Program-made: the position numbers and the translations under genes
The notes under the pieces: model-generated
Databases searched by the model: none
The model's input: only the letters and a program-made list of their open reading frames with translations
What the model was told of the DNA's origin: nothing
NCBI RefSeq assembly: GCF_030811455.1
Contig: NZ_JAUSQU010000001.1
Span: 8,928,001-8,992,000 of the forward strand
Origin: Streptosporangium lutulentum
GTDB taxonomy: Bacteria; Actinomycetota; Actinomycetes; Streptosporangiales; Streptosporangiaceae
Length of the DNA stretch: 64,000 nt
Direction of reading: 5' to 3'
In this document: positions 1-64,000 of the stretch, piece by piece
How positions within the stretch are numbered: the stretch's first letter is position 1
Layout of the letters: each line of letters starts with the position of its first letter

Positions 1-572
1 GCCCGCTCCTCCTCCCGGCTGTAGAGCCGGGGAAGCATGATCACTGAGATCACCACGCCGATCGCCACCGGCACGGAGAACGACCAGGCCAGATCCACCC
101 CGAGCGCGCTGAAAGCGGAGTTGAACCCGGCGCCCAGCATCGAGCCGACGCTCCACACCGCGTGGAAACCGGTCAGCACGCTCATGCCGTACCGGCGCTC
201 GACCGCGACCGCCTGCATGTTCATCGCCGCGTCCACCGCTCCGACGAACAGGCCGAACGCGGCGCTGAGCGCGTACAGCCCGGCGAGCTGGCCGTTCCAG
301 CCCGAGAGGATCACCGTGACGCAGACGCCCACCTGGGAGATCCGCAGGATCGGGCGGCTGCCGTACCTCCCCGCCAGCAGACCGGCGACGGCGCTCCCGA
401 CGCCGGCGATCACCGGTACGAGCAGCAGGACCAGGGTGAGGTCGCCGTCGCTCAGTCCGAACCTGTGCTGCAGGTCGATCACATGGGTGAGCAGAGTGGC
501 GAAGCAGAGGCCCTGGACGAAGAACACCGCCCAGGTCGCCACCCGGGCTTGCGTGTCACGTGGGGTCGGCAC
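1..572 (-). CDS. MFS transporter, C-terminus cut by window edge
   Basis: The minus-strand frame is open from the left edge and encodes a hydrophobic protein of which about 190 N-terminal residues are visible. At least five membrane helices can be seen, with the loop sequence GRYGSRPILRISQVG between helices 2 and 3, which resembles the major facilitator A-motif, and a helix containing GLFVGAVDAAMNMQAVAVERR typical of sugar/multidrug MFS permeases. I chose GTG at 572 because GGAGG lies 5 nt upstream (578-582); ATG at 590 is in frame but has no ribosome site. The substrate cannot be told. It is divergent from the DUF1707 gene. Confidence 0.8.
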   Translation of the reverse strand, partial: MPTPRDTQARVATWAVFFVQGLCFATLLTHVIDLQHRFGLSDGDLTLVLLLVPVIAGVGSAVAGLLAGRYGSRPILRISQVGVCVTVILSGWNGQLAGLYALSAAFGLFVGAVDAAMNMQAVAVERRYGMSVLTGFHAVWSVGSMLGAGFNSAFSALGVDLAWSFSVPVAIGVVISVIMLPRLYSREEER

Positions 573-782
573 CACGACCTCCAAGAACATGAGGGGGGTT
601 CAAGTTCTCGTCAGGGTATGGGCGTGGTCTTCGAGGGTCAATGATCGGTTACCTGGTGGTTTCGCCGGAGACCGTCCGTGGAGCCGGAGCAGGCTCATGG
701 GGCCGTCGCCTTGCGTGAACAGGCGGACATGTCGGCGACCTCACGGCACCTCTGAGGCTGGGGCAGGGATTATCGTCAAAGG

Positions 783-1385
783 GTGGACAGTCACTGGCCC
801 CCGGTCGTTCGTAACCACGCCTCCCAGCCCCGTCCCGGCGATCTGCGGGCAGGGGACACCGACCGTGAGCGGGTGGCCGTGGTGCTGGGCGACGCCCTCG
901 CCGACGGGCGGCTGAACCACGAGGAGCACGAGGAACGGCTCGCGGCGCTCTACCGCGCCCGCACCCTGGGAGAGCTCACCGCCTTCACCGCCGACCTGCT
1001 CCCGCCCGAGGCCCAGCCGTTGCAGATCGACGTCCAGCCGGTGATGGCGTTCTTCGGCTCGGAGAAGCGCTCGGGACGATGGGTGGTGCCCACCCGGTTC
1101 TCCGCCACCGCGATCTGTGCCAACGTCACGCTCGATCTGCGCGAGGCACTGCTCCAGACCAGCCATGTGACCCTCCAGGTCACCGTGATGGCCGGAACCC
1201 TCACGCTGATCGTCCCGGAGGGCGTCCGGATCGAGATGCACACCTCCGGCTTCATGGCGGGCAAGACGAACCAGGCCCTGCCCGCCCCCGAGGGGCCGGT
1301 CATCGAGGTCACAGGACTCATCACGATGGGCAGCGTCGTCGCCAAGAATCCCAAGCGCCCCCGCCGCTCCTGGTTCCGCCGCTGA
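783..1385 (+). CDS. DUF1707 domain-containing protein
   Basis: A 200-residue soluble protein. Residues about 19-70 match the actinobacterial DUF1707 domain (RAGDTDRERVAVVLGDALADG, then HEEHEERL...LGELTAFTADL). The C-terminal 100 residues are beta-rich (VTVMAGTLTLIVPEGVRIEM) and resemble the cell-wall-active antibiotic response (LiaF-type) C-terminal fold often found after DUF1707. No membrane helix is predicted, so it is probably cytosolic or membrane-peripheral. The GTG start lacks a clear ribosome site, but TATCGT at 771-776 lies 6 nt upstream, so a leaderless transcript is possible. Its function is not established. Confidence 0.75.
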   Translation: MDSHWPPVVRNHASQPRPGDLRAGDTDRERVAVVLGDALADGRLNHEEHEERLAALYRARTLGELTAFTADLLPPEAQPLQIDVQPVMAFFGSEKRSGRWVVPTRFSATAICANVTLDLREALLQTSHVTLQVTVMAGTLTLIVPEGVRIEMHTSGFMAGKTNQALPAPEGPVIEVTGLITMGSVVAKNPKRPRRSWFRR

Positions 1386-1411
1386 CCGGCGCCGTCTCGG
1401 GCGGTGCCGTC

Positions 1412-2458
1412 TCAGCTGGCGCTGTCGAAGTTGATCGCGCTGTAGGCGCGCAGCTTCCAGAGCTGGTGCTCGCTCTCGATCTTGCGGATCGTCCCGGAAC
1501 GGCCCCGCATGACCAGCGAGCTGGTGACGGCGCGTCCACCGCGGTAGCGGACGCCCTGCATGAGCTCACCGTCGGTGATCCCGGTGGCCGCGAAGAACAC
1601 GTCGTCGGACCTGACCAGGTCGTCGGTGCTCAGCGTGGCGTCGAGGTCGAGGCCCGCGTCCAGCGCCCGGCGGCGTTCGGCGTCGTCCTGAGGCCACAAC
1701 CTGCCCTGGATGACGCCGCCCAGGCACTTGAGCGCGCAGGCCGCGATGATGCCCTCGGGGGTGCCGCCGACGCCGAGCATCAGGTCCACACCGGTGCCCA
1801 TGCGGGCCGCCATGATCGCACCGGCCACGTCGCCGTCGGTGATGAGCCTGATCCGCGCGCCGGTCTCCCGGATCTCCCTGATGATCTTCTCGTGACGGGG
1901 GCGGTCCAGAACGACCACGGTCACGTCCGAGGGCGCGCCTCCCTTGGCTCGCGCCACCGCGGAGATGTTGTCGGCCACCGGCGCGTTGATGTCCACCGAC
2001 GAGGCGGCCTCGGGGCCGGTGACCAGCTTGTCCATGTAGAAAACGGCCGACGGGTCGTACATCGAGCCACGCTCGCTGACCGCGATGACCGAGATGCCGT
2101 TGGGCATGCCGAGCGCGGTGAGCCGGGTGCCGTCGATCGGGTCCACCGCCACGTCGCACTGGGCGCCGCTGCCGTCACCGACCTGCTCGCCGTTGTAGAG
2201 CATCGGCGCGTTGTCCTTCTCGCCCTCGCCGATCACCACCACGCCGTTCATCGACACCGTGTTGATCAATTGGCGCATCGCGTTCACCGCGGCGCCGTCC
2301 GCGCCGTTCTTGTCACCGCGCCCTACCCAGCGAGCCCCGGCCATCGCGGCCGCCTCGGTGACGCGGACCAGTTCGAGGGCAAGGTTGCGATCAGGCGCGA
2401 GGTCACCCGTTGCGAGCTCGGCGGGAACGGACGTCTGGTCGGAAGTCTGATCGGACAT
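1412..2458 (-). CDS. glpX: class II fructose-1,6-bisphosphatase
   Basis: A 348-aa GlpX-type FBPase, the usual length for the family, which hydrolyses fructose-1,6-bisphosphate to fructose-6-phosphate in gluconeogenesis. Metal and substrate motifs are intact: GEGEKD at 77-82 and DPIDGT at 106-111, with Gly-rich loops ([12 protein letters not shown]) near the active site. In many actinobacteria this is the only FBPase. A GAGGGG stretch lies about 10 nt before the ATG. It diverges from a TetR gene across 82 bp, and the nearby DUF4245 gene mirrors the M. tuberculosis Rv1099c-Rv1100 arrangement. Confidence 0.95.
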
Positions 2459-2540
2459 GGTGAGGAACCCCTCTCATGGATTACTCCAACGATCGTAGTT
2501 GCCCCCCTCTTACCGGCTGCCGGGGGATAATGTGCCCACC

Positions 2541-3146
2541 ATGAGCAGCGACACCGAACGGCTGGTGACGGGCGTGACTGCACGGATCTCCGAGCGGGGC
2601 GCCGCCACACGCGTCGCACTTCTCACGGCGGCCAGGGAGGTCTTCGTCACGAACGGCTTCGCGGAGGCCGGAGTGACCGACGTGGTCTCCCGCGCCGGAG
2701 CGAGCGTCGGCAGCCTGTACCACCACTTCTCCGGCAAGGCCGATCTCTACCTGACGCTGTTCGACGAATTCCAGATCCGGCAGACCCAGCGGACCAAGCA
2801 GGCGGTCCAGGCGGTCCGGGCCGAGGGCGAGACCGACCCGATGCGGCTGTTCGTCGCCGGGGCCCGCGCCTACCTGGAGGGTTGCCTGGCCGAGCGGGAG
2901 ATCTCCGCGCTGTTCCTGCGCGGTGACGGGCCGCCGGGGTTCGAGGTCATCATGCGCGACCGGCTGCGCCAGTGGGCCAAGCGCAACGCCGCCCTGTTCG
3001 AGGGCGACGAGGGCGCTCTGGTCGTGGTCCTCACCGGTGCGCTCGCCGCGGCCGTCTCCGAGGTCGCCCTGTCCGAAGACGAGGACGCCTCGCGGGTTCT
3101 GGTCGAAGACGTGCTGGTCATCATCGGACAGATCCGCCGCCCCTGA
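2541..3146 (+). CDS. TetR/AcrR family transcriptional regulator
   Basis: About 201 residues. The N-terminal DNA-binding domain shows the classic TetR pattern: RVALLTAAREVFVTNGF followed by the recognition region VVSRAGASVGSLYHHFSGKADLY. The C-terminal 140 residues are helical ligand-binding sequence without recognisable ligand signature. ATG 2541 was chosen; GTG 2532 in the same frame sits closer to a G-rich ribosome site and is an alternative. It diverges from glpX, so it may control itself or glpX, but no convincing operator was found in the 82-bp gap. Confidence 0.88.
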   Translation: MSSDTERLVTGVTARISERGAATRVALLTAAREVFVTNGFAEAGVTDVVSRAGASVGSLYHHFSGKADLYLTLFDEFQIRQTQRTKQAVQAVRAEGETDPMRLFVAGARAYLEGCLAEREISALFLRGDGPPGFEVIMRDRLRQWAKRNAALFEGDEGALVVVLTGALAAAVSEVALSEDEDASRVLVEDVLVIIGQIRRP

Positions 3147-3248
3147 GGGCGCTCCCGGTGGTCAGCCCGTGGACGCGCCGGTCGCCAACGGGAAGATCGG
3201 CAACCCCTGGGGCCGGCCCGCGCCCCCGTATCGATAGGCTTGACAGTC

Positions 3249-3797
3249 GTGCAAAAGTTCACTCAGGGTTTCTACGGCTATGTGGTCGCGGTGCTGGTCT
3301 GCCTGGGCGGCGTCGGCCTCTTCCTGCTGATCACGCCGCAGAGCAAGACCGAGCACATACCCAGCGTCAACTTCTCGATCGACGTGGCCAACATGCGCCA
3401 CATGGCGCCCTACCAGGTCTGGTCACCCGAGCCGGTGCCCGCCGGATGGATCCCGACCAGTTCGCAGGCCACGAACCAGAAGGGCGTGGTGACCTGGAGG
3501 CTCGGTTTCGCCACCGCCAAGCGCGCCGACGCCGAGCGCTCGCACGTGATGCTCGCCCAGAGCGACGAGAAGCCCGCGGCCGAGTACGCCAACCGGATGG
3601 CCAACACCAGCGAGGTCACCGGCAACGTCCAGATCAGCGGTGTGACCTGGCAGCAACGCTTCCGTAAGGACAAGAACCAGCGTTCTCTCGTACGGCTCCT
3701 GCCCGGCGTCACGATCGTCGTCACCGGAACCGGCCAGTGGGACGAGTTGTCCGCCCTGGCCGGATCTCTCAAGGAGCGGTCGAAGCTCACTTCTTGA
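3249..3797 (+). CDS. DUF4245 domain-containing membrane protein
   Basis: About 182 residues. One N-terminal membrane helix (YVVAVLVCLGGVGLFLLI) is followed by a roughly 140-residue extracytoplasmic domain typical of DUF4245 (PYQVWSPEPVPAGWIPTS; NVQISGVTWQQRF). Family function is unknown. It sits near glpX as Rv1100 does in M. tuberculosis, which supports the assignment. GTG 3249 is preferred over TTG 3240 in the same frame; neither has a strong ribosome site. Confidence 0.82.
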   Translation: MQKFTQGFYGYVVAVLVCLGGVGLFLLITPQSKTEHIPSVNFSIDVANMRHMAPYQVWSPEPVPAGWIPTSSQATNQKGVVTWRLGFATAKRADAERSHVMLAQSDEKPAAEYANRMANTSEVTGNVQISGVTWQQRFRKDKNQRSLVRLLPGVTIVVTGTGQWDELSALAGSLKERSKLTS

Positions 3798-3937
3798 TCG
3801 GCTCTCCGGCGTCCTCTCGTAGGTGACCCGTCGCCTTCGCGTGGAGCGAACCGGCACCTTCGCCCCGCCCGGCCGGGACTCCGGCGCCGTCCGCGACCCG
3901 TTCGGCCCCGACACCGCGAGGAGGACCGGTACGGGAA

Positions 3938-4840
3938 TCAGGGGTGAGCCGGTCGCGTCGTGTCGCCGGCCGCTCGGACGAACTCGCGCAGGCGTCCGCT
4001 GGTGTTGGTGGTGAGCCAGATGGGGCCCCAGCGGATGGGTGTGGCGTCGTGGAGGGGAATGTAGGCGATGTCGGGGCGGGGGTAGAAGCGGGCGGCGTGT
4101 TCGCCGACGGGGAAGACGCCCTGGCCGGCGGCGATGAGGGCGAGGGCCTCGCCGAAACTCGCCGCGCGGGGGCCCTGGGGGACGGGTGTGCCGTCGGCGG
4201 CGCGCGACGGGGTGCGGTCGGTCTGGAACCTGTGCGGGATGTCGGAGGGCACCTGGATGAGGGGATGGTCGGCGAGCGCCGTCACTGATATCGCGTCCTT
4301 TCCGGCCAGGACGTGACCGGCCGGGACCGCCAGGAGACGAGGCTCGGACGCCAGCACCGGGCCCGCGGTCAGGCCGGGCTGAGCGGCGAACAGGACGTCG
4401 GTGATCTGGACGTCGATGTCGCCGTCGAGCAGCCGGGAGACGGTGTCGTGCCACTGCGTCTCGTGGATGTGCACCTCGCAGTCGGGGTGGCGGGCGGCGA
4501 ACACCGCGACGGCCTTGAGCAGGAGCTGGCCGGCGAGCGCGCCGAGGAACCCCACTCGCAGCACCCCGGTGACGCCCTTGCCCGCGTCGACCGCCCGCTG
4601 GAAGGCGTCCTGAATGCCTTCCACATGCGGCCGCAGGTCGTCGGCCAGCCGGGCGCCCAGCGGGGTCAGCCGGACCTGGCGGCTGGTCCGCTCGAACAGC
4701 GGTGCGCCGACCAGCCGCTCCATCTTCTTGATCGTCTGGCTGACCCGTCCCGGGGTGAGCCCCAGGCGCTCGGCCGTGCGGCCGAAGTGCAGTTCGCCGG
4801 AGAGCGTGAGGAAGGTCTGGATCTCCTGCTGTTCCAGCAC
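3938..4840 (-). CDS. LysR family transcriptional regulator
   Basis: A 300-aa LTTR. The winged HTH occupies residues 1-60 (TFLTLSGELHFGRTAERLGL, QTIKKMERLVGAPLFERTSR), followed by a periplasmic-binding-protein-like effector domain (GVLRVGFLGALAGQLLL; EVHIHETQWHDTVSRLLDGD). Subgroup features (E-I-Q-T-F start, GRVSQTIKKMERL) match actinobacterial LysR proteins next to reductases and hydrolases. It is divergent from the RibD-like reductase gene 116 bp away, so the reductase/hydrolase pair is the likely target. The ligand is unknown. Confidence 0.9.
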   Translation of the reverse strand: MLEQQEIQTFLTLSGELHFGRTAERLGLTPGRVSQTIKKMERLVGAPLFERTSRQVRLTPLGARLADDLRPHVEGIQDAFQRAVDAGKGVTGVLRVGFLGALAGQLLLKAVAVFAARHPDCEVHIHETQWHDTVSRLLDGDIDVQITDVLFAAQPGLTAGPVLASEPRLLAVPAGHVLAGKDAISVTALADHPLIQVPSDIPHRFQTDRTPSRAADGTPVPQGPRAASFGEALALIAAGQGVFPVGEHAARFYPRPDIAYIPLHDATPIRWGPIWLTTNTSGRLREFVRAAGDTTRPAHP

Positions 4841-4956
4841 CGCGTCCCCGATCGTTGAGTCCCGCTAATCGCCGCTTCACCGATCACGCGTTGATGCAGG
4901 TCAGTCTGCCGCGCCATCGTTGACGACCAGCGACGCATGATAACGAAAGAGGCCGA

Positions 4957-5502
4957 ATGACCGCGAAACGGAAGATCGTGTCCGGGCTGTTCATCTCGCT
5001 GGACGGGGTCGTGGGGGCACCGGAAACCTGGCATTTCCCATACCTGAACGAGGAGATGGACGCGGCGGTGGGCACGATGCACGCCGAGGCCGACACCCTG
5101 CTCCTGGGCCGGGTGACCTACGAGGCGTTCGCCGCGGTCTGGCCGCACCAGACCGGCGCGCTCGCCGATCGGATCAACGGCCTGCCGAAGGTGGTCGTCT
5201 CGACCACCTTGAACAAGGCGGACTGGGCGAACTCGACCCTGCTGGACGGCGACGTCGTCACCGCTCTCACGGAGGCCAAGCGGTGGCCCGGCGGGACCAT
5301 CAACCTGTCCGGCAGCATCACCTTGACCCGCGCGCTGCTGGAGGCCGGGCTCATCGACGAGCTTCGCCTCCTGGTCCACCCGGTCGTGCTCGGCACCGGA
5401 CAGCGACTCTTCCCCGAGGGCACCGGCCGGGTGCCGCTCAAGCTCGTCCGGTCCGACACGTTCTCCACCGGCGTCATGGACCTGACCTACCGGCCGGTCT
5501 GA
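4957..5502 (+). CDS. dihydrofolate reductase family (RibD C-terminal-like) protein
   Basis: A 181-aa protein of the RibD_C / DHFR-like fold, with KIVSGLFISLDGVVGAPE at the start, DTLLLGRVTYEAFAAVWP around residue 50 and the C-terminal GTGQRLFPEG motif. These proteins are NADPH-dependent reductases of unknown substrate; it is not the housekeeping FolA. GAGG lies 4 nt before the ATG. An alpha/beta hydrolase gene follows 38 bp downstream on the same strand, suggesting a two-gene operon under the divergent LysR. Confidence 0.88.
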   Translation: MTAKRKIVSGLFISLDGVVGAPETWHFPYLNEEMDAAVGTMHAEADTLLLGRVTYEAFAAVWPHQTGALADRINGLPKVVVSTTLNKADWANSTLLDGDVVTALTEAKRWPGGTINLSGSITLTRALLEAGLIDELRLLVHPVVLGTGQRLFPEGTGRVPLKLVRSDTFSTGVMDLTYRPV

Positions 5503-5540
5503 ACCTCACCCGCATCACCGATCACCATGAACGGAAGACC

Positions 5541-6398
5541 ATGCACGACGTCACCACCCGCAACCTCCCGCTCCCCGGGGCGAATCTGCACTACGAGGTC
5601 AGCGGCTCCGGGCCGCTGCTGCTCATGATCCCGGGCGCGCCCGCCGACGCCGGGGCACTGGCCGGACTCGCCGCCGTGCTGTCCGACCGGTACACCGTCG
5701 TCGCCTATGACCAGCGCGGCCTGTCCCGCAGTACGCTGACCGGCCCCGCCGCCGACCAGGACGTCGCCGTCTTCGCCGAGGACGCGCACCTGCTGCTCGC
5801 CGCGCTCGGCGCAGGACCCGCCTACGTCCTGGGCAACAGCGGCGGCGCGCTCACCGCCCTGGACCTCGCCGCCCGCCACCCCGAGCAGGTCCGGGCCCTG
5901 ATCGTGCACGAGCCGCCGATCCCCGAGCTCCTGCCCGACCGCGACCACTGGCGGGCCGTGTTCCAGGACGTCCGCGACACCTACGGTGCCGAAGGGCCGG
6001 ACGCCGCGATGCGGAAGTTCCTCGTCACCGTCGAGGGCGAGGCCGGCGGCCCTCCGCAGATGCCCGACTTCTCCCAAATGCCGCCCGAGATGCTGGCGAT
6101 GATGGGCCGCATCCAGCAGAACATCGGCTTCTTCCTCGCCCACGTCCTGCTACCCGTGCTGCGTTTCACCCCGGACCTCACCGCGTTCCGCACGGCCGCC
6201 ACGCGGATCGCCGTCGGTGTCGGGGCCGCCTCACCCGACGGTGTCCCCCTCCGCTGCGCCCACGAGCTCGCCAAGCACCTCGACGTCAAGCCGATCGAGT
6301 TCCCCGGCGACCACCAGGGTCTCGCCCTCGACCCCGCCACCAGCGCCGCGATCATCCACGACACCTTCACCCGCATCGCCGGGGAGACGCGACCGTAA
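5541..6398 (+). CDS. alpha/beta fold hydrolase
   Basis: A 285-aa single-domain hydrolase. It has the oxyanion region MIPGAPADAG, a strand-turn YDQRGLSRS, the nucleophile elbow GNSGG with Ser100, and a C-terminal GDHQG carrying the likely catalytic His. No signal peptide is present, so it is cytosolic. The ATG has GGAAG 5 nt upstream and follows the RibD-like gene by 38 bp. Substrate is unknown; esterase or epoxide-hydrolase-like activity are both possible. Confidence 0.88.
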   Translation: MHDVTTRNLPLPGANLHYEVSGSGPLLLMIPGAPADAGALAGLAAVLSDRYTVVAYDQRGLSRSTLTGPAADQDVAVFAEDAHLLLAALGAGPAYVLGNSGGALTALDLAARHPEQVRALIVHEPPIPELLPDRDHWRAVFQDVRDTYGAEGPDAAMRKFLVTVEGEAGGPPQMPDFSQMPPEMLAMMGRIQQNIGFFLAHVLLPVLRFTPDLTAFRTAATRIAVGVGAASPDGVPLRCAHELAKHLDVKPIEFPGDHQGLALDPATSAAIIHDTFTRIAGETRP

Positions 6399-6433
6399 GG
6401 GTGTAAGGGTCTTCGAGGCGGCGAAGGCCGGCC

Positions 6434-6592
6434 CTGACGACAGCCACGAGCCTGCTCGCCCCGCGCGTGTCCGACCTGGAAGGCTCGATCACTTTCTCCT
6501 CCGAGCTGTTCGGCGCCGAGCCGGCCAGGTGCCGGCTCGGCCACGCCGAGGCCGGCGCCATCGCCGGGCCCTCGCCCAAGCTCGCCCCTGGA
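6434..6592 (+). pseudogene. decayed glyoxalase/VOC (CadI-type) gene fragment
   Basis: Frame 2 reads LAPRVSDLEGSITFSSELFG then AEPARCRLGH, which closely tracks the N-terminal part of CadI/ArsI-type VOC proteins (RVSDLEASIAFYSKLFG..EPAKRRPGYANFAI). The similarity stops after about 45 codons, no start codon or ribosome site is in place, and the frame ends at a T-tract (TTTTTTTAA). It looks like the 5' remnant of a lost gene. The evidence is pattern recognition only. Confidence 0.4.
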
Positions 6593-6687
6593 AAATTCGG
6601 CGCTTCCCCCTTATGGCGATGTTTCCCCTTTTTTTAAGGGTGCTGAGTAAGTAGTTTCTGATGAGGGTCAGAAGAGGGGAGAGCACC

Positions 6688-7299
6688 ATGAAAGCCATCG
6701 CTGCCGGTGTGCCGGCGGTGCTGCTTGTCGTGTCACTCGCCGCGGGATGCGGCGGATCCCCGTCGGAGCACGCGCACCACCCGCCGGCGCCGAGCGGCCA
6801 GAGCGCCGCGTCCCCGTCCGCGCCCGTGTCCTCGCCCGCGTCGACGAGCATGCCGTCCGGGACCTTCAACGCCACCGACGTCGCCTGGATGCAGCTCATG
6901 ATCCCGATGGACGAGCAGCTGCTGACCATGCTGGAGCTGGCCCCGAAGCGGACCTCGAACCCCGAGGTCACGCGACTGGCCGAGCGGTTCGCCGCCGATC
7001 ATCGCGCCGAACTCCTGCGACTGCGCGAGCTGCTGGACCGGTCGGGCGCGCCCACGACCAACGTGCACGAGGGGCACGACATGCCGGGCATGGTCACCGC
7101 CGAGGACCTTCGCGTCATCGACCGGACGACGGGCGCGGCGTTCGACCGGCTCTTCGCCAAGAACATGCGCGAGCACCTGGAGCAGGGAGTCCTGCTGTCC
7201 CGCGGGGTGCGGGGATCGGGGGCCGATCAAGGCACCAGGGAACTCGCGGGGAGCATCGAGAAGACCCGGGCCGCCCAGCTCGACCGGCTCGACGGGTGA
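6688..7299 (+). CDS. DUF305 domain lipoprotein
   Basis: 203 aa. The N-terminus is a lipoprotein signal peptide with lipobox LAAGC, so the mature protein is probably anchored outside the membrane. After a Ser/Pro/Ala linker, residues about 55-200 form a DUF305 helical domain (FNATDVAWMQLMIPMDEQLL ... SNPEVTRLAERFAADHRAEL). In most DUF305 proteins the first helix carries MMIPHHQQA; here the two His are replaced by Met-Asp, so any metal site is altered. GAGGGGAG precedes the ATG. A strong hairpin follows at 7302-7327. Confidence 0.87.
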   Translation: MKAIAAGVPAVLLVVSLAAGCGGSPSEHAHHPPAPSGQSAASPSAPVSSPASTSMPSGTFNATDVAWMQLMIPMDEQLLTMLELAPKRTSNPEVTRLAERFAADHRAELLRLRELLDRSGAPTTNVHEGHDMPGMVTAEDLRVIDRTTGAAFDRLFAKNMREHLEQGVLLSRGVRGSGADQGTRELAGSIEKTRAAQLDRLDG

Positions 7300-7301
7300 G
7301 G

Positions 7302-7327
7302 GGTCAGGGCGGTCGCCCGCCCTGACC
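7302..7327 (+). terminator. hairpin terminator after DUF305 gene
   Basis: GGTCAGGGCGG and CCGCCCTGACC form a perfect 11-bp stem with loop TCGC, starting 2 nt after the stop codon. There is no U-tract, which is common in high-GC actinomycetes. Confidence 0.7.
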
Positions 7328-7410
7328 GGCTGGAACTCGATGATCCGAACCTCCCCGGCCGGAACCCGTCCGCCTAGAGAGAAGCGCCTTCCCGGCCGGA
7401 AGACAACCCC

Positions 7411-7650
7411 CTAGAAGGGAGCGTCTCCCAAGGGGTCGGGTTGCCGGCGCTGGGCCATGGCCGCCGCGAGCTTCACCCGGGCACCCTGGAGCCACTCCTC
7501 GCAGAGCGCGGCCAGCTTCTCGCCGCGCTCCCAGAGCTCGATCGACTCTTCCAGGGTGAGCCCTCCCGCCTCAAGACGGCGGACCACCTCGGCCAGCTCC
7601 TCGCGCGCCTGCTCATATGACGGTGTCTTCTCGGACTTCTCATCGGCCAC
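7411..7650 (-). CDS. xseB: exodeoxyribonuclease VII small subunit
   Basis: 79 aa, the standard size. The conserved core SYEQAREELAEVVRRLEAGG followed by LTLEESIELWERGEKLAALCEEWL is the XseB coiled-coil signature. It partners XseA to form the ssDNA exonuclease ExoVII. A GNAT gene on the opposite strand separates it from xseA, so the two subunits are not in one uninterrupted operon here. Confidence 0.95.
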   Translation of the reverse strand: MADEKSEKTPSYEQAREELAEVVRRLEAGGLTLEESIELWERGEKLAALCEEWLQGARVKLAAAMAQRRQPDPLGDAPF

Positions 7651-7713
7651 ATCCCCACCCTAGGGTCATAGGCCGACAGGCGCTCCCGTTCGACGGCCTG
7701 CGAAACTGCGTGG

Positions 7714-8184
7714 ATGAGTGTTCGTGGCGCGACCCTCCAGGACATCCCCGAGTTGGTCCGCCTCCGTGAGATCCTGGCCGATCGCATGGCCCAGGACGGC
7801 AGCTACCCGATCGAGAGCCAGTGGCAGGAGGCGTACGCCGAAAGCCTCAAGGACCGGCTGGACAGCCTCGACACGGCCGTTTACGTGGTGGACGCCTCCG
7901 GAGACGGGCTGGCCGCCTGCGGGATGGGCCTCATCTTCGAGCGGTTCCCCGGCCGGGATCTCCCCGACGGCCGCTACGGCTACATCCAGGGCATGACCAC
8001 CGACCCTCGCCATCGGCGCCGGGGACACAGCCGGTCCATCATGGCCTCGCTCCTGCAGTGGTACCGCGACAGCGGGATCCGCAAGGTGGACCTGCACGCG
8101 ACGTCCGACGGGGAGCCGCTGTACCGGGAGTTCGGCTTCGTCGACGACGACTACCCCTCCCTCACGTGGCGGGACCTCTCCTGA
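7714..8184 (+). CDS. GNAT family N-acetyltransferase
   Basis: 156 aa. It has GNAT-fold motifs: the N-terminal RGATLQDIPELVRLREILADR, an acetyl-CoA-binding region GMTTDPRHRRRGHSRSIMASL (the RRxGH loop is a variant of Q/RxxGxG/A), and the C-terminal LYREFGFVDDD. The substrate is unknown. It lies on the plus strand between xseB and xseA, which are on the minus strand, so it is probably an insertion into an ancestral xseBA pair. Confidence 0.87.
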   Translation: MSVRGATLQDIPELVRLREILADRMAQDGSYPIESQWQEAYAESLKDRLDSLDTAVYVVDASGDGLAACGMGLIFERFPGRDLPDGRYGYIQGMTTDPRHRRRGHSRSIMASLLQWYRDSGIRKVDLHATSDGEPLYREFGFVDDDYPSLTWRDLS

Positions 8185-8300
8185 CCGTCAATCCGCATGG
8201 CGGGATCGCCGCCGGTCGTCATCCACGTCGCGGAGAGCTCCTGACCGCCGTCCGCGCGGCGGAGCCCTCCTGACCGTCCTCCGCGCGGCGGGTTCGCCGG
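8183..8300 (+). repeat. degenerate short direct repeats after GNAT gene
   Basis: Three imperfect copies of a CTCCTGACCGtc..tCCGCgcGGCGG unit lie head to tail between the GNAT stop codon and xseA. Each copy contains a short GC-rich inverted repeat, so they may act as a combined terminator for the two converging genes. Confidence 0.4.
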
Positions 8301-8310
8301 CGGCCCCGGC

Positions 8311-9519
8311 TCACGGGGTGGGATCGCTTCTCACCGTCACCCGGTCGTCGGCGAACCGCACCGTCAGCTCCTTGCCGGGGACGACCTCCCGCGCGAGCCG
8401 TACGACGTCGCCCGACGAGTGCTGCACGATCGCGTAGCCGCGCTCCAGGGTGGCGGCGGGTGACAGGGTGATCAGGCGGGCACGCAGGTGCTGCAGGGAG
8501 TCCTGGGCGCGGTCGAGGGAGCCGGTGAGGGAACGCCTCGCCCGGTCCCTGAGCTGCTCGGCCTGCTCGGCCCTGCGTTCGATCTCGCGCACCGGGTCGG
8601 CGAGGGAGGGCCGGGAGCGGACCGCGGCCAGCCAGGCCGTCTCACGCTCCAGCCACCCACCGGCCACCCTGCGCCCCCGGTCGCGGAGCTGGCGGATCAG
8701 CGCGAGCTGTTCCCCGACATCCGGCACGACCTTCTTCGCCGCGTCCGTGGGGGTGGACGCCCGCACGTCGGCGACGAGGTCGAGCAGCGGATTGTCCTGC
8801 TCGTGGCCGATCGCGCTGACCACCGGTGTACGGCACGCGGCCACAGCCCTGACCAGCGCCTCGTCGGAGAAGGGCAGCAGGTCCTCCATCGACCCGCCGC
8901 CCCGCGCGATCACGATGACGTCGATGTCGCCGTCCGCGTCGAACTTGCGCAGCGCCTCGATGACCTCACCGGCCGCGTACGGTCCCTGCACGGCCACCGG
9001 CTCGACCTGGAACCGCACCGCCGGCCAGCGGCGCCGCGCGTTCTCCAGCACGTCGCGCTCGGCGGCCGAGTCACGGCCGCAGATCAGCCCGATCGTGCCG
9101 GGAAGGAACGGTGGTCGCCGCTTTCTGTCGACCCCGAAGAGTCCCTCGGAGGCGAGCACCTGGCGCAGCCGCTCCAGCCGCGCCAGCAACTCCCCGACGC
9201 CGACCGGGCGCATCTCCAGAGCGGTGAACGCGAAGGAGCCCTTGTTGACCCAGAAATCCGGCTTCAGATGCATGACGACCCGGGCGCCGTCCACCGGCCG
9301 GGGAACGGTCGCCTCGTACACGCCACGAGGGCAGGTGACCCGGGCGGACACATTGGCCACCGGGTCACGCAACGTCAGGAACACCGTGCCGCCTCGGGCG
9401 GTCAGCTCGGTGATCTGGCCCTCGGCCCAGATGGTGCCGAGCTTGCCGATCCAGCCGCCGACCATCTGCAACACCGTGCGGACCGGGAGGGGCTGCTCAG
9501 GGGTGGTCTTCGAACTCAT
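8311..9519 (-). CDS. xseA: exodeoxyribonuclease VII large subunit
   Basis: 402 aa. An N-terminal OB-fold ([20 protein letters not shown]) is followed by the exonuclease domain with [40 protein letters not shown] and [20 protein letters not shown], the family's diagnostic blocks. A coiled-coil C-terminal region follows. It forms ExoVII with XseB and digests single-stranded DNA. Confidence 0.95.
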
Positions 9520-9546
9520 GGCCGGGAGCCTACGCGCCGGATGCGG

Positions 9547-10572
9547 CTATTCTGCGGCTTCCAGCTTGGCGAGGCGGTTCTCGTACATCCGCACGACGGC
9601 GTCGCGGGCGGAGGTGGCCCGCTCGTAGGCGAGGAGCTCCTGGATCTGGACGGCGGTCTTGCCGCGCATCCGGGCGCGCAGGGAGGCGACCGTCAGCTCC
9701 GCGTAGCCGGGCATCGGCTCGGCCGGGACGGTGACCGCCTCGGTGAGCGGCTGATCCACGGCCGGCTTCGCGGCCTCGGTCTCCGTGACCTCGGCCGCCT
9801 TGTCGTCCGCGGCCTTCGTCTTCGTGGCCTTGGCCCTTGAGGCCCTCGGCTTCGCCTTCCCCGCCGCGGGTGCGGCGACCTCGGTCCCGGCCTCCGGCGC
9901 GGTTGCCTCGGCGCCGCCCGCCTCCGGGGTGGTGGACGCGGGAACCGCGGCTTCGGCGACCTCGGCCTCGGCGGGCTTGGGCGTCTCGGTTTCGACGGCC
10001 TTGGGCGCGGAGACCTCCGGCTCAGCCGGCTTGGTCGCGGCGGAATCAGGCGCGGAGACCTCGGCTTCGGCGACCTTGGCCTCGGCGGGAGCCTCGGCTT
10101 CGACCGGCTCGGGCTTGGCAGGCTTGGCGGGCTTGGCCTCGGAAACGGGAGCCGCGGCTTCGACCGTTTCGGCCTTGGGGGCGGGAGCCTCGGCGGTCTC
10201 GGTCACGGCGGGCTTGGCGGGCTTGGCCGGGGTGAAGATGACCGGCTCGGGCGCCTTCGCGCCGTTGCTCCCGGCACCGGGGGCCTGGGGGGCGGCCTTC
10301 TCCGGGCGGGGGGCGAAGATGACCGGCTCGCGGCGGGCCGGCTTCTCCCCGCCCCTCTCCTCAAGATCGACCGACGGGGCGGTGGCCTTGTCGCGGGACT
10401 TGTCGAGGTCCTCGTCCTGGCCGGCGAGACCCTTGATCCTGGTCCGCACGCGGTCGCCGAGCAGAAGGGCCTGGCCGACACCGCTCAGCGCCGTCTGCAG
10501 CATGTGGAGCGGCAGGTCCTTCGCCTTCTCAGCGAATCTGGTCATGTTGCGGATCATGTCGGGGACTGACAT
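9547..10572 (-). CDS. Ala/Pro/Glu-rich protein with conserved helical ends (Rv1109c-like by position)
   Basis: 341 aa. A short conserved N-terminus (MIRNMTRFAEKAKDLPLHML) leads into a roughly 200-residue low-complexity Ala/Pro/Glu/Lys linker built of degenerate EPVIF / AEAEVSAP / KPAKPAKPE units, and ends in a conserved C-terminal helix pair (YAELTVASLRARMRGKTAVQ, LLAYERATSARDAVVRMYEN). The C-terminal block and the position between xseA and ispH resemble M. tuberculosis Rv1109c, annotated as lipid-droplet-associated; that link is inference. The long linker is unusual. Confidence 0.7.
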   Translation of the reverse strand: MSVPDMIRNMTRFAEKAKDLPLHMLQTALSGVGQALLLGDRVRTRIKGLAGQDEDLDKSRDKATAPSVDLEERGGEKPARREPVIFAPRPEKAAPQAPGAGSNGAKAPEPVIFTPAKPAKPAVTETAEAPAPKAETVEAAAPVSEAKPAKPAKPEPVEAEAPAEAKVAEAEVSAPDSAATKPAEPEVSAPKAVETETPKPAEAEVAEAAVPASTTPEAGGAEATAPEAGTEVAAPAAGKAKPRASRAKATKTKAADDKAAEVTETEAAKPAVDQPLTEAVTVPAEPMPGYAELTVASLRARMRGKTAVQIQELLAYERATSARDAVVRMYENRLAKLEAAE

Positions 10573-10683
10573 GTCGTCTCCCTGGGAGGTCTGTATGGGA
10601 AAGCTGATCTGGCAGGACTGTGCCGTATGAGCTCAAGGGACGGGGTGGGCAGCCTCGGTGGGCGTTCCACGTAGCATAAGAAC

Positions 10684-11655
10684 ATGACTTCAAAGACCCC
10701 CGCGACCCGACGCGTACTTGTGGCGAAGCCCCGTGGTTACTGCGCGGGGGTCGATCGTGCGGTCCAAGCTGTGGAGAAAGCCCTTGAACAGTACGGGGCT
10801 CCGATATATGTCCGTAAGCAGATCGTTCACAACACTCACGTGGTCAAGTCGCTGGAGGAGCGCGGAGCGGTCTTCGTTGAGGAGACCGAGGAGGCGCCCG
10901 AGGGAGCCATTGTGGTCTTCTCCGCCCACGGGGTGTCCCCGGCAGTCCACGAGGAGGCCGCCCGTCGACGTCTGAAGACGATCGACGCCACCTGCCCGCT
11001 GGTGACCAAGGTTCATAACGAGGCCAAGCGCTTCGCCTCTCAAGACTACGACATCCTGCTCATCGGTCACGAAGGCCACGAGGAGGTCGAAGGTACCGCA
11101 GGTGAGGCGCCCGATCACATTCAGCTCGTCGACGGCCTCAACTCGGTCGGCGCCATTCAGGTGAAGGACCCCCGGCGGCTGGTCTGGTTGTCGCAGACCA
11201 CGTTGTCGGTGGACGAGACGATCGAGACGGTCGCCCGGCTCAGGGAGCGTTTCCCCGACCTGATCGACCCGCCGAGCGACGACATCTGCTACGCCACCCA
11301 GAACCGCCAGGTCGCGGTGAAGGAGATCGCGGCCCTGGCCCAGCTGGTCATCGTCGTCGGCTCCGAGAACTCCTCCAACTCCAAGCGGCTGGTCGAGGTC
11401 GCGCTCGACCACGGCGCCGACGCCTCCTACCTGGTCGACGACGCCTCGTTCATCAAGGACGAATGGCTCGACGGCGTCACCACGGTCGGCGTGACGAGCG
11501 GCGCCTCGGTTCCCGAGGACCTTGTCGCCGACGTCCTGGGCCACCTGGCCCTGCACGGTTTCAACGATGTCGAAGAGGTCGAGTCCATCGAGGAGAGCGT
11601 CCGTTTCGCGCTCCCGCACGAGCTCCGCAAGGACCTGCGCGCCGTCAACGTCTGA
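10684..11655 (+). CDS. ispH: 4-hydroxy-3-methylbut-2-enyl diphosphate reductase
   Basis: 323 aa; the terminal enzyme of the MEP isoprenoid pathway. The three cysteines holding the iron-sulfur cluster are present (Cys20 in [10 protein letters not shown], Cys104 in [11 protein letters not shown], Cys202 in [11 protein letters not shown]), as are the substrate-binding HNTHV, SAHG and SSNSKRL motifs. TAGCAT at 10672-10677 lies 6 nt before the ATG and no ribosome site is visible, which fits a leaderless mRNA. It follows the conserved xseA-X-ispH order. Confidence 0.97.
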
Positions 11656-11664
11656 TCCGCTCTC

Positions 11665-11694
11665 CGTACGGCGGCCACCCGTCGCCGCCGTACG
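11665..11694. terminator. hairpin between converging ispH and DUF6542 genes
   Basis: CGTACGGCGG / CCGCCGTACG is a perfect 10-bp stem with a 10-nt loop, placed between two genes that converge, so it can serve both. Confidence 0.6.
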
Positions 11695-11718
11695 GCGGGC
11701 GCCGCCCGTACCCGGTCT

Positions 11719-12240
11719 CTACTGGCCTTCGCGCGGCGTGCCGTACACCTTGGGCTCGAAGTAGCCCTCCGGCTCGGGGGCGAACCCGGTTCCGTCGCCG
11801 CTCCTCGGGCGGGGAACCTTGGGGCCGGCGACCCGGAGCTCGTCGCGCAGCTCGCGGACGCACCGGGTGAGGCCCCGGCGCCAGGCGATGACCAGGACCA
11901 GGAGCGAGCCTCCGAACAGCCACGGGGCACCGCCGGACAGCGCGCTGAACACGCCCAGCCCGAAGGACTGGATCGGTGAAGGCGTGGTCAGGGCCCGGAC
12001 CATCTCGGTGATCAGGGTGGCCACGAAGAAGGTCAGGGGTGGGGAGACCACCAGCGAGAGCAGATCCCGCCGGTTCACCAGCGACACCGCGACCACGCAG
12101 CCCACCACGAACGCGGGTCCGACCACCGGCCACCCGGACAGCACCTGCACGACGCTGCCGACCAGCGTGAACACCAATACGAAGGCCACCGCGCCCCGGG
12201 CCGTCAGCCGGACGCCGGAACTCCGGCCCCGCTCACTCAT
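11719..12240 (-). CDS. DUF6542-type membrane protein
   Basis: 173 aa. Four membrane helices lie within residues 12-125 (GAVAFVLVFTLVGSVVQVL; GPAFVVGCVVAVSLV; LTFFVATLITEMVRAL; WLFGGSLLVLVIAW), followed by a charged cytosolic tail with RPRSGDGTGFAPEPEG. The pattern and its place between ispH and ychF fit the actinobacterial DUF6542 family. Function is unknown. Confidence 0.75.
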   Translation of the reverse strand: MSERGRSSGVRLTARGAVAFVLVFTLVGSVVQVLSGWPVVGPAFVVGCVVAVSLVNRRDLLSLVVSPPLTFFVATLITEMVRALTTPSPIQSFGLGVFSALSGGAPWLFGGSLLVLVIAWRRGLTRCVRELRDELRVAGPKVPRPRSGDGTGFAPEPEGYFEPKVYGTPREGQ

Positions 12241-12362
12241 GAGATCACCCCGTCAGGTGGCCGCCCGTAGCCTCGCTCGTCCATCAGTCGCCCCCTCGGC
12301 CCCCTCATCGTCAACCCTCTCCGCCTCCAGTGTCCGGCCGTCAGCGTTTTCAGGGAACAGCT

Positions 12363-13667
12363 CTAGGGCAGGTCGTTGGCCAACTTACCGTTCAGCCGGG
12401 AGATGAGAGGCGAGCTTGACTCCTCTTCTCCCAGCAGTTCAGGAGAGGTCAGCGGACGCGGCAGATCCTCGATCGTCTGCGGTTTGTCCAGATCCGCCTC
12501 GACGAGTCCCAGGTCGTTCAGCTTTCGCGCGCTCACCAGCACCCGGGTCTCCAGGGAACCGACGGTCCTGTTGTAGGACTCCACCGTCCGGCTCAGCGAC
12601 CGGCCCAGCGACTCCATGTTCCGTCCCATGGTGCTCAGCCGTTCGTAGAGTTCCTTGCCGACCTGGAAGACGGCCAGCGCGTTCTCGCTGAGCGCGGCCT
12701 GCTGCCAGGCGTACTGCGCGGTGCGGAGCATGGTGATCAGCGTGGTGGGCGTGGCGATGTGGATCCGCCGCCGCATGGCGTACTCCAGCAGGGCGGGGTC
12801 GCGCTCCAGCGCCGGGGCGAGGAAGGCCTCGCCGGGGATGAACAGCACGACGAACTCCGGCGCCGAGCTGAACGCCTGCCAGTAGGACTTGGCGGCGAGC
12901 CGGTCCACGTGCTCGCGCACGTGCCGGGCGTGGGAGTCGAGCCGGGCCGACTGGTGGTCGGGGTCGGTGGACTCCGCGGCCTCCAGGTAGGCGGCCAGGG
13001 AGACCTTGGAGTCGATCACGATGGACTTGCCGCCGGCCAGCCGTACGATCATGTCGGGCCGGAGCACGCCGTCGGCGGTGGTGACGCTCGCCTGCTCGTC
13101 GAAGTCGCAGAACCGCTGCATCCCGGCGATCTCGGCCACCCTGCGAAGCTGGAGCTCTCCCCATCGGCCCCGGGCCTCCGGCCGTTGCAGGGCCCGCACC
13201 AGCGAGGTCGTCTGGATGCGGAGCTGGTCGTTGCTCTCACGGACGACGTCGATGTGCTTGGCCAGTTCCGCGTGGGCGGCCCGCTGTCCGGTCTGCGTGT
13301 CGCGCAGCTGTGTCTCGACGCGGGACAGGGTGTCCTTCAGCGGCGCGATCAGGTGCTCGACGGCCTGCTTGCGCTGCTCGAGCTCGCCGGCGGCCTCGGC
13401 GTGGTTGGCGGCCAGGCGGGTCTCGGCCAACTCCAGGAAGCGCAGGTTGTTGACGTCGAGCGCCCGGCTCGACAGGGCCTGGAACCGGTCGGCGAGCTGT
13501 CCCTCGACATAGGCGACCTTCTCCTCGGCGATCTTCGCGCGGGCCTCGGCGTCCGCCAGGCGGACGGTGATGTCCGTGGCTCCGGAGGAGGCACGCGCCC
13601 GGCCCAGCAGGAAACCGATCGCGAGTCCTGCGGCGAGTCCCACGGCGAGCTGGAAAACGAGTGCCAT
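12363..13667 (-). CDS. rmuC: DNA recombination protein RmuC
   Basis: 434 aa. An N-terminal membrane helix (LAVGLAAGLAIGFLLGR) is followed by a long coiled coil (residues ~30-140) and the RmuC nuclease-like domain with RPEARGRWGELQLRRVAEIA, RPDMIVRL, VIDSKVSLAAYLEA and FIPGEAFLAPAL. RmuC proteins limit rearrangements at short inverted repeats; the biochemical activity is not firmly established. The start was set at ATG 13667 (MALVFQLAVG), preceded by GGGGTGG; upstream in-frame codons give an implausible Arg/Cys-rich extension. Confidence 0.92.
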   Translation of the reverse strand: MALVFQLAVGLAAGLAIGFLLGRARASSGATDITVRLADAEARAKIAEEKVAYVEGQLADRFQALSSRALDVNNLRFLELAETRLAANHAEAAGELEQRKQAVEHLIAPLKDTLSRVETQLRDTQTGQRAAHAELAKHIDVVRESNDQLRIQTTSLVRALQRPEARGRWGELQLRRVAEIAGMQRFCDFDEQASVTTADGVLRPDMIVRLAGGKSIVIDSKVSLAAYLEAAESTDPDHQSARLDSHARHVREHVDRLAAKSYWQAFSSAPEFVVLFIPGEAFLAPALERDPALLEYAMRRRIHIATPTTLITMLRTAQYAWQQAALSENALAVFQVGKELYERLSTMGRNMESLGRSLSRTVESYNRTVGSLETRVLVSARKLNDLGLVEADLDKPQTIEDLPRPLTSPELLGEEESSSPLISRLNGKLANDLP

Positions 13668-13802
13668 GACGTCCACCCCGGAATGATGGCAGGCCCGATG
13701 GCTCCTGGCTCGCCGACACGCTTTCGGGGCCAGCCCGCGCATTCCGCTTGTGCGAACACATTTCGTCACTCAGAGTATTCATGCGAACACGGAGGTGGCT
13801 TG

Positions 13803-14756
13803 GTGGGCGAACACGGCTCACGCGGGAAAGCGGTGTCGGCGCTGGTCATCACGATCGTCGCCGCCGTGGTCGCGCTCGCCGCGGCGAGCGCGTTCATCGG
13901 GGGAGAGGGCGGCCCCGGCCCCATCGCGGCGGAGACGGCGGGCGCGGCGTCGACCGTGATGGCCTGGCGGAAGGGGGCCTGCGTGAGCCGGGAGGGGGCA
14001 AGATTCGACCTGGTCTCCTGCGCGGAGGCCGACGGGCGGGTGATCTCGGTGGTGGGCGTCTCGGCGTCGGACTGCCCCGCCGACACCGACGAGCTCGTCA
14101 GGATCGGGACGGCTCCCCCCGCCGGGATCGGGACCGCTGTGACGCCCACCGGGAACGAGACCGTTGCGACGCCCCCGCACGCCTCGCCCCCCTCCGCCGA
14201 GGCGGCCCCCCGCGCGCCGGTCTCGTCGGCTCCCGCCGCGAGGGGCACGGCCACCGGCGTGCCACCGGCCGGCAAGGGGAGGAGCCGTACGGCGTGCGTC
14301 CGGAATCTGGGCCCTCCGCACTCCGGTGCCCCCGGCGCGGGCGGCGGGGTGTTGCGGGCGGGCGACTGCGTGGCGCTGCGCGGCGGGGAGCGGCCGTGCG
14401 CCGGGGGCGGCTGGTACGGGAAGGCGGTGGCCGTGGTGGGCCGGACCGCGGACTGCCCGGAGCGCACCCTCGACGCGCTCGCCGTCGGCGCCCGGACCGT
14501 CGCCTGTCTGGGCGGGGGCGGCCGGGTTCTCGCCGCGGGAGACTGCGTGGCGAAGCCGGACGGCCGCCTGGTGAGCCGCGAGAGGCTCGGCGGGATCTCC
14601 TGCGGATCGGCCTCGGCCTGGGCGAAGGTGACCGCCAGAGCCCGGTCCGGGGACGGCTGTCCCGACGGCTCCGACCGCTACCTGCGGGCGCGTGAGCCCA
14701 ATGTCTACCGGCCTGTGATCTGCCTGCGGCAGGTAGCACGGGGTGATTCCACGTAA
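13803..14756 (+). CDS. secreted/anchored protein with three Cys-containing repeats
   Basis: 317 aa, not a family I can name. An N-terminal membrane helix or uncleaved signal (SALVITIVAAVVALAAASAF) is followed by three copies of a ~45-residue unit with the pattern G-x-C-V ... C ... V-x-V/A ... C-P (near residues 58-98, 186-222 and 245-285), separated by a Pro/Ala/Thr linker. The spacing recalls the LppU/SCO3897 family repeat, which is an inference. Cysteines occur in pairs, consistent with disulfides outside the cell. GGAGG at 13791-13795 sets the GTG start. ychF starts 11 bp downstream. Confidence 0.65.
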   Translation: MGEHGSRGKAVSALVITIVAAVVALAAASAFIGGEGGPGPIAAETAGAASTVMAWRKGACVSREGARFDLVSCAEADGRVISVVGVSASDCPADTDELVRIGTAPPAGIGTAVTPTGNETVATPPHASPPSAEAAPRAPVSSAPAARGTATGVPPAGKGRSRTACVRNLGPPHSGAPGAGGGVLRAGDCVALRGGERPCAGGGWYGKAVAVVGRTADCPERTLDALAVGARTVACLGGGGRVLAAGDCVAKPDGRLVSRERLGGISCGSASAWAKVTARARSGDGCPDGSDRYLRAREPNVYRPVICLRQVARGDST

Positions 14757-14759
14757 ACT
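14754..14759 (+). promoter_or_regulatory. candidate -10 box for leaderless ychF
   Basis: TAAACT overlaps the stop codon of the preceding gene and lies 8 nt before the GTG start of ychF, which has no ribosome site. No clear -35 is present. Confidence 0.4.
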
Positions 14760-14767
14760 CATCTCAC

Positions 14768-15856
<1,089 letters not shown>

Positions 15857-15869
15857 AAGACCCCGCGGA

Positions 15870-15897
15870 AAGGGCCCTGACCGGCGTCGGGGCCCTT
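15870..15897. terminator. hairpin between ychF and EamA gene
   Basis: AAGGGCCC / GGGCCCTT with a 12-nt loop, between the two convergent genes. Its T-rich right arm serves ychF and the mirrored arm serves the EamA gene. Confidence 0.6.
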
Positions 15898-16886
15898 CAC
15901 CTTGCCACCTCGGTCCGCACGGGGGCCACCTGATCCTGAAACGCCGCGCCTGGATGTGCCGCGTCTGAATGTTCCGCGGAGGCGTGCGTGCGCGCGTTGT
16001 CGCGCCCGATCGATTCGGTCCGGAACCGCGCGAGTATGCGGGCCATGACCGGCTGGCCGAGGAGGATGCCGAGGAGGACCAGTGCCAGGCCGCCGATCTG
16101 CTGCGCGGTGAGTGCCTCTCCGGCGATCATCGTGCCGAGCAGGACGCCGGTGACCGGGTTCAGCAACCCGATGAGTCCTACCGTTCCGGCGCTCAGATGA
16201 CCCAGTCCCGCGAACCACGCGGCGAAGGCGAGAGCTGTAGCGATGACGACGACGTAGCCGAAACCGAAGATCGCGGGTCCGTTCAGGACGGGTGGCCGAC
16301 CCTCCACCGCGACGGCGAAGGGGAGGAGAACGACGCCTCCGGCGATGAGCTGCCATGAGGTCGACGACAGGACATCGATTTCGGTGCTCCATCGTTTGGC
16401 GAGGACAAAACCGAGTGATGACATCACCATGGCCGCGATGGAGGCGAGCACGCCGAGTCCGTCGACGGTCGTCGCTCCGCTGAACAGCATGAGATACACG
16501 CCCGCGATCCCGACGCCGGCTCCGGCAAGGTGCGGAATCCGCGGACGCTCGGAGAGCAGGACCCAGGCGAGCAGCAGCATCATGACGGGCGAGGTCGCCA
16601 TGATCGTCGAGGCGACGCTCGTCGGAAGCAGCTGGGCCGCCAGGTACACCAAGGCGAAGAACGCCCCCATATTGAGGGTTCCGAGGACCAGTGATTTCCA
16701 CCACCACGACCCGTGGGGACGCTCCCTGCGTACGGCGAGGAGCAGGAGACCCGCGGGCAGCGCTCTGATCGCCGCACCGTACAGCGGGTAGTCGGCGGGG
16801 AGGAACCGGTGGGTGACGAAGTAGTTCGTCCCCCAGGCGATGGGCGCGATCGCGGTGACCAGGCCCCAGCGAAGATTAACTTCCAT
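15897..16886 (-). CDS. EamA/DMT-family transporter
   Basis: 329 aa with about ten membrane helices in two EamA repeats (GLVTAIAPIAWGTNYFVTHR starts the first; SSLGFVLAKRWS the second). Such proteins export metabolites or amino acids; the substrate is unknown. The C-terminal 50 residues are soluble and variable. ATG 16886 lies inside the first operator palindrome; an alternative ATG at 16907 lies inside the second palindrome and would add seven residues. It is divergent from a MarR gene, which very probably represses it. Confidence 0.88.
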   Translation of the reverse strand: MEVNLRWGLVTAIAPIAWGTNYFVTHRFLPADYPLYGAAIRALPAGLLLLAVRRERPHGSWWWKSLVLGTLNMGAFFALVYLAAQLLPTSVASTIMATSPVMMLLLAWVLLSERPRIPHLAGAGVGIAGVYLMLFSGATTVDGLGVLASIAAMVMSSLGFVLAKRWSTEIDVLSSTSWQLIAGGVVLLPFAVAVEGRPPVLNGPAIFGFGYVVVIATALAFAAWFAGLGHLSAGTVGLIGLLNPVTGVLLGTMIAGEALTAQQIGGLALVLLGILLGQPVMARILARFRTESIGRDNARTHASAEHSDAAHPGAAFQDQVAPVRTEVAR

Positions 16887-16916
16887 GGAAGTTAATATAG
16901 CTTCCATGGAAGCTAT
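16875..16916. promoter_or_regulatory. two adjacent perfect palindromes, MarR operators
   Basis: TTAACTTCCATGGAAGTTAA (16876-16895, extendable by one base pair each side) and ATAGCTTCCATGGAAGCTAT (16897-16916) share the core CTTCCATGGAAG and have centres 21 bp apart, two helical turns. They fill the gap between the EamA and MarR starts, and the EamA start codons lie within the palindrome cores. Confidence 0.85.
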
Positions 16917-16925
16917 GCTGTTGTC

Positions 16926-17441
16926 ATGAGCGAATCCCTCGATCACGTCGCCCGCATCCAGAGGGAATGGGCTCGCGAACGCCCAGACGTGGATGTGAGC
17001 CCGCAGGGGGTGATCGGGCGGCTCCATCGCCTCGCCGGCCACCTGACCGAACAGCTCACCGTCGTGTACCGGCGACACGGCCTGGGGGAGGGGGAGTTCG
17101 ACGTCCTGGCCGCCCTCCGGCGAGCGGGGGAGCCGTTCGAGCGTGCTCCCGGAGAGCTCGCGGCGTTCACCATGGTGACGACGGGCGCGATGACCAAGCG
17201 CATTGACCGGCTCGAACGCGATGGACTGGTTACACGTCGCCTCAACACGACCGACGGGCGCGGACGCGTGGTGGCGCTCACCGCTGCCGGCCGGAAACTG
17301 ATCGACCAGGCGTTCACCGAGCACATGCGTAACGAGCGCCGCCTCCTCGATGAGCTGACACCGGAAGAGGTCAGGCAGTTCGAGTCGCTCCTCATCGTCT
17401 GGTTGGGGCGTTTCGAGGCGCCGCTCCAGCCAGAGGCTTGA
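16926..17441 (+). CDS. MarR family transcriptional regulator
   Basis: 171 aa. A winged-helix MarR protein with VYRRHGLGEGEFDVLAALRR, FTMVTTGAMTKRIDRLERDG (recognition helix) and the wing VTRRLNTTDGRGRVVALTAA. Helices at both ends form the dimer interface. The gene starts 9 bp after the second palindrome and shows no ribosome site. Likely autorepressor and repressor of the EamA transporter. Confidence 0.92.
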   Translation: MSESLDHVARIQREWARERPDVDVSPQGVIGRLHRLAGHLTEQLTVVYRRHGLGEGEFDVLAALRRAGEPFERAPGELAAFTMVTTGAMTKRIDRLERDGLVTRRLNTTDGRGRVVALTAAGRKLIDQAFTEHMRNERRLLDELTPEEVRQFESLLIVWLGRFEAPLQPEA

Positions 17442-17647
17442 GCCGCACGACCGGCCTGCAAGCGGATCTGTTCTCCGGCTGAACCCACCGCTGACCGGCG
17501 CACCCGCGCCGCCGACGTTCTCGGTGGGGACGCAACCGGGTGGGCGACGGCGCTCATGGGCGTCTGCCGTCGCGTATCGAAGTCGCGTATCAAAAACGCG
17601 CTCACCCGGTACTCGGCCGGTGGTCCGGATGTCTCGTCGGGCTCCCC

Positions 17648-17800
17648 TGCGGCGTCGAGATCGCCGACCGAGAGAACGCCGTCGTCACCCTGGCGCACCA
17701 GTCGGGGAGTCGCCGTCGGCTCCTGTCCGTGCCCGTTTTCTACGACTCGGACACGAAGAGGTCCGTGGTCTCCGGGCACCCTGCCCGCGCCGGGGCACTT
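17648..17800 (+). pseudogene. frameshifted partial copy of the tcpC-like gene
   Basis: The frame reads CGVEIADRENAVVTLAHQSG then SRRRLLSVPVFYDSDTKRSV, which matches YGIEVTDGQNAVVTLTYQSG / SRRQLLSVPVFYDTDTKKFV encoded at 19521-19650 in the intact gene downstream. Nucleotide identity over about 150 bp is roughly 80% by eye. At 17778 an 8-bp unit present twice in the intact gene (TCCGGGCG-type repeat) is present once here, shifting the frame; the match then continues as CCTGCCCGCGCCG. No homology to the rest of the gene remains nearby. Confidence 0.75.
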
Positions 17801-18085
17801 TTTCATGGACGGGTTTCCGCAGGTGGCGTCGAGGCGCGCGGATGCCGGGGCGAGCCGCGCGCGGTCCCCGATCACGACCTCGCCCGGCGCACCGCGTGCG
17901 CGGTGTTCTCCCTGCTCGGGGCAGGGGTATACATGATCACGCCGTTCCGGCGCATGATCCACGCCGTTCAAGAGGAGAGCCGGTCGGCGGATTGATCGAC
18001 ATCCCAGATCAGGCGGACACGCCCGGATGCTGCCAAGCTTGGTAACGATCACTTTGAGTAGTCACATGGATCCCACAGTGACGTA

Positions 18086-18112
18086 GGGTGCCCCGCGGCA
18101 GGTGGGGCGCCC
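18086..18112 (+). promoter_or_regulatory. leader hairpin before Gly-rich secreted protein
   Basis: GGGTGCCCC and GGGGCGCCC form a 9-bp stem with one G-T pair, ending 8 nt before the AGGAGAG ribosome site of the downstream gene. It could be an upstream terminator or a translational control element. Confidence 0.35.
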
Positions 18113-18135
18113 CCGCTCAAAGGAGAGAACCGCAC

Positions 18136-18408
18136 ATGAACCGCACCATGATCGTCGCCGGGCTGATCGCCTTCGGCGCCGTCCTGGCCGCTGCCTCGGC
18201 CCACGCGGCAGTGCGCCCATCCGACCCGTTCCCCGGAGGCTTCGGCTTCGGTGGCGGCGGCTTCGGCGGCAACAGCTTCATCAACGACAGCAACCTCAGC
18301 GCAGGCAGCGGGTTCGGCCACGGCGTCGCCTCGAACGAGGGCCTTCTCGGCGTCAACCTTCTCAACAACGTGGGCCTCGGTCTCCTCAGCAGCGCGAACG
18401 GCTTCTAA
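18136..18408 (+). CDS. small Gly-rich secreted protein
   Basis: 90 aa. The Sec signal peptide is clear (MNRTMIVAGLIAFGAVLAAA then SAHA as probable cleavage site). The mature ~65 residues are Gly/Phe/Asn/Leu-rich (GGFGFGGGGFGGNSF; GLLGVNLLNNVGLGLLSS) with no cysteine. It is not a chaplin (no GNTVNVIGLLNPAFGN-type repeat), but the composition suggests a self-assembling surface protein. AGGAGAG lies 9 nt before the ATG. Two hairpins follow. It sits immediately upstream of the secretion locus but is a separate transcript. Confidence 0.75.
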   Translation: MNRTMIVAGLIAFGAVLAAASAHAAVRPSDPFPGGFGFGGGGFGGNSFINDSNLSAGSGFGHGVASNEGLLGVNLLNNVGLGLLSSANGF

Positions 18409-18437
18409 GGGCGGTTGAAGGCGGGCAGGGCGGCGAT

Positions 18438-18466
18438 GGGCGACGCGGTGAACGCCCGCGTCGCCC
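18438..18466 (+). terminator. strong hairpin after Gly-rich protein gene
   Basis: GGGCGACGCGG / CCGCGTCGCCC forms a perfect 11-bp stem with a 7-nt loop, 30 nt after the stop codon. Confidence 0.65.
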
Positions 18467-18494
18467 CGATCCACGTCTCGCCCGAAGGACACGG

Positions 18495-18529
18495 CGACGC
18501 CCCACCTCCACGAACGGGTAGGGGCGTCG
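18495..18529 (+). terminator. second hairpin after Gly-rich protein gene
   Basis: CGACGCCCC / GGGGCGTCG forms a 9-bp stem with a 17-nt loop just downstream of the first hairpin. Tandem terminators may insulate the following secretion operon. Confidence 0.45.
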
Positions 18530-19048
18530 GCCGTACCGCCGCTTCCGGGCGAGGGTGAGATCCGAGCGTCCCGGCCGCCCCCTCGACGAAAGGACCGTGC
18601 CTTATTGCTGGATACAGCCTTGACATTCCCATTTGAGGGGGATCGCCCGGTCATCGGCCGCGTGCCCTCAGGCCACCCCCGGGCGCCGGGAGCTGGAGTC
18701 GCCCCACCGGCCTCATTCCGCCAAGTTGTGACGCTATGTGATGGCCTTCGCGTTAAATGTGCAGGTCGCGACATTGCGGGTGCTGTTTGGATAGCAATGG
18801 GTGGCGTTTCGGTAACCGGTCCCGGCGCTGGCCAGGGGTAACGCCCGATTGGGCCACGTGTCGGTGTGATAGCAGGTCCGGATGGATTCCAGACTCAGTT
18901 TGCTCAGTCACGACGATCCCTGCAGCATAGGCGTGGCTTTCCTGGAAGAATCAGCGGGGCGGCTAGAGTAAGTGCTTCACCATGGCTAACGGGATCGGCG
19001 GTAATACGACACCGCGTCGGCCGGGGGATTGGCGCGAGCGGAGGCGTG
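18530..19048. other. non-coding upstream region of the secretion operon
   Basis: About 520 bp with visibly lower GC than its surroundings, no convincing ORF and no oriT-like nicked inverted repeat that I can recognise. TAGAGT near 18965 is a possible -10 element but lacks a clear -35. The operon promoter probably lies here. Confidence 0.4.
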
Positions 19049-20077
19049 ATGGCTCGAAGGTCGACGGTCCAGCGTGATCCTCGGATCGCTGGCGACCCTG
19101 AGCTTTCGGCATACCCGGGTGCGCCCCACGACCCCGATTTCGACGGCGCTCCGGCGCGTGGGAGAGGTGCGTCGCCCCGGGGCCGATGGTCGGGCGGAGG
19201 CGGACGCTGGCTGGTGTGGACCGGCCGCGCAGTGCTTTGGGCCCTAATAGTGGTTATTGTCGTAAATGGGGTCCGTGCACCTTTTGAGCGATTTACTCAG
19301 CAGGGCACGCCCACCGGATCGGTGGCCGCTTCCACGAGCGGATTCCCCGTCACCCAGGGCACCTCTTTCGCGAGCCAGTTCGCCGCCGTCTATCTGAATT
19401 TCGAGGCCGTCCGCTCGCAGGAGAGGGAGGCGAGACTCGCCCCATTCCTGCCCGAGGGCGCGGAGCCCCAGTTCGGCTGGGACGGATTCGGCCATATGGC
19501 CGCGGGAGCTCTGCAACCGTACGGTATCGAGGTCACCGACGGGCAGAACGCCGTCGTCACCCTGACCTACCAGTCGGGAAGCCGCCGCCAGCTTTTGTCC
19601 GTGCCCGTCTTCTACGACACGGACACGAAGAAGTTCGTGGTCTCCGGGCGTCCGGGCATCCTGCCCGCGCCGAAGCCGGCGGACCTGCCTCCCCAGGGCG
19701 GGCCCGACCGTGACGAGGCCGCGGAGCTTGAGCTTCGCACCCCCCTCGCCGACTTCTTCAAGGCCTACGCGGCGAGCGACACCGCCTCCCTGCAGCGTTA
19801 TGCCGACGCCGGGGTCACCCTGGAGGGGTTCGGGGGGGCCTTCACCTTCGTGGAACTCAAGGATCTCGTCGTGCCGCTTCCCGGTGGCGCCACCCGGGAG
19901 GTGACCGCCACGGTCGTGTGGGGCGTTCCCGCGGGCGCGGCCCCGTCCGCCGATCCGACCTCGGACCCCGGAGACATGGGGGGGAAGCTGGAGCAGGCCT
20001 ACCTGCTCACTGTGGTCAAGCAGGGCGACAAGTGGTTCGTCAAGGGCATCCGCGGCGCCGAACGGTCCGTGGGGTGA
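19049..20077 (+). CDS. TcpC-like conjugal transfer protein
   Basis: 342 aa. A disordered, charged cytosolic N-terminus of about 55 residues is followed by one membrane helix (WTGRAVLWALIVVIVVNGV) and two extracytoplasmic NTF2-like domains, the architecture of TcpC, the VirB8-like scaffold of Gram-positive conjugation machines. The first domain contains FASQFAAVYLNFEA and VTLTYQSGSRRQLLSVPVFY; the second contains TPLADFFKAYAASDTASLQR and KQGDKWFVKGIRG. ATG 19049 has GCGGAGG 4 nt upstream. It is the first gene of the seven-gene T4SS-like operon; a decayed partial copy lies 1.4 kb upstream. Confidence 0.85.
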   Translation: MARRSTVQRDPRIAGDPELSAYPGAPHDPDFDGAPARGRGASPRGRWSGGGGRWLVWTGRAVLWALIVVIVVNGVRAPFERFTQQGTPTGSVAASTSGFPVTQGTSFASQFAAVYLNFEAVRSQEREARLAPFLPEGAEPQFGWDGFGHMAAGALQPYGIEVTDGQNAVVTLTYQSGSRRQLLSVPVFYDTDTKKFVVSGRPGILPAPKPADLPPQGGPDRDEAAELELRTPLADFFKAYAASDTASLQRYADAGVTLEGFGGAFTFVELKDLVVPLPGGATREVTATVVWGVPAGAAPSADPTSDPGDMGGKLEQAYLLTVVKQGDKWFVKGIRGAERSVG

Positions 20078-20213
20078 CCATGATCGAACGATGCCGGTCC
20101 ACAGTGAACACACCCCCCCTGATCGATGAGCCGCCAGTGGGGAAGCCGTGCGCGCGTGTGTCACGTTCCCATCACCGTCCGGCGGGCACGATCATGAGTA
20201 CGGAGGACGACAA

Positions 20214-20504
20214 GTGATTCTGAAAACCATGCTGCTGGGCGTGCTCGAACTCGCTCAGCCAACCGCTCCTCCGGCAGGCGTGAACACCGAGGGCCTCGCC
20301 GACTTCCTCCGCAGCTTCTTCGCCCCGCTCTTCCTGGTCATCGTCTCGGTGGTGGCCCTCTTCTTCCTCTTCACCCGTGAGATCACCAGGTTCGTGCAGT
20401 TCATCATTCTGGCGATCGCCATCGGAGTGATCTTCTACGTGCCCAACATCATTGAGGTGACGGCCAAGGCGATCGCGAGCGCGCTGGGCATCCGAGGGGA
20501 TTGA
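20214..20504 (+). CDS. small two-helix membrane protein (TcpD/VirB2-like)
   Basis: 96 aa. It has an amphipathic N-terminus, then two membrane helices (APLFLVIVSVVALFFLFT and FVQFIILAIAIGVIFYVPNI) and a short Ala-rich C-terminus (VTAKAIASALGI). In Tcp-type loci a protein of this size and topology follows tcpC; VirB2-type pilins also have this form. Which it is cannot be decided by sequence. GTG 20214 is set by GGAGG at 20202-20206. Confidence 0.75.
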   Translation: MILKTMLLGVLELAQPTAPPAGVNTEGLADFLRSFFAPLFLVIVSVVALFFLFTREITRFVQFIILAIAIGVIFYVPNIIEVTAKAIASALGIRGD

Positions 20505-20552
20505 GACCGCCTCCAAGCGGTCAAACAAGGAGAGGCGGAAAAGGAGGAGCGC

Positions 20553-23282
20553 GTGGACCTGCCCACGTATACCAATATCTGGCGGATCGAGAAGCGGCTC
20601 TACAAGCTGTACGACCTACGGCTGCCGATGCCGCTTCCGATTGTCTGGATCGGTGGGTTCGTGGGTGTGCTGGCGCCGTGGTCGCTGCTGCTCTACCTGG
20701 TCGGCCTGCCCTTCGCCGCGCCCTGGCACGTGGTGTATCTGGTGCCGCCGGGCATCGTCACCTGGCTCTCCACCAGGCCGGTCATCGAGAGCAAGCGGCT
20801 CACCGAACTGCTCCAGTCGCAGATGCGTTACGTGGGCGAACCGCGCACCTGGTGCCGGATGGCCCCCGCCCACGAGCCCTCCGAGATCACGTTGACCGGC
20901 CGGGTGTGGCAGGCCGCGCCGCAGCAGGCGGCCTCGGTTCGGGCCAAGGTCTCTCGCAAGGCCCGTCACGCCCAGTCCAAGTGGGCCGCCGTCGCCTCCG
21001 CCCGCCAGGTTCGTCCCGCCGTGGCAGCCGCCGCGGCGGCTGCCACGGCCGCTCCGGTCACCGGCGAACGCATCGCCTGGGGTACGGTGGCCCGTCCCCG
21101 GAAGGGCACCGCCCCGGCTCTCGGCCAGGCCGTCGCCCCCGAGAGGTCCCCGCTGGTCGTGCCGGTCGGCTCCGCCCTCTCCGCGTCCCCCCTCACCCCC
21201 GCGTCCCCTCCACCTGTGACGGTGGTTCCGCCTTCCGCGTCCGTTCCCGGGGCGCCCGCAGGGAGGGGTTCCCTCACCCCGGCCGTACGGACTCCCGTCG
21301 CGCGGTTGAAGGCTCCGGCCGATCCGGCTCCCGCCGAACCCCCTTCCACGGGTGGGCAGACTCCCGCCGAACCCGCTTCCACGGGTGGGCAGGCTCCCGC
21401 CGCACCGGCCGAACCCCTCTCTCCGGGTGGGGCGGATCCGGCCGCCTCGACGGCCTCGGACGCGCCGGTCGCTCCGATCGGCACCGAGGCGTTGAAGCGG
21501 CTGCGCCGGCTCGCGGCCTCCGCCGAAGCCGAGCGTGGCGTTCCGTCCGTGCCCGACCGGCCCTCGCCGCACGCCACGTCTGCCGCGCCCGCTGCACCGG
21601 CCGCGTCCGCCGGGCCTTCCGCGCCCGCCGCACCCGCCGCGTCTTCCGCGTTCGCCGAGCCCGCTGCACCCGCTGCACCCGCCGGGCCTTCCGCGCCCGC
21701 CGGGCCTTCCGTTCCGGCCGTGCCGGCGGCTCAGCAGGCTCAGGTCCCCGACCCGCGTCCGAGCAGGACCTCGAGCCGCGACCCGGTGGAGACACCGGCC
21801 GCGGCCCTGACCCCGGACCCGGCCGAGACACCGGCTCAGACCCAGGTCCCCGCCCCGGCGGAGAGCCAGGATCAGGCCCAGGCCCAACTCCGGGCACCGG
21901 GCAAGGCCCAGACCCAACCCCAGTCCCCGACTCAGCCCCAGAGCCAGTCCCAGGCGCGACCCCGGGGCCGGGACGCGACTCCGGCGCGGGCTCCCCGGCG
22001 TCCCGATCCCGCCGAGCGGCCCGCGATCGTGCCCGACCCCGTCGAGCGGCCCTCCACCCCGGCCGCCCCCTCCATCGTGCCGAGGTTCGTCGGGCCCATT
22101 CCGATCGGACTGCGCGCCTCCGAGCAGGGGAGTGCTCCCGCGGAGACGGACGAGAGCGCGTGGGCTCAGCATCGCAAGGGGCAGCCGGTGGGCAAGCCCG
22201 CCGAGCCGCCGAAGACGTGGCCGTCCGAACGGTCCGCGGGGATGCCGGCGAACATGTCGATCCGCGCGGTCCCCTCGGCGTCCGCGGCCAAGGCCGATCC
22301 CGTGACGCCCTCGGTGCCGGTGCCCAGGCCCGGCCACGAGGAGACCAGGGTCCGCCGGGTGGAGTCGGTCGTCGGCCGCGACTCCTCCGGCGGGTGGCGG
22401 AGGCTCGCCCAGGTCGTCATCGGACCCGGCGGCGGAGGCCGTACGGACGGGTCGGAGGTCGACGAGGCGCGCGCCAGGGCGGTGTTCAGCGGCAGCCGGC
22501 GGGTGGTCGTGCTGGGCTGCACCGGCGGTGCGGGGCAGACCACGACCGCGCTCATGCTCGCCCACACCTTCGCCCGGTACCGCGAGGACCGGGTGCTCGC
22601 GGTCGACGCCAACATCGGCGCCCACGCCCTGTCCGGCCGGATCCAGGTCGAGTCCCCCGAGACCCTGAGCTCCCTGCTGTCCGGACTGGACAACGTCCAC
22701 GGCTATCTGGGCATGCGCGCCTACACCAGCCGTTGCGCCTCCGGTCTCGAAGTCCTCGCCGGAGACGCCGACGCCGGTGCCGAGCAGCGGCTCTCCGACC
22801 GCTCGCTCTTCTCCGACCGGCGGCTCGGCCAGACCATGGACATGCTGGACCGGCACTACAAGCTGATGGTCGTCGACCCGGCGGCGGCACTGGCCGCGCG
22901 GGTGCTCCCCTACGCCGACCAGCTCGTCCTGGTCGTTCCGGCCAGCGAGGACGGGCCGGACGCGGTGGCCATGACCTACGAATGGCTTGACGGACACGGC
23001 TGCGCGGACCTCCGGCAACGGGCGATCATGGTCGTCAACGGGGTGAGTCGTCGAAGCATGGGCGACGTGGAACAGGCGGAGGCGGTCGCGCGGGGCAGGT
23101 GCCGGGCGATCGTACGGGTGCCCTGGGAGGACGAGCTGGCCCCCGGCAGATCCAACAGGGTGGAGCCGTCCCATCTGCGGACACCGGGCCGCCGGGCGTA
23201 TCTCGCCCTGGCCGGGGTCGTGGTGGCGGGTTTCGGAGCGGTGCAGGTGGCTCGACCCAGCGAGGAGGAATTGGCTCAGTGA
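20553..23282 (+). CDS. TcpE-MinD/EspI-like fusion protein
   Basis: 909 aa in three parts. Residues 1-130 are a TcpE-family membrane module (TNIWRIEKRLYKLYDLRLPM, two helices around 27-72, then STRPVIESKRLTELLQSQMR). Residues ~130-645 are a Pro/Ala-rich disordered linker. Residues ~648-909 are a MinD/ParA-type domain (DRVLAVDANIGAHALSGRIQ; LMVVDPAAALAARVLPYADQ; AIMVVNGVSRR) whose order resembles mycobacterial EspI. The deviant Walker-A reads TGGAGQTTT at 657-665: the signature Lys is Thr657 and the P-loop Lys is Gln662, so ATP hydrolysis is doubtful. It probably docks the secretion channel at the membrane. The linkage of these two families in one chain is the most distinctive feature of the locus. 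Confidence 0.85.
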   Translation: MDLPTYTNIWRIEKRLYKLYDLRLPMPLPIVWIGGFVGVLAPWSLLLYLVGLPFAAPWHVVYLVPPGIVTWLSTRPVIESKRLTELLQSQMRYVGEPRTWCRMAPAHEPSEITLTGRVWQAAPQQAASVRAKVSRKARHAQSKWAAVASARQVRPAVAAAAAAATAAPVTGERIAWGTVARPRKGTAPALGQAVAPERSPLVVPVGSALSASPLTPASPPPVTVVPPSASVPGAPAGRGSLTPAVRTPVARLKAPADPAPAEPPSTGGQTPAEPASTGGQAPAAPAEPLSPGGADPAASTASDAPVAPIGTEALKRLRRLAASAEAERGVPSVPDRPSPHATSAAPAAPAASAGPSAPAAPAASSAFAEPAAPAAPAGPSAPAGPSVPAVPAAQQAQVPDPRPSRTSSRDPVETPAAALTPDPAETPAQTQVPAPAESQDQAQAQLRAPGKAQTQPQSPTQPQSQSQARPRGRDATPARAPRRPDPAERPAIVPDPVERPSTPAAPSIVPRFVGPIPIGLRASEQGSAPAETDESAWAQHRKGQPVGKPAEPPKTWPSERSAGMPANMSIRAVPSASAAKADPVTPSVPVPRPGHEETRVRRVESVVGRDSSGGWRRLAQVVIGPGGGGRTDGSEVDEARARAVFSGSRRVVVLGCTGGAGQTTTALMLAHTFARYREDRVLAVDANIGAHALSGRIQVESPETLSSLLSGLDNVHGYLGMRAYTSRCASGLEVLAGDADAGAEQRLSDRSLFSDRRLGQTMDMLDRHYKLMVVDPAAALAARVLPYADQLVLVVPASEDGPDAVAMTYEWLDGHGCADLRQRAIMVVNGVSRRSMGDVEQAEAVARGRCRAIVRVPWEDELAPGRSNRVEPSHLRTPGRRAYLALAGVVVAGFGAVQVARPSEEELAQ

Positions 23283-23392
23283 TCCCCCGGGCACGAGGAG
23301 ATGTGGTGGACGGGCGTGACGAGATTCAGGTGAGTGAGCGAACCGGCAGGCGCGAAGGTCTGGCCGTACGGTCGACCGAGGAGGCCGGGTGA
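23279..23392 (+). CDS. possible 37-aa coupled small ORF
   Basis: GTG 23279 overlaps the TGA of the TcpE-MinD gene (GTGA), and its own TGA (23390-23392) overlaps the GTG of the VirB4 gene (again GTGA). GAGGAGG lies about 10 nt upstream. The 37-residue peptide is charged (ends EGLAVRSTEEAG) and matches nothing I know. Without it the two flanking genes would have a 106-bp gap in an otherwise tightly spaced operon, so it may be real or a translational relay. Confidence 0.35.
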   Translation: MIPRARGDVVDGRDEIQVSERTGRREGLAVRSTEEAG

Positions 23393-25881
23393 GCCGTGCG
23401 TCGCGGGCGAGCAATCGCCTCGCCGTCCGATACTTCGACGACCGGATCCTGCTTACCGAATCGTCGGTGTGGGCCTACTTCCGGCTGCCCACGGTGAGCT
23501 ATGAGTTCGTCACGCCCGAGGAGCGGGAGGCGCTGGCCACCAACATCACGATCGCGCTGGCCACGATCAGGATGCCGGACGCGGAGGTTCACCTGCGTGT
23601 GGCGCACCGCACCTATCCTGCGGCCGAGTGGGCGATGGCGCTGAACGCCACCTCCGACGAGGGCGCCGGCTGGCGCGACTACCTGGAGGAGATGTACCGG
23701 CACGTCTGGGCCAAGGACTTCTGGAGCAAGGAGGTCTATCTCGGCGTACGGCTCGGCGCCCGCGGGCGGCAACTGGGCGAGGGGGTGCTCTCCCAGCTCC
23801 TGGGCTTCTACCAGCGCAGCGAGAAGGCCCTGGGCATCGAGGACGACCACGTCCCGACGGCCGAGATCGCCCGGTGGACCGAGCAGGCGGAGCGGCTCGG
23901 CAGGGCGTTGTCGTCCAGCGCCCTGTACGCCAGGCACGCCACCTCGGCCGAGATCGCCTGGCTGTTCCAGCACGCCGCGACCGGTTCCCTGGGTGACCCG
24001 CCGGCCTCGGCCAGTCCCAAGCGGCGGTGGGGCAGGGGCGAGATCGAGTCCCTGGTCGAGGGGCAGATCCACAACGGCAGGTCGCTGCTGCGGATCGAGC
24101 AGACATACGGCGACTCCTACGTCGCGCACCTGTCCTTCGCCCGGTTCCCCGACCTCATGCCGTTCCCCGACGGCGAGCCGTGGATGCACTTCGCCGACCA
24201 GATGCCCTTCCCCGTGGAGGTCAGCTCAAGGATGCGGCTGATCCCGCCGGTGAAGGCCAGCAAGGACGTGGCGCGCAAGCTCGCCCACGCCCGTGACATG
24301 GACATCCACATCCGGGAGGCGGGAGCGGAGGCGCCGCTGGCGCTGGCCGAGCAGATCGACGCGGCCAGGATGCTGGAACACGGCATCACCAAGGAGCGCC
24401 TGCCCTTCGTGTACGGCTGGCACCGGCTGATCGTGTCCGCCCCGACCGAGGAGATCTGCGTGCAGCGGGTCGAGGCGGTCGTGGAGCACTACCGCGACAT
24501 GGGCATCGATATCGTCAGCTCCACGGGCGACCAGTTCTCGCTGTTCTGCGAGACCCTGCCGGGCGAGAAGGTCCGCGTCAACGCCTACGCCCAGCGGCAG
24601 CCGCTGCGCACCATCGCGGGCGGCATGGCGACCGCCACCGTGGACCTGGGCGACCGGGTCGACGAGAGCAACGCCGGCTGGATGGGACCGTACATCGGGG
24701 AGAGCCTGGGCCGTGCCCGGAGCATCGTGCACTTCGACCCGCTGGTGGCGGCCACGCGTAACCGGCCGACGGCCATCGCGATCACCGGTGAGCCGGGCGG
24801 AGGCAAGACCACGCTGGCGCTGCTGATGATCTATCAGATGGCGCTGCGCGGTGTGACGATCGCGGTCATCGACCCCAAGGGCGACGCCGACTCCCTGGTG
24901 CAGTTGCTGCAGAGCCGGGGCAGGAAGGCGCGGATCATTCCTCTCGGTTCGGCCGCGCCGGGCCTGCTCGACCCGTTCTCGTTCGGCGACGACCTCGCGG
25001 CCAAGAAGACGATGGCCACCGAGACCCTGCGCCTGCTGCTGCCGCGCATGTCGGAGGAGCGCGAGTCGGCCATGATCCAGGCGGTCGCGGCGGTCTCGAA
25101 CGCCGAGGATCCCTCCCTGGGCAAGGTCGTCGACTTCCTGGAGCACACCGAGGACGCCGCCTCGAAGAACCTGGGCGCCGTGCTCCGCTCGATGTCGGAG
25201 ATGCACCTCGCCCGGCTCTGCTTCGACCCCTCCGGCGGCGACCAGATCGACACCGAGGGCTGGACCACGGTCTTCACCCTCGGGGGCCTGACCCTCCCCG
25301 ACGCCTCCACCGGACGTGACGACTACTCCTACGAGCAGCGGCTGTCGGTGGCGCTGCTCTATCTGGTCGCGCAGTTCGCGCGGGGCCTGATGAACGGCCT
25401 GGACCGGCGGACCCCCAAGGCGATCTTCCTGGACGAGGCGTGGGCGATCACCTCCACCCCCGAGGGCGCCAAGCTGGTGCCCGAGGTGAGCCGGATGGGC
25501 CGTTCCCGCAACACCGCGCTGGTCCTGGTCTCGCAGAACGCCGGCGACCTGCTGAGCGAGCAGGTGACGAACTGCCTTTCCTCGGTGTTCGCGTTCCGGT
25601 CCACCGAGCGGGTCGAGGTGGAGCACGTGATGGCGTTGCTCGGGGTCGAACCCTCCGAGGAGCACAAGGCGGTGCTGCGCTCGCTGGGCAACGGCGAGTG
25701 CGTCTTCCGGGATCTGGACGGCCGCGCGGGCCGGATCGGGGTGGACCTGATCTCCGATGACCTGCTGCGCTGGCTCGATACGAATCCGACCCACGACAAA
25801 CCCGATGAGAACGTGCATGATCTGCTCGGGGGCGACAGAGTCAGTAGGCCGGGGGCTGCGGCGCTGGAGGTGCGGTCATGA
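23389..25881 (+). CDS. VirB4/TcpF-type conjugation ATPase
   Basis: 830 aa. The N-terminal half (1-430) is the VirB4 assembly domain; the C-terminal half is a RecA-like motor with Walker A GEPGGGKTT (467-475), Walker B AIFLDEAWA (Asp682-Glu683) and the downstream motor motifs RNTALVLVSQNAGDLLSEQ. This is the energising ATPase of the T4SS channel. GAGGAGG precedes the GTG start, and the stop codon overlaps the next gene's ATG (ATGA). No FtsK-type coupling protein accompanies it. Confidence 0.92.
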   Translation: MSRASRASNRLAVRYFDDRILLTESSVWAYFRLPTVSYEFVTPEEREALATNITIALATIRMPDAEVHLRVAHRTYPAAEWAMALNATSDEGAGWRDYLEEMYRHVWAKDFWSKEVYLGVRLGARGRQLGEGVLSQLLGFYQRSEKALGIEDDHVPTAEIARWTEQAERLGRALSSSALYARHATSAEIAWLFQHAATGSLGDPPASASPKRRWGRGEIESLVEGQIHNGRSLLRIEQTYGDSYVAHLSFARFPDLMPFPDGEPWMHFADQMPFPVEVSSRMRLIPPVKASKDVARKLAHARDMDIHIREAGAEAPLALAEQIDAARMLEHGITKERLPFVYGWHRLIVSAPTEEICVQRVEAVVEHYRDMGIDIVSSTGDQFSLFCETLPGEKVRVNAYAQRQPLRTIAGGMATATVDLGDRVDESNAGWMGPYIGESLGRARSIVHFDPLVAATRNRPTAIAITGEPGGGKTTLALLMIYQMALRGVTIAVIDPKGDADSLVQLLQSRGRKARIIPLGSAAPGLLDPFSFGDDLAAKKTMATETLRLLLPRMSEERESAMIQAVAAVSNAEDPSLGKVVDFLEHTEDAASKNLGAVLRSMSEMHLARLCFDPSGGDQIDTEGWTTVFTLGGLTLPDASTGRDDYSYEQRLSVALLYLVAQFARGLMNGLDRRTPKAIFLDEAWAITSTPEGAKLVPEVSRMGRSRNTALVLVSQNAGDLLSEQVTNCLSSVFAFRSTERVEVEHVMALLGVEPSEEHKAVLRSLGNGECVFRDLDGRAGRIGVDLISDDLLRWLDTNPTHDKPDENVHDLLGGDRVSRPGAAALEVRS

Positions 25882-28454
25882 TGGGCTCCCGCAAAGGGCT
25901 GAAGAGTTCGGGCGCAGGGCCGAAAGGCTCCGGCAAGGAGAAGAAGGGCTCCCGCAGGAGGCGGCTGGGCAGGCGGATCGCCATCGGGCTGGTGGTCCTG
26001 TCCGCCTTTCTCGCGCTGCCGCTGGTGTTCCCGGCGGAGACGTCCACCGCCGTCGCCGCCGCGCCCTGCGACCTCTCGCCGGACCTGGCTCCCGAGATCG
26101 TCGGCGGAGGCGTGGACGGACTGCTCCAGCCGCCGCCTCCGGACGCGCCCGCAGCGGGTGCCCCGGCCGCCGCCCCGGCGGCGCCCGACCCCGCCGCGCA
26201 GGGCAACTACGCCAGGTACGGCATGAGCGGCCAGTTCTGGCACACCCACCTGCTCGGCTGTGACGACGTCGCCGCGGTGATGGGCAACGCCATGGCCAAC
26301 ACCGTCTTCTCCTGGGCCAAGGCCCTGGACCGGCTGACCATCACCACCTACCAGGCCGCGGCCACCGAGGGCCCGCTGGACTCGATCAAAAACGTCGTCG
26401 ACGACATCGTGACCCGCCTGTCCGACGCGCTGTACTGGCCCTACCTGCGGCCGATCGTGATCCTCGGGGCCATCTGGCTGGCCTGGTACGGCCTGATCCG
26501 CAAGCGTGCGACCACGACCGCCGAGGGCGTCATCTGGATGGTCCTCGCGGTGACCGTGGCGGTCTGGTTCTTCAGCCGCCCCGGTGACTTCACCGGGCTC
26601 GGCAAGACCGTGACCGACGCGACCGGAGAGGTCGTCAACTCCGCCTTCTCCGGGCTGCCCGGTGCCGGCGGGGCGACGTGCATACCGGGCAAGGACGATG
26701 CCAACCCCCAGGCCAAGGCCGGCGGATACGGGCAGCAGGGCGTTCCCGGCGTCGACCAGAACGCCGACGCGCTCTGGTCCATCCTGGTCTGCAAGCCGTG
26801 GCTGATGGGCGAGTTCGGCACGGCCGACCCTAACGCCCCCGTGGTGAAGACGATGGCGCCCAGGCTGCTGGACATCCAGGCGCTCGACGCGACCGAGCAG
26901 CAGGCCACCGAGACCATCGGCACCAGTGCCCACCAGGCGCGGTACACAACGGAGGTCGCGGACAAGCTGCAGAACACCCCGATCTTCTTCCTCTTCCAGG
27001 GCAAGGACTGGACGAACCGGCTGGGGGTCGCGATCGGCGCGCTGATGGCAGCGCTGATCGCCGGGTTGCTGATCTTCCTGGTGGCGATCTCGCTGCTGGC
27101 GCTCAAGGTCGGATTCCTGCTGTTACTGATACTCGCGCCGGTCTTCCTGCTGATCGGCGTCCATCCGGGGTCCGGCCGCATCATCGCCATGCGCTGGGTG
27201 GAGATGGTGATCGGCACCCTGCTCAGGCAGGCGGTGCTCGCCCTCGTCCTGGGCGTGCTGATCTACGGATACGCGTTGATCATCTCCATGGCGATGCCAT
27301 GGGGCATGCAGGTCATGTTCATGGCGCTGCTGACGATCGCGGTGTTCTTCTACCGGCGGCCGTTCCAGCACCTGTTCTCGTCCATGGACGGGCACACGCT
27401 CACCACCCGGATGCTGGGCGAGGCGGCCAGCGCTCCGACCCTGCAGAGGGCGGCGGGCGCGCTGCCACCGGTCGCGGCGGCCAGGGCGGGCCGCTGGGGC
27501 ATGCGGAAGGCGGAGCCCGTGCTGCAGGCGGCGGCGATCGCCGGCGGCGCCTCCGTCGCCACGGCGGCCGCGACGGTCGCGCAGGGCAAGGTACGCGGCG
27601 AGGAGGGCGGCGGCTCGGCGACGGGCACCCCCTCGGGCGCCCGCGTCCCGGCCGGCGCGCAACCGGCGCCGCTGGACACCGACGCGCAGGCGGGCGGCCG
27701 GCGCAAGAACACGGGCCGTCCGGTGACCGCGGCGCGTCCGGGCGCGGCGCCGCCGCTCAACCTCTCCGGTGCGGGTAAGGCGGGCAGCACGACTCCGACC
27801 AGGTCCGGAGGTTCTCCCGCACGCGGCGGGGGCGGCTGGTTCAGCGGTCGCTCCGGCGGCTGGGCTCCCCAGGGCGGTTCGGGGTCGGGCGGCGGATCCT
27901 CCGCGGCTCCCTCCTCGGGCGGCAGGTCCTCCATCCCCTCCTCCGGCGGCGGGAGATCCTCGGCGCCCTCGGGCGGCGGGTCCTCCGCGCCTTCCCTGGG
28001 CGGCAGGTCCTCCGCGCCCTCCTCTGGAGGCGGCCGGTCGGGCGGGAGCATCTTCGGAGGCGGCGGTTCGCGTCGTTCGGAGTCCGGTTCGTCGCGAGGC
28101 GGCTCCGGCTCGGGATCGCAGAACGGCGGCTCCCGGAACCCCTCTCGGTCCGGCGGCAGCATCTTCGGAGGCGGCTCGGGTTCCTCGCGGTCCGGTGGCA
28201 GCGTGTTCGGCGGCGGTTCCGGCGGCTCCGGTGGTTCTTCGAGGTCCGGAGGCTCTTCGCGGTCCGGCGGTTCCTCGCGGTCCGGCAGCAGCGTGTTCGG
28301 CGGCGGCTCCGGTGGCTCTTCGAGAAACGACGGGGCGGGGCGCCAGGACAGGTCCGAGGCGCCTCCGCTCTGGGTGCCCAAACGGTCGGAGCGAGGCAGG
28401 GAGGCCGATGAGGCGGCCGCGCCGTTCTGGCTCCGCCCACGTAGCAAGGATTGA
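25878..28454 (+). CDS. VirB6/TrbL-like polytopic protein with FG-repeat tail
   Basis: 858 aa. A basic N-terminus and signal-anchor (AIGLVVLSAFLALPLVF) lead to an extracytoplasmic segment and about seven further membrane helices (e.g. YLRPIVILGAIWLAWYGLI; LALKVGFLLLLILAPVFLLI; AVLALVLGVLIYGYALII), as in VirB6/TrbL inner-membrane channel proteins. From about residue 640 to the end the chain is Ser/Gly/Arg-rich with repeated SGGSIFGGG / SGGSVFGGG units. It overlaps the virB4 stop codon (ATGA). The repeat tail is cytosolic or periplasmic depending on helix count, and is unlike VirB6 proteins I know. Confidence 0.82.
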   Translation: MMGSRKGLKSSGAGPKGSGKEKKGSRRRRLGRRIAIGLVVLSAFLALPLVFPAETSTAVAAAPCDLSPDLAPEIVGGGVDGLLQPPPPDAPAAGAPAAAPAAPDPAAQGNYARYGMSGQFWHTHLLGCDDVAAVMGNAMANTVFSWAKALDRLTITTYQAAATEGPLDSIKNVVDDIVTRLSDALYWPYLRPIVILGAIWLAWYGLIRKRATTTAEGVIWMVLAVTVAVWFFSRPGDFTGLGKTVTDATGEVVNSAFSGLPGAGGATCIPGKDDANPQAKAGGYGQQGVPGVDQNADALWSILVCKPWLMGEFGTADPNAPVVKTMAPRLLDIQALDATEQQATETIGTSAHQARYTTEVADKLQNTPIFFLFQGKDWTNRLGVAIGALMAALIAGLLIFLVAISLLALKVGFLLLLILAPVFLLIGVHPGSGRIIAMRWVEMVIGTLLRQAVLALVLGVLIYGYALIISMAMPWGMQVMFMALLTIAVFFYRRPFQHLFSSMDGHTLTTRMLGEAASAPTLQRAAGALPPVAAARAGRWGMRKAEPVLQAAAIAGGASVATAAATVAQGKVRGEEGGGSATGTPSGARVPAGAQPAPLDTDAQAGGRRKNTGRPVTAARPGAAPPLNLSGAGKAGSTTPTRSGGSPARGGGGWFSGRSGGWAPQGGSGSGGGSSAAPSSGGRSSIPSSGGGRSSAPSGGGSSAPSLGGRSSAPSSGGGRSGGSIFGGGGSRRSESGSSRGGSGSGSQNGGSRNPSRSGGSIFGGGSGSSRSGGSVFGGGSGGSGGSSRSGGSSRSGGSSRSGSSVFGGGSGGSSRNDGAGRQDRSEAPPLWVPKRSERGREADEAAAPFWLRPRSKD
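27795..28340 (+). repeat. Ser/Gly/Phe repeat tract in VirB6-like gene
   Basis: Degenerate repeats based on TCCGGCGGCAGC.TCTTCGG encode S-G-G-S-I/V-F-G-G-G at least four times, with SSRSGG spacers. The tract is in frame throughout. Confidence 0.8.
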
Positions 28455-28456
28455 CG

Positions 28457-29128
28457 ATGAACGAAGGCGGCAACCGGCGAGGACTCGTCTTCGCGGTGCT
28501 GGTGGCGATGCTCGCCGCGGTCGGGATCTATCTGACCATGGGCTCGGGTTCCGGCGGCGAGCAGCAGGAGTCGGCCGAGCCGGTGGGCGTGAGCCGTACC
28601 GTGCCCGGATCGCCGGAGCCGGTGGGCGCCGAGTCGCCGCGTCCGTCGGCGACGGCCAGCGACGCGCCCTTCGACGTCTACTCCTACCTGCCGATGAACA
28701 AGCAGGAGCTGGCCGCCGCCGCCGACTTCGCCCAGCGGTTCACAGCCGAGTACGGCACGTTCAGCTACGACGAGGACCCGGCGGCCTACGGCAGCCGGCT
28801 GGAGGGATACACCACGGCCGAGTTCGCCGACGTGCTGCTGCGCACGGTCACCTCACCGGGCATCGTCGAGGCGAACAAGGCCGACCAGGTCGTCTCGGTC
28901 GGGGCGGCGCGGGTGAAGTCGATCCGGCAGGTGAACAGCGCCTCGGTGGTCTTCGTGGTCGTCGGCACCCAGAACGTCACGGCCAAGAGCGGGGTGAAGG
29001 AACGGGTCGAGGAGTACGCCGTCACACTCATCGAGGTCGGCACCGACTGGCGGGTCCACGACCTACAGCCGGCGGACTCCGGCCAGGAGGGAGACGACCA
29101 GCCCGTGGAGACCGGCGGAACGGAATGA
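28457..29128 (+). CDS. single-pass VirB8-like conjugal transfer protein
   Basis: 223 aa. One N-terminal membrane helix (GLVFAVLVAMLAAVGIYLT) and a Ser/Pro/Glu linker are followed by a ~130-residue extracytoplasmic domain (LAAAADFAQRFTAEYGTFSY ... VEEYAVTLIEVGTDWRVHDL) with the helix-then-sheet order of NTF2/VirB8-like domains. ATG 28457 has AAGGA 6 nt upstream and starts 2 bp after the preceding stop. It lies directly before the wall hydrolase gene. Assignment to a T4SS role rests mainly on context. Confidence 0.72.
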   Translation: MNEGGNRRGLVFAVLVAMLAAVGIYLTMGSGSGGEQQESAEPVGVSRTVPGSPEPVGAESPRPSATASDAPFDVYSYLPMNKQELAAAADFAQRFTAEYGTFSYDEDPAAYGSRLEGYTTAEFADVLLRTVTSPGIVEANKADQVVSVGAARVKSIRQVNSASVVFVVVGTQNVTAKSGVKERVEEYAVTLIEVGTDWRVHDLQPADSGQEGDDQPVETGGTE

Positions 29129-29141
29129 ACGGCGGAACCGT

Positions 29142-30230
29142 ATGACGGACAACAAGAAGGTCCGCCTCGCGCTCATCTTCGCCGTGGCGCTGCTCTGCCT
29201 GGTCACACTGGTCATGGCGCCGATGTTGATGATGAGCGGCTTCCCGTCCCTCACCGGGCAGCAGGCGGCCGACTGCGAGGAGAACGCCCAGGCTTCGGGC
29301 GACGAGTCCGAGACGGCGGCGTCCGACATCCCCGAGGAGTATCTGAAGCTTTACCGTGAGCACGGCGAGAAGGTCGGCGTGCAGTGGAACGTGCTCGCCG
29401 GGGTCGGCAAGCGCGAGACCAACCACGGCCGCTCCACGCTGCCCGGCGTGCAGAGCGGCACCAACTACGCCGGGGCCGCCGGTCCGATGCAGTTTCTGAT
29501 CAGCACGTGGGGCGGCAAGGCGAAGATTAAAATTCCGTCCCAGTTCAACGGTTACGCCTCCGACGGCGACGGAGACGGCTGGGCCGATGTGTACAACCCG
29601 GCGGACGCCATTCTAGGCGCGGCGAAGATGCTCAAGCGGAACGGCGCGCCGGAGGATGTGCGGCGCTCGCTGTTCGTCTACAACCGGGCCTGGTGGTACG
29701 TGGACCAGGTCATGGAGATCGCCGGGAAGTACGCCAAGGACGGCGAGGTCAGCGTTCCGCCGCAGGCGCAGGGGGTCTGTGACGGCACCCTCCTGGAGGC
29801 GGCGCCGAGCGGCACGGTCGCCGGGATCATGCAATACGCACTGGCCCAGCGTGGCAAACCCTATATCTGGGGTGGCACGGGGCCTGCGGGCTACGATTGC
29901 TCGGGGATCATCTACATGGCCTACCGGAGCGTCGGCCTGACCATTCCCCGCACCACATTCGGTCAGTGGCCGTTCGGGGTGGACGTTCCAGCGGGGCAGG
30001 AACAGGCCGGGGACCTGGTCTTTTTCAACTCCGGTCCGGGTACGGGCCCCAACAATCCCGGGCACGTGGGCATGGTGGTCTCACCCGGCAAGATGGTCGA
30101 GGCCAGGTGCACCCTGTGCGGGCCGATCAAGGTCACGTCCTACAGGGAACGGACCGGCATCATGGGGTTCACCCGGCCGCTGCAGAATCCTCAGGTCCTC
30201 GCCCAGCTCAAACTGAAGGAGCAAGGTTGA
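29142..30230 (+). CDS. bifunctional SLT transglycosylase-NlpC/P60 wall hydrolase
   Basis: 362 aa. A signal anchor (LALIFAVALLCLVTLVMAP) is followed by an SLT-like lytic transglycosylase domain (GVGKRETNHGRSTLPG with the likely catalytic Glu; AGAAGPMQFLISTWGG) and a C-terminal NlpC/P60 peptidase with Cys253 (GYDCSGIIYMAYRSVGL) and His308 (NPGHVGMVVSPG). This is the TcpG/Orf14-type enzyme that opens peptidoglycan for the secretion channel. The ORF is 11 bp after the VirB8-like gene. It cleaves both the glycan strand and the peptide stem, by family knowledge. Confidence 0.92.
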   Translation: MTDNKKVRLALIFAVALLCLVTLVMAPMLMMSGFPSLTGQQAADCEENAQASGDESETAASDIPEEYLKLYREHGEKVGVQWNVLAGVGKRETNHGRSTLPGVQSGTNYAGAAGPMQFLISTWGGKAKIKIPSQFNGYASDGDGDGWADVYNPADAILGAAKMLKRNGAPEDVRRSLFVYNRAWWYVDQVMEIAGKYAKDGEVSVPPQAQGVCDGTLLEAAPSGTVAGIMQYALAQRGKPYIWGGTGPAGYDCSGIIYMAYRSVGLTIPRTTFGQWPFGVDVPAGQEQAGDLVFFNSGPGTGPNNPGHVGMVVSPGKMVEARCTLCGPIKVTSYRERTGIMGFTRPLQNPQVLAQLKLKEQG

Positions 30231-30631
30231 CACCATCGGATCCCAAGATCGTTGTGGGGGCCGCGATCGTCGACGCCGCCGGGAGGCTGCTCGCCGCCCA
30301 GCGTGCGGAGCCGCCCGAGCTGGCCGGCGGGTGGGAGTTCCCCGGCGGGAAGGTCGACCCGGGAGAAGACGATCACACGGCGCTGGTCCGGGAGTGCCAG
30401 GAGGAGCTCGGGGTCCTGGTCAAGATCGGCGAGCAGATCGGCGGCGACTGGTCGCTGGCGGGCGGTCACGTTCTCAGGGTCTGGCTGGCGGAGATCGCGG
30501 AGGGGGAGCCGGAGGCCAGGGAGCACCTGGCTCTGCGTTGGCTCAGCGTTGACGAGTTCTATGACGTGCCGTGGTTGCCGGCAGACCTTCCGATCGTGCG
30601 GGCCTTTCAGGAGTACCTCAACGAGCATTGA
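30227..30631 (+). CDS. Nudix hydrolase (MutT-like)
   Basis: 134 aa. The Nudix box is canonical: G-x5-E-x7-R-E-x2-E-E-L-G (GGKVDPGEDDHTALVRECQE followed by ELGV). The protein resembles CTP-/8-oxo-dGTP pyrophosphohydrolases (GGWEFPGGK; LRWLSVDEFYDVPWLPADL). The TTG start at 30227 overlaps the previous stop (TTGA) and has AAGGAG 5 nt upstream, so it is coupled to the wall-hydrolase gene; GTG 30254 is a weaker alternative. Its link to secretion may be only transcriptional. Confidence 0.9.
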   Translation: MTPSDPKIVVGAAIVDAAGRLLAAQRAEPPELAGGWEFPGGKVDPGEDDHTALVRECQEELGVLVKIGEQIGGDWSLAGGHVLRVWLAEIAEGEPEAREHLALRWLSVDEFYDVPWLPADLPIVRAFQEYLNEH

Positions 30632-30708
30632 GGGGAAACTCTGCGCCACACATCGATTACTGTAAGTGTCGATGTTGCATGTCCGTATCGGGGGATCGGA
30701 GAAGTGCA

Positions 30709-32499
30709 GTGACCGAATGGTGGCGAGGTGCCCGGTTCATATCAGCGGTGGGAACGGGGGTGCTCCTCCTGGGCGGCCCGTCGGCGGTATACGCCGACGG
30801 ACCGCCGGGATCCGGCTCGTTTCCTCTCGACCTGACGACCGGCTCCAGCGCGGGGGCGCGATGGCAGCCCTCCGGCGACATGGTCCGGTTCCGGGTGCGC
30901 GTGGAGGGGCCGGGGACCGACGCGCGGCTGGCGGTCGTCACGACGCCCGCCGGCGCGCTCAGGGGCATCGAGTGCCCCGACGCGACAGGCAGCCGGGTGC
31001 CTCTCCCGGAAGGCCTGCAGGTGTGCAGGGTGGGTGACGTCGGCCAGGGCAAGTCCGTGGACGTACTGCTCGACATGCCGGAGAACACGCAAGACGTCAC
31101 GCTGACCGCCGTGACCCGGATGCGGGCGCCCGGCGGCGAGATGGTGACCAGGAAAGCGGAGAGCACGGTCCGGAGCCAGGCCGCCGTCCCCGAGACGGAG
31201 GCAGGTGAGCAGGCCGGGGAAGAGGCCCGCTCCGACATGCTCAACCCCGGGCCCGGCGTGGTTCCCAGGCTCCCGGGGGTCTTCGACGCCCCGAACGGCT
31301 TGGGAGCCTTCGGGATGCGCGAGACGGCGCCCAAGATGCCTGAGCTCTCCGAGGCCGAGACGGCCGACATCCTCAAGGCGCCCGAGAGCTCCACCGAAGG
31401 ACTCGTCACCGCGGACGGCACGAGCGCCGCGGACGGCACGGGTGCCGAGGGCGGTGCGGGTGTCGCGGACGATACGAGCGCCGCGGACGCGGAGAAGGCG
31501 GCCCTGGCCGCCATCGTGGAGGTCCTCGACAGGTCGTTCCCGCCGGCGAACGCTCCGGTGGAGGCCGGGGCGCCGGCGGCCGAGAGCCGGACGCCTTCGG
31601 CTCCGGCGGAGGCGGTCGCGCCGTTGGGCACGCCGGCGGACGAGACCGCGGGAGTCCCGGTGGGCCCGCGGGCGCAGACCGTGCCATCGGACCCGCGGGC
31701 GGAGGCCGCTCAGGGCGGCCCCCAGGCGGGCGAGAGCGCGCCGGTGCTTGGGCCCCCCGCACCTCAGGGAACGGCCCCGCGTCCCGAAGGGGGGCCGGGA
31801 GTCCTTCCGCGCCCCGAGGCGGCGCCGGGAGCCGGGCAACTCGCGCCGAAGCCTCCGGTCTCGGCGGACTTCGGAAGCATGGCGCCGGGCGCCGCGCCGG
31901 ACCCGAAGGCGGGCCTGCCCGGCGGTGCGGGGCAGGGCGGCTCGGGAGGAGCCAAGGGGCACCCTCCCATGCTCCGCAAGCCGGGGATGACGGGTGGAGG
32001 GGTCAAGGGCCCGGCGGCCGGGCGGCAGATGCCCATGCCGCAGATGCCCCAGATGCCCATGCCCCAGATGCCGATGCCTCCGATGGCCGGGCCGCAGATG
32101 GCTCCACCACAGATGATCGTGCCGCAGATGGTCGGACCGCAGATGGCGCCCCCGGCGGGGCTGATGGGACCGATGGGACCGATGCCGCCGGCCGGGCAGG
32201 GAATGGCGCCCAACCCGATGAACGGCTCCGCCATGCAACTGCCGCCGGCGATGCCGTCACCGGCGTCGGTCATGTCGCAGCCGCTGGGAACCACGGCCGA
32301 CGCGCAGCTCCAGGGAGCGCCGCTTCCCCGGGACGTGGACGGTCCGAACACGGACATCACGCCGGCCGCCCAGTCGAGTTCGCTGCTCACAGGGATGCGG
32401 GGCCTTCCGGCGGTGGGGATCGCGATGGCGGCACTGCTGGGGCTGCTCTGGCTGCAGATGAAGATAAGGCGTCGCCGCGCAGCGCGACCCGTTTTGTAA
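30709..32499 (+). CDS. secreted, C-terminally anchored Pro/Met-rich protein
   Basis: 596 aa, family unknown. A signal peptide (FISAVGTGVLLLGGPSAVYA) is followed by a ~130-residue folded domain with one Cys pair (RGIECPDATG; LQVCRVGDVG), then a long Ala/Pro/Glu disordered region, a Met-rich stretch (units of MPMPQMPQMP, residues ~440-490) and a C-terminal membrane helix with a basic tail (KIRRRRAARP). The topology is that of a surface protein with a short cytosolic end. GTG 30709 has GGAGAA 8 nt upstream; ATG 30679 is an alternative. It follows the T4SS operon by 77 bp. Confidence 0.65.
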   Translation: MTEWWRGARFISAVGTGVLLLGGPSAVYADGPPGSGSFPLDLTTGSSAGARWQPSGDMVRFRVRVEGPGTDARLAVVTTPAGALRGIECPDATGSRVPLPEGLQVCRVGDVGQGKSVDVLLDMPENTQDVTLTAVTRMRAPGGEMVTRKAESTVRSQAAVPETEAGEQAGEEARSDMLNPGPGVVPRLPGVFDAPNGLGAFGMRETAPKMPELSEAETADILKAPESSTEGLVTADGTSAADGTGAEGGAGVADDTSAADAEKAALAAIVEVLDRSFPPANAPVEAGAPAAESRTPSAPAEAVAPLGTPADETAGVPVGPRAQTVPSDPRAEAAQGGPQAGESAPVLGPPAPQGTAPRPEGGPGVLPRPEAAPGAGQLAPKPPVSADFGSMAPGAAPDPKAGLPGGAGQGGSGGAKGHPPMLRKPGMTGGGVKGPAAGRQMPMPQMPQMPMPQMPMPPMAGPQMAPPQMIVPQMVGPQMAPPAGLMGPMGPMPPAGQGMAPNPMNGSAMQLPPAMPSPASVMSQPLGTTADAQLQGAPLPRDVDGPNTDITPAAQSSSLLTGMRGLPAVGIAMAALLGLLWLQMKIRRRRAARPVL

Positions 32500-32575
32500 A
32501 AGGCGCTTTGCTGTTACTTTTGCCCAACTAGTATCTCCTTGGCATGTTTGTATGGGGATTTCTCGGAGGGCACCG

Positions 32576-34024
32576 GTGACGCGAGCACGGCGTACGGCAG
32601 CTGTCACCGCCGTTGTCATGTCCCTGGGACTGAGCGGAGCAGTACTGCTCGCAGTCGCTCCGCTCGTCGGTCCCCTTCGGGCGGACGCGGCCGTCAGGAT
32701 GGTCGCGGCGGAGCCGTCGCCGATTCCCTCGTCGATCCCGGGATGCGACGCCGATCCGGCGGGTCCGTGTGATGAGGAGCCCACCCCGGTCGTCACCGTC
32801 ACGACCACCCTCCCGGAGGAACCCCCCGCCACCTCCCCGGTGCCGCAGAAGACCGTGACCACCACGATCACGGTCCCGGGGACGACGCCTCCCGCGACCA
32901 CGGCCCCGCCGGCGACGAACCTTCCGGTCGAGCCGCCGCCCACGGCGGCGCCCGTCGTCCCGCCTCCGGCCAACACGCCGCCGCCGAGCGAGGAGCCGGA
33001 GGTCGAGTTCCCTCCTTCTTCCGAGGAACCGACCATCCCCGCCGTCACGCCGCCGCCGAGCGACACCCCCACGGCGGCGGTGGAGACCGCACCGCCGACC
33101 TCCGAGCTCTATGAGATCCGCAACGCGGGCTCCGAGTTCGACGGCGCCGGGCTGAGTCGCCAACTCGGCATCCCGGCGCTGATCCTGGTCCTGATGGTGC
33201 TGTTCGCCGTACTGATCTTCGAGGGCAGGCTGCGCCGTTTGACCCACGCCGCCGCCATCCGCCGGGCCGGTCCCCGAGGGCTGTCCCGCGATCCCATGGG
33301 ATATCCCGCGGGTCCCGGCTACGGATCAGCACCGGGCTACCCGCACGGGGCCTACCAGGGCGGTACGGCCTACGCTCCGATCATCAGCTTCGTTCCGATG
33401 CAGATGTACGCCCCCGTCTACCCCGAGGGCTACTCGCCGGAGCAGTACGACCAGTCGTACGCCCAGACCCCGGAGCAGTACCAGCAGCAGTACGGGCAGG
33501 TACCCGAGCAGTACCAGCAGTACGGCCAGCAGACGGCCCACATGCCGGCACCGGGTCACGAGCAGACGGCCCGCGGCCCGGAGGGCCACGACGCCCCGCC
33601 GTCCGCCTCGCCTGACCAGGGCGTTCCGCCGTACGGCGGCCCCGGCCTCCAGGGAGATCGTTTCCTGCGGGAGCCGCGTGAGATCCAGGGAGCACCGTTC
33701 CCCCACGAGCCCGGAGAGTTCCCCGGGGCACCGGAGCCGGTGTGGCCCGGTGACGAACGGCCCTCCGATCGCCTCCCTGATGATCTGCCCGGTTCGGAGC
33801 CTCAGGGCGGCCGGCCCTCGCAGAGATCCGGCGAGCCCTCCGCGTTCGACGCCGCGCCTCAGGGAGACCGTTCCCCGCAGGGGCCGACGGGTCAGGACGG
33901 CCCCGGCCAGGAGCCGTTCGCGGGTCCGAAGCCTCCCGCCGACCCCACCGGCACGGCGGTCTACCCGCTTCCCGGCCAGGACGTGGACAAGAAGAAGCGC
34001 GGTCTGTTCCGCCGTTCCAAGTAA
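32576..34024 (+). CDS. secreted single-pass protein with Pro/Thr stalk and Gln/Tyr-rich tail
   Basis: 482 aa, family unknown. A signal peptide (AAVTAVVMSLGLSGAVLLAV) is followed by a Pro/Thr/Val extracellular stalk (VTVTTTLPEEPPATSPVPQK; likely glycosylatable), one membrane helix (ALILVLMVLFAVLIF) and a cytosolic tail containing Gln/Tyr-rich repeats (PEQYDQSYAQTPEQYQQQYG), ending in KKKRGLFRRSK. GGAGGG 5 nt before GTG 32576 sets the start; ATG 32552 is possible. It has the same general layout as the preceding gene, and the two may act together. Confidence 0.65.
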   Translation: MTRARRTAAVTAVVMSLGLSGAVLLAVAPLVGPLRADAAVRMVAAEPSPIPSSIPGCDADPAGPCDEEPTPVVTVTTTLPEEPPATSPVPQKTVTTTITVPGTTPPATTAPPATNLPVEPPPTAAPVVPPPANTPPPSEEPEVEFPPSSEEPTIPAVTPPPSDTPTAAVETAPPTSELYEIRNAGSEFDGAGLSRQLGIPALILVLMVLFAVLIFEGRLRRLTHAAAIRRAGPRGLSRDPMGYPAGPGYGSAPGYPHGAYQGGTAYAPIISFVPMQMYAPVYPEGYSPEQYDQSYAQTPEQYQQQYGQVPEQYQQYGQQTAHMPAPGHEQTARGPEGHDAPPSASPDQGVPPYGGPGLQGDRFLREPREIQGAPFPHEPGEFPGAPEPVWPGDERPSDRLPDDLPGSEPQGGRPSQRSGEPSAFDAAPQGDRSPQGPTGQDGPGQEPFAGPKPPADPTGTAVYPLPGQDVDKKKRGLFRRSK

Positions 34025-34054
34025 CCCTGTCCGACGATCGGCCGGGGTCTCCGA

Positions 34055-35164
34055 TCAGATGAACGGTGCCGGCCCGTCCGCCGCCCCGGCCGGGGAAGGC
34101 GCTCCCCCTCGGTGAGGACGCGGGAGGGTTTCGGGCATGGCCGCGCGGATACGGCGTCGCGCCATCTCGAGTCCTGCCTGAGCGGGGGTGACACCGAGAT
34201 CATCCGCGGTCTTCAGGAGGTCGGCGACGGTGCCCTCGATGGCGTTGACCCGGGCGAGGGCCTGGTCGACGCCGAGGCCGTGCAGTTCGGTGGTCATCGC
34301 GTTGATGACACCGCCCGCGCTCGCGATGTAGTCCGGGATCCAGACGATGCCCCGCTGGTGCAACAGCTCGGAGACCTCGGGGGTGTCGAGCTGGTTGTTC
34401 GCCGGTCCGGCCACGGCACGGCAGCGCAGATCCCGTACGGCCCGCGTGGTGAGCACGCCGCCGAGGGCGGCGGGGATCAGAATGTCGACGTCCGCGGAGA
34501 CGATCTCTTCGGGGCTCCGCCAGGCCGCGCCGAGTTCCTCGGCGAGCTCCCTCTTGGCGGTGTCGATGTCGGTGACGGTCAGCTCGACTCCCTCGGCGGC
34601 CAGCAGGCGGGCGAGGTGTTCCCCCACGTGGCCCAGGCCGATCAGAGCCATGCGACGGCCTTCGAGGTCACCGTCGCCGTACAGGCGTCGGCCGACGGCA
34701 CGCAGCGCGGCGAGCGTCCCCCGCGCGGTGTGCGGGGACGAGTCGCCGCTTCCGCCCAGGTCCTCCGGTTTGCAGAACACATGTGGGGTGACCTCCCCGA
34801 TCACCGCCATGTCGGCAGGAGCGGTCCCCACGTCCGGGCCGACCGCGTACACCCCGCCCATCGAGTCGATCACGTCGGCGACGTCGTACAGGACGTCGCG
34901 GCGCCGGGCCGGATCCAGCCGCGTGCCTTGCGGCAGGGCCACGACGGTCTTTCCGCCGCCACCGGCCAGCCCGGCCGCCGCGAACTTGAGTGTCATCGCG
35001 GCTGACAGGCGAAGAGCGTCGGCAAGGCCGTCGCGCCAATCGGGGTATCTCCAGAGCCGGAGCCCGCCCGCGGCCGGGCCCAGTGCCGTGGAGTGAAGAG
35101 CGAGGATGACCGGCAGGCCGGAGCGCGGGCCCCGCCGGATGAGGATCTGTTCGTGGTCCAGCAT
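34055..35164 (-). CDS. Leu/Phe/Val dehydrogenase (amino-acid dehydrogenase)
   Basis: 369 aa. The catalytic Lys regions (TALGPAAGGLRLWRYPDW; LKFAAAGLAGGGGKTVVALP) are intact, as are the NAD-binding motif ALIGLGHVGEHLA and the substrate motif AGPANNQLDTPEV typical of leucine/valine/phenylalanine dehydrogenases. It oxidatively deaminates branched-chain or aromatic amino acids. ATG 35164 is favoured by AAAGG 7 nt upstream; ATG 35170 is in frame. It diverges from an Lrp regulator, the usual controller of such genes. Confidence 0.92.
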   Translation of the reverse strand: MLDHEQILIRRGPRSGLPVILALHSTALGPAAGGLRLWRYPDWRDGLADALRLSAAMTLKFAAAGLAGGGGKTVVALPQGTRLDPARRRDVLYDVADVIDSMGGVYAVGPDVGTAPADMAVIGEVTPHVFCKPEDLGGSGDSSPHTARGTLAALRAVGRRLYGDGDLEGRRMALIGLGHVGEHLARLLAAEGVELTVTDIDTAKRELAEELGAAWRSPEEIVSADVDILIPAALGGVLTTRAVRDLRCRAVAGPANNQLDTPEVSELLHQRGIVWIPDYIASAGGVINAMTTELHGLGVDQALARVNAIEGTVADLLKTADDLGVTPAQAGLEMARRRIRAAMPETLPRPHRGGAPSPAGAADGPAPFI

Positions 35165-35264
35165 GAGCATGCCTTTCTTGCGGATTCAGCCGAAGATAAC
35201 CGAACCCGCCGGACGTTTGCCGTGCTCATAGGGCTTCTACCGAACGATTGGTTGAAAAAAGCAG

Positions 35265-35270
35265 TAATAT
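35265..35270 (+). promoter_or_regulatory. candidate -10 for leaderless Lrp transcript
   Basis: TAATAT lies 7 nt before GTG 35278 of the Lrp gene. If it is the -10 element, ATG 35269 would be inside the promoter and GTG 35278 the true start, giving the family-typical N-terminus MDELDSEIV. Confidence 0.45.
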
Positions 35271-35277
35271 GCCGGTC

Positions 35278-35742
35278 GTGGATGAACTTGATTCGGAGAT
35301 TGTGCGGCTTCTCCAAACGGATGCGCGGCAGTCCAACCGTGAGCTCGCCCGCAAGCTCGGCGTGGCCCCCTCCACCTGCCTGGAACGCGTCCGCGCGCTC
35401 ACCCGCCGGGGCGTCATCCGTGGCTACCACGCGGACATCGACCCCGCAGCACTCAACCGCCGGGTCCAGGCCCTGGTGTCGGTTCAGGTCCGCCCGCTCA
35501 GCCGCAGCGTCATCGACGCCTTCAAGGACTTCGCCGGAGGGCTTCCCGACGTCCTCAGCGTCTTTGTGCTCTCCGGCGGTGACGACTTCGTCCTCCACGT
35601 CGCCGTCCAAGACCTCGACAGCCTGCACGCCTTTCTCACCGACCGGCTCAGCAAGCGCCGGGAGGTCACCGGATTCCGCACATCGATGATCTTCCAGCAG
35701 GTCGGCAACACCGCCCCCGCCCGCCTCCCCGATCCCTCGTAG
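35278..35742 (+). CDS. Lrp/AsnC family transcriptional regulator
   Basis: 154 aa. The N-terminal HTH (QTDARQSNRELARKLGVAPS; CLERVRALTRRGVIRGYHAD) is followed by the RAM/AsnC ligand domain (VQALVSVQVRPLSRSVIDAF; DVLSVFVLSGGDDFVLHVAV). It is divergent from the amino-acid dehydrogenase and probably activates it in response to amino acids. GTG 35278 is preferred (see the TAATAT box); ATG 35269 is the in-frame alternative. Confidence 0.92.
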   Translation: MDELDSEIVRLLQTDARQSNRELARKLGVAPSTCLERVRALTRRGVIRGYHADIDPAALNRRVQALVSVQVRPLSRSVIDAFKDFAGGLPDVLSVFVLSGGDDFVLHVAVQDLDSLHAFLTDRLSKRREVTGFRTSMIFQQVGNTAPARLPDPS

Positions 35743-35790
35743 GTCCCGTTCCCCGCCGCGACGCGGGCCTTCGACGCCGGCGGAAAACGC

Positions 35791-35828
35791 GGCAGCGCCG
35801 GTCGCGAACCTCCGCGACCGGCGCTGCC
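35791..35828. terminator. 16-bp perfect hairpin between lrp and sdh1 operon
   Basis: GGCAGCGCCGGTCGCG pairs perfectly with CGCGACCGGCGCTGCC across a 6-nt loop, between convergent lrp and the Sdh1 iron-sulfur gene; it is likely bidirectional. Confidence 0.85.
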
Positions 35829-35835
35829 GGAGATG

Positions 35836-36597
35836 TCAGCTGTTCGAGCCGGAACGCTTGAAGATCTTGTTGCCCAGCCAGACCAGTGGGTCGTACCTGC
35901 GGTCGACGACGCGCTCCTTCATGGGGATCAGCGCGTTGTCGGTGATCTTGATGTGCTCGGGGCAGACCTCGGTGCAGCACTTGGTGATGTTGCAGTAGCC
36001 GAGGCCGTGCTCCTCCTGCGCGGAGTCCTTGCGGTCGGCCACGTCGTAGGGGTGCATGTCCAGCTCGGCGATCCGCATGAGGAAACGCGGACCGGCGAAG
36101 TTGGTCTTGTTCTCCTCGTGGTCACGGATGACGTGGCAGACGTTGTTGCACATGAAGCACTCGATGCACTTGCGGAACTCCTGGGACCGCTCGACGTCGA
36201 TCTGCTCCATGCGGAACTCGCCCGGCTTCACCTCCGCCGGAGGGGTGAAGGACGGGATCTCCCGCGCCTTCTTGTAGTTGAACGACACATCCGTGACCAG
36301 GTCCTTGATCACCGGGAACGTCCGCATGGGCGTCACCGTGACCGTCTCGTCCTCCGTGAAGGTGGACATCCGGGTCATGCAACCGAGCTTGGGCCTGCCG
36401 TTGATCTCCATGGAACAGGAGCCGCACTTGCCCGCCTTGCAGTTCCAGCGGACCGCGAGGTCGGGGGCCTGGGTGGCCTGGAGCCTGTGGATGATGTCGA
36501 GGACGACCTCACCCTCGTTCACCTCGACGGTGAAGTCTTCGAGCTTGCCTTCGCCGCCCTCGCCCCGCCACACGCGGAACTTCGCCTTGTAACTCAT
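35836..36597 (-). CDS. sdhB: succinate dehydrogenase iron-sulfur subunit (Sdh1 type)
   Basis: 253 aa. A plant-type [2Fe-2S] domain with Cys53, 58, 61 and 73 (WNCKAGKCGSCSMEINGRPK...LGCM) is followed by the [4Fe-4S] and [3Fe-4S] ligands CIECFMCNNVCHV and GYCNITKCCTEVCPEHI. It is the electron-transfer subunit of an Sdh1-like complex. Last gene of the minus-strand three-gene operon, 2 bp after sdhA. Confidence 0.93.
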   Translation of the reverse strand: MSYKAKFRVWRGEGGEGKLEDFTVEVNEGEVVLDIIHRLQATQAPDLAVRWNCKAGKCGSCSMEINGRPKLGCMTRMSTFTEDETVTVTPMRTFPVIKDLVTDVSFNYKKAREIPSFTPPAEVKPGEFRMEQIDVERSQEFRKCIECFMCNNVCHVIRDHEENKTNFAGPRFLMRIAELDMHPYDVADRKDSAQEEHGLGYCNITKCCTEVCPEHIKITDNALIPMKERVVDRRYDPLVWLGNKIFKRSGSNS

Positions 36598-36599
36598 GG

Positions 36600-38513
36600 T
36601 TACTCCTTGGCCAGCGCGTCGAAGGCGGCCAGCTCTTTCTCGGTGATGTACTTCTTCAGCTCGTCGCGGTCGAACAGCTTGATCAGGTCATCGCGCATCG
36701 GGGGCTGAACCTTCTCCTCGACGGTCACCTCCGAGCCGTCCGGGGTGAGCGCGCAGAGCAGGATCTTGGTTCGCCACTCGGGCGACATGCCCGGGAAGTC
36801 GTCACGGGTGTGACCGCCGCGGCTCTCCTGACGGAGCAGAGCCGCCTTGGCCACGCACTCGGAGACGAGGAGCATGTTGCGCAGGTCGAGCGCGAGGTGC
36901 CAGCCGGGGTTGTAGATCCGGCTGCCGGCCGCGCCGACGCCCTGGGCCCGCTCCTTGAGCTTCTCCACCGACTCCAGCGCCTCGGAGACCTCTTCCTCCT
37001 TGCGGATGATGCCCACCAGCTCGTTCATCGTGCGCTGCAGCTCGTGGTGGACCTCATAGGGGTTCTCGCCGGCACGCTGCAGGGGGGCCAGCGCCTCCGC
37101 CTTCGCGTCGCTCACCGCCTCCTCGGAGACCTTCGGACGGCCTTCGAGCCCGTTCACGTACGAGGCGGCGCCGGCGCCCGCGCGGCGGCCGAACACCAGG
37201 AGGTCGGACAGCGAGTTGCCGCCGAGCCGGTTGGAGCCGTGCATGCCGCCGGAGACCTCGCCGGCCGCGAACAGGCCGGGGACGGCCGCCGCCGCGGTGT
37301 CGGCGTCGACCTCGACGCCACCCATGACGTAGTGGCAGGTCGGGCCGACCTGCATGGCCTCCTTGGTGATGTCGACGTCGGCCAGCTCCTTGAACTGGTG
37401 GTGCATCGACGGCAGTCGCCTGATGATCTCCGCGGAGGGGAGCCGGGTGGAGACGTCGAGGTAGACGCCGCCCTGGGGTGATCCGCGACCCGCCTTCACC
37501 TCGGAGTTGATGGCTCGCGCCACCTCGTCGCGAGGGAGCAGCTCCGGAGGACGGCGGTTGTTGGCCTGGTCGGTGTACCAGCGGTCGCCCTCCTCCTCGG
37601 TGGTGGCGTACTGGGCCTTGAACACCTCGGGGATGTAGTCGAACATGAAGCGCTTGCCCTCGGAGTTTCTCAGCACCCCGCCGTCGCCGCGGACGGACTC
37701 GGTGACGAGGATGCCGCGGACCGAGGGGGGCCAGACCATCCCGGTGGGATGGAACTGGATGAACTCCATGTTGATCAGGTTCGCCCCAGCCAGCAGCGCC
37801 AGCGCGTGACCGTCCCCGGTGTACTCCCACGAGTTGGACGTGACCACGTAGGACTTGCCGATGCCGCCGGTGGCCAGCACGATCGCGGGGGCGTCGAACA
37901 GGATGAGCTTGCCGTTCTCACGCCAGTAGCCGAAGGCGCCGGAGATCGCGCCGTTCGGGCCGTGCGCCGGGTTCATGTCCTTCAGCAGGCGGGTGACCGT
38001 ACATTCCTGGAAGACCTTGATGTACGCCTCGGGGTCGCCGTGCAGCTTCTCGTCCTCCTGCTGGAGCGCGACCACGCGCTGCTGCAGGGTACGGATCAGC
38101 TCCAGGCCGGTACGGTCGCCGACGTGTGCCAGCCGCGGGTATTCGTGCCCGCCGAAGTTACGCTGGCTGATCTTGCCGTCCTTGGTGCGGTCGAACAGCG
38201 CGCCCCAGGACTCCAGCTCCCAGACCCGGTCCGGGGCCTCCTTGGCGTGCAGCTCGGCCATCCGCCAGTTGTTGAGGAACTTGCCTCCGCGCATGGTGTC
38301 GCGGAAGTGCACCATCCAGTTGTCTTTGCTGTTGACGTTGCCCATGGCGGCGGCGGCGCCGCCCTCGGCCATGACCGTGTGCGCCTTGCCGAACAGCGAC
38401 TTGCAGACGATCGCCGTTCGCTTGCCCTGCTGGCGGGCCTCGATGGCCGCCCGCAGGCCGGCACCACCGGCGCCGATGACGACGACGTCGTATTCGTGAC
38501 GCTCGATTTCCAC
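36600..38513 (-). CDS. sdhA: succinate dehydrogenase flavoprotein subunit (Sdh1 type)
   Basis: 637 aa. FAD-binding N-terminus (YDVVVIGAGGAGLRAAIEA), covalent FAD His45 in KAHTVMAEGGAAAA, the HPTGM substrate motif and the C-terminal FAD region (GEVSGGMHGSNRLGGNSLSD). It oxidises succinate to fumarate. The similarity pattern follows M. tuberculosis Rv0248c (Sdh1) rather than the B-type SdhA at 45165. A 9-nt gap separates it from the membrane subunit. Confidence 0.94.
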   Translation of the reverse strand: MEIERHEYDVVVIGAGGAGLRAAIEARQQGKRTAIVCKSLFGKAHTVMAEGGAAAAMGNVNSKDNWMVHFRDTMRGGKFLNNWRMAELHAKEAPDRVWELESWGALFDRTKDGKISQRNFGGHEYPRLAHVGDRTGLELIRTLQQRVVALQQEDEKLHGDPEAYIKVFQECTVTRLLKDMNPAHGPNGAISGAFGYWRENGKLILFDAPAIVLATGGIGKSYVVTSNSWEYTGDGHALALLAGANLINMEFIQFHPTGMVWPPSVRGILVTESVRGDGGVLRNSEGKRFMFDYIPEVFKAQYATTEEEGDRWYTDQANNRRPPELLPRDEVARAINSEVKAGRGSPQGGVYLDVSTRLPSAEIIRRLPSMHHQFKELADVDITKEAMQVGPTCHYVMGGVEVDADTAAAAVPGLFAAGEVSGGMHGSNRLGGNSLSDLLVFGRRAGAGAASYVNGLEGRPKVSEEAVSDAKAEALAPLQRAGENPYEVHHELQRTMNELVGIIRKEEEVSEALESVEKLKERAQGVGAAGSRIYNPGWHLALDLRNMLLVSECVAKAALLRQESRGGHTRDDFPGMSPEWRTKILLCALTPDGSEVTVEEKVQPPMRDDLIKLFDRDELKKYITEKELAAFDALAKE

Positions 38514-38522
38514 TGGTGATCC

Positions 38523-39308
38523 TTATGCGAACGGGAAGGCGATGATGCCCTTGGCGACCAGGCGGACGTAGAGGTCGGCGCCCATGACGGAGAACATGGA
38601 GACCAGCGCGAGCTCCTGGTGCTTGGCGTTGAGCTTGGAGACCACGTTCCAGGCCCTGTACCGGACGGGGTGCTTGGAGAAGTGGTTCAGGCGTCCGGCC
38701 GTGATGTGGCGGCAGGAGTGGCACGACAGCGTGTACAGGTTGATGAGGATCGCGTTGACGATCAGGATCCAGGTGCCCAGGCCGTCGGGCTTCTCGATCA
38801 GGGCCTTCACCGCGTCGTAGGCGAGGATGAGGCCGACGACGATCGCCGCGTAGAAGAAGTAGCGGTGGACGTTCTGCAGGATCAGCGGGAAGCGCGACTC
38901 ACCGGTGTACTTCTTGTGGGGCTCGTTCACCGCGCACGCCGGCGGGGACAGCCAGAAGCCCCGGTAGTAGGCCTTGCGGTAGTAGTAGCAGGTGAACCGG
39001 AACCCGGCGGGAAGGCCGAGGATCAGCAGCCCCGGGGGTAGCGTGTACCAGTCGCCGAAGGGCGCGAAACCGAAGATCCGTGCCCCTTCCGGGCAGCTCG
39101 TCGCAAGACAGGGCGATGCGAACGGCGCGTGGTACGGGGCCGTGAAGTAGCTTGTATCGAAGATCGCCCACGTGGCGTAGACGAGGAATGCCATGAAGAT
39201 GATGAAGGTGATCAGTGGATAGCGCCACCACGGATCAGTTCTTAACGTGCGCTCCTTGATCTGTGCGCGCTGTCGTCTGGCCGGGCTGTCGGCCGTTGTC
39301 TGGGTCAT
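38523..39308 (-). CDS. membrane anchor subunit of Sdh1-type succinate dehydrogenase
   Basis: 261 aa with five membrane helices (YPLITFIIFMAFLVYATWAI; PPGLLILGLPAGFRFTCYYY; YFFYAAIVVGLILAYDAV; WILIVNAILINLYTL; a short C-terminal helix). Its size and motifs CHSCRH, NEPHKKYTG and HRYFFYAA match the unusual single anchor encoded with Sdh1 in mycobacteria (Rv0249c), not SdhC/SdhD of other complexes. His-rich helix ends suggest heme or quinone ligation. ATG 39308 has GAGAGG 6 nt upstream; the in-frame TTG just before it is not needed. Confidence 0.88.
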   Translation of the reverse strand: MTQTTADSPARRQRAQIKERTLRTDPWWRYPLITFIIFMAFLVYATWAIFDTSYFTAPYHAPFASPCLATSCPEGARIFGFAPFGDWYTLPPGLLILGLPAGFRFTCYYYRKAYYRGFWLSPPACAVNEPHKKYTGESRFPLILQNVHRYFFYAAIVVGLILAYDAVKALIEKPDGLGTWILIVNAILINLYTLSCHSCRHITAGRLNHFSKHPVRYRAWNVVSKLNAKHQELALVSMFSVMGADLYVRLVAKGIIAFPFA

Positions 39309-39641
39309 CAAGACCTCTCCACCTCCCGCGGACCTCGCTCGCCAAAGAGGTCCGGGTCGTTTCAGTTGTGCCGCTCATTTGTGCCGCGCGCTAGGCCATC
39401 GTCGCGCCGGCTCACACGTGCGCGCGCATATTGGTGGGGATACGTTACGACGCAGCCCGGGTATTAGGTGAGCAAGGTCACTCACATTTTCACTACTCCG
39501 GTGTGATTCCTGTCACGTTGACCACGAAGCAGCTGTGCAGTTGTCAGTGTCTCACAGTATGGACATCGTCGAGGAGTTCCTCGACCGCCAGGTCAGCGGA
39601 CCTGCCGACCCCGTGCTCGCCGGGTCGGGGATGCTCACCGG
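39309..39641. other. regulatory region upstream of the Sdh1 operon
   Basis: 333 bp between the Sdh1 anchor gene and the response regulator. It contains the CRP-like site at 39502-39517, further GTCAC/GTGAG half-sites at 39468-39484, and a weak 29-codon ORF at 39559-39648 without a ribosome site, which I do not annotate as a gene. Confidence 0.5.
39502..39517. promoter_or_regulatory. CRP/FNR-family site upstream of sdh1 operon
   Basis: TGTGATTCCTGTCACG matches the consensus TGTGA-N6-TCACA at nine of ten fixed positions. It lies about 190 bp upstream of the Sdh1 membrane-anchor start. A CRP-type regulator (GlxR/Crp in actinobacteria) is the likely binder, by analogy to known control of sdh genes. 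Confidence 0.6.
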
Positions 39642-40091
39642 TCAGTAGTGCTGGCCGGAATTGGGCAGCTTGACCACTGTCACGAAGAAGTCGTCGATCC
39701 GCCGGACCACGCTGATGAACTGCTCGAAGTCCACCGGCTTGGAGACGTACGCATTAGCATACAAATTGTAACTGCGCAGGATGTCTTCTTCGGACTCCGA
39801 CGTCGTCAGCACGACAACCGGGATCCCGCGGAGCTTCTCGTCCGCCTTGATGTCCTGGAGCACCTCCCTGCCGTCCTTACGGGGCAGGTTGAGGTCCAGC
39901 AGGATCAGGTCAGGCCGGGGCGCGTCGGCGTAGGCGCCCTCCTTGCGGAGAAAGGCCATGGCCTGTTCGCCGTCGTTGACCACGTGAAGCTTGTTCCTGA
40001 CCTTGTTGAGCTCGAATGCCTCCCGCGTCAGCAGGACGTCGCCCGGGTCGTCCTCGACCAGGAGTACATCGATCCAGCGCAGGTCATTCAT
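39642..40091 (-). CDS. single-domain response regulator (Rcp1-like)
   Basis: 149 aa, receiver only, no output domain. Phosphoacceptor Asp66 is in [13 protein letters not shown]; the acidic pair is VEDDPGD, and the switch residues are [10 protein letters not shown] and SKPVDFEQF. The start was set at ATG 40091, which overlaps the histidine kinase stop by 8 nt. Rcp1-type regulators are often paired with phytochrome-like or CHASE3 kinases and act by phosphotransfer or protein contacts. Confidence 0.93.
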
Positions 40092-41670
40092 CGGTTTCTC
40101 CAGGAGGAAGCGTCCAGCGGAAAGTCGTTCCGGCCTTGCCGGGTTCATCATCGTCCACCCAGATGCGGCCACCGTGGTACTCGACGATTTTCTTACACAG
40201 TGCCAAACCGATGCCGGTTCCCGCGTACGCGTCACGTCCGTGCAGGCGCTGGAAGATCAGGAAGATCCGGTCGGTGTACTTGCTCTCGATGCCTATCCCG
40301 TTGTCCGTGCAGGAGAACTCCCACATGGCGCCGTCGCGCCGTACCCCGATGTGGATCTTCGGTGGCTCCTGGGAACGGAACTTGATCGCGTTGCCGATGA
40401 GGTTCTGGAAGAGCTGGGTGAGCTGCGCCCGGTTGCCGTGCACCACGGGCAGATCGTCGGAGGTCACCGTCGCGCCCGTGTCCTCGATCGGCGCGCCGAG
40501 GTTGTTCAGCGCGGCCTTCAGCGGCACGTTGGCGTCGATCCTGGTCTGCTCGCCGCCGATCCTGCCGACCCGTGAGAAGTCGAGCAGGTCGTTGATCAGG
40601 AGCTGCATGCGCTTGGCGCCGTCGACGGAGAAGGCGATGTACTGCTTGGCCCGGTCGTCGAGCTGGTCCCCGTAGCGCTGCTCCAGCATCTGCGTGAAGC
40701 TGGCCACCTTGCGCAGCGGTTCCTGCAGGTCGTGGCTGGCCACGTAGGCGAACTGCTCCAGCTCGCCGTTGGAGCGACGCAGCTCCGTCGCCTGTTCCTC
40801 CAGCTTGGCCTGTGTCTCGGACGCCCGGCGCCACTCGCTGAGGATGCGGCGGCGCATCGCGTCCACGTGGCCGGAGAGCTCGGCGAGCTCGGCCGGATGC
40901 TCGACCTTGAGCTTGTGGTCGAAGTCTCCCTGGGCGACCGCGCGAACCTGCCCGTTCAGCTCGGCCAGCGGGCGGAGCACGGTGTGGCGCACGATGAACA
41001 CGGCGGCGATCCCGGCCAGGAGCAGCGCCGCCGCCACCCCGCCGAGCGCGACGTAGAGAGCCTGCCAGCCCCGTTCGAGCCGGGCACTGCCCATCGTGTG
41101 CAGCCGGTTCATGTGGGCCTGGAGCACCGCGAGCGAATGGCGGACCTCGTTGAACCGTGCGGCGTTGACCGGCGCGTTCTGCCGGTTGGAGGCCTCGGTC
41201 TTCATGGTCGGCACGGAGGCGATGACCTGCTCCGCGTAGTCGCGCCGCCAGGCGTCGCCCGCCGCCTTCAGCCGGGCCACCTCGGCGCCCACGACGGACT
41301 TCTCCGGCATCCGGGGCATCAGCTCGCCGAGCACGGCCAGCGCGGAGACCTCCACGGCGATCGCCCTCCTGTAGTCCTGGAGAGCCGTCTCCTCGTTGGT
41401 CCTGCCGTACGCCCGCACCGCGCTCTCCTGCGAGGTCAGCGCGTTGGAGATCTCCAGGACCCGCAGCGCCGCGGGGTCGACGACGTCGACGACGTCGACC
41501 CTGGCCGCGCGTGTCCTCATGAGCGAGGTGATCGTGATGGCGGCCGCGAGCGTGAAGACCAGCGCGACGACCGCTCCGGAGAACAGGAACCAGCGGCCCA
41601 GGGGCAGCTTTCCGAAACCCGTCGCGGGGGTGGGCGTGGGCAGGGGGTGCGGACGGGTGAGGTCGGTCAT
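40084..41670 (-). CDS. CHASE3-HAMP sensor histidine kinase
   Basis: 528 aa. Membrane helix 1 ([20 protein letters not shown]) is followed by a ~150-residue extracytoplasmic CHASE3-like helical sensor ([20 protein letters not shown]), helix 2 ([20 protein letters not shown]), a HAMP domain, a coiled coil and the kinase core with phospho-His in [12 protein letters not shown] and ATP motifs [31 protein letters not shown] 41670 overlaps the upstream PP2C stop (ATGA) and the 3' end overlaps the response regulator start, so the three genes are translationally coupled. Confidence 0.93.
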
Positions 41671-42821
41671 CGTCGCTCGCTCCGTGAGATGAGCACGGTC
41701 GCCAGGTCGTCGCTGAGCGCGTCGCGGTTCAGCTCGATGACCCGCTCGATGAGACGGTCGAGCTGGATGCCCCCCTGCTCGCGGACCAGGTTGAGCAGGC
41801 CCTCGGTGCCGAGCAGATCGGGCCCGCCGCCCACGGTGGCCTCGATCAGGCCGTCGGTGTAGAGGAGTATCGACCATTCGCCGCCGAGCGGCACCTCAAG
41901 CTCCAGCCACTCCACGTCCTGGAAGATCCCCAGGGGCGGTCCCGAGGGGGTGCCGGGCACCACCTCGATCACGCCGTCGCGGATCAGCAGCGGCGGAGGA
42001 TGACCGACCACGTGCATCCGCACGTGGTCGAGCGCGGGGTCGATGGTGGCGATGCAGAGCGTGGTGAAGATCTCCGCCGACTTGCGCTCCAGGCGGAGCA
42101 CCGAGTCGAGGGTGCGCAGCAGGTCGTTTCCGGTGTGCCCGGACAGGACGAGGGTCCGCCAGGCGATCCTGAGCGCGACCCCCAGCGCGGCCTCGTCCGG
42201 GCCGTGCCCGCAGACGTCGCCGACCACCACGTGCACGGCGCCGTCGGCGGTCTGCACGGTGTCCCAGAAGTCACCGGCGAGCAGGGCGCGCCGCCGGCCC
42301 GGCAGGTAGCGGGCCTGGTGATCCAGGGATCCGGGGGCCAGCACCGGGATCGGCAGGAGCCCGCGCTCCAGACGGGAGTTCTCCTTGGTCAGCAGCTCCG
42401 CCTCGACCAGCCTGCGCTGGGCCAGGTCGGCGCGCTTGCGCTCGATGGAGTAGCGGATCGCCCGCGCCAGCAGCCGGGCCTCCACATCCTGCTTGACCAG
42501 GAAATCCTGGGCGCCCGCGGCCACGGCCGCCGCGCCCACGTGGGTGTCGTTCAGCCCGGTCAGCACGAGCACGGCGGCGTGCGGCGCCATCGAGAGCACC
42601 TGCTCCAGCGCCTCAAGGCCGGTCGCGTCGGGCAGCGAGAGGTCGACGAGCACGCAGTGCACGTCCTCGGTCAGCCGGACCCGGCTCTCCGCCAGGCTGC
42701 GTACCCAGATGATTTTGGGTGGGTCGTCCGCCTCGCCGAGCAACTCCTCCACAAGGAAGGCATCGCCCGCGTCGTCCTCGATGAGGAGCAGTGTGAGCGT
42801 GTCATTGGCAGGGGCGGTCAC
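41667..42821 (-). CDS. receiver-PP2C (RsbU/SpoIIE-type) phosphatase
   Basis: 384 aa. An N-terminal receiver (LLIEDDAGDAFLVEELLGEA; phospho-Asp60 in CVLVDLSLPDATG) is joined by a short coiled coil to a PPM/PP2C-type phosphatase with metal motifs LAGDFWDTV, VGDVCGHGPDEAAL, LYTDGLIEA and SDDLATVLI. Such proteins dephosphorylate anti-sigma-factor antagonists. First gene of the three-gene operon with the CHASE3 kinase and Rcp1-like regulator; the kinase is the probable phosphodonor. Confidence 0.92.
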   Translation of the reverse strand: MTAPANDTLTLLLIEDDAGDAFLVEELLGEADDPPKIIWVRSLAESRVRLTEDVHCVLVDLSLPDATGLEALEQVLSMAPHAAVLVLTGLNDTHVGAAAVAAGAQDFLVKQDVEARLLARAIRYSIERKRADLAQRRLVEAELLTKENSRLERGLLPIPVLAPGSLDHQARYLPGRRRALLAGDFWDTVQTADGAVHVVVGDVCGHGPDEAALGVALRIAWRTLVLSGHTGNDLLRTLDSVLRLERKSAEIFTTLCIATIDPALDHVRMHVVGHPPPLLIRDGVIEVVPGTPSGPPLGIFQDVEWLELEVPLGGEWSILLYTDGLIEATVGGGPDLLGTEGLLNLVREQGGIQLDRLIERVIELNRDALSDDLATVLISRSERR

Positions 42822-43153
42822 GGACGCCTCTTCGTGAGATCGGGGACACCTATTAACGGTACGCAGAATAGTGTGACACCGGCACTTACAGGGTGTTGAT
42901 CAATCCCTCGATTTCGCGCGGCGGCCTGCGAGTCTTCGGACGGACCGGCGAGCTCCGGACGTTCCGGGGAGAGGACGTCGCGATCGATGGAGAGAACCCT
43001 CCCGGAGGAGTGACGGAAATGAGGCGTCCAGGTCGCGTCGGCGTCGAATCCGTGTGAGCCGACGCTCTCTCCGGCCGGTGCTCCAGGTCACGGCCCGTCC
43101 GGCCTCGGGCGGAGACGCACGGGGAAGGCGCGGTGAGGCGGGAGCCGTGCGGA
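42822..43153. other. intergenic region between PP2C operon and LysR gene
   Basis: 332 bp. The left part should hold the minus-strand promoter of the PP2C operon (AT-rich stretch at 42850-42880 with TATTCT and TTAATA elements), but no well-spaced -35/-10 pair is evident. The rest shows only a weak GCGTCGG / CCGACGC hairpin near 43040-43065. No gene seen. Confidence 0.4.
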
Positions 43154-44086
43154 TCACGTCGTGGTGATCAGGTCGAGTCCCTGGGGGAGGCTTCCTTCGC
43201 GGGCGGCCTCGGCGAGGAAGAAGAGCAGGGTCGAGCGGAAGGCCTGGGCCGCGCGGGTGGGCTCGACGTCCTTGCGGTGGGCGATGGCGATGGTACGGCG
43301 CAGCCCGGGAGGCGCCAACGGGATTCCGGTCAGGCCCGGACGGCCGTCCAGGACCATCGAGGGGACCAGCGCGATCCCCAGCCCGGCCTCCACGAAGCGC
43401 AGCACGGCGTCCATCTCGCCGCCCTCCACCGCGAACCTGGGCTCGAACCCGGCCTGGCGGCAGGCGCTGATCGTGGCCTCCCGCAGGTCGTAGCCCCGGC
43501 GGAACATCACCATCGGCCGCCCGCGCAGCTCCTCTATCCGCACGTACGGCTTGCGCACATGGGGTGAGGAGGGGGAGACGACGACCAGGTTCTCCCGCAG
43601 GATCTCCTCGGTGACCAGCGCGGGGTCGTCGTTCTGCAACGGCATGATGATCAGCGCCAGGTCGAGCTGGCCCCGGGCGAGGGTGCGGACCAGGTCGCGG
43701 GAGCCGCCCTCCTCCACGAACAGCTCGATGCCGGGATAGGCGTCGTGGAACCTGGCCAGTGCGTCGGCCAGCAGCCCCGCGCAGACCGAGGGGGTGGCGC
43801 CCAGCCTGACCCGGCCACGGCGCAGCCCGGCCAGTTCGCCGACCTCGCTCCGCGCGGTCTCGGCGTCGGCCAGCATCCGGCGGGCCAGCGGCAGCAGCGC
43901 CTCCCCGGCGGGGGTGAGGGTGACGTTCCCCCGGGCACGACTGAACAGCGGCGCGCCGAGTTCGGCCTCCAGGGCCTTGATCTGCTTGCTCAGCGACGGC
44001 TGGGCGACGCGCATCCGCTCGGCGGCCTGGGTGAAATGGCGTGTCTCGGCGACCGCCACGAAGTAGGCCAATTGCTGGAGCTGCAC
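43154..44086 (-). CDS. LysR family regulator of the sdhCAB locus
   Basis: 310 aa. Canonical LTTR HTH (MQLQQLAYFVAVAETRHFTQ; AQPSLSKQIKALEAELGAPL) and an effector domain (RVRLGATPSVCAGLLADALA). It is divergent from the B-type sdhC, and the gap holds a T-N11-A inverted repeat, so it probably controls sdhCAB and itself. Its effector is unknown; a TCA-cycle intermediate is likely by context. Confidence 0.92.
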   Translation of the reverse strand: MQLQQLAYFVAVAETRHFTQAAERMRVAQPSLSKQIKALEAELGAPLFSRARGNVTLTPAGEALLPLARRMLADAETARSEVGELAGLRRGRVRLGATPSVCAGLLADALARFHDAYPGIELFVEEGGSRDLVRTLARGQLDLALIIMPLQNDDPALVTEEILRENLVVVSPSSPHVRKPYVRIEELRGRPMVMFRRGYDLREATISACRQAGFEPRFAVEGGEMDAVLRFVEAGLGIALVPSMVLDGRPGLTGIPLAPPGLRRTIAIAHRKDVEPTRAAQAFRSTLLFFLAEAAREGSLPQGLDLITTT

Positions 44087-44209
44087 GTTCCCCTAGCGTA
44101 CGGACCGCTCGGCCGCGGATCCGGGGCGCCCCCGGCCTGGGAGAGAATGTGAGATTGCTCGCACAGCCCGGCGACGCCCGAGGACGGAAGCGGCACGGAC
44201 GCACAGGTA

Positions 44210-44224
44210 ATAGCCAGAGGCTAT
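44210..44224. promoter_or_regulatory. LysR-type T-N11-A operator
   Basis: ATAGCCAGAGGCTAT is a perfect 6-bp inverted repeat with a 3-nt centre and contains T-N11-A (44211-44223), the LTTR box. It lies between the divergent lysR and sdhC genes, about 22 bp upstream of the sdhC -35 element. Confidence 0.75.
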
Positions 44225-44245
44225 GGAAACCACATCCATGATGAC

Positions 44246-44275
44246 TTGGACGCGATAAAGACGCCTACCTAGCGT
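44246..44275 (+). promoter_or_regulatory. sdhC promoter, leaderless
   Basis: -35 TTGGAC (44246-44251), 18-bp spacer, -10 TAGCGT (44270-44275), then 7 nt to the GTG of sdhC, which lacks a ribosome site. This spacing predicts transcription starting at or next to the start codon. Confidence 0.7.
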
Positions 44276-44282
44276 CACATGT

Positions 44283-45047
44283 GTGACTGCCACGATTGAG
44301 CGCGGATCCGCCACCGCGCCGGTTAATCCCCGGGGAAACACCCCTGCCAAGACCACAGCGCCCAGGAAGTCCGGTCGGTTCCTGGCCTCCACCAACGGGA
44401 AAAAGGCCGTGATGGCGGTCACCGGCGCCATCCTGGTGCTCTTCCTCATCGGCCACATGGCCGGCAACCTCAAGAGCTTCTTCGGTGCCGAGACCTTCAA
44501 CGCCTACGCGGAGTTCCTGCGGACCATGGGCGAGCCGATCCTTCCCCGCCGGGTCCTGCTGACCGTGGTCGAGGTCGTCCTGACCGTGGCGATCGTCCTG
44601 CACATGTGGTCGGCGATCTCCCTGGCCCGCCGGGCGAGCAAGGCCCGCCCGGTCAAGTACGCGGCCAAGCGCAAGTCCCGGGCGAGCGGCTACGCCGTGC
44701 ACACCATGCGCTACGGCGGCGTGGTCATCGTCCTGTTCGTGATCTGGCACCTGCTGGACCTCACGTTCGGCACGGTCAACCCGGCGGGCTGGGACGGCAC
44801 GCCGTACGAGCGGCTGGTTCAGGGCTTCGCCCCCTCGCGCTGGCCGGTCACCCTCTTCTACGCGCTCGCCGTGATCATGGTCGGCCTGCACCTGCGGCAC
44901 GGACTGTGGAGCGCCTTCCAGACGCTCGGCCTGGCGGGCGGGCGCAGCTACCGGGCGCTGAAGGGCACCGCCGCCGCGATCTCCGTGGTGATGGTCCTCG
45001 GCTTCCTCGCGGTGCCCGTCGCGATCCTGGCCGGAGTGATCAAGTGA
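44283..45047 (+). CDS. sdhC: succinate dehydrogenase cytochrome b subunit (B-type)
   Basis: 254 aa with five membrane helices. Helix-end His residues (LFLIGHMAGNLKSFFG; TVAIVLHMWSAISLA; VIWHLLDLTFG; VGLHLRHGLWSAFQTL) match the di-heme b anchor of B-type succinate:menaquinone reductases, as in Corynebacterium and Bacillus. First gene of the sdhCAB operon; the GTG start appears leaderless. Confidence 0.93.
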   Translation: MTATIERGSATAPVNPRGNTPAKTTAPRKSGRFLASTNGKKAVMAVTGAILVLFLIGHMAGNLKSFFGAETFNAYAEFLRTMGEPILPRRVLLTVVEVVLTVAIVLHMWSAISLARRASKARPVKYAAKRKSRASGYAVHTMRYGGVVIVLFVIWHLLDLTFGTVNPAGWDGTPYERLVQGFAPSRWPVTLFYALAVIMVGLHLRHGLWSAFQTLGLAGGRSYRALKGTAAAISVVMVLGFLAVPVAILAGVIK

Positions 45048-45157
45048 GTGAACGGCGGAACACGGGCGAACCCGGCGCAGTGAACGAATCCGGCGCGATG
45101 AGCGCAGCGGCGATCGCCGCGAGGCGGGCCTTCCGTGCAGCGAACGAGGAGTGTTGA
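45044..45157 (+). CDS. possible 37-aa ORF between sdhC and sdhA
   Basis: GTG 45044 overlaps the sdhC stop (GTGA). The peptide (ends [19 protein letters not shown]) is Ala/Arg-rich. The DNA is built of short similar blocks (GTGAACG / GTGAACGA / GCGAACGA), which often fill actinomycete spacers, so this may not be a real gene. It ends 7 bp before sdhA. Confidence 0.2.
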
Positions 45158-45164
45158 GCGAAAA

Positions 45165-47089
<1,925 letters not shown>

Positions 47090-47093
<4 letters not shown>

Positions 47094-47827
47094 ATCTCAC
47101 CCTCAAGGTCTGGCGTCAGAGCGGACCCCAGGACAAGGGCCGGATGGTCACCTACGGGGTCGAGAACGTGTCCCCGGACATGTCCTTCCTGGAGATGCTC
47201 GACGTGCTCAACGAGCGGCTCATCCTGGAGGGCGACGACCCGGTCGCGTTCGACCACGACTGCCGCGAGGGCATCTGCGGCATGTGCGGCATGGTCATCA
47301 ACGGCGTCGCCCACGGCGAGCAGGTGGCCACCACCACCTGCCAGCTCCACATGCGGCACTTCGAGGACAACGCGGTCATCACCATCGAGCCGTGGCGCGC
47401 GGCGCCCTTCCCGGTGGTGAAGGACCTGGTCGTGGACCGCTCCGCGTTCGACCGGATCATCCAGGCGGGCGGCTTCGTCTCCGTCCCGGCCGGATCGGCT
47501 CCCGACGCGCACAGCGTCCCGGTGAAGAAGGTCGACGCCGACTCGGCGTTCGACGCGGCCACCTGCATCGGCTGCGGCGCCTGTGTCGCCGCGTGCCCGA
47601 ACGGCTCGGCCTCCCTCTTCACCGCCGCGAAGATCACCCACCTCAGCCTGCTGCCGCAGGGCCAGCCCGAGCGTGCCTCGCGCGCCAAGGCCATGGTCGA
47701 GCAGATGGACGCCGAGGGCTTCGGCGGCTGCACCAACACCGGGGAGTGCACCGCGGTCTGCCCCAAGGGCATCTCGCTGGACACCATCGCCCAGATGAAC
47801 CGCGACTACCTCAAGGCCTCCAAATAG
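47090..47827 (+). CDS. sdhB: succinate dehydrogenase iron-sulfur subunit (B-type)
   Basis: 245 aa. [2Fe-2S] ligands Cys58, 63, 66, 84 ([13 protein letters not shown] ... TTTCQLHM), then [16 protein letters not shown] and [16 protein letters not shown] for the other clusters. GTG 47090 overlaps the sdhA stop and GGAG lies 7 nt upstream. Completes the B-type complex, which passes electrons from SdhA to menaquinone via SdhC. Confidence 0.94.
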
Positions 47828-47846
47828 CCTTCGGGTGACACCGTCG

Positions 47847-47884
47847 CGCGGGCCGTACTTTCTTGCGAGAAGGTACGGCCCGCG
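47847..47884 (+). terminator. terminator of the sdhCAB operon
   Basis: CGCGGGCCGTAC / GTACGGCCCGCG is a perfect 12-bp stem; the loop can extend pairing (TTCT/AGAA). GTCTTTCGGG follows. Confidence 0.85.
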
Positions 47885-48014
47885 GTCTTTCGGGTTACCG
47901 TCGCCGTCGCTTGAGTACGGCCCCTTCCCGGTTTGTGAATCTTCTGGAATCAGAATCACCGCGCCGATATAGTGCGTTTGGCATAGAAGATCATTAAATG
48001 TCGCAGGGGGCAGA

Positions 48015-48488
48015 ATGAATCACCCGATGCCAGGTCCCGGGTCGCAGGAGCAGTTCGACCCCGTGGCGCCGGCCAAGCGCCCGACGAGCGTCGTACTCGG
48101 GGTCGTCCTCATGGTGCCGGTCTTTCTCGCCTGGCTGGCCGCCGGACCCGCCTGGATGGTCGTCACATCCAACATGGAGGGTGACGGCATGATCCTTTTC
48201 TGGATCCTCGGGGTCGCGATCCTGGCCCTCTGTCTGCTCCTGGCGTTCATGGCCGGCGCGGGAATGCTTCAGGCGTGGCGGGGGCAGTCGATGAAAATCT
48301 CCATTCCCGCCGGCTTCACGCTTTTCCTGTTCTTCATCTCGGTACTCAACATGATAATCAACGGCAAGATCGACTTTGCTCCGTCGCAGCTCGTTCCCCT
48401 TGTCCTCGGTGCTTGCGCCGGTGCCGCGCTCTTCCTGCTCAACGGGGCGAGCGCAAGCGCCTGGTTCGCCCGTTCCGGCCGGCGCTGA
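48015..48488 (+). CDS. small four-helix membrane protein
   Basis: 157 aa, no family recognised. A Pro-rich cytosolic N-terminus is followed by four membrane helices (VVLGVVLMVPVFLAWLAAG; ILFWILGVAILALCLLLAFM; GFTLFLFFISVLNMII; LVPLVLGACAGAALFLL) and a short tail (WFARSGRR). AGGGGG precedes the ATG. The last codons lie in the first unit of a 20-bp tandem repeat that runs past the stop codon. Confidence 0.7.
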   Translation: MNHPMPGPGSQEQFDPVAPAKRPTSVVLGVVLMVPVFLAWLAAGPAWMVVTSNMEGDGMILFWILGVAILALCLLLAFMAGAGMLQAWRGQSMKISIPAGFTLFLFFISVLNMIINGKIDFAPSQLVPLVLGACAGAALFLLNGASASAWFARSGRR

Positions 48489-48539
48489 GGCGTTCCGGCC
48501 GGCGCTGAGGCGTTCCGGTCGGCGCTGAGGCGTTCCGGG
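48471..48539 (+). repeat. 20-bp tandem repeat across a gene's 3' end
   Basis: CGTTCCGGCCGGCGCTGAGG is repeated three times in tandem (48471-48530; the third copy has one change) plus a partial fourth. The TGA within the first unit is the stop codon of the membrane protein, so each extra unit adds a potential stop and a GC-rich hairpin arm. Confidence 0.9.
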
Positions 48540-48656
48540 CCGCTGTCGCGGCGGAGGCGCGATTCCCGCCGCGGGGGTTCTCCGGTGTTCGAGCCCTTTT
48601 TGATATGGCCGTAGCCCGGGGACGCGGGCGGGACGTCTTCTCCGCGAGGAGGGGTC

Positions 48657-48755
48657 ATGGAAACAACCGGCGCCCTGGTGGACGAGCACTTCCTGCTGGA
48701 GCTGGTCCTCGTCGAGGCACTGCACGCGGAGGCCGAGGCTCTGGCCGGCGGCTGA
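48657..48755 (+). CDS. 32-aa small protein
   Basis: ATG 48657 has GAGGAGGGG 4 nt upstream, an ideal ribosome site, and the ORF ends at TGA 48753-48755, followed 9 nt later by a perfect hairpin. The peptide METTGALVDEHFLLELVLVE continues ALHAEAEALAGG: an acidic amphipathic helix. No family is known to me. A ribosome site, a coherent helix and a terminator together support it as a real gene. Confidence 0.55.
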   Translation: METTGALVDEHFLLELVLVEALHAEAEALAGG

Positions 48756-48764
48756 CGGGCCGGC

Positions 48765-48789
48765 CCCGGCTCCGGCGGGCGGAGCCGGG
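48765..48789. terminator. hairpin between smORF and Clp-N gene
   Basis: CCCGGCTCCG / CGGAGCCGGG with a 5-nt loop lies between the convergent small ORF and the Clp-N-domain gene. Confidence 0.7.
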
Positions 48790-48790
48790 A

Positions 48791-49351
48791 TCAGCCGAGT
48801 TCGGTGACGATCTCCCGCCGCAGGGCCGCGGAGTCGATGCCCGCGTCGGCGATGACGCGGGAGGCCAGGCCCTCGCCCTCGCGGAGGACGCCGAGCAGGA
48901 GGTGGCCGTCGGCGATGTGCCGGTGCTTGAGGTGCACCGCCTCGCGAAGGGACAGCTCCAGGGTCTTCTTGGCCCGCGGGCTGAAGGGGATGTGGTGTCC
49001 GACGAGCAGGTGACCCCGCCGGTCGGTCCTGGGCTTGCGGTCCAGGGCGCCGGGGCCGAAGGCGGCCTCGACCTTCTCCCGGATCGCCGACAGGTCGATG
49101 CCGATCGACTTCAGGGCGTCGGCGTCGAGGGCGTCTCCCGGTTTCCGGGGGATGAGGCGGAGGACGCTCTGGCGGGCACGGTCGTGGTCGAGGCCGTGCC
49201 GGCCCAGCACGCGCGCCGAGACGGTGTCCGGCTGTTCGAGCAGGCCGAGGAGGATGTGCTCGGTGCCGATGCGGTCGTGGTGCAGTCGCTGGGCGTTCCC
49301 CTGGGCGAGGACCACCGCCTGGCGGGCGTTCTTGTGGAACCGTTCGAACAT
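48791..49351 (-). CDS. stand-alone Clp N-terminal domain protein
   Basis: 186 aa with two Clp-N repeats (FHKNARQAVVLAQGNAQRLH; FSPRAKKTLELSLREAVHLK, each followed by HILLGLL / HLLLGVL) and no ATPase domain. Such proteins may act as substrate adaptors or decoys for ClpC. It is the second gene of an operon behind a small HTH gene, with 2 bp between them, so it is probably under that regulator's control. Confidence 0.9.
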   Translation of the reverse strand: MFERFHKNARQAVVLAQGNAQRLHHDRIGTEHILLGLLEQPDTVSARVLGRHGLDHDRARQSVLRLIPRKPGDALDADALKSIGIDLSAIREKVEAAFGPGALDRKPRTDRRGHLLVGHHIPFSPRAKKTLELSLREAVHLKHRHIADGHLLLGVLREGEGLASRVIADAGIDSAALRREIVTELG

Positions 49352-49353
49352 GG

Positions 49354-49587
49354 CTATCTCTCCCGTCGTAGCAGGCCCCGGCCGCCCGCGTACTTCTTGT
49401 GCACCGCTTGCCGGGTGACTTCCAGACAGTGGGCGATCTCCTGCCAGGACCAGCCCTGTTCCCTGGCGTTGTCCACCTGAAGGGCCTCCAGTCGGTCGAC
49501 CAGCATCCGCAACGCCCGTACGGCCCGGAGACCGACGGCCGGATCGCGGCTGCCGGCGTCGGAGGCCAGCTGCGCCGTATCGCTCAT
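49354..49587 (-). CDS. small HTH regulator
   Basis: 77 aa. The C-terminal half contains a helix-turn-helix (NAREQGWSWQEIAHCLEVTR then QAVHKKYAGGRGLLRRER), the N-terminal half a dimerisation-type helix (GLRAVRALRMLVDRLEALQV). ATG 49587 is 7 nt from a -10 box, so the transcript is probably leaderless and the upstream in-frame ATG is not used. Its promoter carries an inverted repeat suited to autoregulation. Confidence 0.85.
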   Translation of the reverse strand: MSDTAQLASDAGSRDPAVGLRAVRALRMLVDRLEALQVDNAREQGWSWQEIAHCLEVTRQAVHKKYAGGRGLLRRER

Positions 49588-49591
49588 ATGT

Positions 49592-49607
49592 GTCAACATA
49601 GGTTGAC
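49592..49607. promoter_or_regulatory. inverted repeat overlapping HTH-clpN promoter
   Basis: GTCAAC-ATAG-GTTGAC, a perfect 6-bp inverted repeat with 4-nt spacer, overlaps the minus-strand -10 box, making it a likely operator of the HTH protein. Confidence 0.65.
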
Positions 49608-49623
49608 GTCGCGCGGCTGTCAA
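49595..49623 (-). promoter_or_regulatory. consensus leaderless promoter of HTH-clpN operon
   Basis: On the minus strand: TTGACA (complement of 49618-49623), 17-bp spacer, TATGTT (complement of 49595-49600), then 7 nt to ATG 49587. Both boxes and spacing match the housekeeping-sigma consensus closely. Confidence 0.8.
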
Positions 49624-49686
49624 TCCCGCCCTCACCAGAGAAAACAGTTTGCTTGATCAGGGTAAAGTTGCCAGCCTGGTGGGGCT

Positions 49687-51378
49687 ATGCGCTCTTTACC
49701 TGCCGCGGATCCCGGCATTCCAGACGCCCGAAGTCCGTTCCGGTACCTGCGGTGGATGGCCCGCAAGCAGGCGGGTCCCCTGTTCCTCGGTATCACCTAC
49801 GCCGTCGTGTGGTGGCTCGCGATGGCACTCGTGCCGGCGACCATGGGCAAGGGCATCGACGCCATCACCGCCAAGGACATGTCGGCCCTGACCACCTGGG
49901 GCGCGGCGCTGCTCGGCCTGGGGATCGTCCAGGCCGTCACCGGCACCCTCCGCCACCGGATGGCGGTCTACAACTGGTTGACCGCCGCCTACCGGACCGT
50001 CCAGGTCACGGTCAGGCAGTCGACCAGGCTGGGCGCGACCCTGCCCAAGCGCATGTCCACCGGCGAGGTCGTCAGCATCGGCAACTCCGACATCGCCCAC
50101 ATCGGCAACGCGATGGACATCATGCTCCGGGGCATCGGCGCGATCGTCGCCATCGCCACGGTGACCATCATCATGATCAGCACCTCCCTGCCGCTGGGCC
50201 TGACGGTGCTGATCGGCGTGCCGGTCATGGCCGCCGCCGTCGCGCCCCTGATCAAGCCGCTGAACAGGCGCCAGCACGCCTATCGCGACCTGCAGGGCGA
50301 TCTCTCCACCCGCGCCGCCGACATCGTCGCGGGCCTGCGCGTGCTGCGCGGCATCGGCGGCGAGCAGGTCTTCGCCGACCGCTACACGGAGGAATCGCAG
50401 AAGGTGCGGCACGCGGGGGTGCGGGTGGCCTCGGCCGAGTCGATGCTGGAGGGCGCGCAGATCCTGCTGCCGGGCCTGCTGATCGCCGGGGTGACCTGGC
50501 TCGCCGCGAGCTTCGCGGTGCAGGGCCAGATCACCACCGGCCAGCTCGTCTCCTTCTACGGTTACGCGGCCTTCCTGATCGCTCCCCTGCGGACGCTCAC
50601 CGAGGCGGCCGACAAGCTGACCAAGGGACATGTCGCCGCCCGCCGGGTGATCCGGATCCTCAGCCTCGAACCCGAGATGCGGGGCGGCTCGGGAGACTCC
50701 GCCGGCGGCCTGCTGCGCGACGTGGCCTCCGGGGTCGCGATACGCCCCGGCGTGTTCACCGCCGTCGTGGCGGCGGTGCCCGAGGAGGCCATCGCGATCG
50801 CCGACCGGCTCGGCCGCTACAGCGACGGCGACGTGGACTTCGGCGACGTGCCGCTGAACACCCTGCCGATCGCCGAGGTCCGCCGCCGGATCCTGGTGGC
50901 CGACAACGACGCCAAGCTGTTCGCCGGCGTGCTCAGGGACGAACTGGACATCACCGGCGAGGCCTCCGCCCAGGACATCGCCGACGCGCTGTACAGCGCG
51001 TGCGCGGAGGACATCGTCGAGGCGCTGCCCGACGGCCTCGACGGCCACGTCGCGGAGGCGGGCCGGGAGTTCTCCGGTGGCCAGCAGCAGCGGCTCCGGC
51101 TCGCCAGGGCGCTGACCGCCGACCCGGAGGTGCTCATCCTCATCGAGCCCACCAGCGCCGTCGACGCGCACAGCGAGGCGCGCATCGCCGACCGGCTGGG
51201 CAAGGCCCGTGCGGGCAGGACCACGCTGGTCTGCACGACCAGTCCGCTGGTGCTCGATCGGACCGACTGCGTGATCTTCGTCAAGGACGGTGTCGTGCAC
51301 GCTCAGGGTGCGCACAGGGAACTGCTGGACACCGAGCCCGCCTACACCGCCGTCGTCACCCGCGGGGCCGACGGGTGA
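49687..51378 (+). CDS. ABC exporter half, degenerate Walker sites, intact signature
   Basis: 563 aa. Six membrane helices (residues ~20-310), then an NBD. Where Walker A should be (residues ~355-370) the sequence reads PGVFTAVVAAVPEEAIAIAD, with no GxxGxGKS. Walker B has Ile486 in place of the Asp before Glu487 (VLILIEPTSAVDAHSE). The signature FSGGQQQR (462-469) is intact. So this half can supply only the signature side of an ATP site. It pairs with the following gene. Exported substrate unknown. Confidence 0.92.
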   Translation: MRSLPAADPGIPDARSPFRYLRWMARKQAGPLFLGITYAVVWWLAMALVPATMGKGIDAITAKDMSALTTWGAALLGLGIVQAVTGTLRHRMAVYNWLTAAYRTVQVTVRQSTRLGATLPKRMSTGEVVSIGNSDIAHIGNAMDIMLRGIGAIVAIATVTIIMISTSLPLGLTVLIGVPVMAAAVAPLIKPLNRRQHAYRDLQGDLSTRAADIVAGLRVLRGIGGEQVFADRYTEESQKVRHAGVRVASAESMLEGAQILLPGLLIAGVTWLAASFAVQGQITTGQLVSFYGYAAFLIAPLRTLTEAADKLTKGHVAARRVIRILSLEPEMRGGSGDSAGGLLRDVASGVAIRPGVFTAVVAAVPEEAIAIADRLGRYSDGDVDFGDVPLNTLPIAEVRRRILVADNDAKLFAGVLRDELDITGEASAQDIADALYSACAEDIVEALPDGLDGHVAEAGREFSGGQQQRLRLARALTADPEVLILIEPTSAVDAHSEARIADRLGKARAGRTTLVCTTSPLVLDRTDCVIFVKDGVVHAQGAHRELLDTEPAYTAVVTRGADG

Positions 51379-51436
51379 GCGGGCGGAGCACATCAGCCAA
51401 CACGCCGGAAACCACATCGCCAGGAGAGGTGATCGC

Positions 51437-53182
51437 ATGAGCAAGCAGATTCTGCCGGTCGCCGACCAGGCGCAGGTCCGGGCCTACGCCCGCAGGCTCA
51501 CCCTGAAGTATCCCCGGGAGCTGTCGGTCGCGCTGGGCCTGCACGGCCTGGCCGCCGTCGCGGGCCTGGCGGTTCCGTGGCTGCTGGGCGGGCTCGTCGA
51601 GGGGGTCCAGGAAGGCACCGGGGCCGACGTCACCGGGGTGTCGCTGGGCATCGGCGGCTTCCTGGCCGCCCAGGCGGTGCTGGTCAGGTTCGCCGTCTAC
51701 GCCTCCTCCAGGCTGGGGGAGAAGGTTCTCGCCGAGCTGCGCCAGGAGTTCGTCGGCCGGGTGCTCGGCCTGCCGCTGTCCACGGTCGAGCGCGCCGGAT
51801 CGGGCGACCTGATCACCCGGACCTCGCGGGACGTGGACTCGCTGTCGCGCACCGTACGGCACGCCGTCCCCGAGACGCTGATCGCGATGGTCACCTGCGT
51901 GATCACCGTCGGTGCCCTGCTGCTCGTGGGACCGCTCCTCGCGCTGCCCTCGCTGCTGGCCGTCCCGATCCTGTGGGTCTCCACCCGGTGGTACCTCAAG
52001 CGGGCCAGGGACGGATACCTGCGGGAGAGCGCCGCCTACGCGGACATGACCGACGGACTGGCCGAGACGGTCAGCGGCGCTCGCGCCGTGGAGGCCATGG
52101 GCCTGCAGGAGCGGCGGCACCGCCGTACCGACACCGACATCTCCCGGTCCTGGGCGGCCGAGCGCTACACCCTCGGGCTGCGCACGGTCTGGTTCCCGAC
52201 GGTCGAGCTGGGCTACGTGATCCCGATCGTGGCGACGCTGGTCATCGGCGGCATGTTCTACATCGAGGACTGGGTCTCGCTGGCCCAGGTCACCGCGGCC
52301 ACGCTGTACGTGCAGCAGCTCATCGACCCGCTCGACCGGCTGCTCATGTGGATCGACGAGCTCCAGGTCGGCGGGGCCTCCATGGCGCGCCTGCTGGGCG
52401 TCGCCGAGGTGCCCGACGACCGCGAGCCCGGGCCCGGCGTCCCCGACGGCGAGGAGCTGGAGGCCGACGACGTCCGCTACGCCTACCGGGAGGGCCACGA
52501 CGTGCTGCACGGCATCGACCTGGTGGTCGAGCCGGGGGAGCGACTGGCCATGGTGGGGCCGTCCGGCGCGGGCAAGTCCACGCTGGGCCGCCTGCTCGCG
52601 GGCATCCACGGCCCGCGCACCGGTGCGGTCACGGTCGGCGGCACCTCACTGGTCGAGCTTCCCCTGGACGACCTGCGCGGCCACGTCGCCCTGGTGACCC
52701 AGGAGCACCACATCTTCCGGGGCACCCTGCGGGAGAACGTGCTGATCGCCCGTCCCGAGGCGGACGAGGCCCAGGTCCGCGCGGCGCTGGAGGCCGTGGA
52801 CGCCTGGGGGTGGGTCGACGCGCTGCCCGAGGGGCTGGACACGGTCGTCGGTTCCGGCGGTGAGTCGATCTCCGCCGCCCAGGCGCAGCAGACCGCTCTG
52901 GCCCGGCTGGTCCTGGCCGACCCGCACACCCTGGTCCTCGACGAGGCCACCTCGCTGATCGACCCCCGGGCCGCCCGCCATCTGGAACGATCCCTGGCGG
53001 CCGTCCTCGAAGGCCGTACGGTGATCGCCATCGCCCACCGTCTCTACACGGCGCACGACGCCGACCGGGTCGCGGTGGTCGAGAACGGCCGGATCAGCGA
53101 GCTCGGCTCCCATGACGAACTCGTCGCGGCCGGAGGTTCCTACGCCGCCCTGTGGAGTAGCTGGCACGGCGCGGCCAAGTGA
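51437..53182 (+). CDS. ABC exporter half, intact Walker sites, degenerate signature
   Basis: 581 aa. Six membrane helices (e.g. YPRELSVALGLHGLAAVAGL; GGFLAAQAVLVRFAVYA), NBD with Walker A GPSGAGKST (Lys380), Walker B LVLDEATS (Asp502-Glu503) and H-loop AIAHR, but the signature is SAAQAQQ (479-485) instead of LSGGQ. Combined with the preceding half, one composite ATP site is fully canonical and the other has both sides degenerate. GGAGAGG precedes the ATG, 58 bp after the first gene's stop. Confidence 0.94.
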   Translation: MSKQILPVADQAQVRAYARRLTLKYPRELSVALGLHGLAAVAGLAVPWLLGGLVEGVQEGTGADVTGVSLGIGGFLAAQAVLVRFAVYASSRLGEKVLAELRQEFVGRVLGLPLSTVERAGSGDLITRTSRDVDSLSRTVRHAVPETLIAMVTCVITVGALLLVGPLLALPSLLAVPILWVSTRWYLKRARDGYLRESAAYADMTDGLAETVSGARAVEAMGLQERRHRRTDTDISRSWAAERYTLGLRTVWFPTVELGYVIPIVATLVIGGMFYIEDWVSLAQVTAATLYVQQLIDPLDRLLMWIDELQVGGASMARLLGVAEVPDDREPGPGVPDGEELEADDVRYAYREGHDVLHGIDLVVEPGERLAMVGPSGAGKSTLGRLLAGIHGPRTGAVTVGGTSLVELPLDDLRGHVALVTQEHHIFRGTLRENVLIARPEADEAQVRAALEAVDAWGWVDALPEGLDTVVGSGGESISAAQAQQTALARLVLADPHTLVLDEATSLIDPRAARHLERSLAAVLEGRTVIAIAHRLYTAHDADRVAVVENGRISELGSHDELVAAGGSYAALWSSWHGAAK

Positions 53183-53281
53183 GACGGCGTCCCAGGCGGC
53201 GGCGCGCCCGGTTCGCGCGCCGCCTGTGACGATGGCGCCCTTGCGGTTCGAAACGGGCTTCGACGGCTACAGTGACAATTG

Positions 53282-53295
53282 CTGACAGTAGTCAG
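53282..53295. promoter_or_regulatory. inverted repeat upstream of His-rich repeat gene
   Basis: CTGAC-AGTA-GTCAG, perfect 5-bp arms, within an AT-richer stretch that probably contains the promoter of the next gene. The binding protein is unknown. Confidence 0.4.
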
Positions 53296-53341
53296 TCAAA
53301 TGCATGTAGTCACGAGGCTGAACTGAGAGGGGTGTCACTTC

Positions 53342-54370
53342 GTGTCACCTGAATTGATCAAATCCGTCGCGGGCGGCGGGGGCTTCCGCCGGCGTGCGGC
53401 GCTGGGCAAGCTTCTGATGGGTGCTTTCGTCGTCGTCCCCGTCGTCGTCTCCTACGGGGGCGTCGCCGTGGCCTCCACCGCCGGGCCGTCGGCTCACACG
53501 ACCTCCGGCGTGGCCTGCTCGTGCTCGGTGACCGCGGCGGACACGTCGCCCTCCGCCGTCATGTCGTACAGCGGCACGGCCTTCTCCGCCGTCACGGCGG
53601 CCCCCGGCCCCGGAGGGGCGCGTCGGGACGATCCGGATGACGACGATCGTCAGGGTCGTCACGATGACCAGGACGATCGGGACGAGAAGCCAGGAAACGT
53701 GGGTGCGGCGGGCAAGGACGCGGCCGACAAGAAGAAAGGCGCGAATCCGGCAGGCGCGGGAGGAAACGCGGGCAAGCCGGGGGAGAACGCCGCAGGCGGG
53801 AACGCAGACCCGGGTCCGGCGGGCGAGGGCGCGGCGGGCAAGAAGGAGAACGCCGGTCCGGGCGACGCGGACGCGGCGGGCAAGAAGAACGCGGGTCCGG
53901 ACGGCACCCCCGCGACGGGCAGGAGAAACCCCGGTCCGGCCGGTGCGCACGCGGCGGGCGGGAGGAATCACCCGGGTCCGAACGGCGCTCACGCGGAGGG
54001 CAGGAGGCACCATCCCGGTCCGAACGGCGCTCACGCGGAGGGCAGGAGGCACCACCCGGGTCCGAACGGCGCGCACGCGGCGGGCAGGAGGAACCACCCC
54101 GGCCCGGGTGGCGCTCACGCGGAGGGCAGGAGGCACCACCCGGGTCCGAACGGCGCTCACGCGGCGGGCAGGAGACACCACTCAGGTCCGAACGGCGCGC
54201 ACGCGGCGGGTGACAGGAACCACCAGCGTCCCAACGGCGCGCACGCGGCGGGCAGGAAGCACCACGCGGGTCAGGCGGGCGGCGGAAGGCACGGAGCCAA
54301 GGGGCCGAACCGTAACGACAGGTTCCAGCGCCATCTGATGAAGCGGCTGCGGTCGGGCGCGGGATGGTGA
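53342..54370 (+). CDS. secreted His-rich 14-residue-repeat protein
   Basis: 342 aa. An atypical signal or anchor (LLMGAFVVVPVVVSYGGVAV) is followed by a Cys-containing segment, an acidic Asp/Arg stretch, a Gly/Ala/Lys/Asn-rich region, then about eight copies of a 14-residue unit, consensus HHPGPNGAHAEGRR (residues ~195-310). His and Arg/Gly content suggests metal or polyanion binding, or a cross-linkable surface fibre; no enzyme domain is present. It converges with the S9 peptidase gene across a strong terminator. Confidence 0.72.
   Translation: MSPELIKSVAGGGGFRRRAALGKLLMGAFVVVPVVVSYGGVAVASTAGPSAHTTSGVACSCSVTAADTSPSAVMSYSGTAFSAVTAAPGPGGARRDDPDDDDRQGRHDDQDDRDEKPGNVGAAGKDAADKKKGANPAGAGGNAGKPGENAAGGNADPGPAGEGAAGKKENAGPGDADAAGKKNAGPDGTPATGRRNPGPAGAHAAGGRNHPGPNGAHAEGRRHHPGPNGAHAEGRRHHPGPNGAHAAGRRNHPGPGGAHAEGRRHHPGPNGAHAAGRRHHSGPNGAHAAGDRNHQRPNGAHAAGRKHHAGQAGGGRHGAKGPNRNDRFQRHLMKRLRSGAGW
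53924..54272 (+). repeat. 42-bp tandem repeats encoding HHPGPNGAHAEGRR
   Basis: About eight 42-bp units based on AGGAGGCACCACCCGGGTCC / GAACGGCGCTCACGCGGAGG, in frame. Variation is mainly at His/Asn and Glu/Ala codons, so the peptide repeat is maintained. Confidence 0.9.
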
Positions 54371-54443
54371 GGTAAGGCGATCACGCGGAAAGACGCCCCG
54401 TACCGGCCGAGGACGTCGAGGCGGGACGGGACCGCCGCGCCGA

Positions 54444-54477
54444 GGGGGACGGCACCGGGACTCCGGTGCCGTCCCCC
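54444..54477. terminator. 15-bp perfect hairpin between repeat-protein and peptidase genes
   Basis: GGGGGACGGCACCGG / CCGGTGCCGTCCCCC with loop GACT, bidirectional between convergent genes. Confidence 0.9.
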
Positions 54478-54513
54478 TCCGGTTCCGGGTCGAGGACGCC
54501 GTCCCCCGCCGGC

Positions 54514-56574
54514 TCAGATCAGGGACTTCTTGAGGAAGTCGACCTGGAGCAGGAGCAGGTTCTCGGCCACGACCTCCTGCGGGGTCATGTGGGTGACGCC
54601 GGACAGGGGCAGGACGTTGTGCGGGCGGCCCGCCGCCAGCAGGGTCGAGGACAGGCGGAGGGTGTGCGCGGCGACCACGTTGTCGTCGGCCAGGCCGTGG
54701 ATCAGCAGGAGGGGACGGTCCAGCTTCTCCGCGTCGGCGAACAGGGACGAGCCGTCGTAATGGCCCTCGCTGGGCTGGCCGAGGTAGCGCTCGGTGTAGC
54801 AGGTGTCGTAAAGGCGCCAGTCGGTCACCGGGGCTCCGGCGACGGCCGCGTGGAACACGTCGGGACGGCGCATGACGGCCAGGGCGGCCAGGAACCCGCC
54901 GAAGGACCAGCCCCGGATGCCGACCCGGGACAGGTCCAGGTCGTCGGGGAACTGCGCGGCGGCGCCGTGGAGGGCGTCCACCTGGTCCTCCAGGATCGGG
55001 GTGGCCAGGTCGTGCAGGACGGCCCGCTCGAACTCCGGCCCGCGGCCCGGGGTGCCGCGGCCGTCGGCCACGATCACCGCGAACCCCTGGTCGGCGAACC
55101 ACTGGCTGGTCAGGTACGCGCCCGACGCGGCGAGGACGCGCTGGGCGTGCGGTCCGCCGTACGGGTCCATGAGGACCGGCAGTTTCGCGGAGCCGGGCAC
55201 GTGTCCCGAGGGGAAGATCACGGCGGTGGACAGGTCGCGCTCGCCCGCGCGGATCAGGGAGACCCTCAGGTCCAGGCCGGGCCGTTCGGCGTGGGAGACG
55301 ATGTGGCCCCGCGGCGTGCCGTTGTGGGAGACCTGCGCGGACGGGCCCTCGCTGTGGAGGGTCTGGCCGATGACCACGAGGGTGCCGCCCGCCGTGTGGC
55401 CGTTGTAGACGCCGCCCTCGGTCGGGCTGACCAGCGTGATCCGGCCGTTCCTGTAGGCCCACAGGGCGATTTCGGTGGGCTCGCCGCTGGCGCGGAAGAG
55501 CACGGCGTCGCCGTCGACGTCGAGCACCTCCCTGACCTGGAGGGTGGGCGGCGTGACGGGCCGGTCGCCGATGATCAGGCGGTGGCCGCCGTCGACGGAG
55601 GCCACCCAGACCAGGGTGCCGTCGGACAGGTGGCCGGGCACGCCGGTGGCGATGTCGACCCACGCGGCGTCGGTGTCCTCACGGACGACCGTGGACTCGC
55701 CGGTGGCCGGGTCGACGTCGAGCAGGCGCATTCTCCTCTGGTCGCGCGACATGGTGACGATCGACAGGCCGTGGGCGTCCCAGGTGGCGTTGACCAGGTA
55801 TTCGTCCTCGAAGGGAACGGGGATGCGGGCGCCGCCCAGGGTCAGGACGAACAGCTCGACCTCGGCGTTCGCCGTGCCCGCGGAGGGGTAGCGCTGTTCG
55901 ACGGCGGGGCGGGAGGGGTTGGCCGGGTCGGCGATGTGCCATTTCTGGACCGGGGAGTCGTCGGCCCGCTCGACCAGGATCGCGTCGCCGGACGGAGACC
56001 ACCAGTAGCCCCGCATGCGGTCCATCTCCTCGGCCGCGACGAACTCCGCCAGGCCGTAGGTGACCCCGGGGGCCTCGGGGCGGGCCAGCGCGTGGTCCAC
56101 CTCGTCCTCGAGGTCCTGGATGTGGAACGCTCCGCCGGTCACGTAGCCGACGTGGACGCCGGTGGGGGACATCCGCGGGTCGATCACCGACCCCGGCGTC
56201 TTCAGCTGCCGCAGATACCTGGTCTTCAGGTCGACGACGTAGAGCCCGCCGGAGAGCGCGAACACCGCCGTGGTCACCCCGGCGTCGGTGCTGTAGCCGA
56301 CGATGCCACCGGCCTGCTCCCGGCTGCGCTCGCGGCGCGCCCGCTCCTCGGGCGGCAGGTCCTCCTCGTCCACCGACAGGACGCGCGGATCGACGATCAG
56401 CCGCTCCTTGCCGCTGAGAACGTCGAACTCCCAGAGGCAGGTGACCGGGTCCGAGCCGCCCTTCGTCCGGAGGAAGACGATGCGGTCGCCGCTGGGGGAG
56501 ATGGTGAAACCACGCGGTACTCCCAGCGTGAACCGGCGGGTCCTGGCGTGCAGACGAGGAAAGCTGTCACTCAT
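54514..56574 (-). CDS. S9 family peptidase (prolyl oligopeptidase/DPP IV type)
   Basis: About 686 aa. An N-terminal beta-propeller-type region (~1-430) covers the C-terminal alpha/beta hydrolase with nucleophile motif GWSFGGFLA, Asp in LLIHGLADDNVV and His in SGVTHMTPQE. No signal peptide, so cytosolic. It cleaves peptides after proline-like positions, by family. ATG 56574 is used; ATG 56583 in frame is an alternative. Confidence 0.93.
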   Translation of the reverse strand: MSDSFPRLHARTRRFTLGVPRGFTISPSGDRIVFLRTKGGSDPVTCLWEFDVLSGKERLIVDPRVLSVDEEDLPPEERARRERSREQAGGIVGYSTDAGVTTAVFALSGGLYVVDLKTRYLRQLKTPGSVIDPRMSPTGVHVGYVTGGAFHIQDLEDEVDHALARPEAPGVTYGLAEFVAAEEMDRMRGYWWSPSGDAILVERADDSPVQKWHIADPANPSRPAVEQRYPSAGTANAEVELFVLTLGGARIPVPFEDEYLVNATWDAHGLSIVTMSRDQRRMRLLDVDPATGESTVVREDTDAAWVDIATGVPGHLSDGTLVWVASVDGGHRLIIGDRPVTPPTLQVREVLDVDGDAVLFRASGEPTEIALWAYRNGRITLVSPTEGGVYNGHTAGGTLVVIGQTLHSEGPSAQVSHNGTPRGHIVSHAERPGLDLRVSLIRAGERDLSTAVIFPSGHVPGSAKLPVLMDPYGGPHAQRVLAASGAYLTSQWFADQGFAVIVADGRGTPGRGPEFERAVLHDLATPILEDQVDALHGAAAQFPDDLDLSRVGIRGWSFGGFLAALAVMRRPDVFHAAVAGAPVTDWRLYDTCYTERYLGQPSEGHYDGSSLFADAEKLDRPLLLIHGLADDNVVAAHTLRLSSTLLAAGRPHNVLPLSGVTHMTPQEVVAENLLLLQVDFLKKSLI

Positions 56575-56660
56575 ACCCGCCATCTTGCCAGCCCCGGCCC
56601 GCGCATCGAATTCACCGGGATGACCCTCGGCGGAAGAATCGATGGGGAAAGCTTTGGCAA

Positions 56661-58109
56661 GTGATCCTTATTGCCCGGATAGCCCGTTCCCCGGGGATGC
56701 TCGCCGTACTGGCGTTCGTGATCGTTCTCTGGAGGATCGGAGTCCCGTCCTTCTGGCGGGACGAGTCGGTGAGCGTGATGGCGGCGACCATGTCGTTCGA
56801 CGAGCTGTGGGCGCTGTTCGGCGAGATCGACACGGTGCACGCGCTGTACTACCTGCTGCTGCGGCCGTTCGCCTCCTTCGGAGGGGAGCTCGCGGTCCGG
56901 CTGCCCTCGGCGCTCGCGGTCGCCGGGACGACGTTCGGGATCGTGGCCCTCGGGAGGAGGGTGGCCACGCCGTGGGCGGGTCTGTTCGCCGGGCTGGTCT
57001 ACACGGTGCTGCCCATGGTCAGCCGCTACGGCCAGGAGGCGCGGAGCTACGCTCTGATCAGCGCGGTGGCGGTCGCGGCGACCTGGGTCCTGCTCGGCGA
57101 GCGGCGGTCGCGGTATCTCGGGTACGGCCTGCTGATCGCGCTGCTCGGCTGGTTCCACCTCTACGCGCTGCTCCTGTTGCCCGCCCACGCCGTCACCGTC
57201 GTCCTGCGGCGGCGCTCGGAGACGGTCCTGTGGCTGACCGCGGTGGCAGGGGCGGGGCTGCTGATCGCGCCGCTCGTGGCCGTCGCGGCGGGACAGCGCG
57301 ATGACCAGCTCTTCTGGCTCAAGGTCCCCGGCCCGGCCGAGCTGAGGGAGCTCGGCCAGGAACTCGCGGGCGGCTGGAGGGCCTGGGACGCCACCCCCCT
57401 TCCGGCGCTGTTCCTCGGCCTGCTGCTCGTGCTCGTCCTGCTCGGAATCCTGTGGGCGATGCGGCCCGGCTCGCCGGCGGGTCCCGGCGCGGGCGCGCCG
57501 CCGGGGGAGAGCCCGGACGCCGGGCCGAGCGGGTCGTGGAGGCAGGAGACGGGAAGGCCGCTCCTGGCCTCGGTGGCGCTCCCGTGGATGATCCTCCCGG
57601 TGGTGCTGTCGTTCGCGATCTCCCAGGTCTACCCGATCTACAACGCGCGTTACGTCTTCTTCGTGGTTCCCGCCCTCGCCCTGCTGGCCGGAGCGGGCCT
57701 GGCGGCGCCGCGCCGCACTCCGGTGGGCCTGGCCGTCTTCGCGGTCCTGGCCGCGCTCTCGGTGAACGCCCACCTGGCCGTCCGCGAGCCCGACTCCCGC
57801 CCCGACGACCTGCGCACCCTGGCGGCGGTGCTGGGCGCCGAGCAGCGGCCGGGGGACGCGGTGCTCTACGTTCCGGCGAACCACCGGCTGTTCGTCGCCG
57901 CGTACGGCGAGCCGTACCGCAGGCTGGTGGAGCCCGGCCCCCGCTCCACCCGGGTCTGGCTGCTCTCGCCCCGCCTGCGCGGCACCGAATGGGAGAACGA
58001 CCCGAGGCTTGAGGAGCTGAGCGGGGAGTTCCGCAGGGGACCGGCACGGGCGTTCGGGTCGATCCGTCTCACGCTGTACACCAGGCCGCCGATACCCTCG
58101 ACCCCATGA
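56661..58109 (+). CDS. GT-C family mannosyltransferase (GT39/ArnT-like)
   Basis: 482 aa, about ten membrane helices. The first loop carries the catalytic acidic pair [12 protein letters not shown] and the second the motif [11 protein letters not shown], typical of polyprenyl-phosphate-mannose-dependent GT-C enzymes. The C-terminal region has an extracytoplasmic domain ([12 protein letters not shown]-type end). Acceptor unknown. Its stop overlaps the mshB start (ATGA). Confidence 0.88.
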
Positions 58110-59011
58110 CTGAACGGCGCCTGATGCTCGTGCACGCGCACCCCGACGACGAGACGATCGGCAGCGGAGCCACCATGGCCAAATACGCCGCGGAGGGGGC
58201 TCACGTCGTGCTCGTCACCTGCACGCTCGGCGAGGAGGGCGAGGTCATCCCTCCCGAGCTGGCCCACCTGGCCGCCGACCGGGACGACGCGCTGGGCGAG
58301 CACCGCGTCGAGGAGCTCGCCGCCGCGTGCAAGGCACTCGGCGTCACCGACCATCGTTTCCTGGGCGGTCCCGGCCGCTGGCGTGACTCCGGGATGATGG
58401 GCGCCGCCTCCAACCACCGCGACACCGCCTTCTGGCAGGCCGACCTGGACGAGGCCGCGGGGGAGCTGGTGAAGATCATCCGTGAGGTGCGGCCCCAGGT
58501 TCTCGTCACCTATGACGAGAACGGCTTCTACGGCCATCCCGACCACATCCAGGCCCACCGCGTCTCCCGGCGGGCCTTCGAGCTGGCCGCGGACCCGGCG
58601 TTCGGCGAGGGCGAACCGTGGCGGATCGCCAAGTTCTACCTCACGGCCATGCCCACGTCGGTGATGCGCAGGGCCGAGGAGACGATGCGCGAGAGCGACG
58701 TCCCGTTCCTCGTCGAGGCGGTCGACGACCTGCCGTACGGCTGCGCGGACCGGGACGTCACCACCGAGATCGACGGCCGTGCCCACGTCGGCGACAAACT
58801 CGACGCGATGCGGGCGCACGCCACCCAGATCAGTGTGAGCGCGCCCTGGTTCGCCCTGTCCAACAACGTCGGCCAGGAGGCGTTCGGGGTGGAGCACTTC
58901 ATCCTCCACGCCGGGGCGCCGGGTCCCGCCGGTCAGGGAGCGCCGTTCGAGACGGGCGGGCTCGGCGAGCCCCACGACCGCGAAGACGACCTCTTCGCCG
59001 GTATCGACTAG
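58106..59011 (+). CDS. mshB: GlcNAc-Ins deacetylase, mycothiol biosynthesis
   Basis: 301 aa. Zinc motif HAHPDDE (10-16) and the second ligand region [19 protein letters not shown] identify MshB, which deacetylates GlcNAc-inositol in mycothiol synthesis. Motifs GMMGAASN and [13 protein letters not shown] also fit MshB rather than Mca. Coupled to the upstream glycosyltransferase gene by ATGA overlap. Confidence 0.95.
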
Positions 59012-59021
59012 CCTCAATGCT

Positions 59022-59465
59022 GTGACGGAGCAGGTCCCAGAAGTGGAGAAACCCTCAGCGACGGCGGTCACCGTCGCGGCGTACGCGGTGCTCGTCATGC
59101 TCGGGCTCCTGATGGGCGTTCTCGGCGGGTTCCAGCACTCGTGGTACATCCGGCCGGTCCCGGTCTCGGCCGTCGCCTGGGTCGCCGTGCTGTTCGCGGT
59201 CTGTTACGGCGCGGGCCGGATGATGGGCGGGAAGCTGGCCGCCCTGGCGCCCGCGGCGGGCTGGATGGTGATCACGGTGATCTGGCTCACCAGCCGCCCG
59301 GAGGGCGACCTGATCATCGCCAATGACCTGTCCGGCTACGTCTACCTCTACGGCGGCCTTGCCGCGATCCTGACGGGCGTGCTGCTCTCGCCCTCGGCGA
59401 GCAGGTCGTGGCTGCTCACCCCGCACTCGTACGGCCCCCGCCCGGCCGAACCGCGTTCGCTCTAG
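59022..59465 (+). CDS. DUF6113-type membrane protein next to mshB
   Basis: 147 aa with four membrane helices (AYAVLVMLGLLMGVLGGF; VAWVAVLFAVCYGAGRM; LAPAAGWMVITVIWL; YLYGGLAAILTGVLL). The family commonly follows mshB in actinobacteria; function unknown. GTG 59022 starts 10 bp after mshB, so the three genes glycosyltransferase-mshB-membrane protein form one unit. Confidence 0.78.
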   Translation: MTEQVPEVEKPSATAVTVAAYAVLVMLGLLMGVLGGFQHSWYIRPVPVSAVAWVAVLFAVCYGAGRMMGGKLAALAPAAGWMVITVIWLTSRPEGDLIIANDLSGYVYLYGGLAAILTGVLLSPSASRSWLLTPHSYGPRPAEPRSL

Positions 59466-59553
59466 TCGCGGAGGAGCGTCCCGGCCGGGTGAGGGCGGAG
59501 CGGACAGGCGGGGGCGTTGGCGCGGAGCGACCGGTGAGCGCACAATCTGCGGT

Positions 59554-59982
59554 ATGCAGCGGGCGCATCGAGTACGGCGGACCCTCAACTACGCGAACCT
59601 GTCCACGCCGCTGGGGCTGCTGGTGGCGCGCCTCGGCCGCGCCCGGGTGACGGCGGGGCCCGACGGGTTGATCCTGGCGTACGGCTACCGCATCCGGTTC
59701 CCGATCGCCGGGGCGTTCACCGTGGGCAACGTGGTGCTGACCAAGCACGGGGAGGGCTACCTCACCGGGTGTCTGCTCGATCACGAGGCTCGGCACGCCT
59801 CCCAGTACATGCTCTGCGTGGGCCTGCCGATGCTGCCGCTCTATCTCCTCGCGGCGGCCGCCTCCGTGCTGATCTGCGGGAACCCGGGCTCGTGGAATGT
59901 CTTCGAGCGGCTGGCGAACCTGGAGGACGGGAACTACTCCCGCCGGTCGCCGTGGTGGCGCCGGGCGAGAACTCCCCGGTAG
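59554..59982 (+). CDS. HExxH-containing mini-protein
   Basis: 142 aa. Conserved blocks NYANLSTPLGLLVARLGRAR and AFTVGNVVLTK are followed by DHEARHASQY (His77, Glu78, His81: an HExxH zinc-peptidase-type motif at the start of a helix) and one membrane helix (LYLLAAAASVLIC). A third ligand may be in LANLEDG (Glu). No signal peptide. I know homologues only as uncharacterised actinobacterial proteins, often near mshB. Peptidase activity is inference from the motif. Confidence 0.7.
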   Translation: MQRAHRVRRTLNYANLSTPLGLLVARLGRARVTAGPDGLILAYGYRIRFPIAGAFTVGNVVLTKHGEGYLTGCLLDHEARHASQYMLCVGLPMLPLYLLAAAASVLICGNPGSWNVFERLANLEDGNYSRRSPWWRRARTPR

Positions 59983-60031
59983 GGACGGGCTGATCGGCCG
60001 CCGGCCGCGCGAACCCGTGGGTCTCCACGAA

Positions 60032-60070
60032 AGAGCCCCGTCCTCTCGGGGTGTGAGGGGACGGGGCTCT
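60032..60070. terminator. 12-bp hairpin between HExxH gene and penicillin acylase
   Basis: AGAGCCCCGTCC / GGACGGGGCTCT, 15-nt loop, between convergent genes; likely bidirectional. Confidence 0.85.
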
Positions 60071-60104
60071 CGCTCGTCGTGCCGTCAGCGGCCGGCCGGA
60101 GCCC

Positions 60105-62792
60105 TCACGGCGTGAGGGTCAGGGTGTGGGTGGCCGCCTTTTTGATCGACTCCTCGCGGGCGAGCATCGGGGTGGTCTTCCCACTCGCCCACAGCGGCGC
60201 CTGGTCCCAGTAGTTGTCGTGGAAGGCGTGACCGGAGGCTCCGGTCAGGTTGATCCACTGGGACCTGTCCGGGTTCGCGAGGTCCACGATCATCCGCATG
60301 GACGGCAGCGAGGTCGCCGTGTAGTCCTGCTGGACGTTCCAGCTCGTGGCGTTGACCGCGTCCTTGCCGCCGCCCACCGGGAACGGGCCCCGGTTGAACA
60401 GCCACTCGACCGGGGCGATCCCCGAGGTGCCGAAACTCTGGTTGACGAGCTTCAGCGTGTGCAGGTCGCCCCAGCGCCAGGCCTTGACGTCCGGGCCGAG
60501 GCGGGCGCTCAGCTCGTCGTAGGCCGCGGCCATGGCCCGCCGCAGCATGTCGTCGCGGGTCTCCTTGCCCGAGGTCCGCGTGTCGTCCCAGAACGCGTCG
60601 TCGGAGCTGTCCAGCATCGTGCGGACCACCTCGAACCAGCGGTCGCCGCCGGTGGGCCGGGCGCCCTCCGGAAGGTCGTCGTTGAACGTCTCGATGAGCA
60701 GGTGCCGCCAGACGGCGTTGAAGTACGCCGCGGGGCCCGACTCCGTGCCCTGAGAGCCGTCCCAGTCGCGCAGAAGCTCGCGGGCGTCCTCGGTGGGCCC
60801 GGCGACCTTGACGTCCATCAGCTTGGACACCAGGACGGGGGCGAAGTCGTTCCGGGTGTCCTGCTGCATCGCGCTCATCGTCGCGGCGTTCACCTTGCCC
60901 TTCTTCAGCTCGTCCTGGAGACGGTCCAGGATGCGCTGGGACCGGTAACCGTGCGACCAGTCCTTGGTGAGCATGTGTGGGTAGCGCCTGGGGTCGATGA
61001 CCGCGTTGTTGGCGGTCACGATGTAGCCCTCCGGAGGGTTGTAGACGCTGGGCAGCTCGTCGAAGGGGATCGTGTCCTGCCAGGAGTACTCGCCGGTCCA
61101 GCCCGGCACCGGCCAGGTGCCGTCGCCCCGGCTCCGCACCGGGATTCTGCCGGGGGCCTGGTAGCCGATGTTGCCCTCGGTGTCGGCGTAGATCAGGTTC
61201 TGCGCGGGGACGTCGAATCTGCTCGCCGCCGCCCGGAACTGGGGCCAGTCCTGCGCGGTGTTGAGCGCGAAGATCGCGTCAGCGGTTCTGCCCGGTTCCA
61301 GCGCCGTCCACTTGAGCGCGACCGCGTCGGCCTCCTCGCCGAAGATCTTGGCCGCGCCCGGAAGCGTGTCCTTCACGTCCGCCATGACGTCGGAGATGAT
61401 CGGCCCGTGCATGGTCTCGCTGACCTTGAGCTCGACCGGTTCGCTCCCGGCCACCTTGATGGACTCGATCCTGGTGACGAGCGGCTTCCAGTTGCCCATG
61501 AACAGGTAGGAGTCGTCCCTCAGCCGTTCCAGGTACAGGTCGGTGACGTCGGGGGCGAGGTTGGTGAAGCCCCAGGAGATCTTGTCGTTGTGGCCGATGA
61601 CCACGCCTGGCACGCCGGAGAAGGTGAATCCGGTGACGTCGAACGGGCACTTGGCGCTCTTGGCGCGGCAGTGCAGTCCGGTCTGGTACCAGACCGAGGG
61701 CATGCCGGCCGACAGGTGAGGGTCGTTGGCGAGCAGCGGTTTGCCCGACTCGGTGTACTTGCCGCCGACCACCCACGAGTTCGAGCCGATGCCGCTGCCG
61801 TCCTCGGGGTCGCCCATCAGGCTCGGCACCGCGCGCAGGGCCTCGGCCGCCCTGGTCAGCGCGCCCACGTCCGCGCCCGTATCCGCGCTCGCGTTCGTAC
61901 CGGTGCCCGTGCCGGTGGTACCTGCGCCCGTGCCCGTGCCCGCATCTGTGCCGGTGCCGGTGCCGGTGCCGGTGCCGGTGCCGGTGCCCGTGCCCGTGTT
62001 CGCGTTTCCGTTCGCGTTCGCGTTGCCTCTTTCGGGCTGCGCGGTCTGGTCGAATCCGCGGTCGGTGACCGCGCCTCGGGTGACGATCGGCTGGTGGGTG
62101 TCGAAGGGATAGCCGGGCCAGAGCTGCTCCACCCGTTCGCGCGGCAGCTTGCTCGCCGCGAGCGCCCGGCCGATCTCGTCCGCCATGTTGGAGCGCAGGT
62201 CCCATGCCATGGCCTTGAGCCAGGCGATCGAGTCGACGGGGGTCCACGGCTCGGGCTCGTAGCCGGAGCTGGTGAACTGCAGGATCGTGTATTCAAGGCC
62301 CTTGCTCGCGAAGCCCTCGTTCTGCCCCATCCACGCGTTGACGCCCTTGGCATAGGCGTCCAGGTAGAGCCGGGTCTGCTCGCCGAGCATGGGCAGTTCT
62401 TCCTCGGCGATCTTCCGCCAGCCCATGGTGCGGATGACCTTGTCCTCGGCCAGCGTCGCCGAGCCGAACATCTCCGACAACCGACCGGCCGTCACGTGGC
62501 GCCGGAAGTCCATCTCAAAGAACCGGTCCTGAGCGTGCACATAACCTTGGGCGAGGAACAAGTCGTTGGGGGAGTCCGCATAGATATGCGGAATTCCTGT
62601 TTTGTCACGATATACAGTTACTTTTCCGGTAAGGCCGTTCACCTTGAGTTCGCCCCCGAGCTGGGGAAAAGACGCTCGCACGGTCCACACGCCGACCCCC
62701 GCGAGGATCAGTCCGAACACCACCACAACGGTGAGCACTCGTGAGAGCCATTTGAGTGGTCGGGGCATCCAGGCATACGGCCGAAACCTCAC
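60105..62792 (-). CDS. penicillin acylase family Ntn-hydrolase
   Basis: 895 aa. An N-terminal signal anchor (VLTVVVVFGLILAGVGVWTV) is followed by an alpha subunit region (GIPHIYADSPNDLFLAQGYV, HAQDRFFEMDFRRH) and a beta subunit beginning at Ser337 (GIG-SNSWVVGG), the expected autocatalytic cleavage point and N-terminal nucleophile. The linker before Ser337 contains a Gly-Thr tract (residues ~266-303). It acts outside the membrane on acyl amides (penicillins, acyl-homoserine lactones or lipopeptides are typical). AGGAGG lies 6 nt before the GTG. Confidence 0.92.
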   Translation of the reverse strand: MRFRPYAWMPRPLKWLSRVLTVVVVFGLILAGVGVWTVRASFPQLGGELKVNGLTGKVTVYRDKTGIPHIYADSPNDLFLAQGYVHAQDRFFEMDFRRHVTAGRLSEMFGSATLAEDKVIRTMGWRKIAEEELPMLGEQTRLYLDAYAKGVNAWMGQNEGFASKGLEYTILQFTSSGYEPEPWTPVDSIAWLKAMAWDLRSNMADEIGRALAASKLPRERVEQLWPGYPFDTHQPIVTRGAVTDRGFDQTAQPERGNANANGNANTGTGTGTGTGTGTGTGTDAGTGTGAGTTGTGTGTNASADTGADVGALTRAAEALRAVPSLMGDPEDGSGIGSNSWVVGGKYTESGKPLLANDPHLSAGMPSVWYQTGLHCRAKSAKCPFDVTGFTFSGVPGVVIGHNDKISWGFTNLAPDVTDLYLERLRDDSYLFMGNWKPLVTRIESIKVAGSEPVELKVSETMHGPIISDVMADVKDTLPGAAKIFGEEADAVALKWTALEPGRTADAIFALNTAQDWPQFRAAASRFDVPAQNLIYADTEGNIGYQAPGRIPVRSRGDGTWPVPGWTGEYSWQDTIPFDELPSVYNPPEGYIVTANNAVIDPRRYPHMLTKDWSHGYRSQRILDRLQDELKKGKVNAATMSAMQQDTRNDFAPVLVSKLMDVKVAGPTEDARELLRDWDGSQGTESGPAAYFNAVWRHLLIETFNDDLPEGARPTGGDRWFEVVRTMLDSSDDAFWDDTRTSGKETRDDMLRRAMAAAYDELSARLGPDVKAWRWGDLHTLKLVNQSFGTSGIAPVEWLFNRGPFPVGGGKDAVNATSWNVQQDYTATSLPSMRMIVDLANPDRSQWINLTGASGHAFHDNYWDQAPLWASGKTTPMLAREESIKKAATHTLTLTP
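61884..62010 (-). repeat. hexanucleotide (GGCACC)n tract in penicillin acylase linker
   Basis: Tandem GGCACC/GGCACG hexamers encode (Gly-Thr)n with a few Ala, Asp and Asn interruptions and lie just before the Ntn cleavage site. At least six perfect consecutive hexamers are present, a length prone to slippage in multiples of two residues without frameshift. Confidence 0.85.
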
Positions 62793-63127
62793 AAAAACCT
62801 CCTACGCGATATGTCCCAGCAAGTTTGGCAGCACCCTCGGGCCCCGACACCGTACTCGCATTCGGCGAAAACGTGATGTACGGGGCTCCCGTACGCTGAC
62901 CTGCTCGACGCCCGCGGCACCGTGTCAGTGCGTTGTCCGGCCGCCGTGCCGGGACCCCGCAGCAGTGATCTTCGGGCTGCGGGGAGCGGCAACCGGCGGG
63001 GTCTCCGTCACGGTCATTCGAGAACGGCCTACCGTCGAATCAGGCAGACCTGGAAACGCAGACCTGGAAACGGGGCGTCGTCCATCGCGACGGCGATGCC
63101 CGAGGGGCCATTGACGAAGGAAAACCC
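62793..63127. other. intergenic region before peroxiredoxin
   Basis: 335 bp between divergent genes. It contains the penicillin-acylase ribosome site (AGGAGG) at its left end and a 14-bp tandem duplication (CAGACCTGGAAACG twice at 63045-63072) 55 bp before the peroxiredoxin start. No gene or clear promoter pair is visible. Confidence 0.5.
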
Positions 63128-63700
63128 ATGAGCAACCTGCACGAACTTCCCGCCGACCTGCCCGTGCCCGAGAACGACGGGGCGGCGGACCACCTGCCGG
63201 GCCGCCGTGCGCCCCACGTCGAACTGCCGGGCACGGGGGGTGAGACGGTCGTCCTCGACGCGCTGGGCCCGGGTCGTTCAGTGATCTACGTCTATCCGCT
63301 GACCGGCCGCCCGGACGCCGACCTGCCGCGGGGATGGAACGCCATCCCCGGAGCGCGCGGCTGCACCGCCGAGGCGTGCGACTTCCGTGACCATCACAGG
63401 GAGTTGACGGCCGCCGGTGCGGCCCGGGTGTTCGGCCTGTCCAGCCAGGACGGCGAATACCAGCGTGAGGTCGTCGAGCGGCTCCATCTGCCGTTCTCGA
63501 TGCTCGCCGACCCCAGGTTGCGCCTGGCCGGCGAGCTGGACCTGCCGACGTTCGAGGCGGACGGGATGACGCTGTACAAACGGCTCACGCTGATCATCCG
63601 TGACGGTGTGATCGAGCACGTCTTCTACCCGATCTTCCCGCCGAACGAGCACGCTCAGCAGGTCCTGACCTGGCTACGGGAGAACGCCGCCGACCGCTGA
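63128..63700 (+). CDS. BCP-type peroxiredoxin
   Basis: 190 aa. Thioredoxin fold with the atypical two-Cys motif GCTAEAC (peroxidatic and resolving Cys, as in bacterioferritin comigratory proteins), plus VIYVYPLTGRP and the C-terminal AAGELDLPTFEADG region. It reduces peroxides in the cytosol, probably with mycothiol or mycoredoxin/thioredoxin as reductant. The proline-threonine region upstream of the catalytic Cys is longer than usual (PGARGC). Confidence 0.87.
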   Translation: MSNLHELPADLPVPENDGAADHLPGRRAPHVELPGTGGETVVLDALGPGRSVIYVYPLTGRPDADLPRGWNAIPGARGCTAEACDFRDHHRELTAAGAARVFGLSSQDGEYQREVVERLHLPFSMLADPRLRLAGELDLPTFEADGMTLYKRLTLIIRDGVIEHVFYPIFPPNEHAQQVLTWLRENAADR

Positions 63701-63753
63701 CCGCGAGCGAGGCGGCCGATGCCCTTCCGGCCCCCCACCGGCCGGCGCCGTGA

Positions 63754-64000
63754 TCACAACGACGTCTCCAGGACCACGGACCGCATGGAGAAGCCGTTGC
63801 GCTCGTAGAAGCGCACGGCCGCCTCGTTGCCGGCGTACGCCGTCACCCCGGCGTACTGCGCTCCGTGGTGGCGGGCCCATGCCCTGAACTCCTCCACCAG
63901 GTTGACGCCGACCTTCCGGCCGCGATACGTGGGCCGCACGTAGATGCTGCCCAGCGTCGCCACCACGACCGGACGCATCGTGGTGGGCCCGAACAGCGTG
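63754..64000 (-). CDS. GNAT acetyltransferase, N-terminus beyond window
   Basis: The minus-strand frame is open to the right edge; about 82 C-terminal residues are visible. VATLGSIYVRPTYRGRKVGV is the acetyl-CoA-binding GNAT motif A (R-G-R-x-V-G), and GNEAAVRFYERNGFSM is motif B. ATG 63978 inside the sequence is not the true start since coding homology (TLFGPTT) continues upstream. Substrate unknown. Confidence 0.85.
   Translation of the reverse strand, partial: TLFGPTTMRPVVVATLGSIYVRPTYRGRKVGVNLVEEFRAWARHHGAQYAGVTAYAGNEAAVRFYERNGFSMRSVVLETSL

Follow-up and report, generated by a model that had tools for sequence, protein, structure and literature searches.

A TcpE–MinD-like fusion protein lacking both Walker A lysines in a type IV secretion locus of Streptosporangium lutulentum and its relatives

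What a MinD-like domain does once it lacks both Walker A lysines and is joined to a subunit of a type IV secretion system (T4SS) is the question raised by one gene of the soil actinomycete Streptosporangium lutulentum. A preliminary description of the window (the whole 64,000-nucleotide stretch of DNA that was analysed) had held that a single reading frame joins a TcpE domain to a MinD-like domain through a linker of about 500 residues, and this was borne out by an ORF of 909 aa with the following features.

20553..23282, + strand: TcpE::pseudo-MinD fusion gene, GTG start, 909 aa (ORF reading, Pfam, orthologues)
20541..20547, + strand: AAGGAGG, likely ribosome-binding site (sequence read directly)
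20565..20861, + strand: TcpE (VirB3-like) membrane domain, residues 5 to 103 (Pfam PF12648, E=1.1e-18)
20862..22349, + strand: Ala/Pro-rich linker, residues 104 to 599, A 23%, P 19% (composition)
22350..22484, + strand: conserved lead-in before the MinD-like domain, VRRVESVVGRDSSGGWRRLAQVV... (invariant columns R27, R28, E30, and G39-R42 of the 67-row alignment A2, whose rows are close relatives only)
22485..23279, + strand: MinD-like, putative pseudo-ATPase domain, residues 645 to 909 (Pfam CbiA and subfamily alignments)
22515..22541, + strand: degenerate Walker A, G655 C T657 G G A G Q662 T663 (sequence and orthologue census)

The GTG start lies five bases 3' of AAGGAGG, and the ORF is uninterrupted, with no internal stops and a third-position G+C of 0.68 to 0.98 in 150-base steps. 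Because the frame is single and open, a frameshift artefact was ruled out for the S. lutulentum locus. When both halves were searched with profiles, as had been proposed, the TcpE domain passed (PF12648, 67.9 bits against a curated cut-off of 29.9), while the CbiA (MinD/ParA) match at residues 652 to 771 (E=2e-5, 25.0 bits) stayed just below its cut-off of 25.4. By sequence, the C-terminal domain is predicted to have a MinD fold; its PDB profile matches were to VpsO (E=2.4e-4) and to McdA-type chains (0.0019 to 0.0032). The signature lysine of MinD/ParA proteins and the P-loop lysine (KGGxGKT) are both absent, and Thr657 and Gln662 stand in their places, as first described. In a hydropathy scan, the hydrophobic windows of the TcpE domain fell within residues 22 to 64. 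A conserved hydrophobic C-terminal anchor was considered and rejected: the corresponding window of this protein reaches 1.91 on the hydropathy scale, yet it exceeds 1.6 in just 11 of 109 orthologues.

The assignment of the TcpE domain to a T4SS also held, both by the PF12648 match and by the gene cluster around it.

18866..20077, + strand: TcpC/VirB8-like protein (Pfam PF12642, E=5.7e-13)
20148..20504, + strand: small membrane protein at the tcpD position, weak TcpD match (NCBIfam TcpD, E=0.04, far below cut-off)
23389..25881, + strand: TcpF/VirB4-type ATPase, intact GEPGGGKT (Pfam AAA_10, E=3.6e-66; NCBIfam TcpF, E=2.9e-72, below cut-off)
25878..28454, + strand: VirB6/TrbL-like membrane protein (Pfam TrbL, E=4.4e-8; NCBIfam CD3337/EF1877, E=2.7e-23, below cut-off)
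28451..29128, + strand: second TcpC/VirB8-like protein (Pfam TpcC, E=2.3e-4, below cut-off)
29142..30230, + strand: VirB1-like wall hydrolase, SLT plus NlpC/P60 (Pfam NLPC_P60, E=1.5e-18; SLT_2, E=2e-6)
30571..32499, + strand: proline-rich, secreted-looking protein after the cluster, no family, putative member (similar ORF at 24 of 109 loci)
32552..34024, + strand: second such secreted-looking protein, no family, putative member (similar ORF at 37 of 109 loci)

VirB1-, VirB3-, VirB4-, VirB6-, and VirB8-like genes are thus all in the cluster, with weak matches for the second VirB8-like and the TcpD-like proteins. The fusion gene (20553-23282) lies directly upstream of virB4 (23389-25881), the Walker A motif of which is intact in 109 of 109 loci. 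In earlier work, TcpE is considered probably homologous to VirB3, and its gene immediately precedes that of VirB4 (PMC12857230); the TcpE/VirB3 proteins of MPF-FA systems (pCW3, ICEBs1 ConC, ICESt3 OrfE) share with the fusion both PF12648 and this gene position. A Niallia plasmid has the same gene order (tcpC, small gene, tcpE, ATPase). However, VirB3-type proteins are described as small, at 10 to 15 kDa with two membrane helices (PMC12857230), whereas the protein studied here has 909 aa and a MinD-like domain and is not a small stand-alone protein. Membership in a defence system was also considered, and rejected; five proteins scanned in PADLOC gave merely weak or generic matches.

Conservation was then examined at the P-loop and across the family of Streptosporangium (family code f1). 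All 112 of the related genomes that were read (109 fetched loci plus L015, L021, and L026) have Gln662, and the Gln-bearing fusion is therefore no oddity of one genome. This count is based on profile or protein matches; 80 named loci that had been found by patterns containing the P-loop itself were excluded from it. Synonymous codons of the neighbouring Gly, Ala, and Thr vary, and the Gln codon is CAG in 97 of 97 loci (the remaining 12 were missed by a search pattern that was too narrow). Of the 109 loci, 98 have the fusion as a single ORF and 7 are truncated where a contig ends; in the other 4 the frame changes, the one form in which the frameshift that had been named as a possible refutation was encountered. 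These four were not accepted as pairs of genes: in each, a long overlap between the TcpE frame and the MinD frame places the frame change inside the linker. In the 98 fused orthologues, the distance from the TcpE match to the MinD-like domain ranges from 290 to 1764 aa, with a median of 758.

Exactly one strong domain match (E<=1e-60) was obtained in 98 of the 101 genomes of an order sample, i.e., one each in 97 of 97 f1 genomes and in the single f2 genome; the three f3 genomes had none. Of 148 class genomes, 10 had a match to the TcpE profile, and these 10 belong without exception to f1. We infer that the chromosomal T4SS locus is vertically inherited. Within the fetched stretches, ychF was present at 69 of 109 loci, rmuC at 42, and ispH at 22. 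At L200 and L202, ychF was not seen, and the matches to ispH/rmuC lie in the opposite orientation.

The residues of the nucleotide site were compared with those of lysine-bearing homologues. In the orthologue census, Q662, D685, D775, and T/S663 were each found in 109 of 109 loci and T657 in 107. Five positions (K to T657, K to Q662, D to G689, G to A777, and T to A778) switch together relative to 20 lysine-bearing homologues, each at 95 to 100% in both the Gln and the lysine sets. All 109 Gln orthologues share the motif N829-G-V-S-x-R834-S835 unchanged, whereas the lysine set varies in it; Asn687 was rejected as a subfamily-specific residue because Asn also occurs in 19 of the 20 lysine homologues. 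In a tree in which each genus code was represented by a single locus, apart from g26 with three, one branch parts all 35 Gln rows from all 20 lysine rows (SH-aLRT 100). Outside f1 and f2, the P-loop reads KGG[VT]GKT at all 21 distinct places read, which cover part of the 50 non-f1 genomes with a match; a Gln form may occur elsewhere among these. The lysine set comprises 16 of these 21 places (L066, L068, L070, L073, and L076 were left out), two paralogues from the S. lutulentum genome itself, and two Nocardiopsis plasmids. The two paralogues, both MinD-like, are 35 to 36% identical to the domain of the fusion.

The MinD-like domain is homologous by sequence profile to McdA and other ParA/MinD ATPases, from which it differs in having lost both lysines. 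Losing just the signature lysine does not necessarily abolish activity, since McdA has Ser at this position and an unusually high ATPase activity (PMC6328274); in an alignment with the solved McdA-type chain 6noo, the P-loop lysine is kept. Because other active-site positions are replaced jointly, the domain has likely lost ATP hydrolysis, in line with the preliminary description.

On balance, we think it somewhat more likely than not that the locus encodes a chromosomal, vertically inherited, probably non-conjugative T4SS, with a pseudo-ATPase domain for docking on its VirB3-like subunit. The fusion protein would occupy the VirB3 position of this secretion machine, with its TcpE domain as a membrane anchor beside the VirB4-type ATPase, a placement suggested by the published VirB3-VirB4 pairing. 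From this anchor a long arm, probably disordered, would carry the MinD-like domain. Having presumably lost the residues needed for ATP hydrolysis and retained Thr/Ser663, Asp685, and Asp775, the domain may bind nucleotide without turnover, and most likely it would serve as a non-cycling docking platform. It would recruit a cytosolic partner to the channel; this could be a substrate, or else a MinD paralogue with intact catalysis. That the single-copy arrangement is kept in related genomes suggests that the channel serves the cell itself and that a non-catalytic domain guides it.

Other explanations differ in whether DNA is transferred and whether the domain is active. The locus could be an ordinary conjugation system on an integrated (or formerly integrated) element, with the MinD-like domain helping to position transferred DNA as VirC1 does; we consider this unlikely. 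VirC1 of Agrobacterium, a MinD-like ATPase that serves a T4SS and promotes relaxosome nucleation (PMC3297438), is likened here by description, and unlike the fused domain it is a separate protein at the relaxosome. The gene content of the cluster is like that of Niallia and Streptomyces plasmid T4SS clusters, and close relatives occur on the Nocardiopsis plasmids NZ_CP099838.1 and NZ_CP080600.1, which also have SLT and VirB6-like genes and a clustered MinD/ParA gene (VirB4 70 to 73% and TcpE 56 to 58% identical). There, however, TcpE stands alone (169 and 158 aa) and MinD is a separate, intact gene with KGGVGKT; both plasmids are typed non-mobilizable. Lysine-bearing homologues lacking the linkage, which had been named as grounds against the fusion, thus do exist, but the MinD proteins of these plasmids group with the other lysine-bearing ones, apart from the Gln forms, so the finding of a Gln-bearing fusion stands and the plasmids represent an alternative arrangement. 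Putative T4SS-type ICEs number 17 in a survey of 275 actinobacterial genomes, the main text of which does not name Streptosporangium (PMC3218068). At least one of the coupling-protein/relaxase families PF02534, PF12696, PF03432, and PF08751 was found somewhere in 8 of 12 near-complete genomes, including that of S. lutulentum; all four are missing genome-wide in the other 4, which speaks against conjugation. All of these 4 genomes have PF01580 (FtsK-type) matches, and given these matches, an FtsK-type coupling protein may be present in them, as may relaxases of families beyond those searched. In contrast to MPF-FA conjugative T4SSs, the cluster yielded no relaxase or VirD4-type protein above the curated cut-off among nine proteins scanned; around its P-loop, the VirB4 protein matched models of TraD-type coupling proteins, though below their cut-offs. 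The single strong match in each of the 98 sampled f1/f2 genomes and the recurrence of ychF in the fetched stretches likewise argue against a mobile element, and the T4SS is probably non-conjugative.

If the domain were instead an active nucleotide switch, Gln662 and Thr657 would allow binding and slow, non-canonical hydrolysis, and MinD/ParA-like cycling would position the channel. The retention of T/S663, Asp685, and Asp775 in 109 of 109 loci and the activity of McdA without the signature lysine (PMC6328274) are consistent with such a switch, which nonetheless appears decidedly improbable with both lysines replaced and the D689, G777, and T778 of the lysine clade changed in step. A T4SS-T7SS hybrid, in line with the EspI-like label of the preliminary description, in which an EspI-type sensor gates secretion by ATP level, draws on a description of EspI as implicated in negative regulation of ESX-1 at low ATP (PMC8339072, citing Zhang 2014). 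We regard it as very improbable: the fusion sits in a T4SS cluster, the residues that a hydrolysing sensor would need are gone, and no ESX match was found by Pfam in the 8 scanned neighbours (of 22 predicted) of the two lysine paralogues, a weak argument, as 5 of the 8 match nothing. Lost catalytic residues and a highly variable linker length would also fit a decaying, non-functional remnant retained through its fusion to TcpE, but the many strictly invariant positions, the new invariant motifs, and the synonymous variation over 109 genomes make this scarcely credible.

Returning to the docking domain, its wider meaning can be put only tentatively, at somewhat short of even chances: the filamentous actinomycetes of f1 may keep a conjugation-derived T4SS as a core machine freed from DNA transfer, with the pseudo-MinD on its VirB3 subunit as the hallmark. 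A T4SS present once per sampled f1 genome, with an invariant pseudo-ATPase in a motor-adjacent subunit, would point to a cellular function. If so, the pairing of this catalytically dead receptor with intact MinD paralogues may serve to position the channel or to gate it, for instance in hyphal septation or sporulation, although a developmental role is a guess. T4SSs of Gram-positive bacteria have been studied mainly for DNA transfer, with exceptions such as the Saccharibacteria system, which is described as essential (PMC12857230). In the titles and abstract openings of the open-licence literature, we found no TcpE-MinD fusion, no T4SS fixed in f1, and no function assigned to one.

The two arrangements, fused, Gln-bearing, and chromosomal versus separate, Lys-bearing, and plasmid-borne, would offer a natural contrast for how ParA/MinD proteins serve secretion systems. 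In a 40-row tree, sampled by genus code in the same way as the tree of Gln and lysine rows, the Nocardiopsis plasmids lie in an unresolved fork, and their grouping with the outgroups was not rejected (p-AU 0.723); descent between plasmids and chromosomal locus could have run either way. A VirB4 tree of 92 rows (87 genus-coded loci plus five plasmids), with saturated outgroups, placed the Nocardiopsis plasmids beside genus g26 (SH-aLRT 94). In g26, the fusion gene and virB4 lie farther apart, and the loci inspected have additional genes between them.

The TcpE-MinD fusion is real and conserved. A single open frame encodes all 909 residues, and its GTG start lies five bases downstream of the end of an AAGGAGG sequence. 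The linker between the two domains (Ala, 23%; Pro, 19%) spans approximately 500 residues, and the P-loop reads GCTGGAGQT. This bore out the preliminary description, which had placed both domains in one frame with a linker of this length and had assigned Thr657 and Gln662 to the positions of the ParA/MinD signature lysine and the P-loop lysine, respectively. The features of the gene and its cluster are as follows.

Features of the fusion gene and the surrounding T4SS cluster (window positions)
Start 18866: tcpC, which opens the cluster
Start 20148: small membrane gene in the tcpD position (TcpD match under the cut-off)
20553-23282 (+): fusion gene
Fusion protein residues 5-103: TcpE domain (Pfam, 67.9 bits; cut-off, 29.9)
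Fusion protein residues 652-771: CbiA/MinD domain (Pfam, 25.0 bits, slightly below the cut-off of 25.4)
Start 23389: VirB4/TcpF ATPase gene, directly after the fusion gene in cluster order
Start 25878: gene for a VirB6-like protein
Start 28451: gene for a second TcpC-like protein (match under the cut-off)
Start 29142: wall hydrolase gene (SLT and NlpC/P60 domains)

The same gene order was found on a Niallia plasmid (conjugal transfer gene, small gene, TcpE, and ATPase), with a lytic transglycosylase/C40 peptidase gene further along, after the ATPase. TcpE is reported to be the most likely VirB3 homologue, with its gene immediately 5' of the VirB4 gene (PMC12857230). The fusion protein is predicted to be a subunit of the TcpE/VirB3 type that carries a pseudo-MinD domain in the same chain. 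Upstream of the cluster, window positions 17645-17792 (+), inside ORF 17540-17995, encode 46 residues that match residues 218-263 of TcpC1 at 72% identity (E=1e-18 by tblastn), with 82% DNA identity to tcpC across 146 bases; this is apparently a decayed partial tcpC copy. On the 3' side, the products of 30571-32499 and 32552-34024 are proline-rich with secretion-like features, and neither matched a family in Pfam, NCBIfam, or PHROGs.

The window's genome is 10.6 Mb, and its MinD-like domain is 98% identical to that of Streptosporangium subroseum. Of the 101 genomes sampled from the order, 98 had exactly one match at E<=1e-60: 97/97 in the organism's own family (f1), 1/1 in a second family (f2), and 0/3 in a third (f3). 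Across the class, the TcpE profile was present in 10/148 genomes, all in f1; in the eleventh and last f1 genome of that sample (G018), the gene was interrupted by a contig end. Loci were fetched from 109 genomes (108 from f1 and one from f2). All 109 carried Gln at 662, as did three more genomes with shorter loci, and all 109 kept the VirB4 P-loop GEPGGGKT. The two domains shared an ORF in 98 loci, with linkers of 290 to 1764 residues among the fused orthologues. The remaining 11 comprised seven contig-end cuts and four frame changes within the linker, where the TcpE and MinD frames overlap over a long distance.

The 109 Gln domains were aligned with 20 lysine-bearing relatives. Near-fixed differences at the nucleotide site (lysine set to Gln set) were K to T657 (107/109), K to Q662, D to G689, G to A777, and T to A778, and S to G655 and L to C656 immediately precede the P-loop. 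Thr/Ser663, Asp685, and Asp775 were retained in 109/109 Gln domains; we take residue 663 to be the usual Mg ligand position and Asp775 the Walker-B Asp. The Gln domains also gained invariant residues, such as N829-G-V-S-x-R-S, a motif that is variable in the lysine set. In the tree, one branch split the Gln domains (35 rows used) from all 20 lysine rows (SH-aLRT, 100). This pattern fits a domain that has lost hydrolysis yet is strongly constrained, and the C-terminal domain reads as a MinD/ParA ATPase homologue without the family's defining motif. Loss of the signature lysine is not decisive by itself, because McdA, which lacks it, is nonetheless reported to have high activity (PMC6328274).

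The preliminary description had named a frameshift or unlinked, lysine-bearing homologues as findings that would speak against it. No frameshift was found in the window's gene; homologues of the second kind were found on two Nocardiopsis plasmids (NZ_CP099838.1 and NZ_CP080600.1), and thus the unlinked, lysine-bearing arrangement exists. There, VirB4 is 70 to 73% identical to the window's, TcpE is a separate protein of 169 or 158 residues (56 to 58% identical), and MinD/ParA is a separate gene within the cluster with an intact KGGVGKT. In one locus (L292, 21228-22373) this gene adjoins a VirB6-like gene (match under the cut-off); in the other it lies at 19186-20736 (L293) in the plasmid T4SS cluster. 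The plasmid MinD fell with the lysine clade. A third Nocardiopsis plasmid, NZ_CP074136.1, was among the matches listed. NZ_LT559118.1 (Nonomuraea gerenzanensis, 11.85 Mb) carries the PLSDB label plasmid I, although a record this large is more likely to be the chromosome.

In the most economical model, TcpE would anchor the fusion protein beside VirB4, and the flexible arm would give the MinD-like domain access to cytosolic partners. The channel might then be placed or opened when a substrate docks or when the domain pairs with a paralogous, intact MinD protein. The genome itself has two MinD paralogues, both with KGGVGKT, and each of the 25 f1 genomes covered by one homology search gave one or more additional matches at E<=0.001, the motifs of which were read in part. 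The EspI-type label for the domain would suggest a T4SS-T7SS link, a minor alternative. No ESX family matched among the eight paralogue neighbors scanned (22 predicted at the two loci), and five of these eight matched no family, so the result carries little weight.

The surroundings of the 109 loci bear on the role of the machine. Chromosomal neighbors within the fetched stretches were ychF (69/109), rmuC (42/109), ispH (22/109), and sdhB (13/109); leuDH and asnC, the window's neighbors, were in 0/109 stretches, but the stretches, including the one from the window's own genome, end too early to reach them. Two loci (L200 and L202) had an inverted ispH or rmuC, with no ychF seen. VirB6 was present in 84 stretches, with all 25 misses among the 27 stretches of one genus (g26, L251-L277; seen in 2/27), as were 17 of the 19 misses for the second TcpC (present in 90/109) and 27 of the 29 for the wall hydrolase (80/109). 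In the g26 loci inspected, additional genes separate the fusion from virB4, and the stretch stops early. Outside g26, the order tcpC-tcpD-tcpE-virB4-virB6-tcpC2-nlpC fits wherever stretch length suffices; neighbors appear swapped in some loci because the positions used are stop-to-stop ORF starts.

Among the nine cluster proteins scanned with Pfam, none matched a coupling-protein or relaxase family above the cut-off; VirB4 matched TraD models below it. Of 12 near-complete genomes, 6 contained PF02534, 8 contained PF12696, 4 contained PF03432, and 1 contained PF08751. Eight, the window's own included, had at least one of these families, and four (G003, G207, G220, and G217) had none while retaining the locus. 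Taken together, the presence of just one strong match in each genome, the chromosomal genes beside the locus, and the dispensability of these DNA-transfer families lead us to favor a machine that is inherited vertically and serves a cellular function. FtsK-type proteins were found in the same four genomes, and a TcpA-like coupling protein may therefore be encoded elsewhere. Two of the FtsK-type matches, G217:C1:99801-100283 (within a 592-aa open frame) and G003:C1:2625378-2625668 (within a 500-aa open frame), could represent unlinked coupling ATPases.
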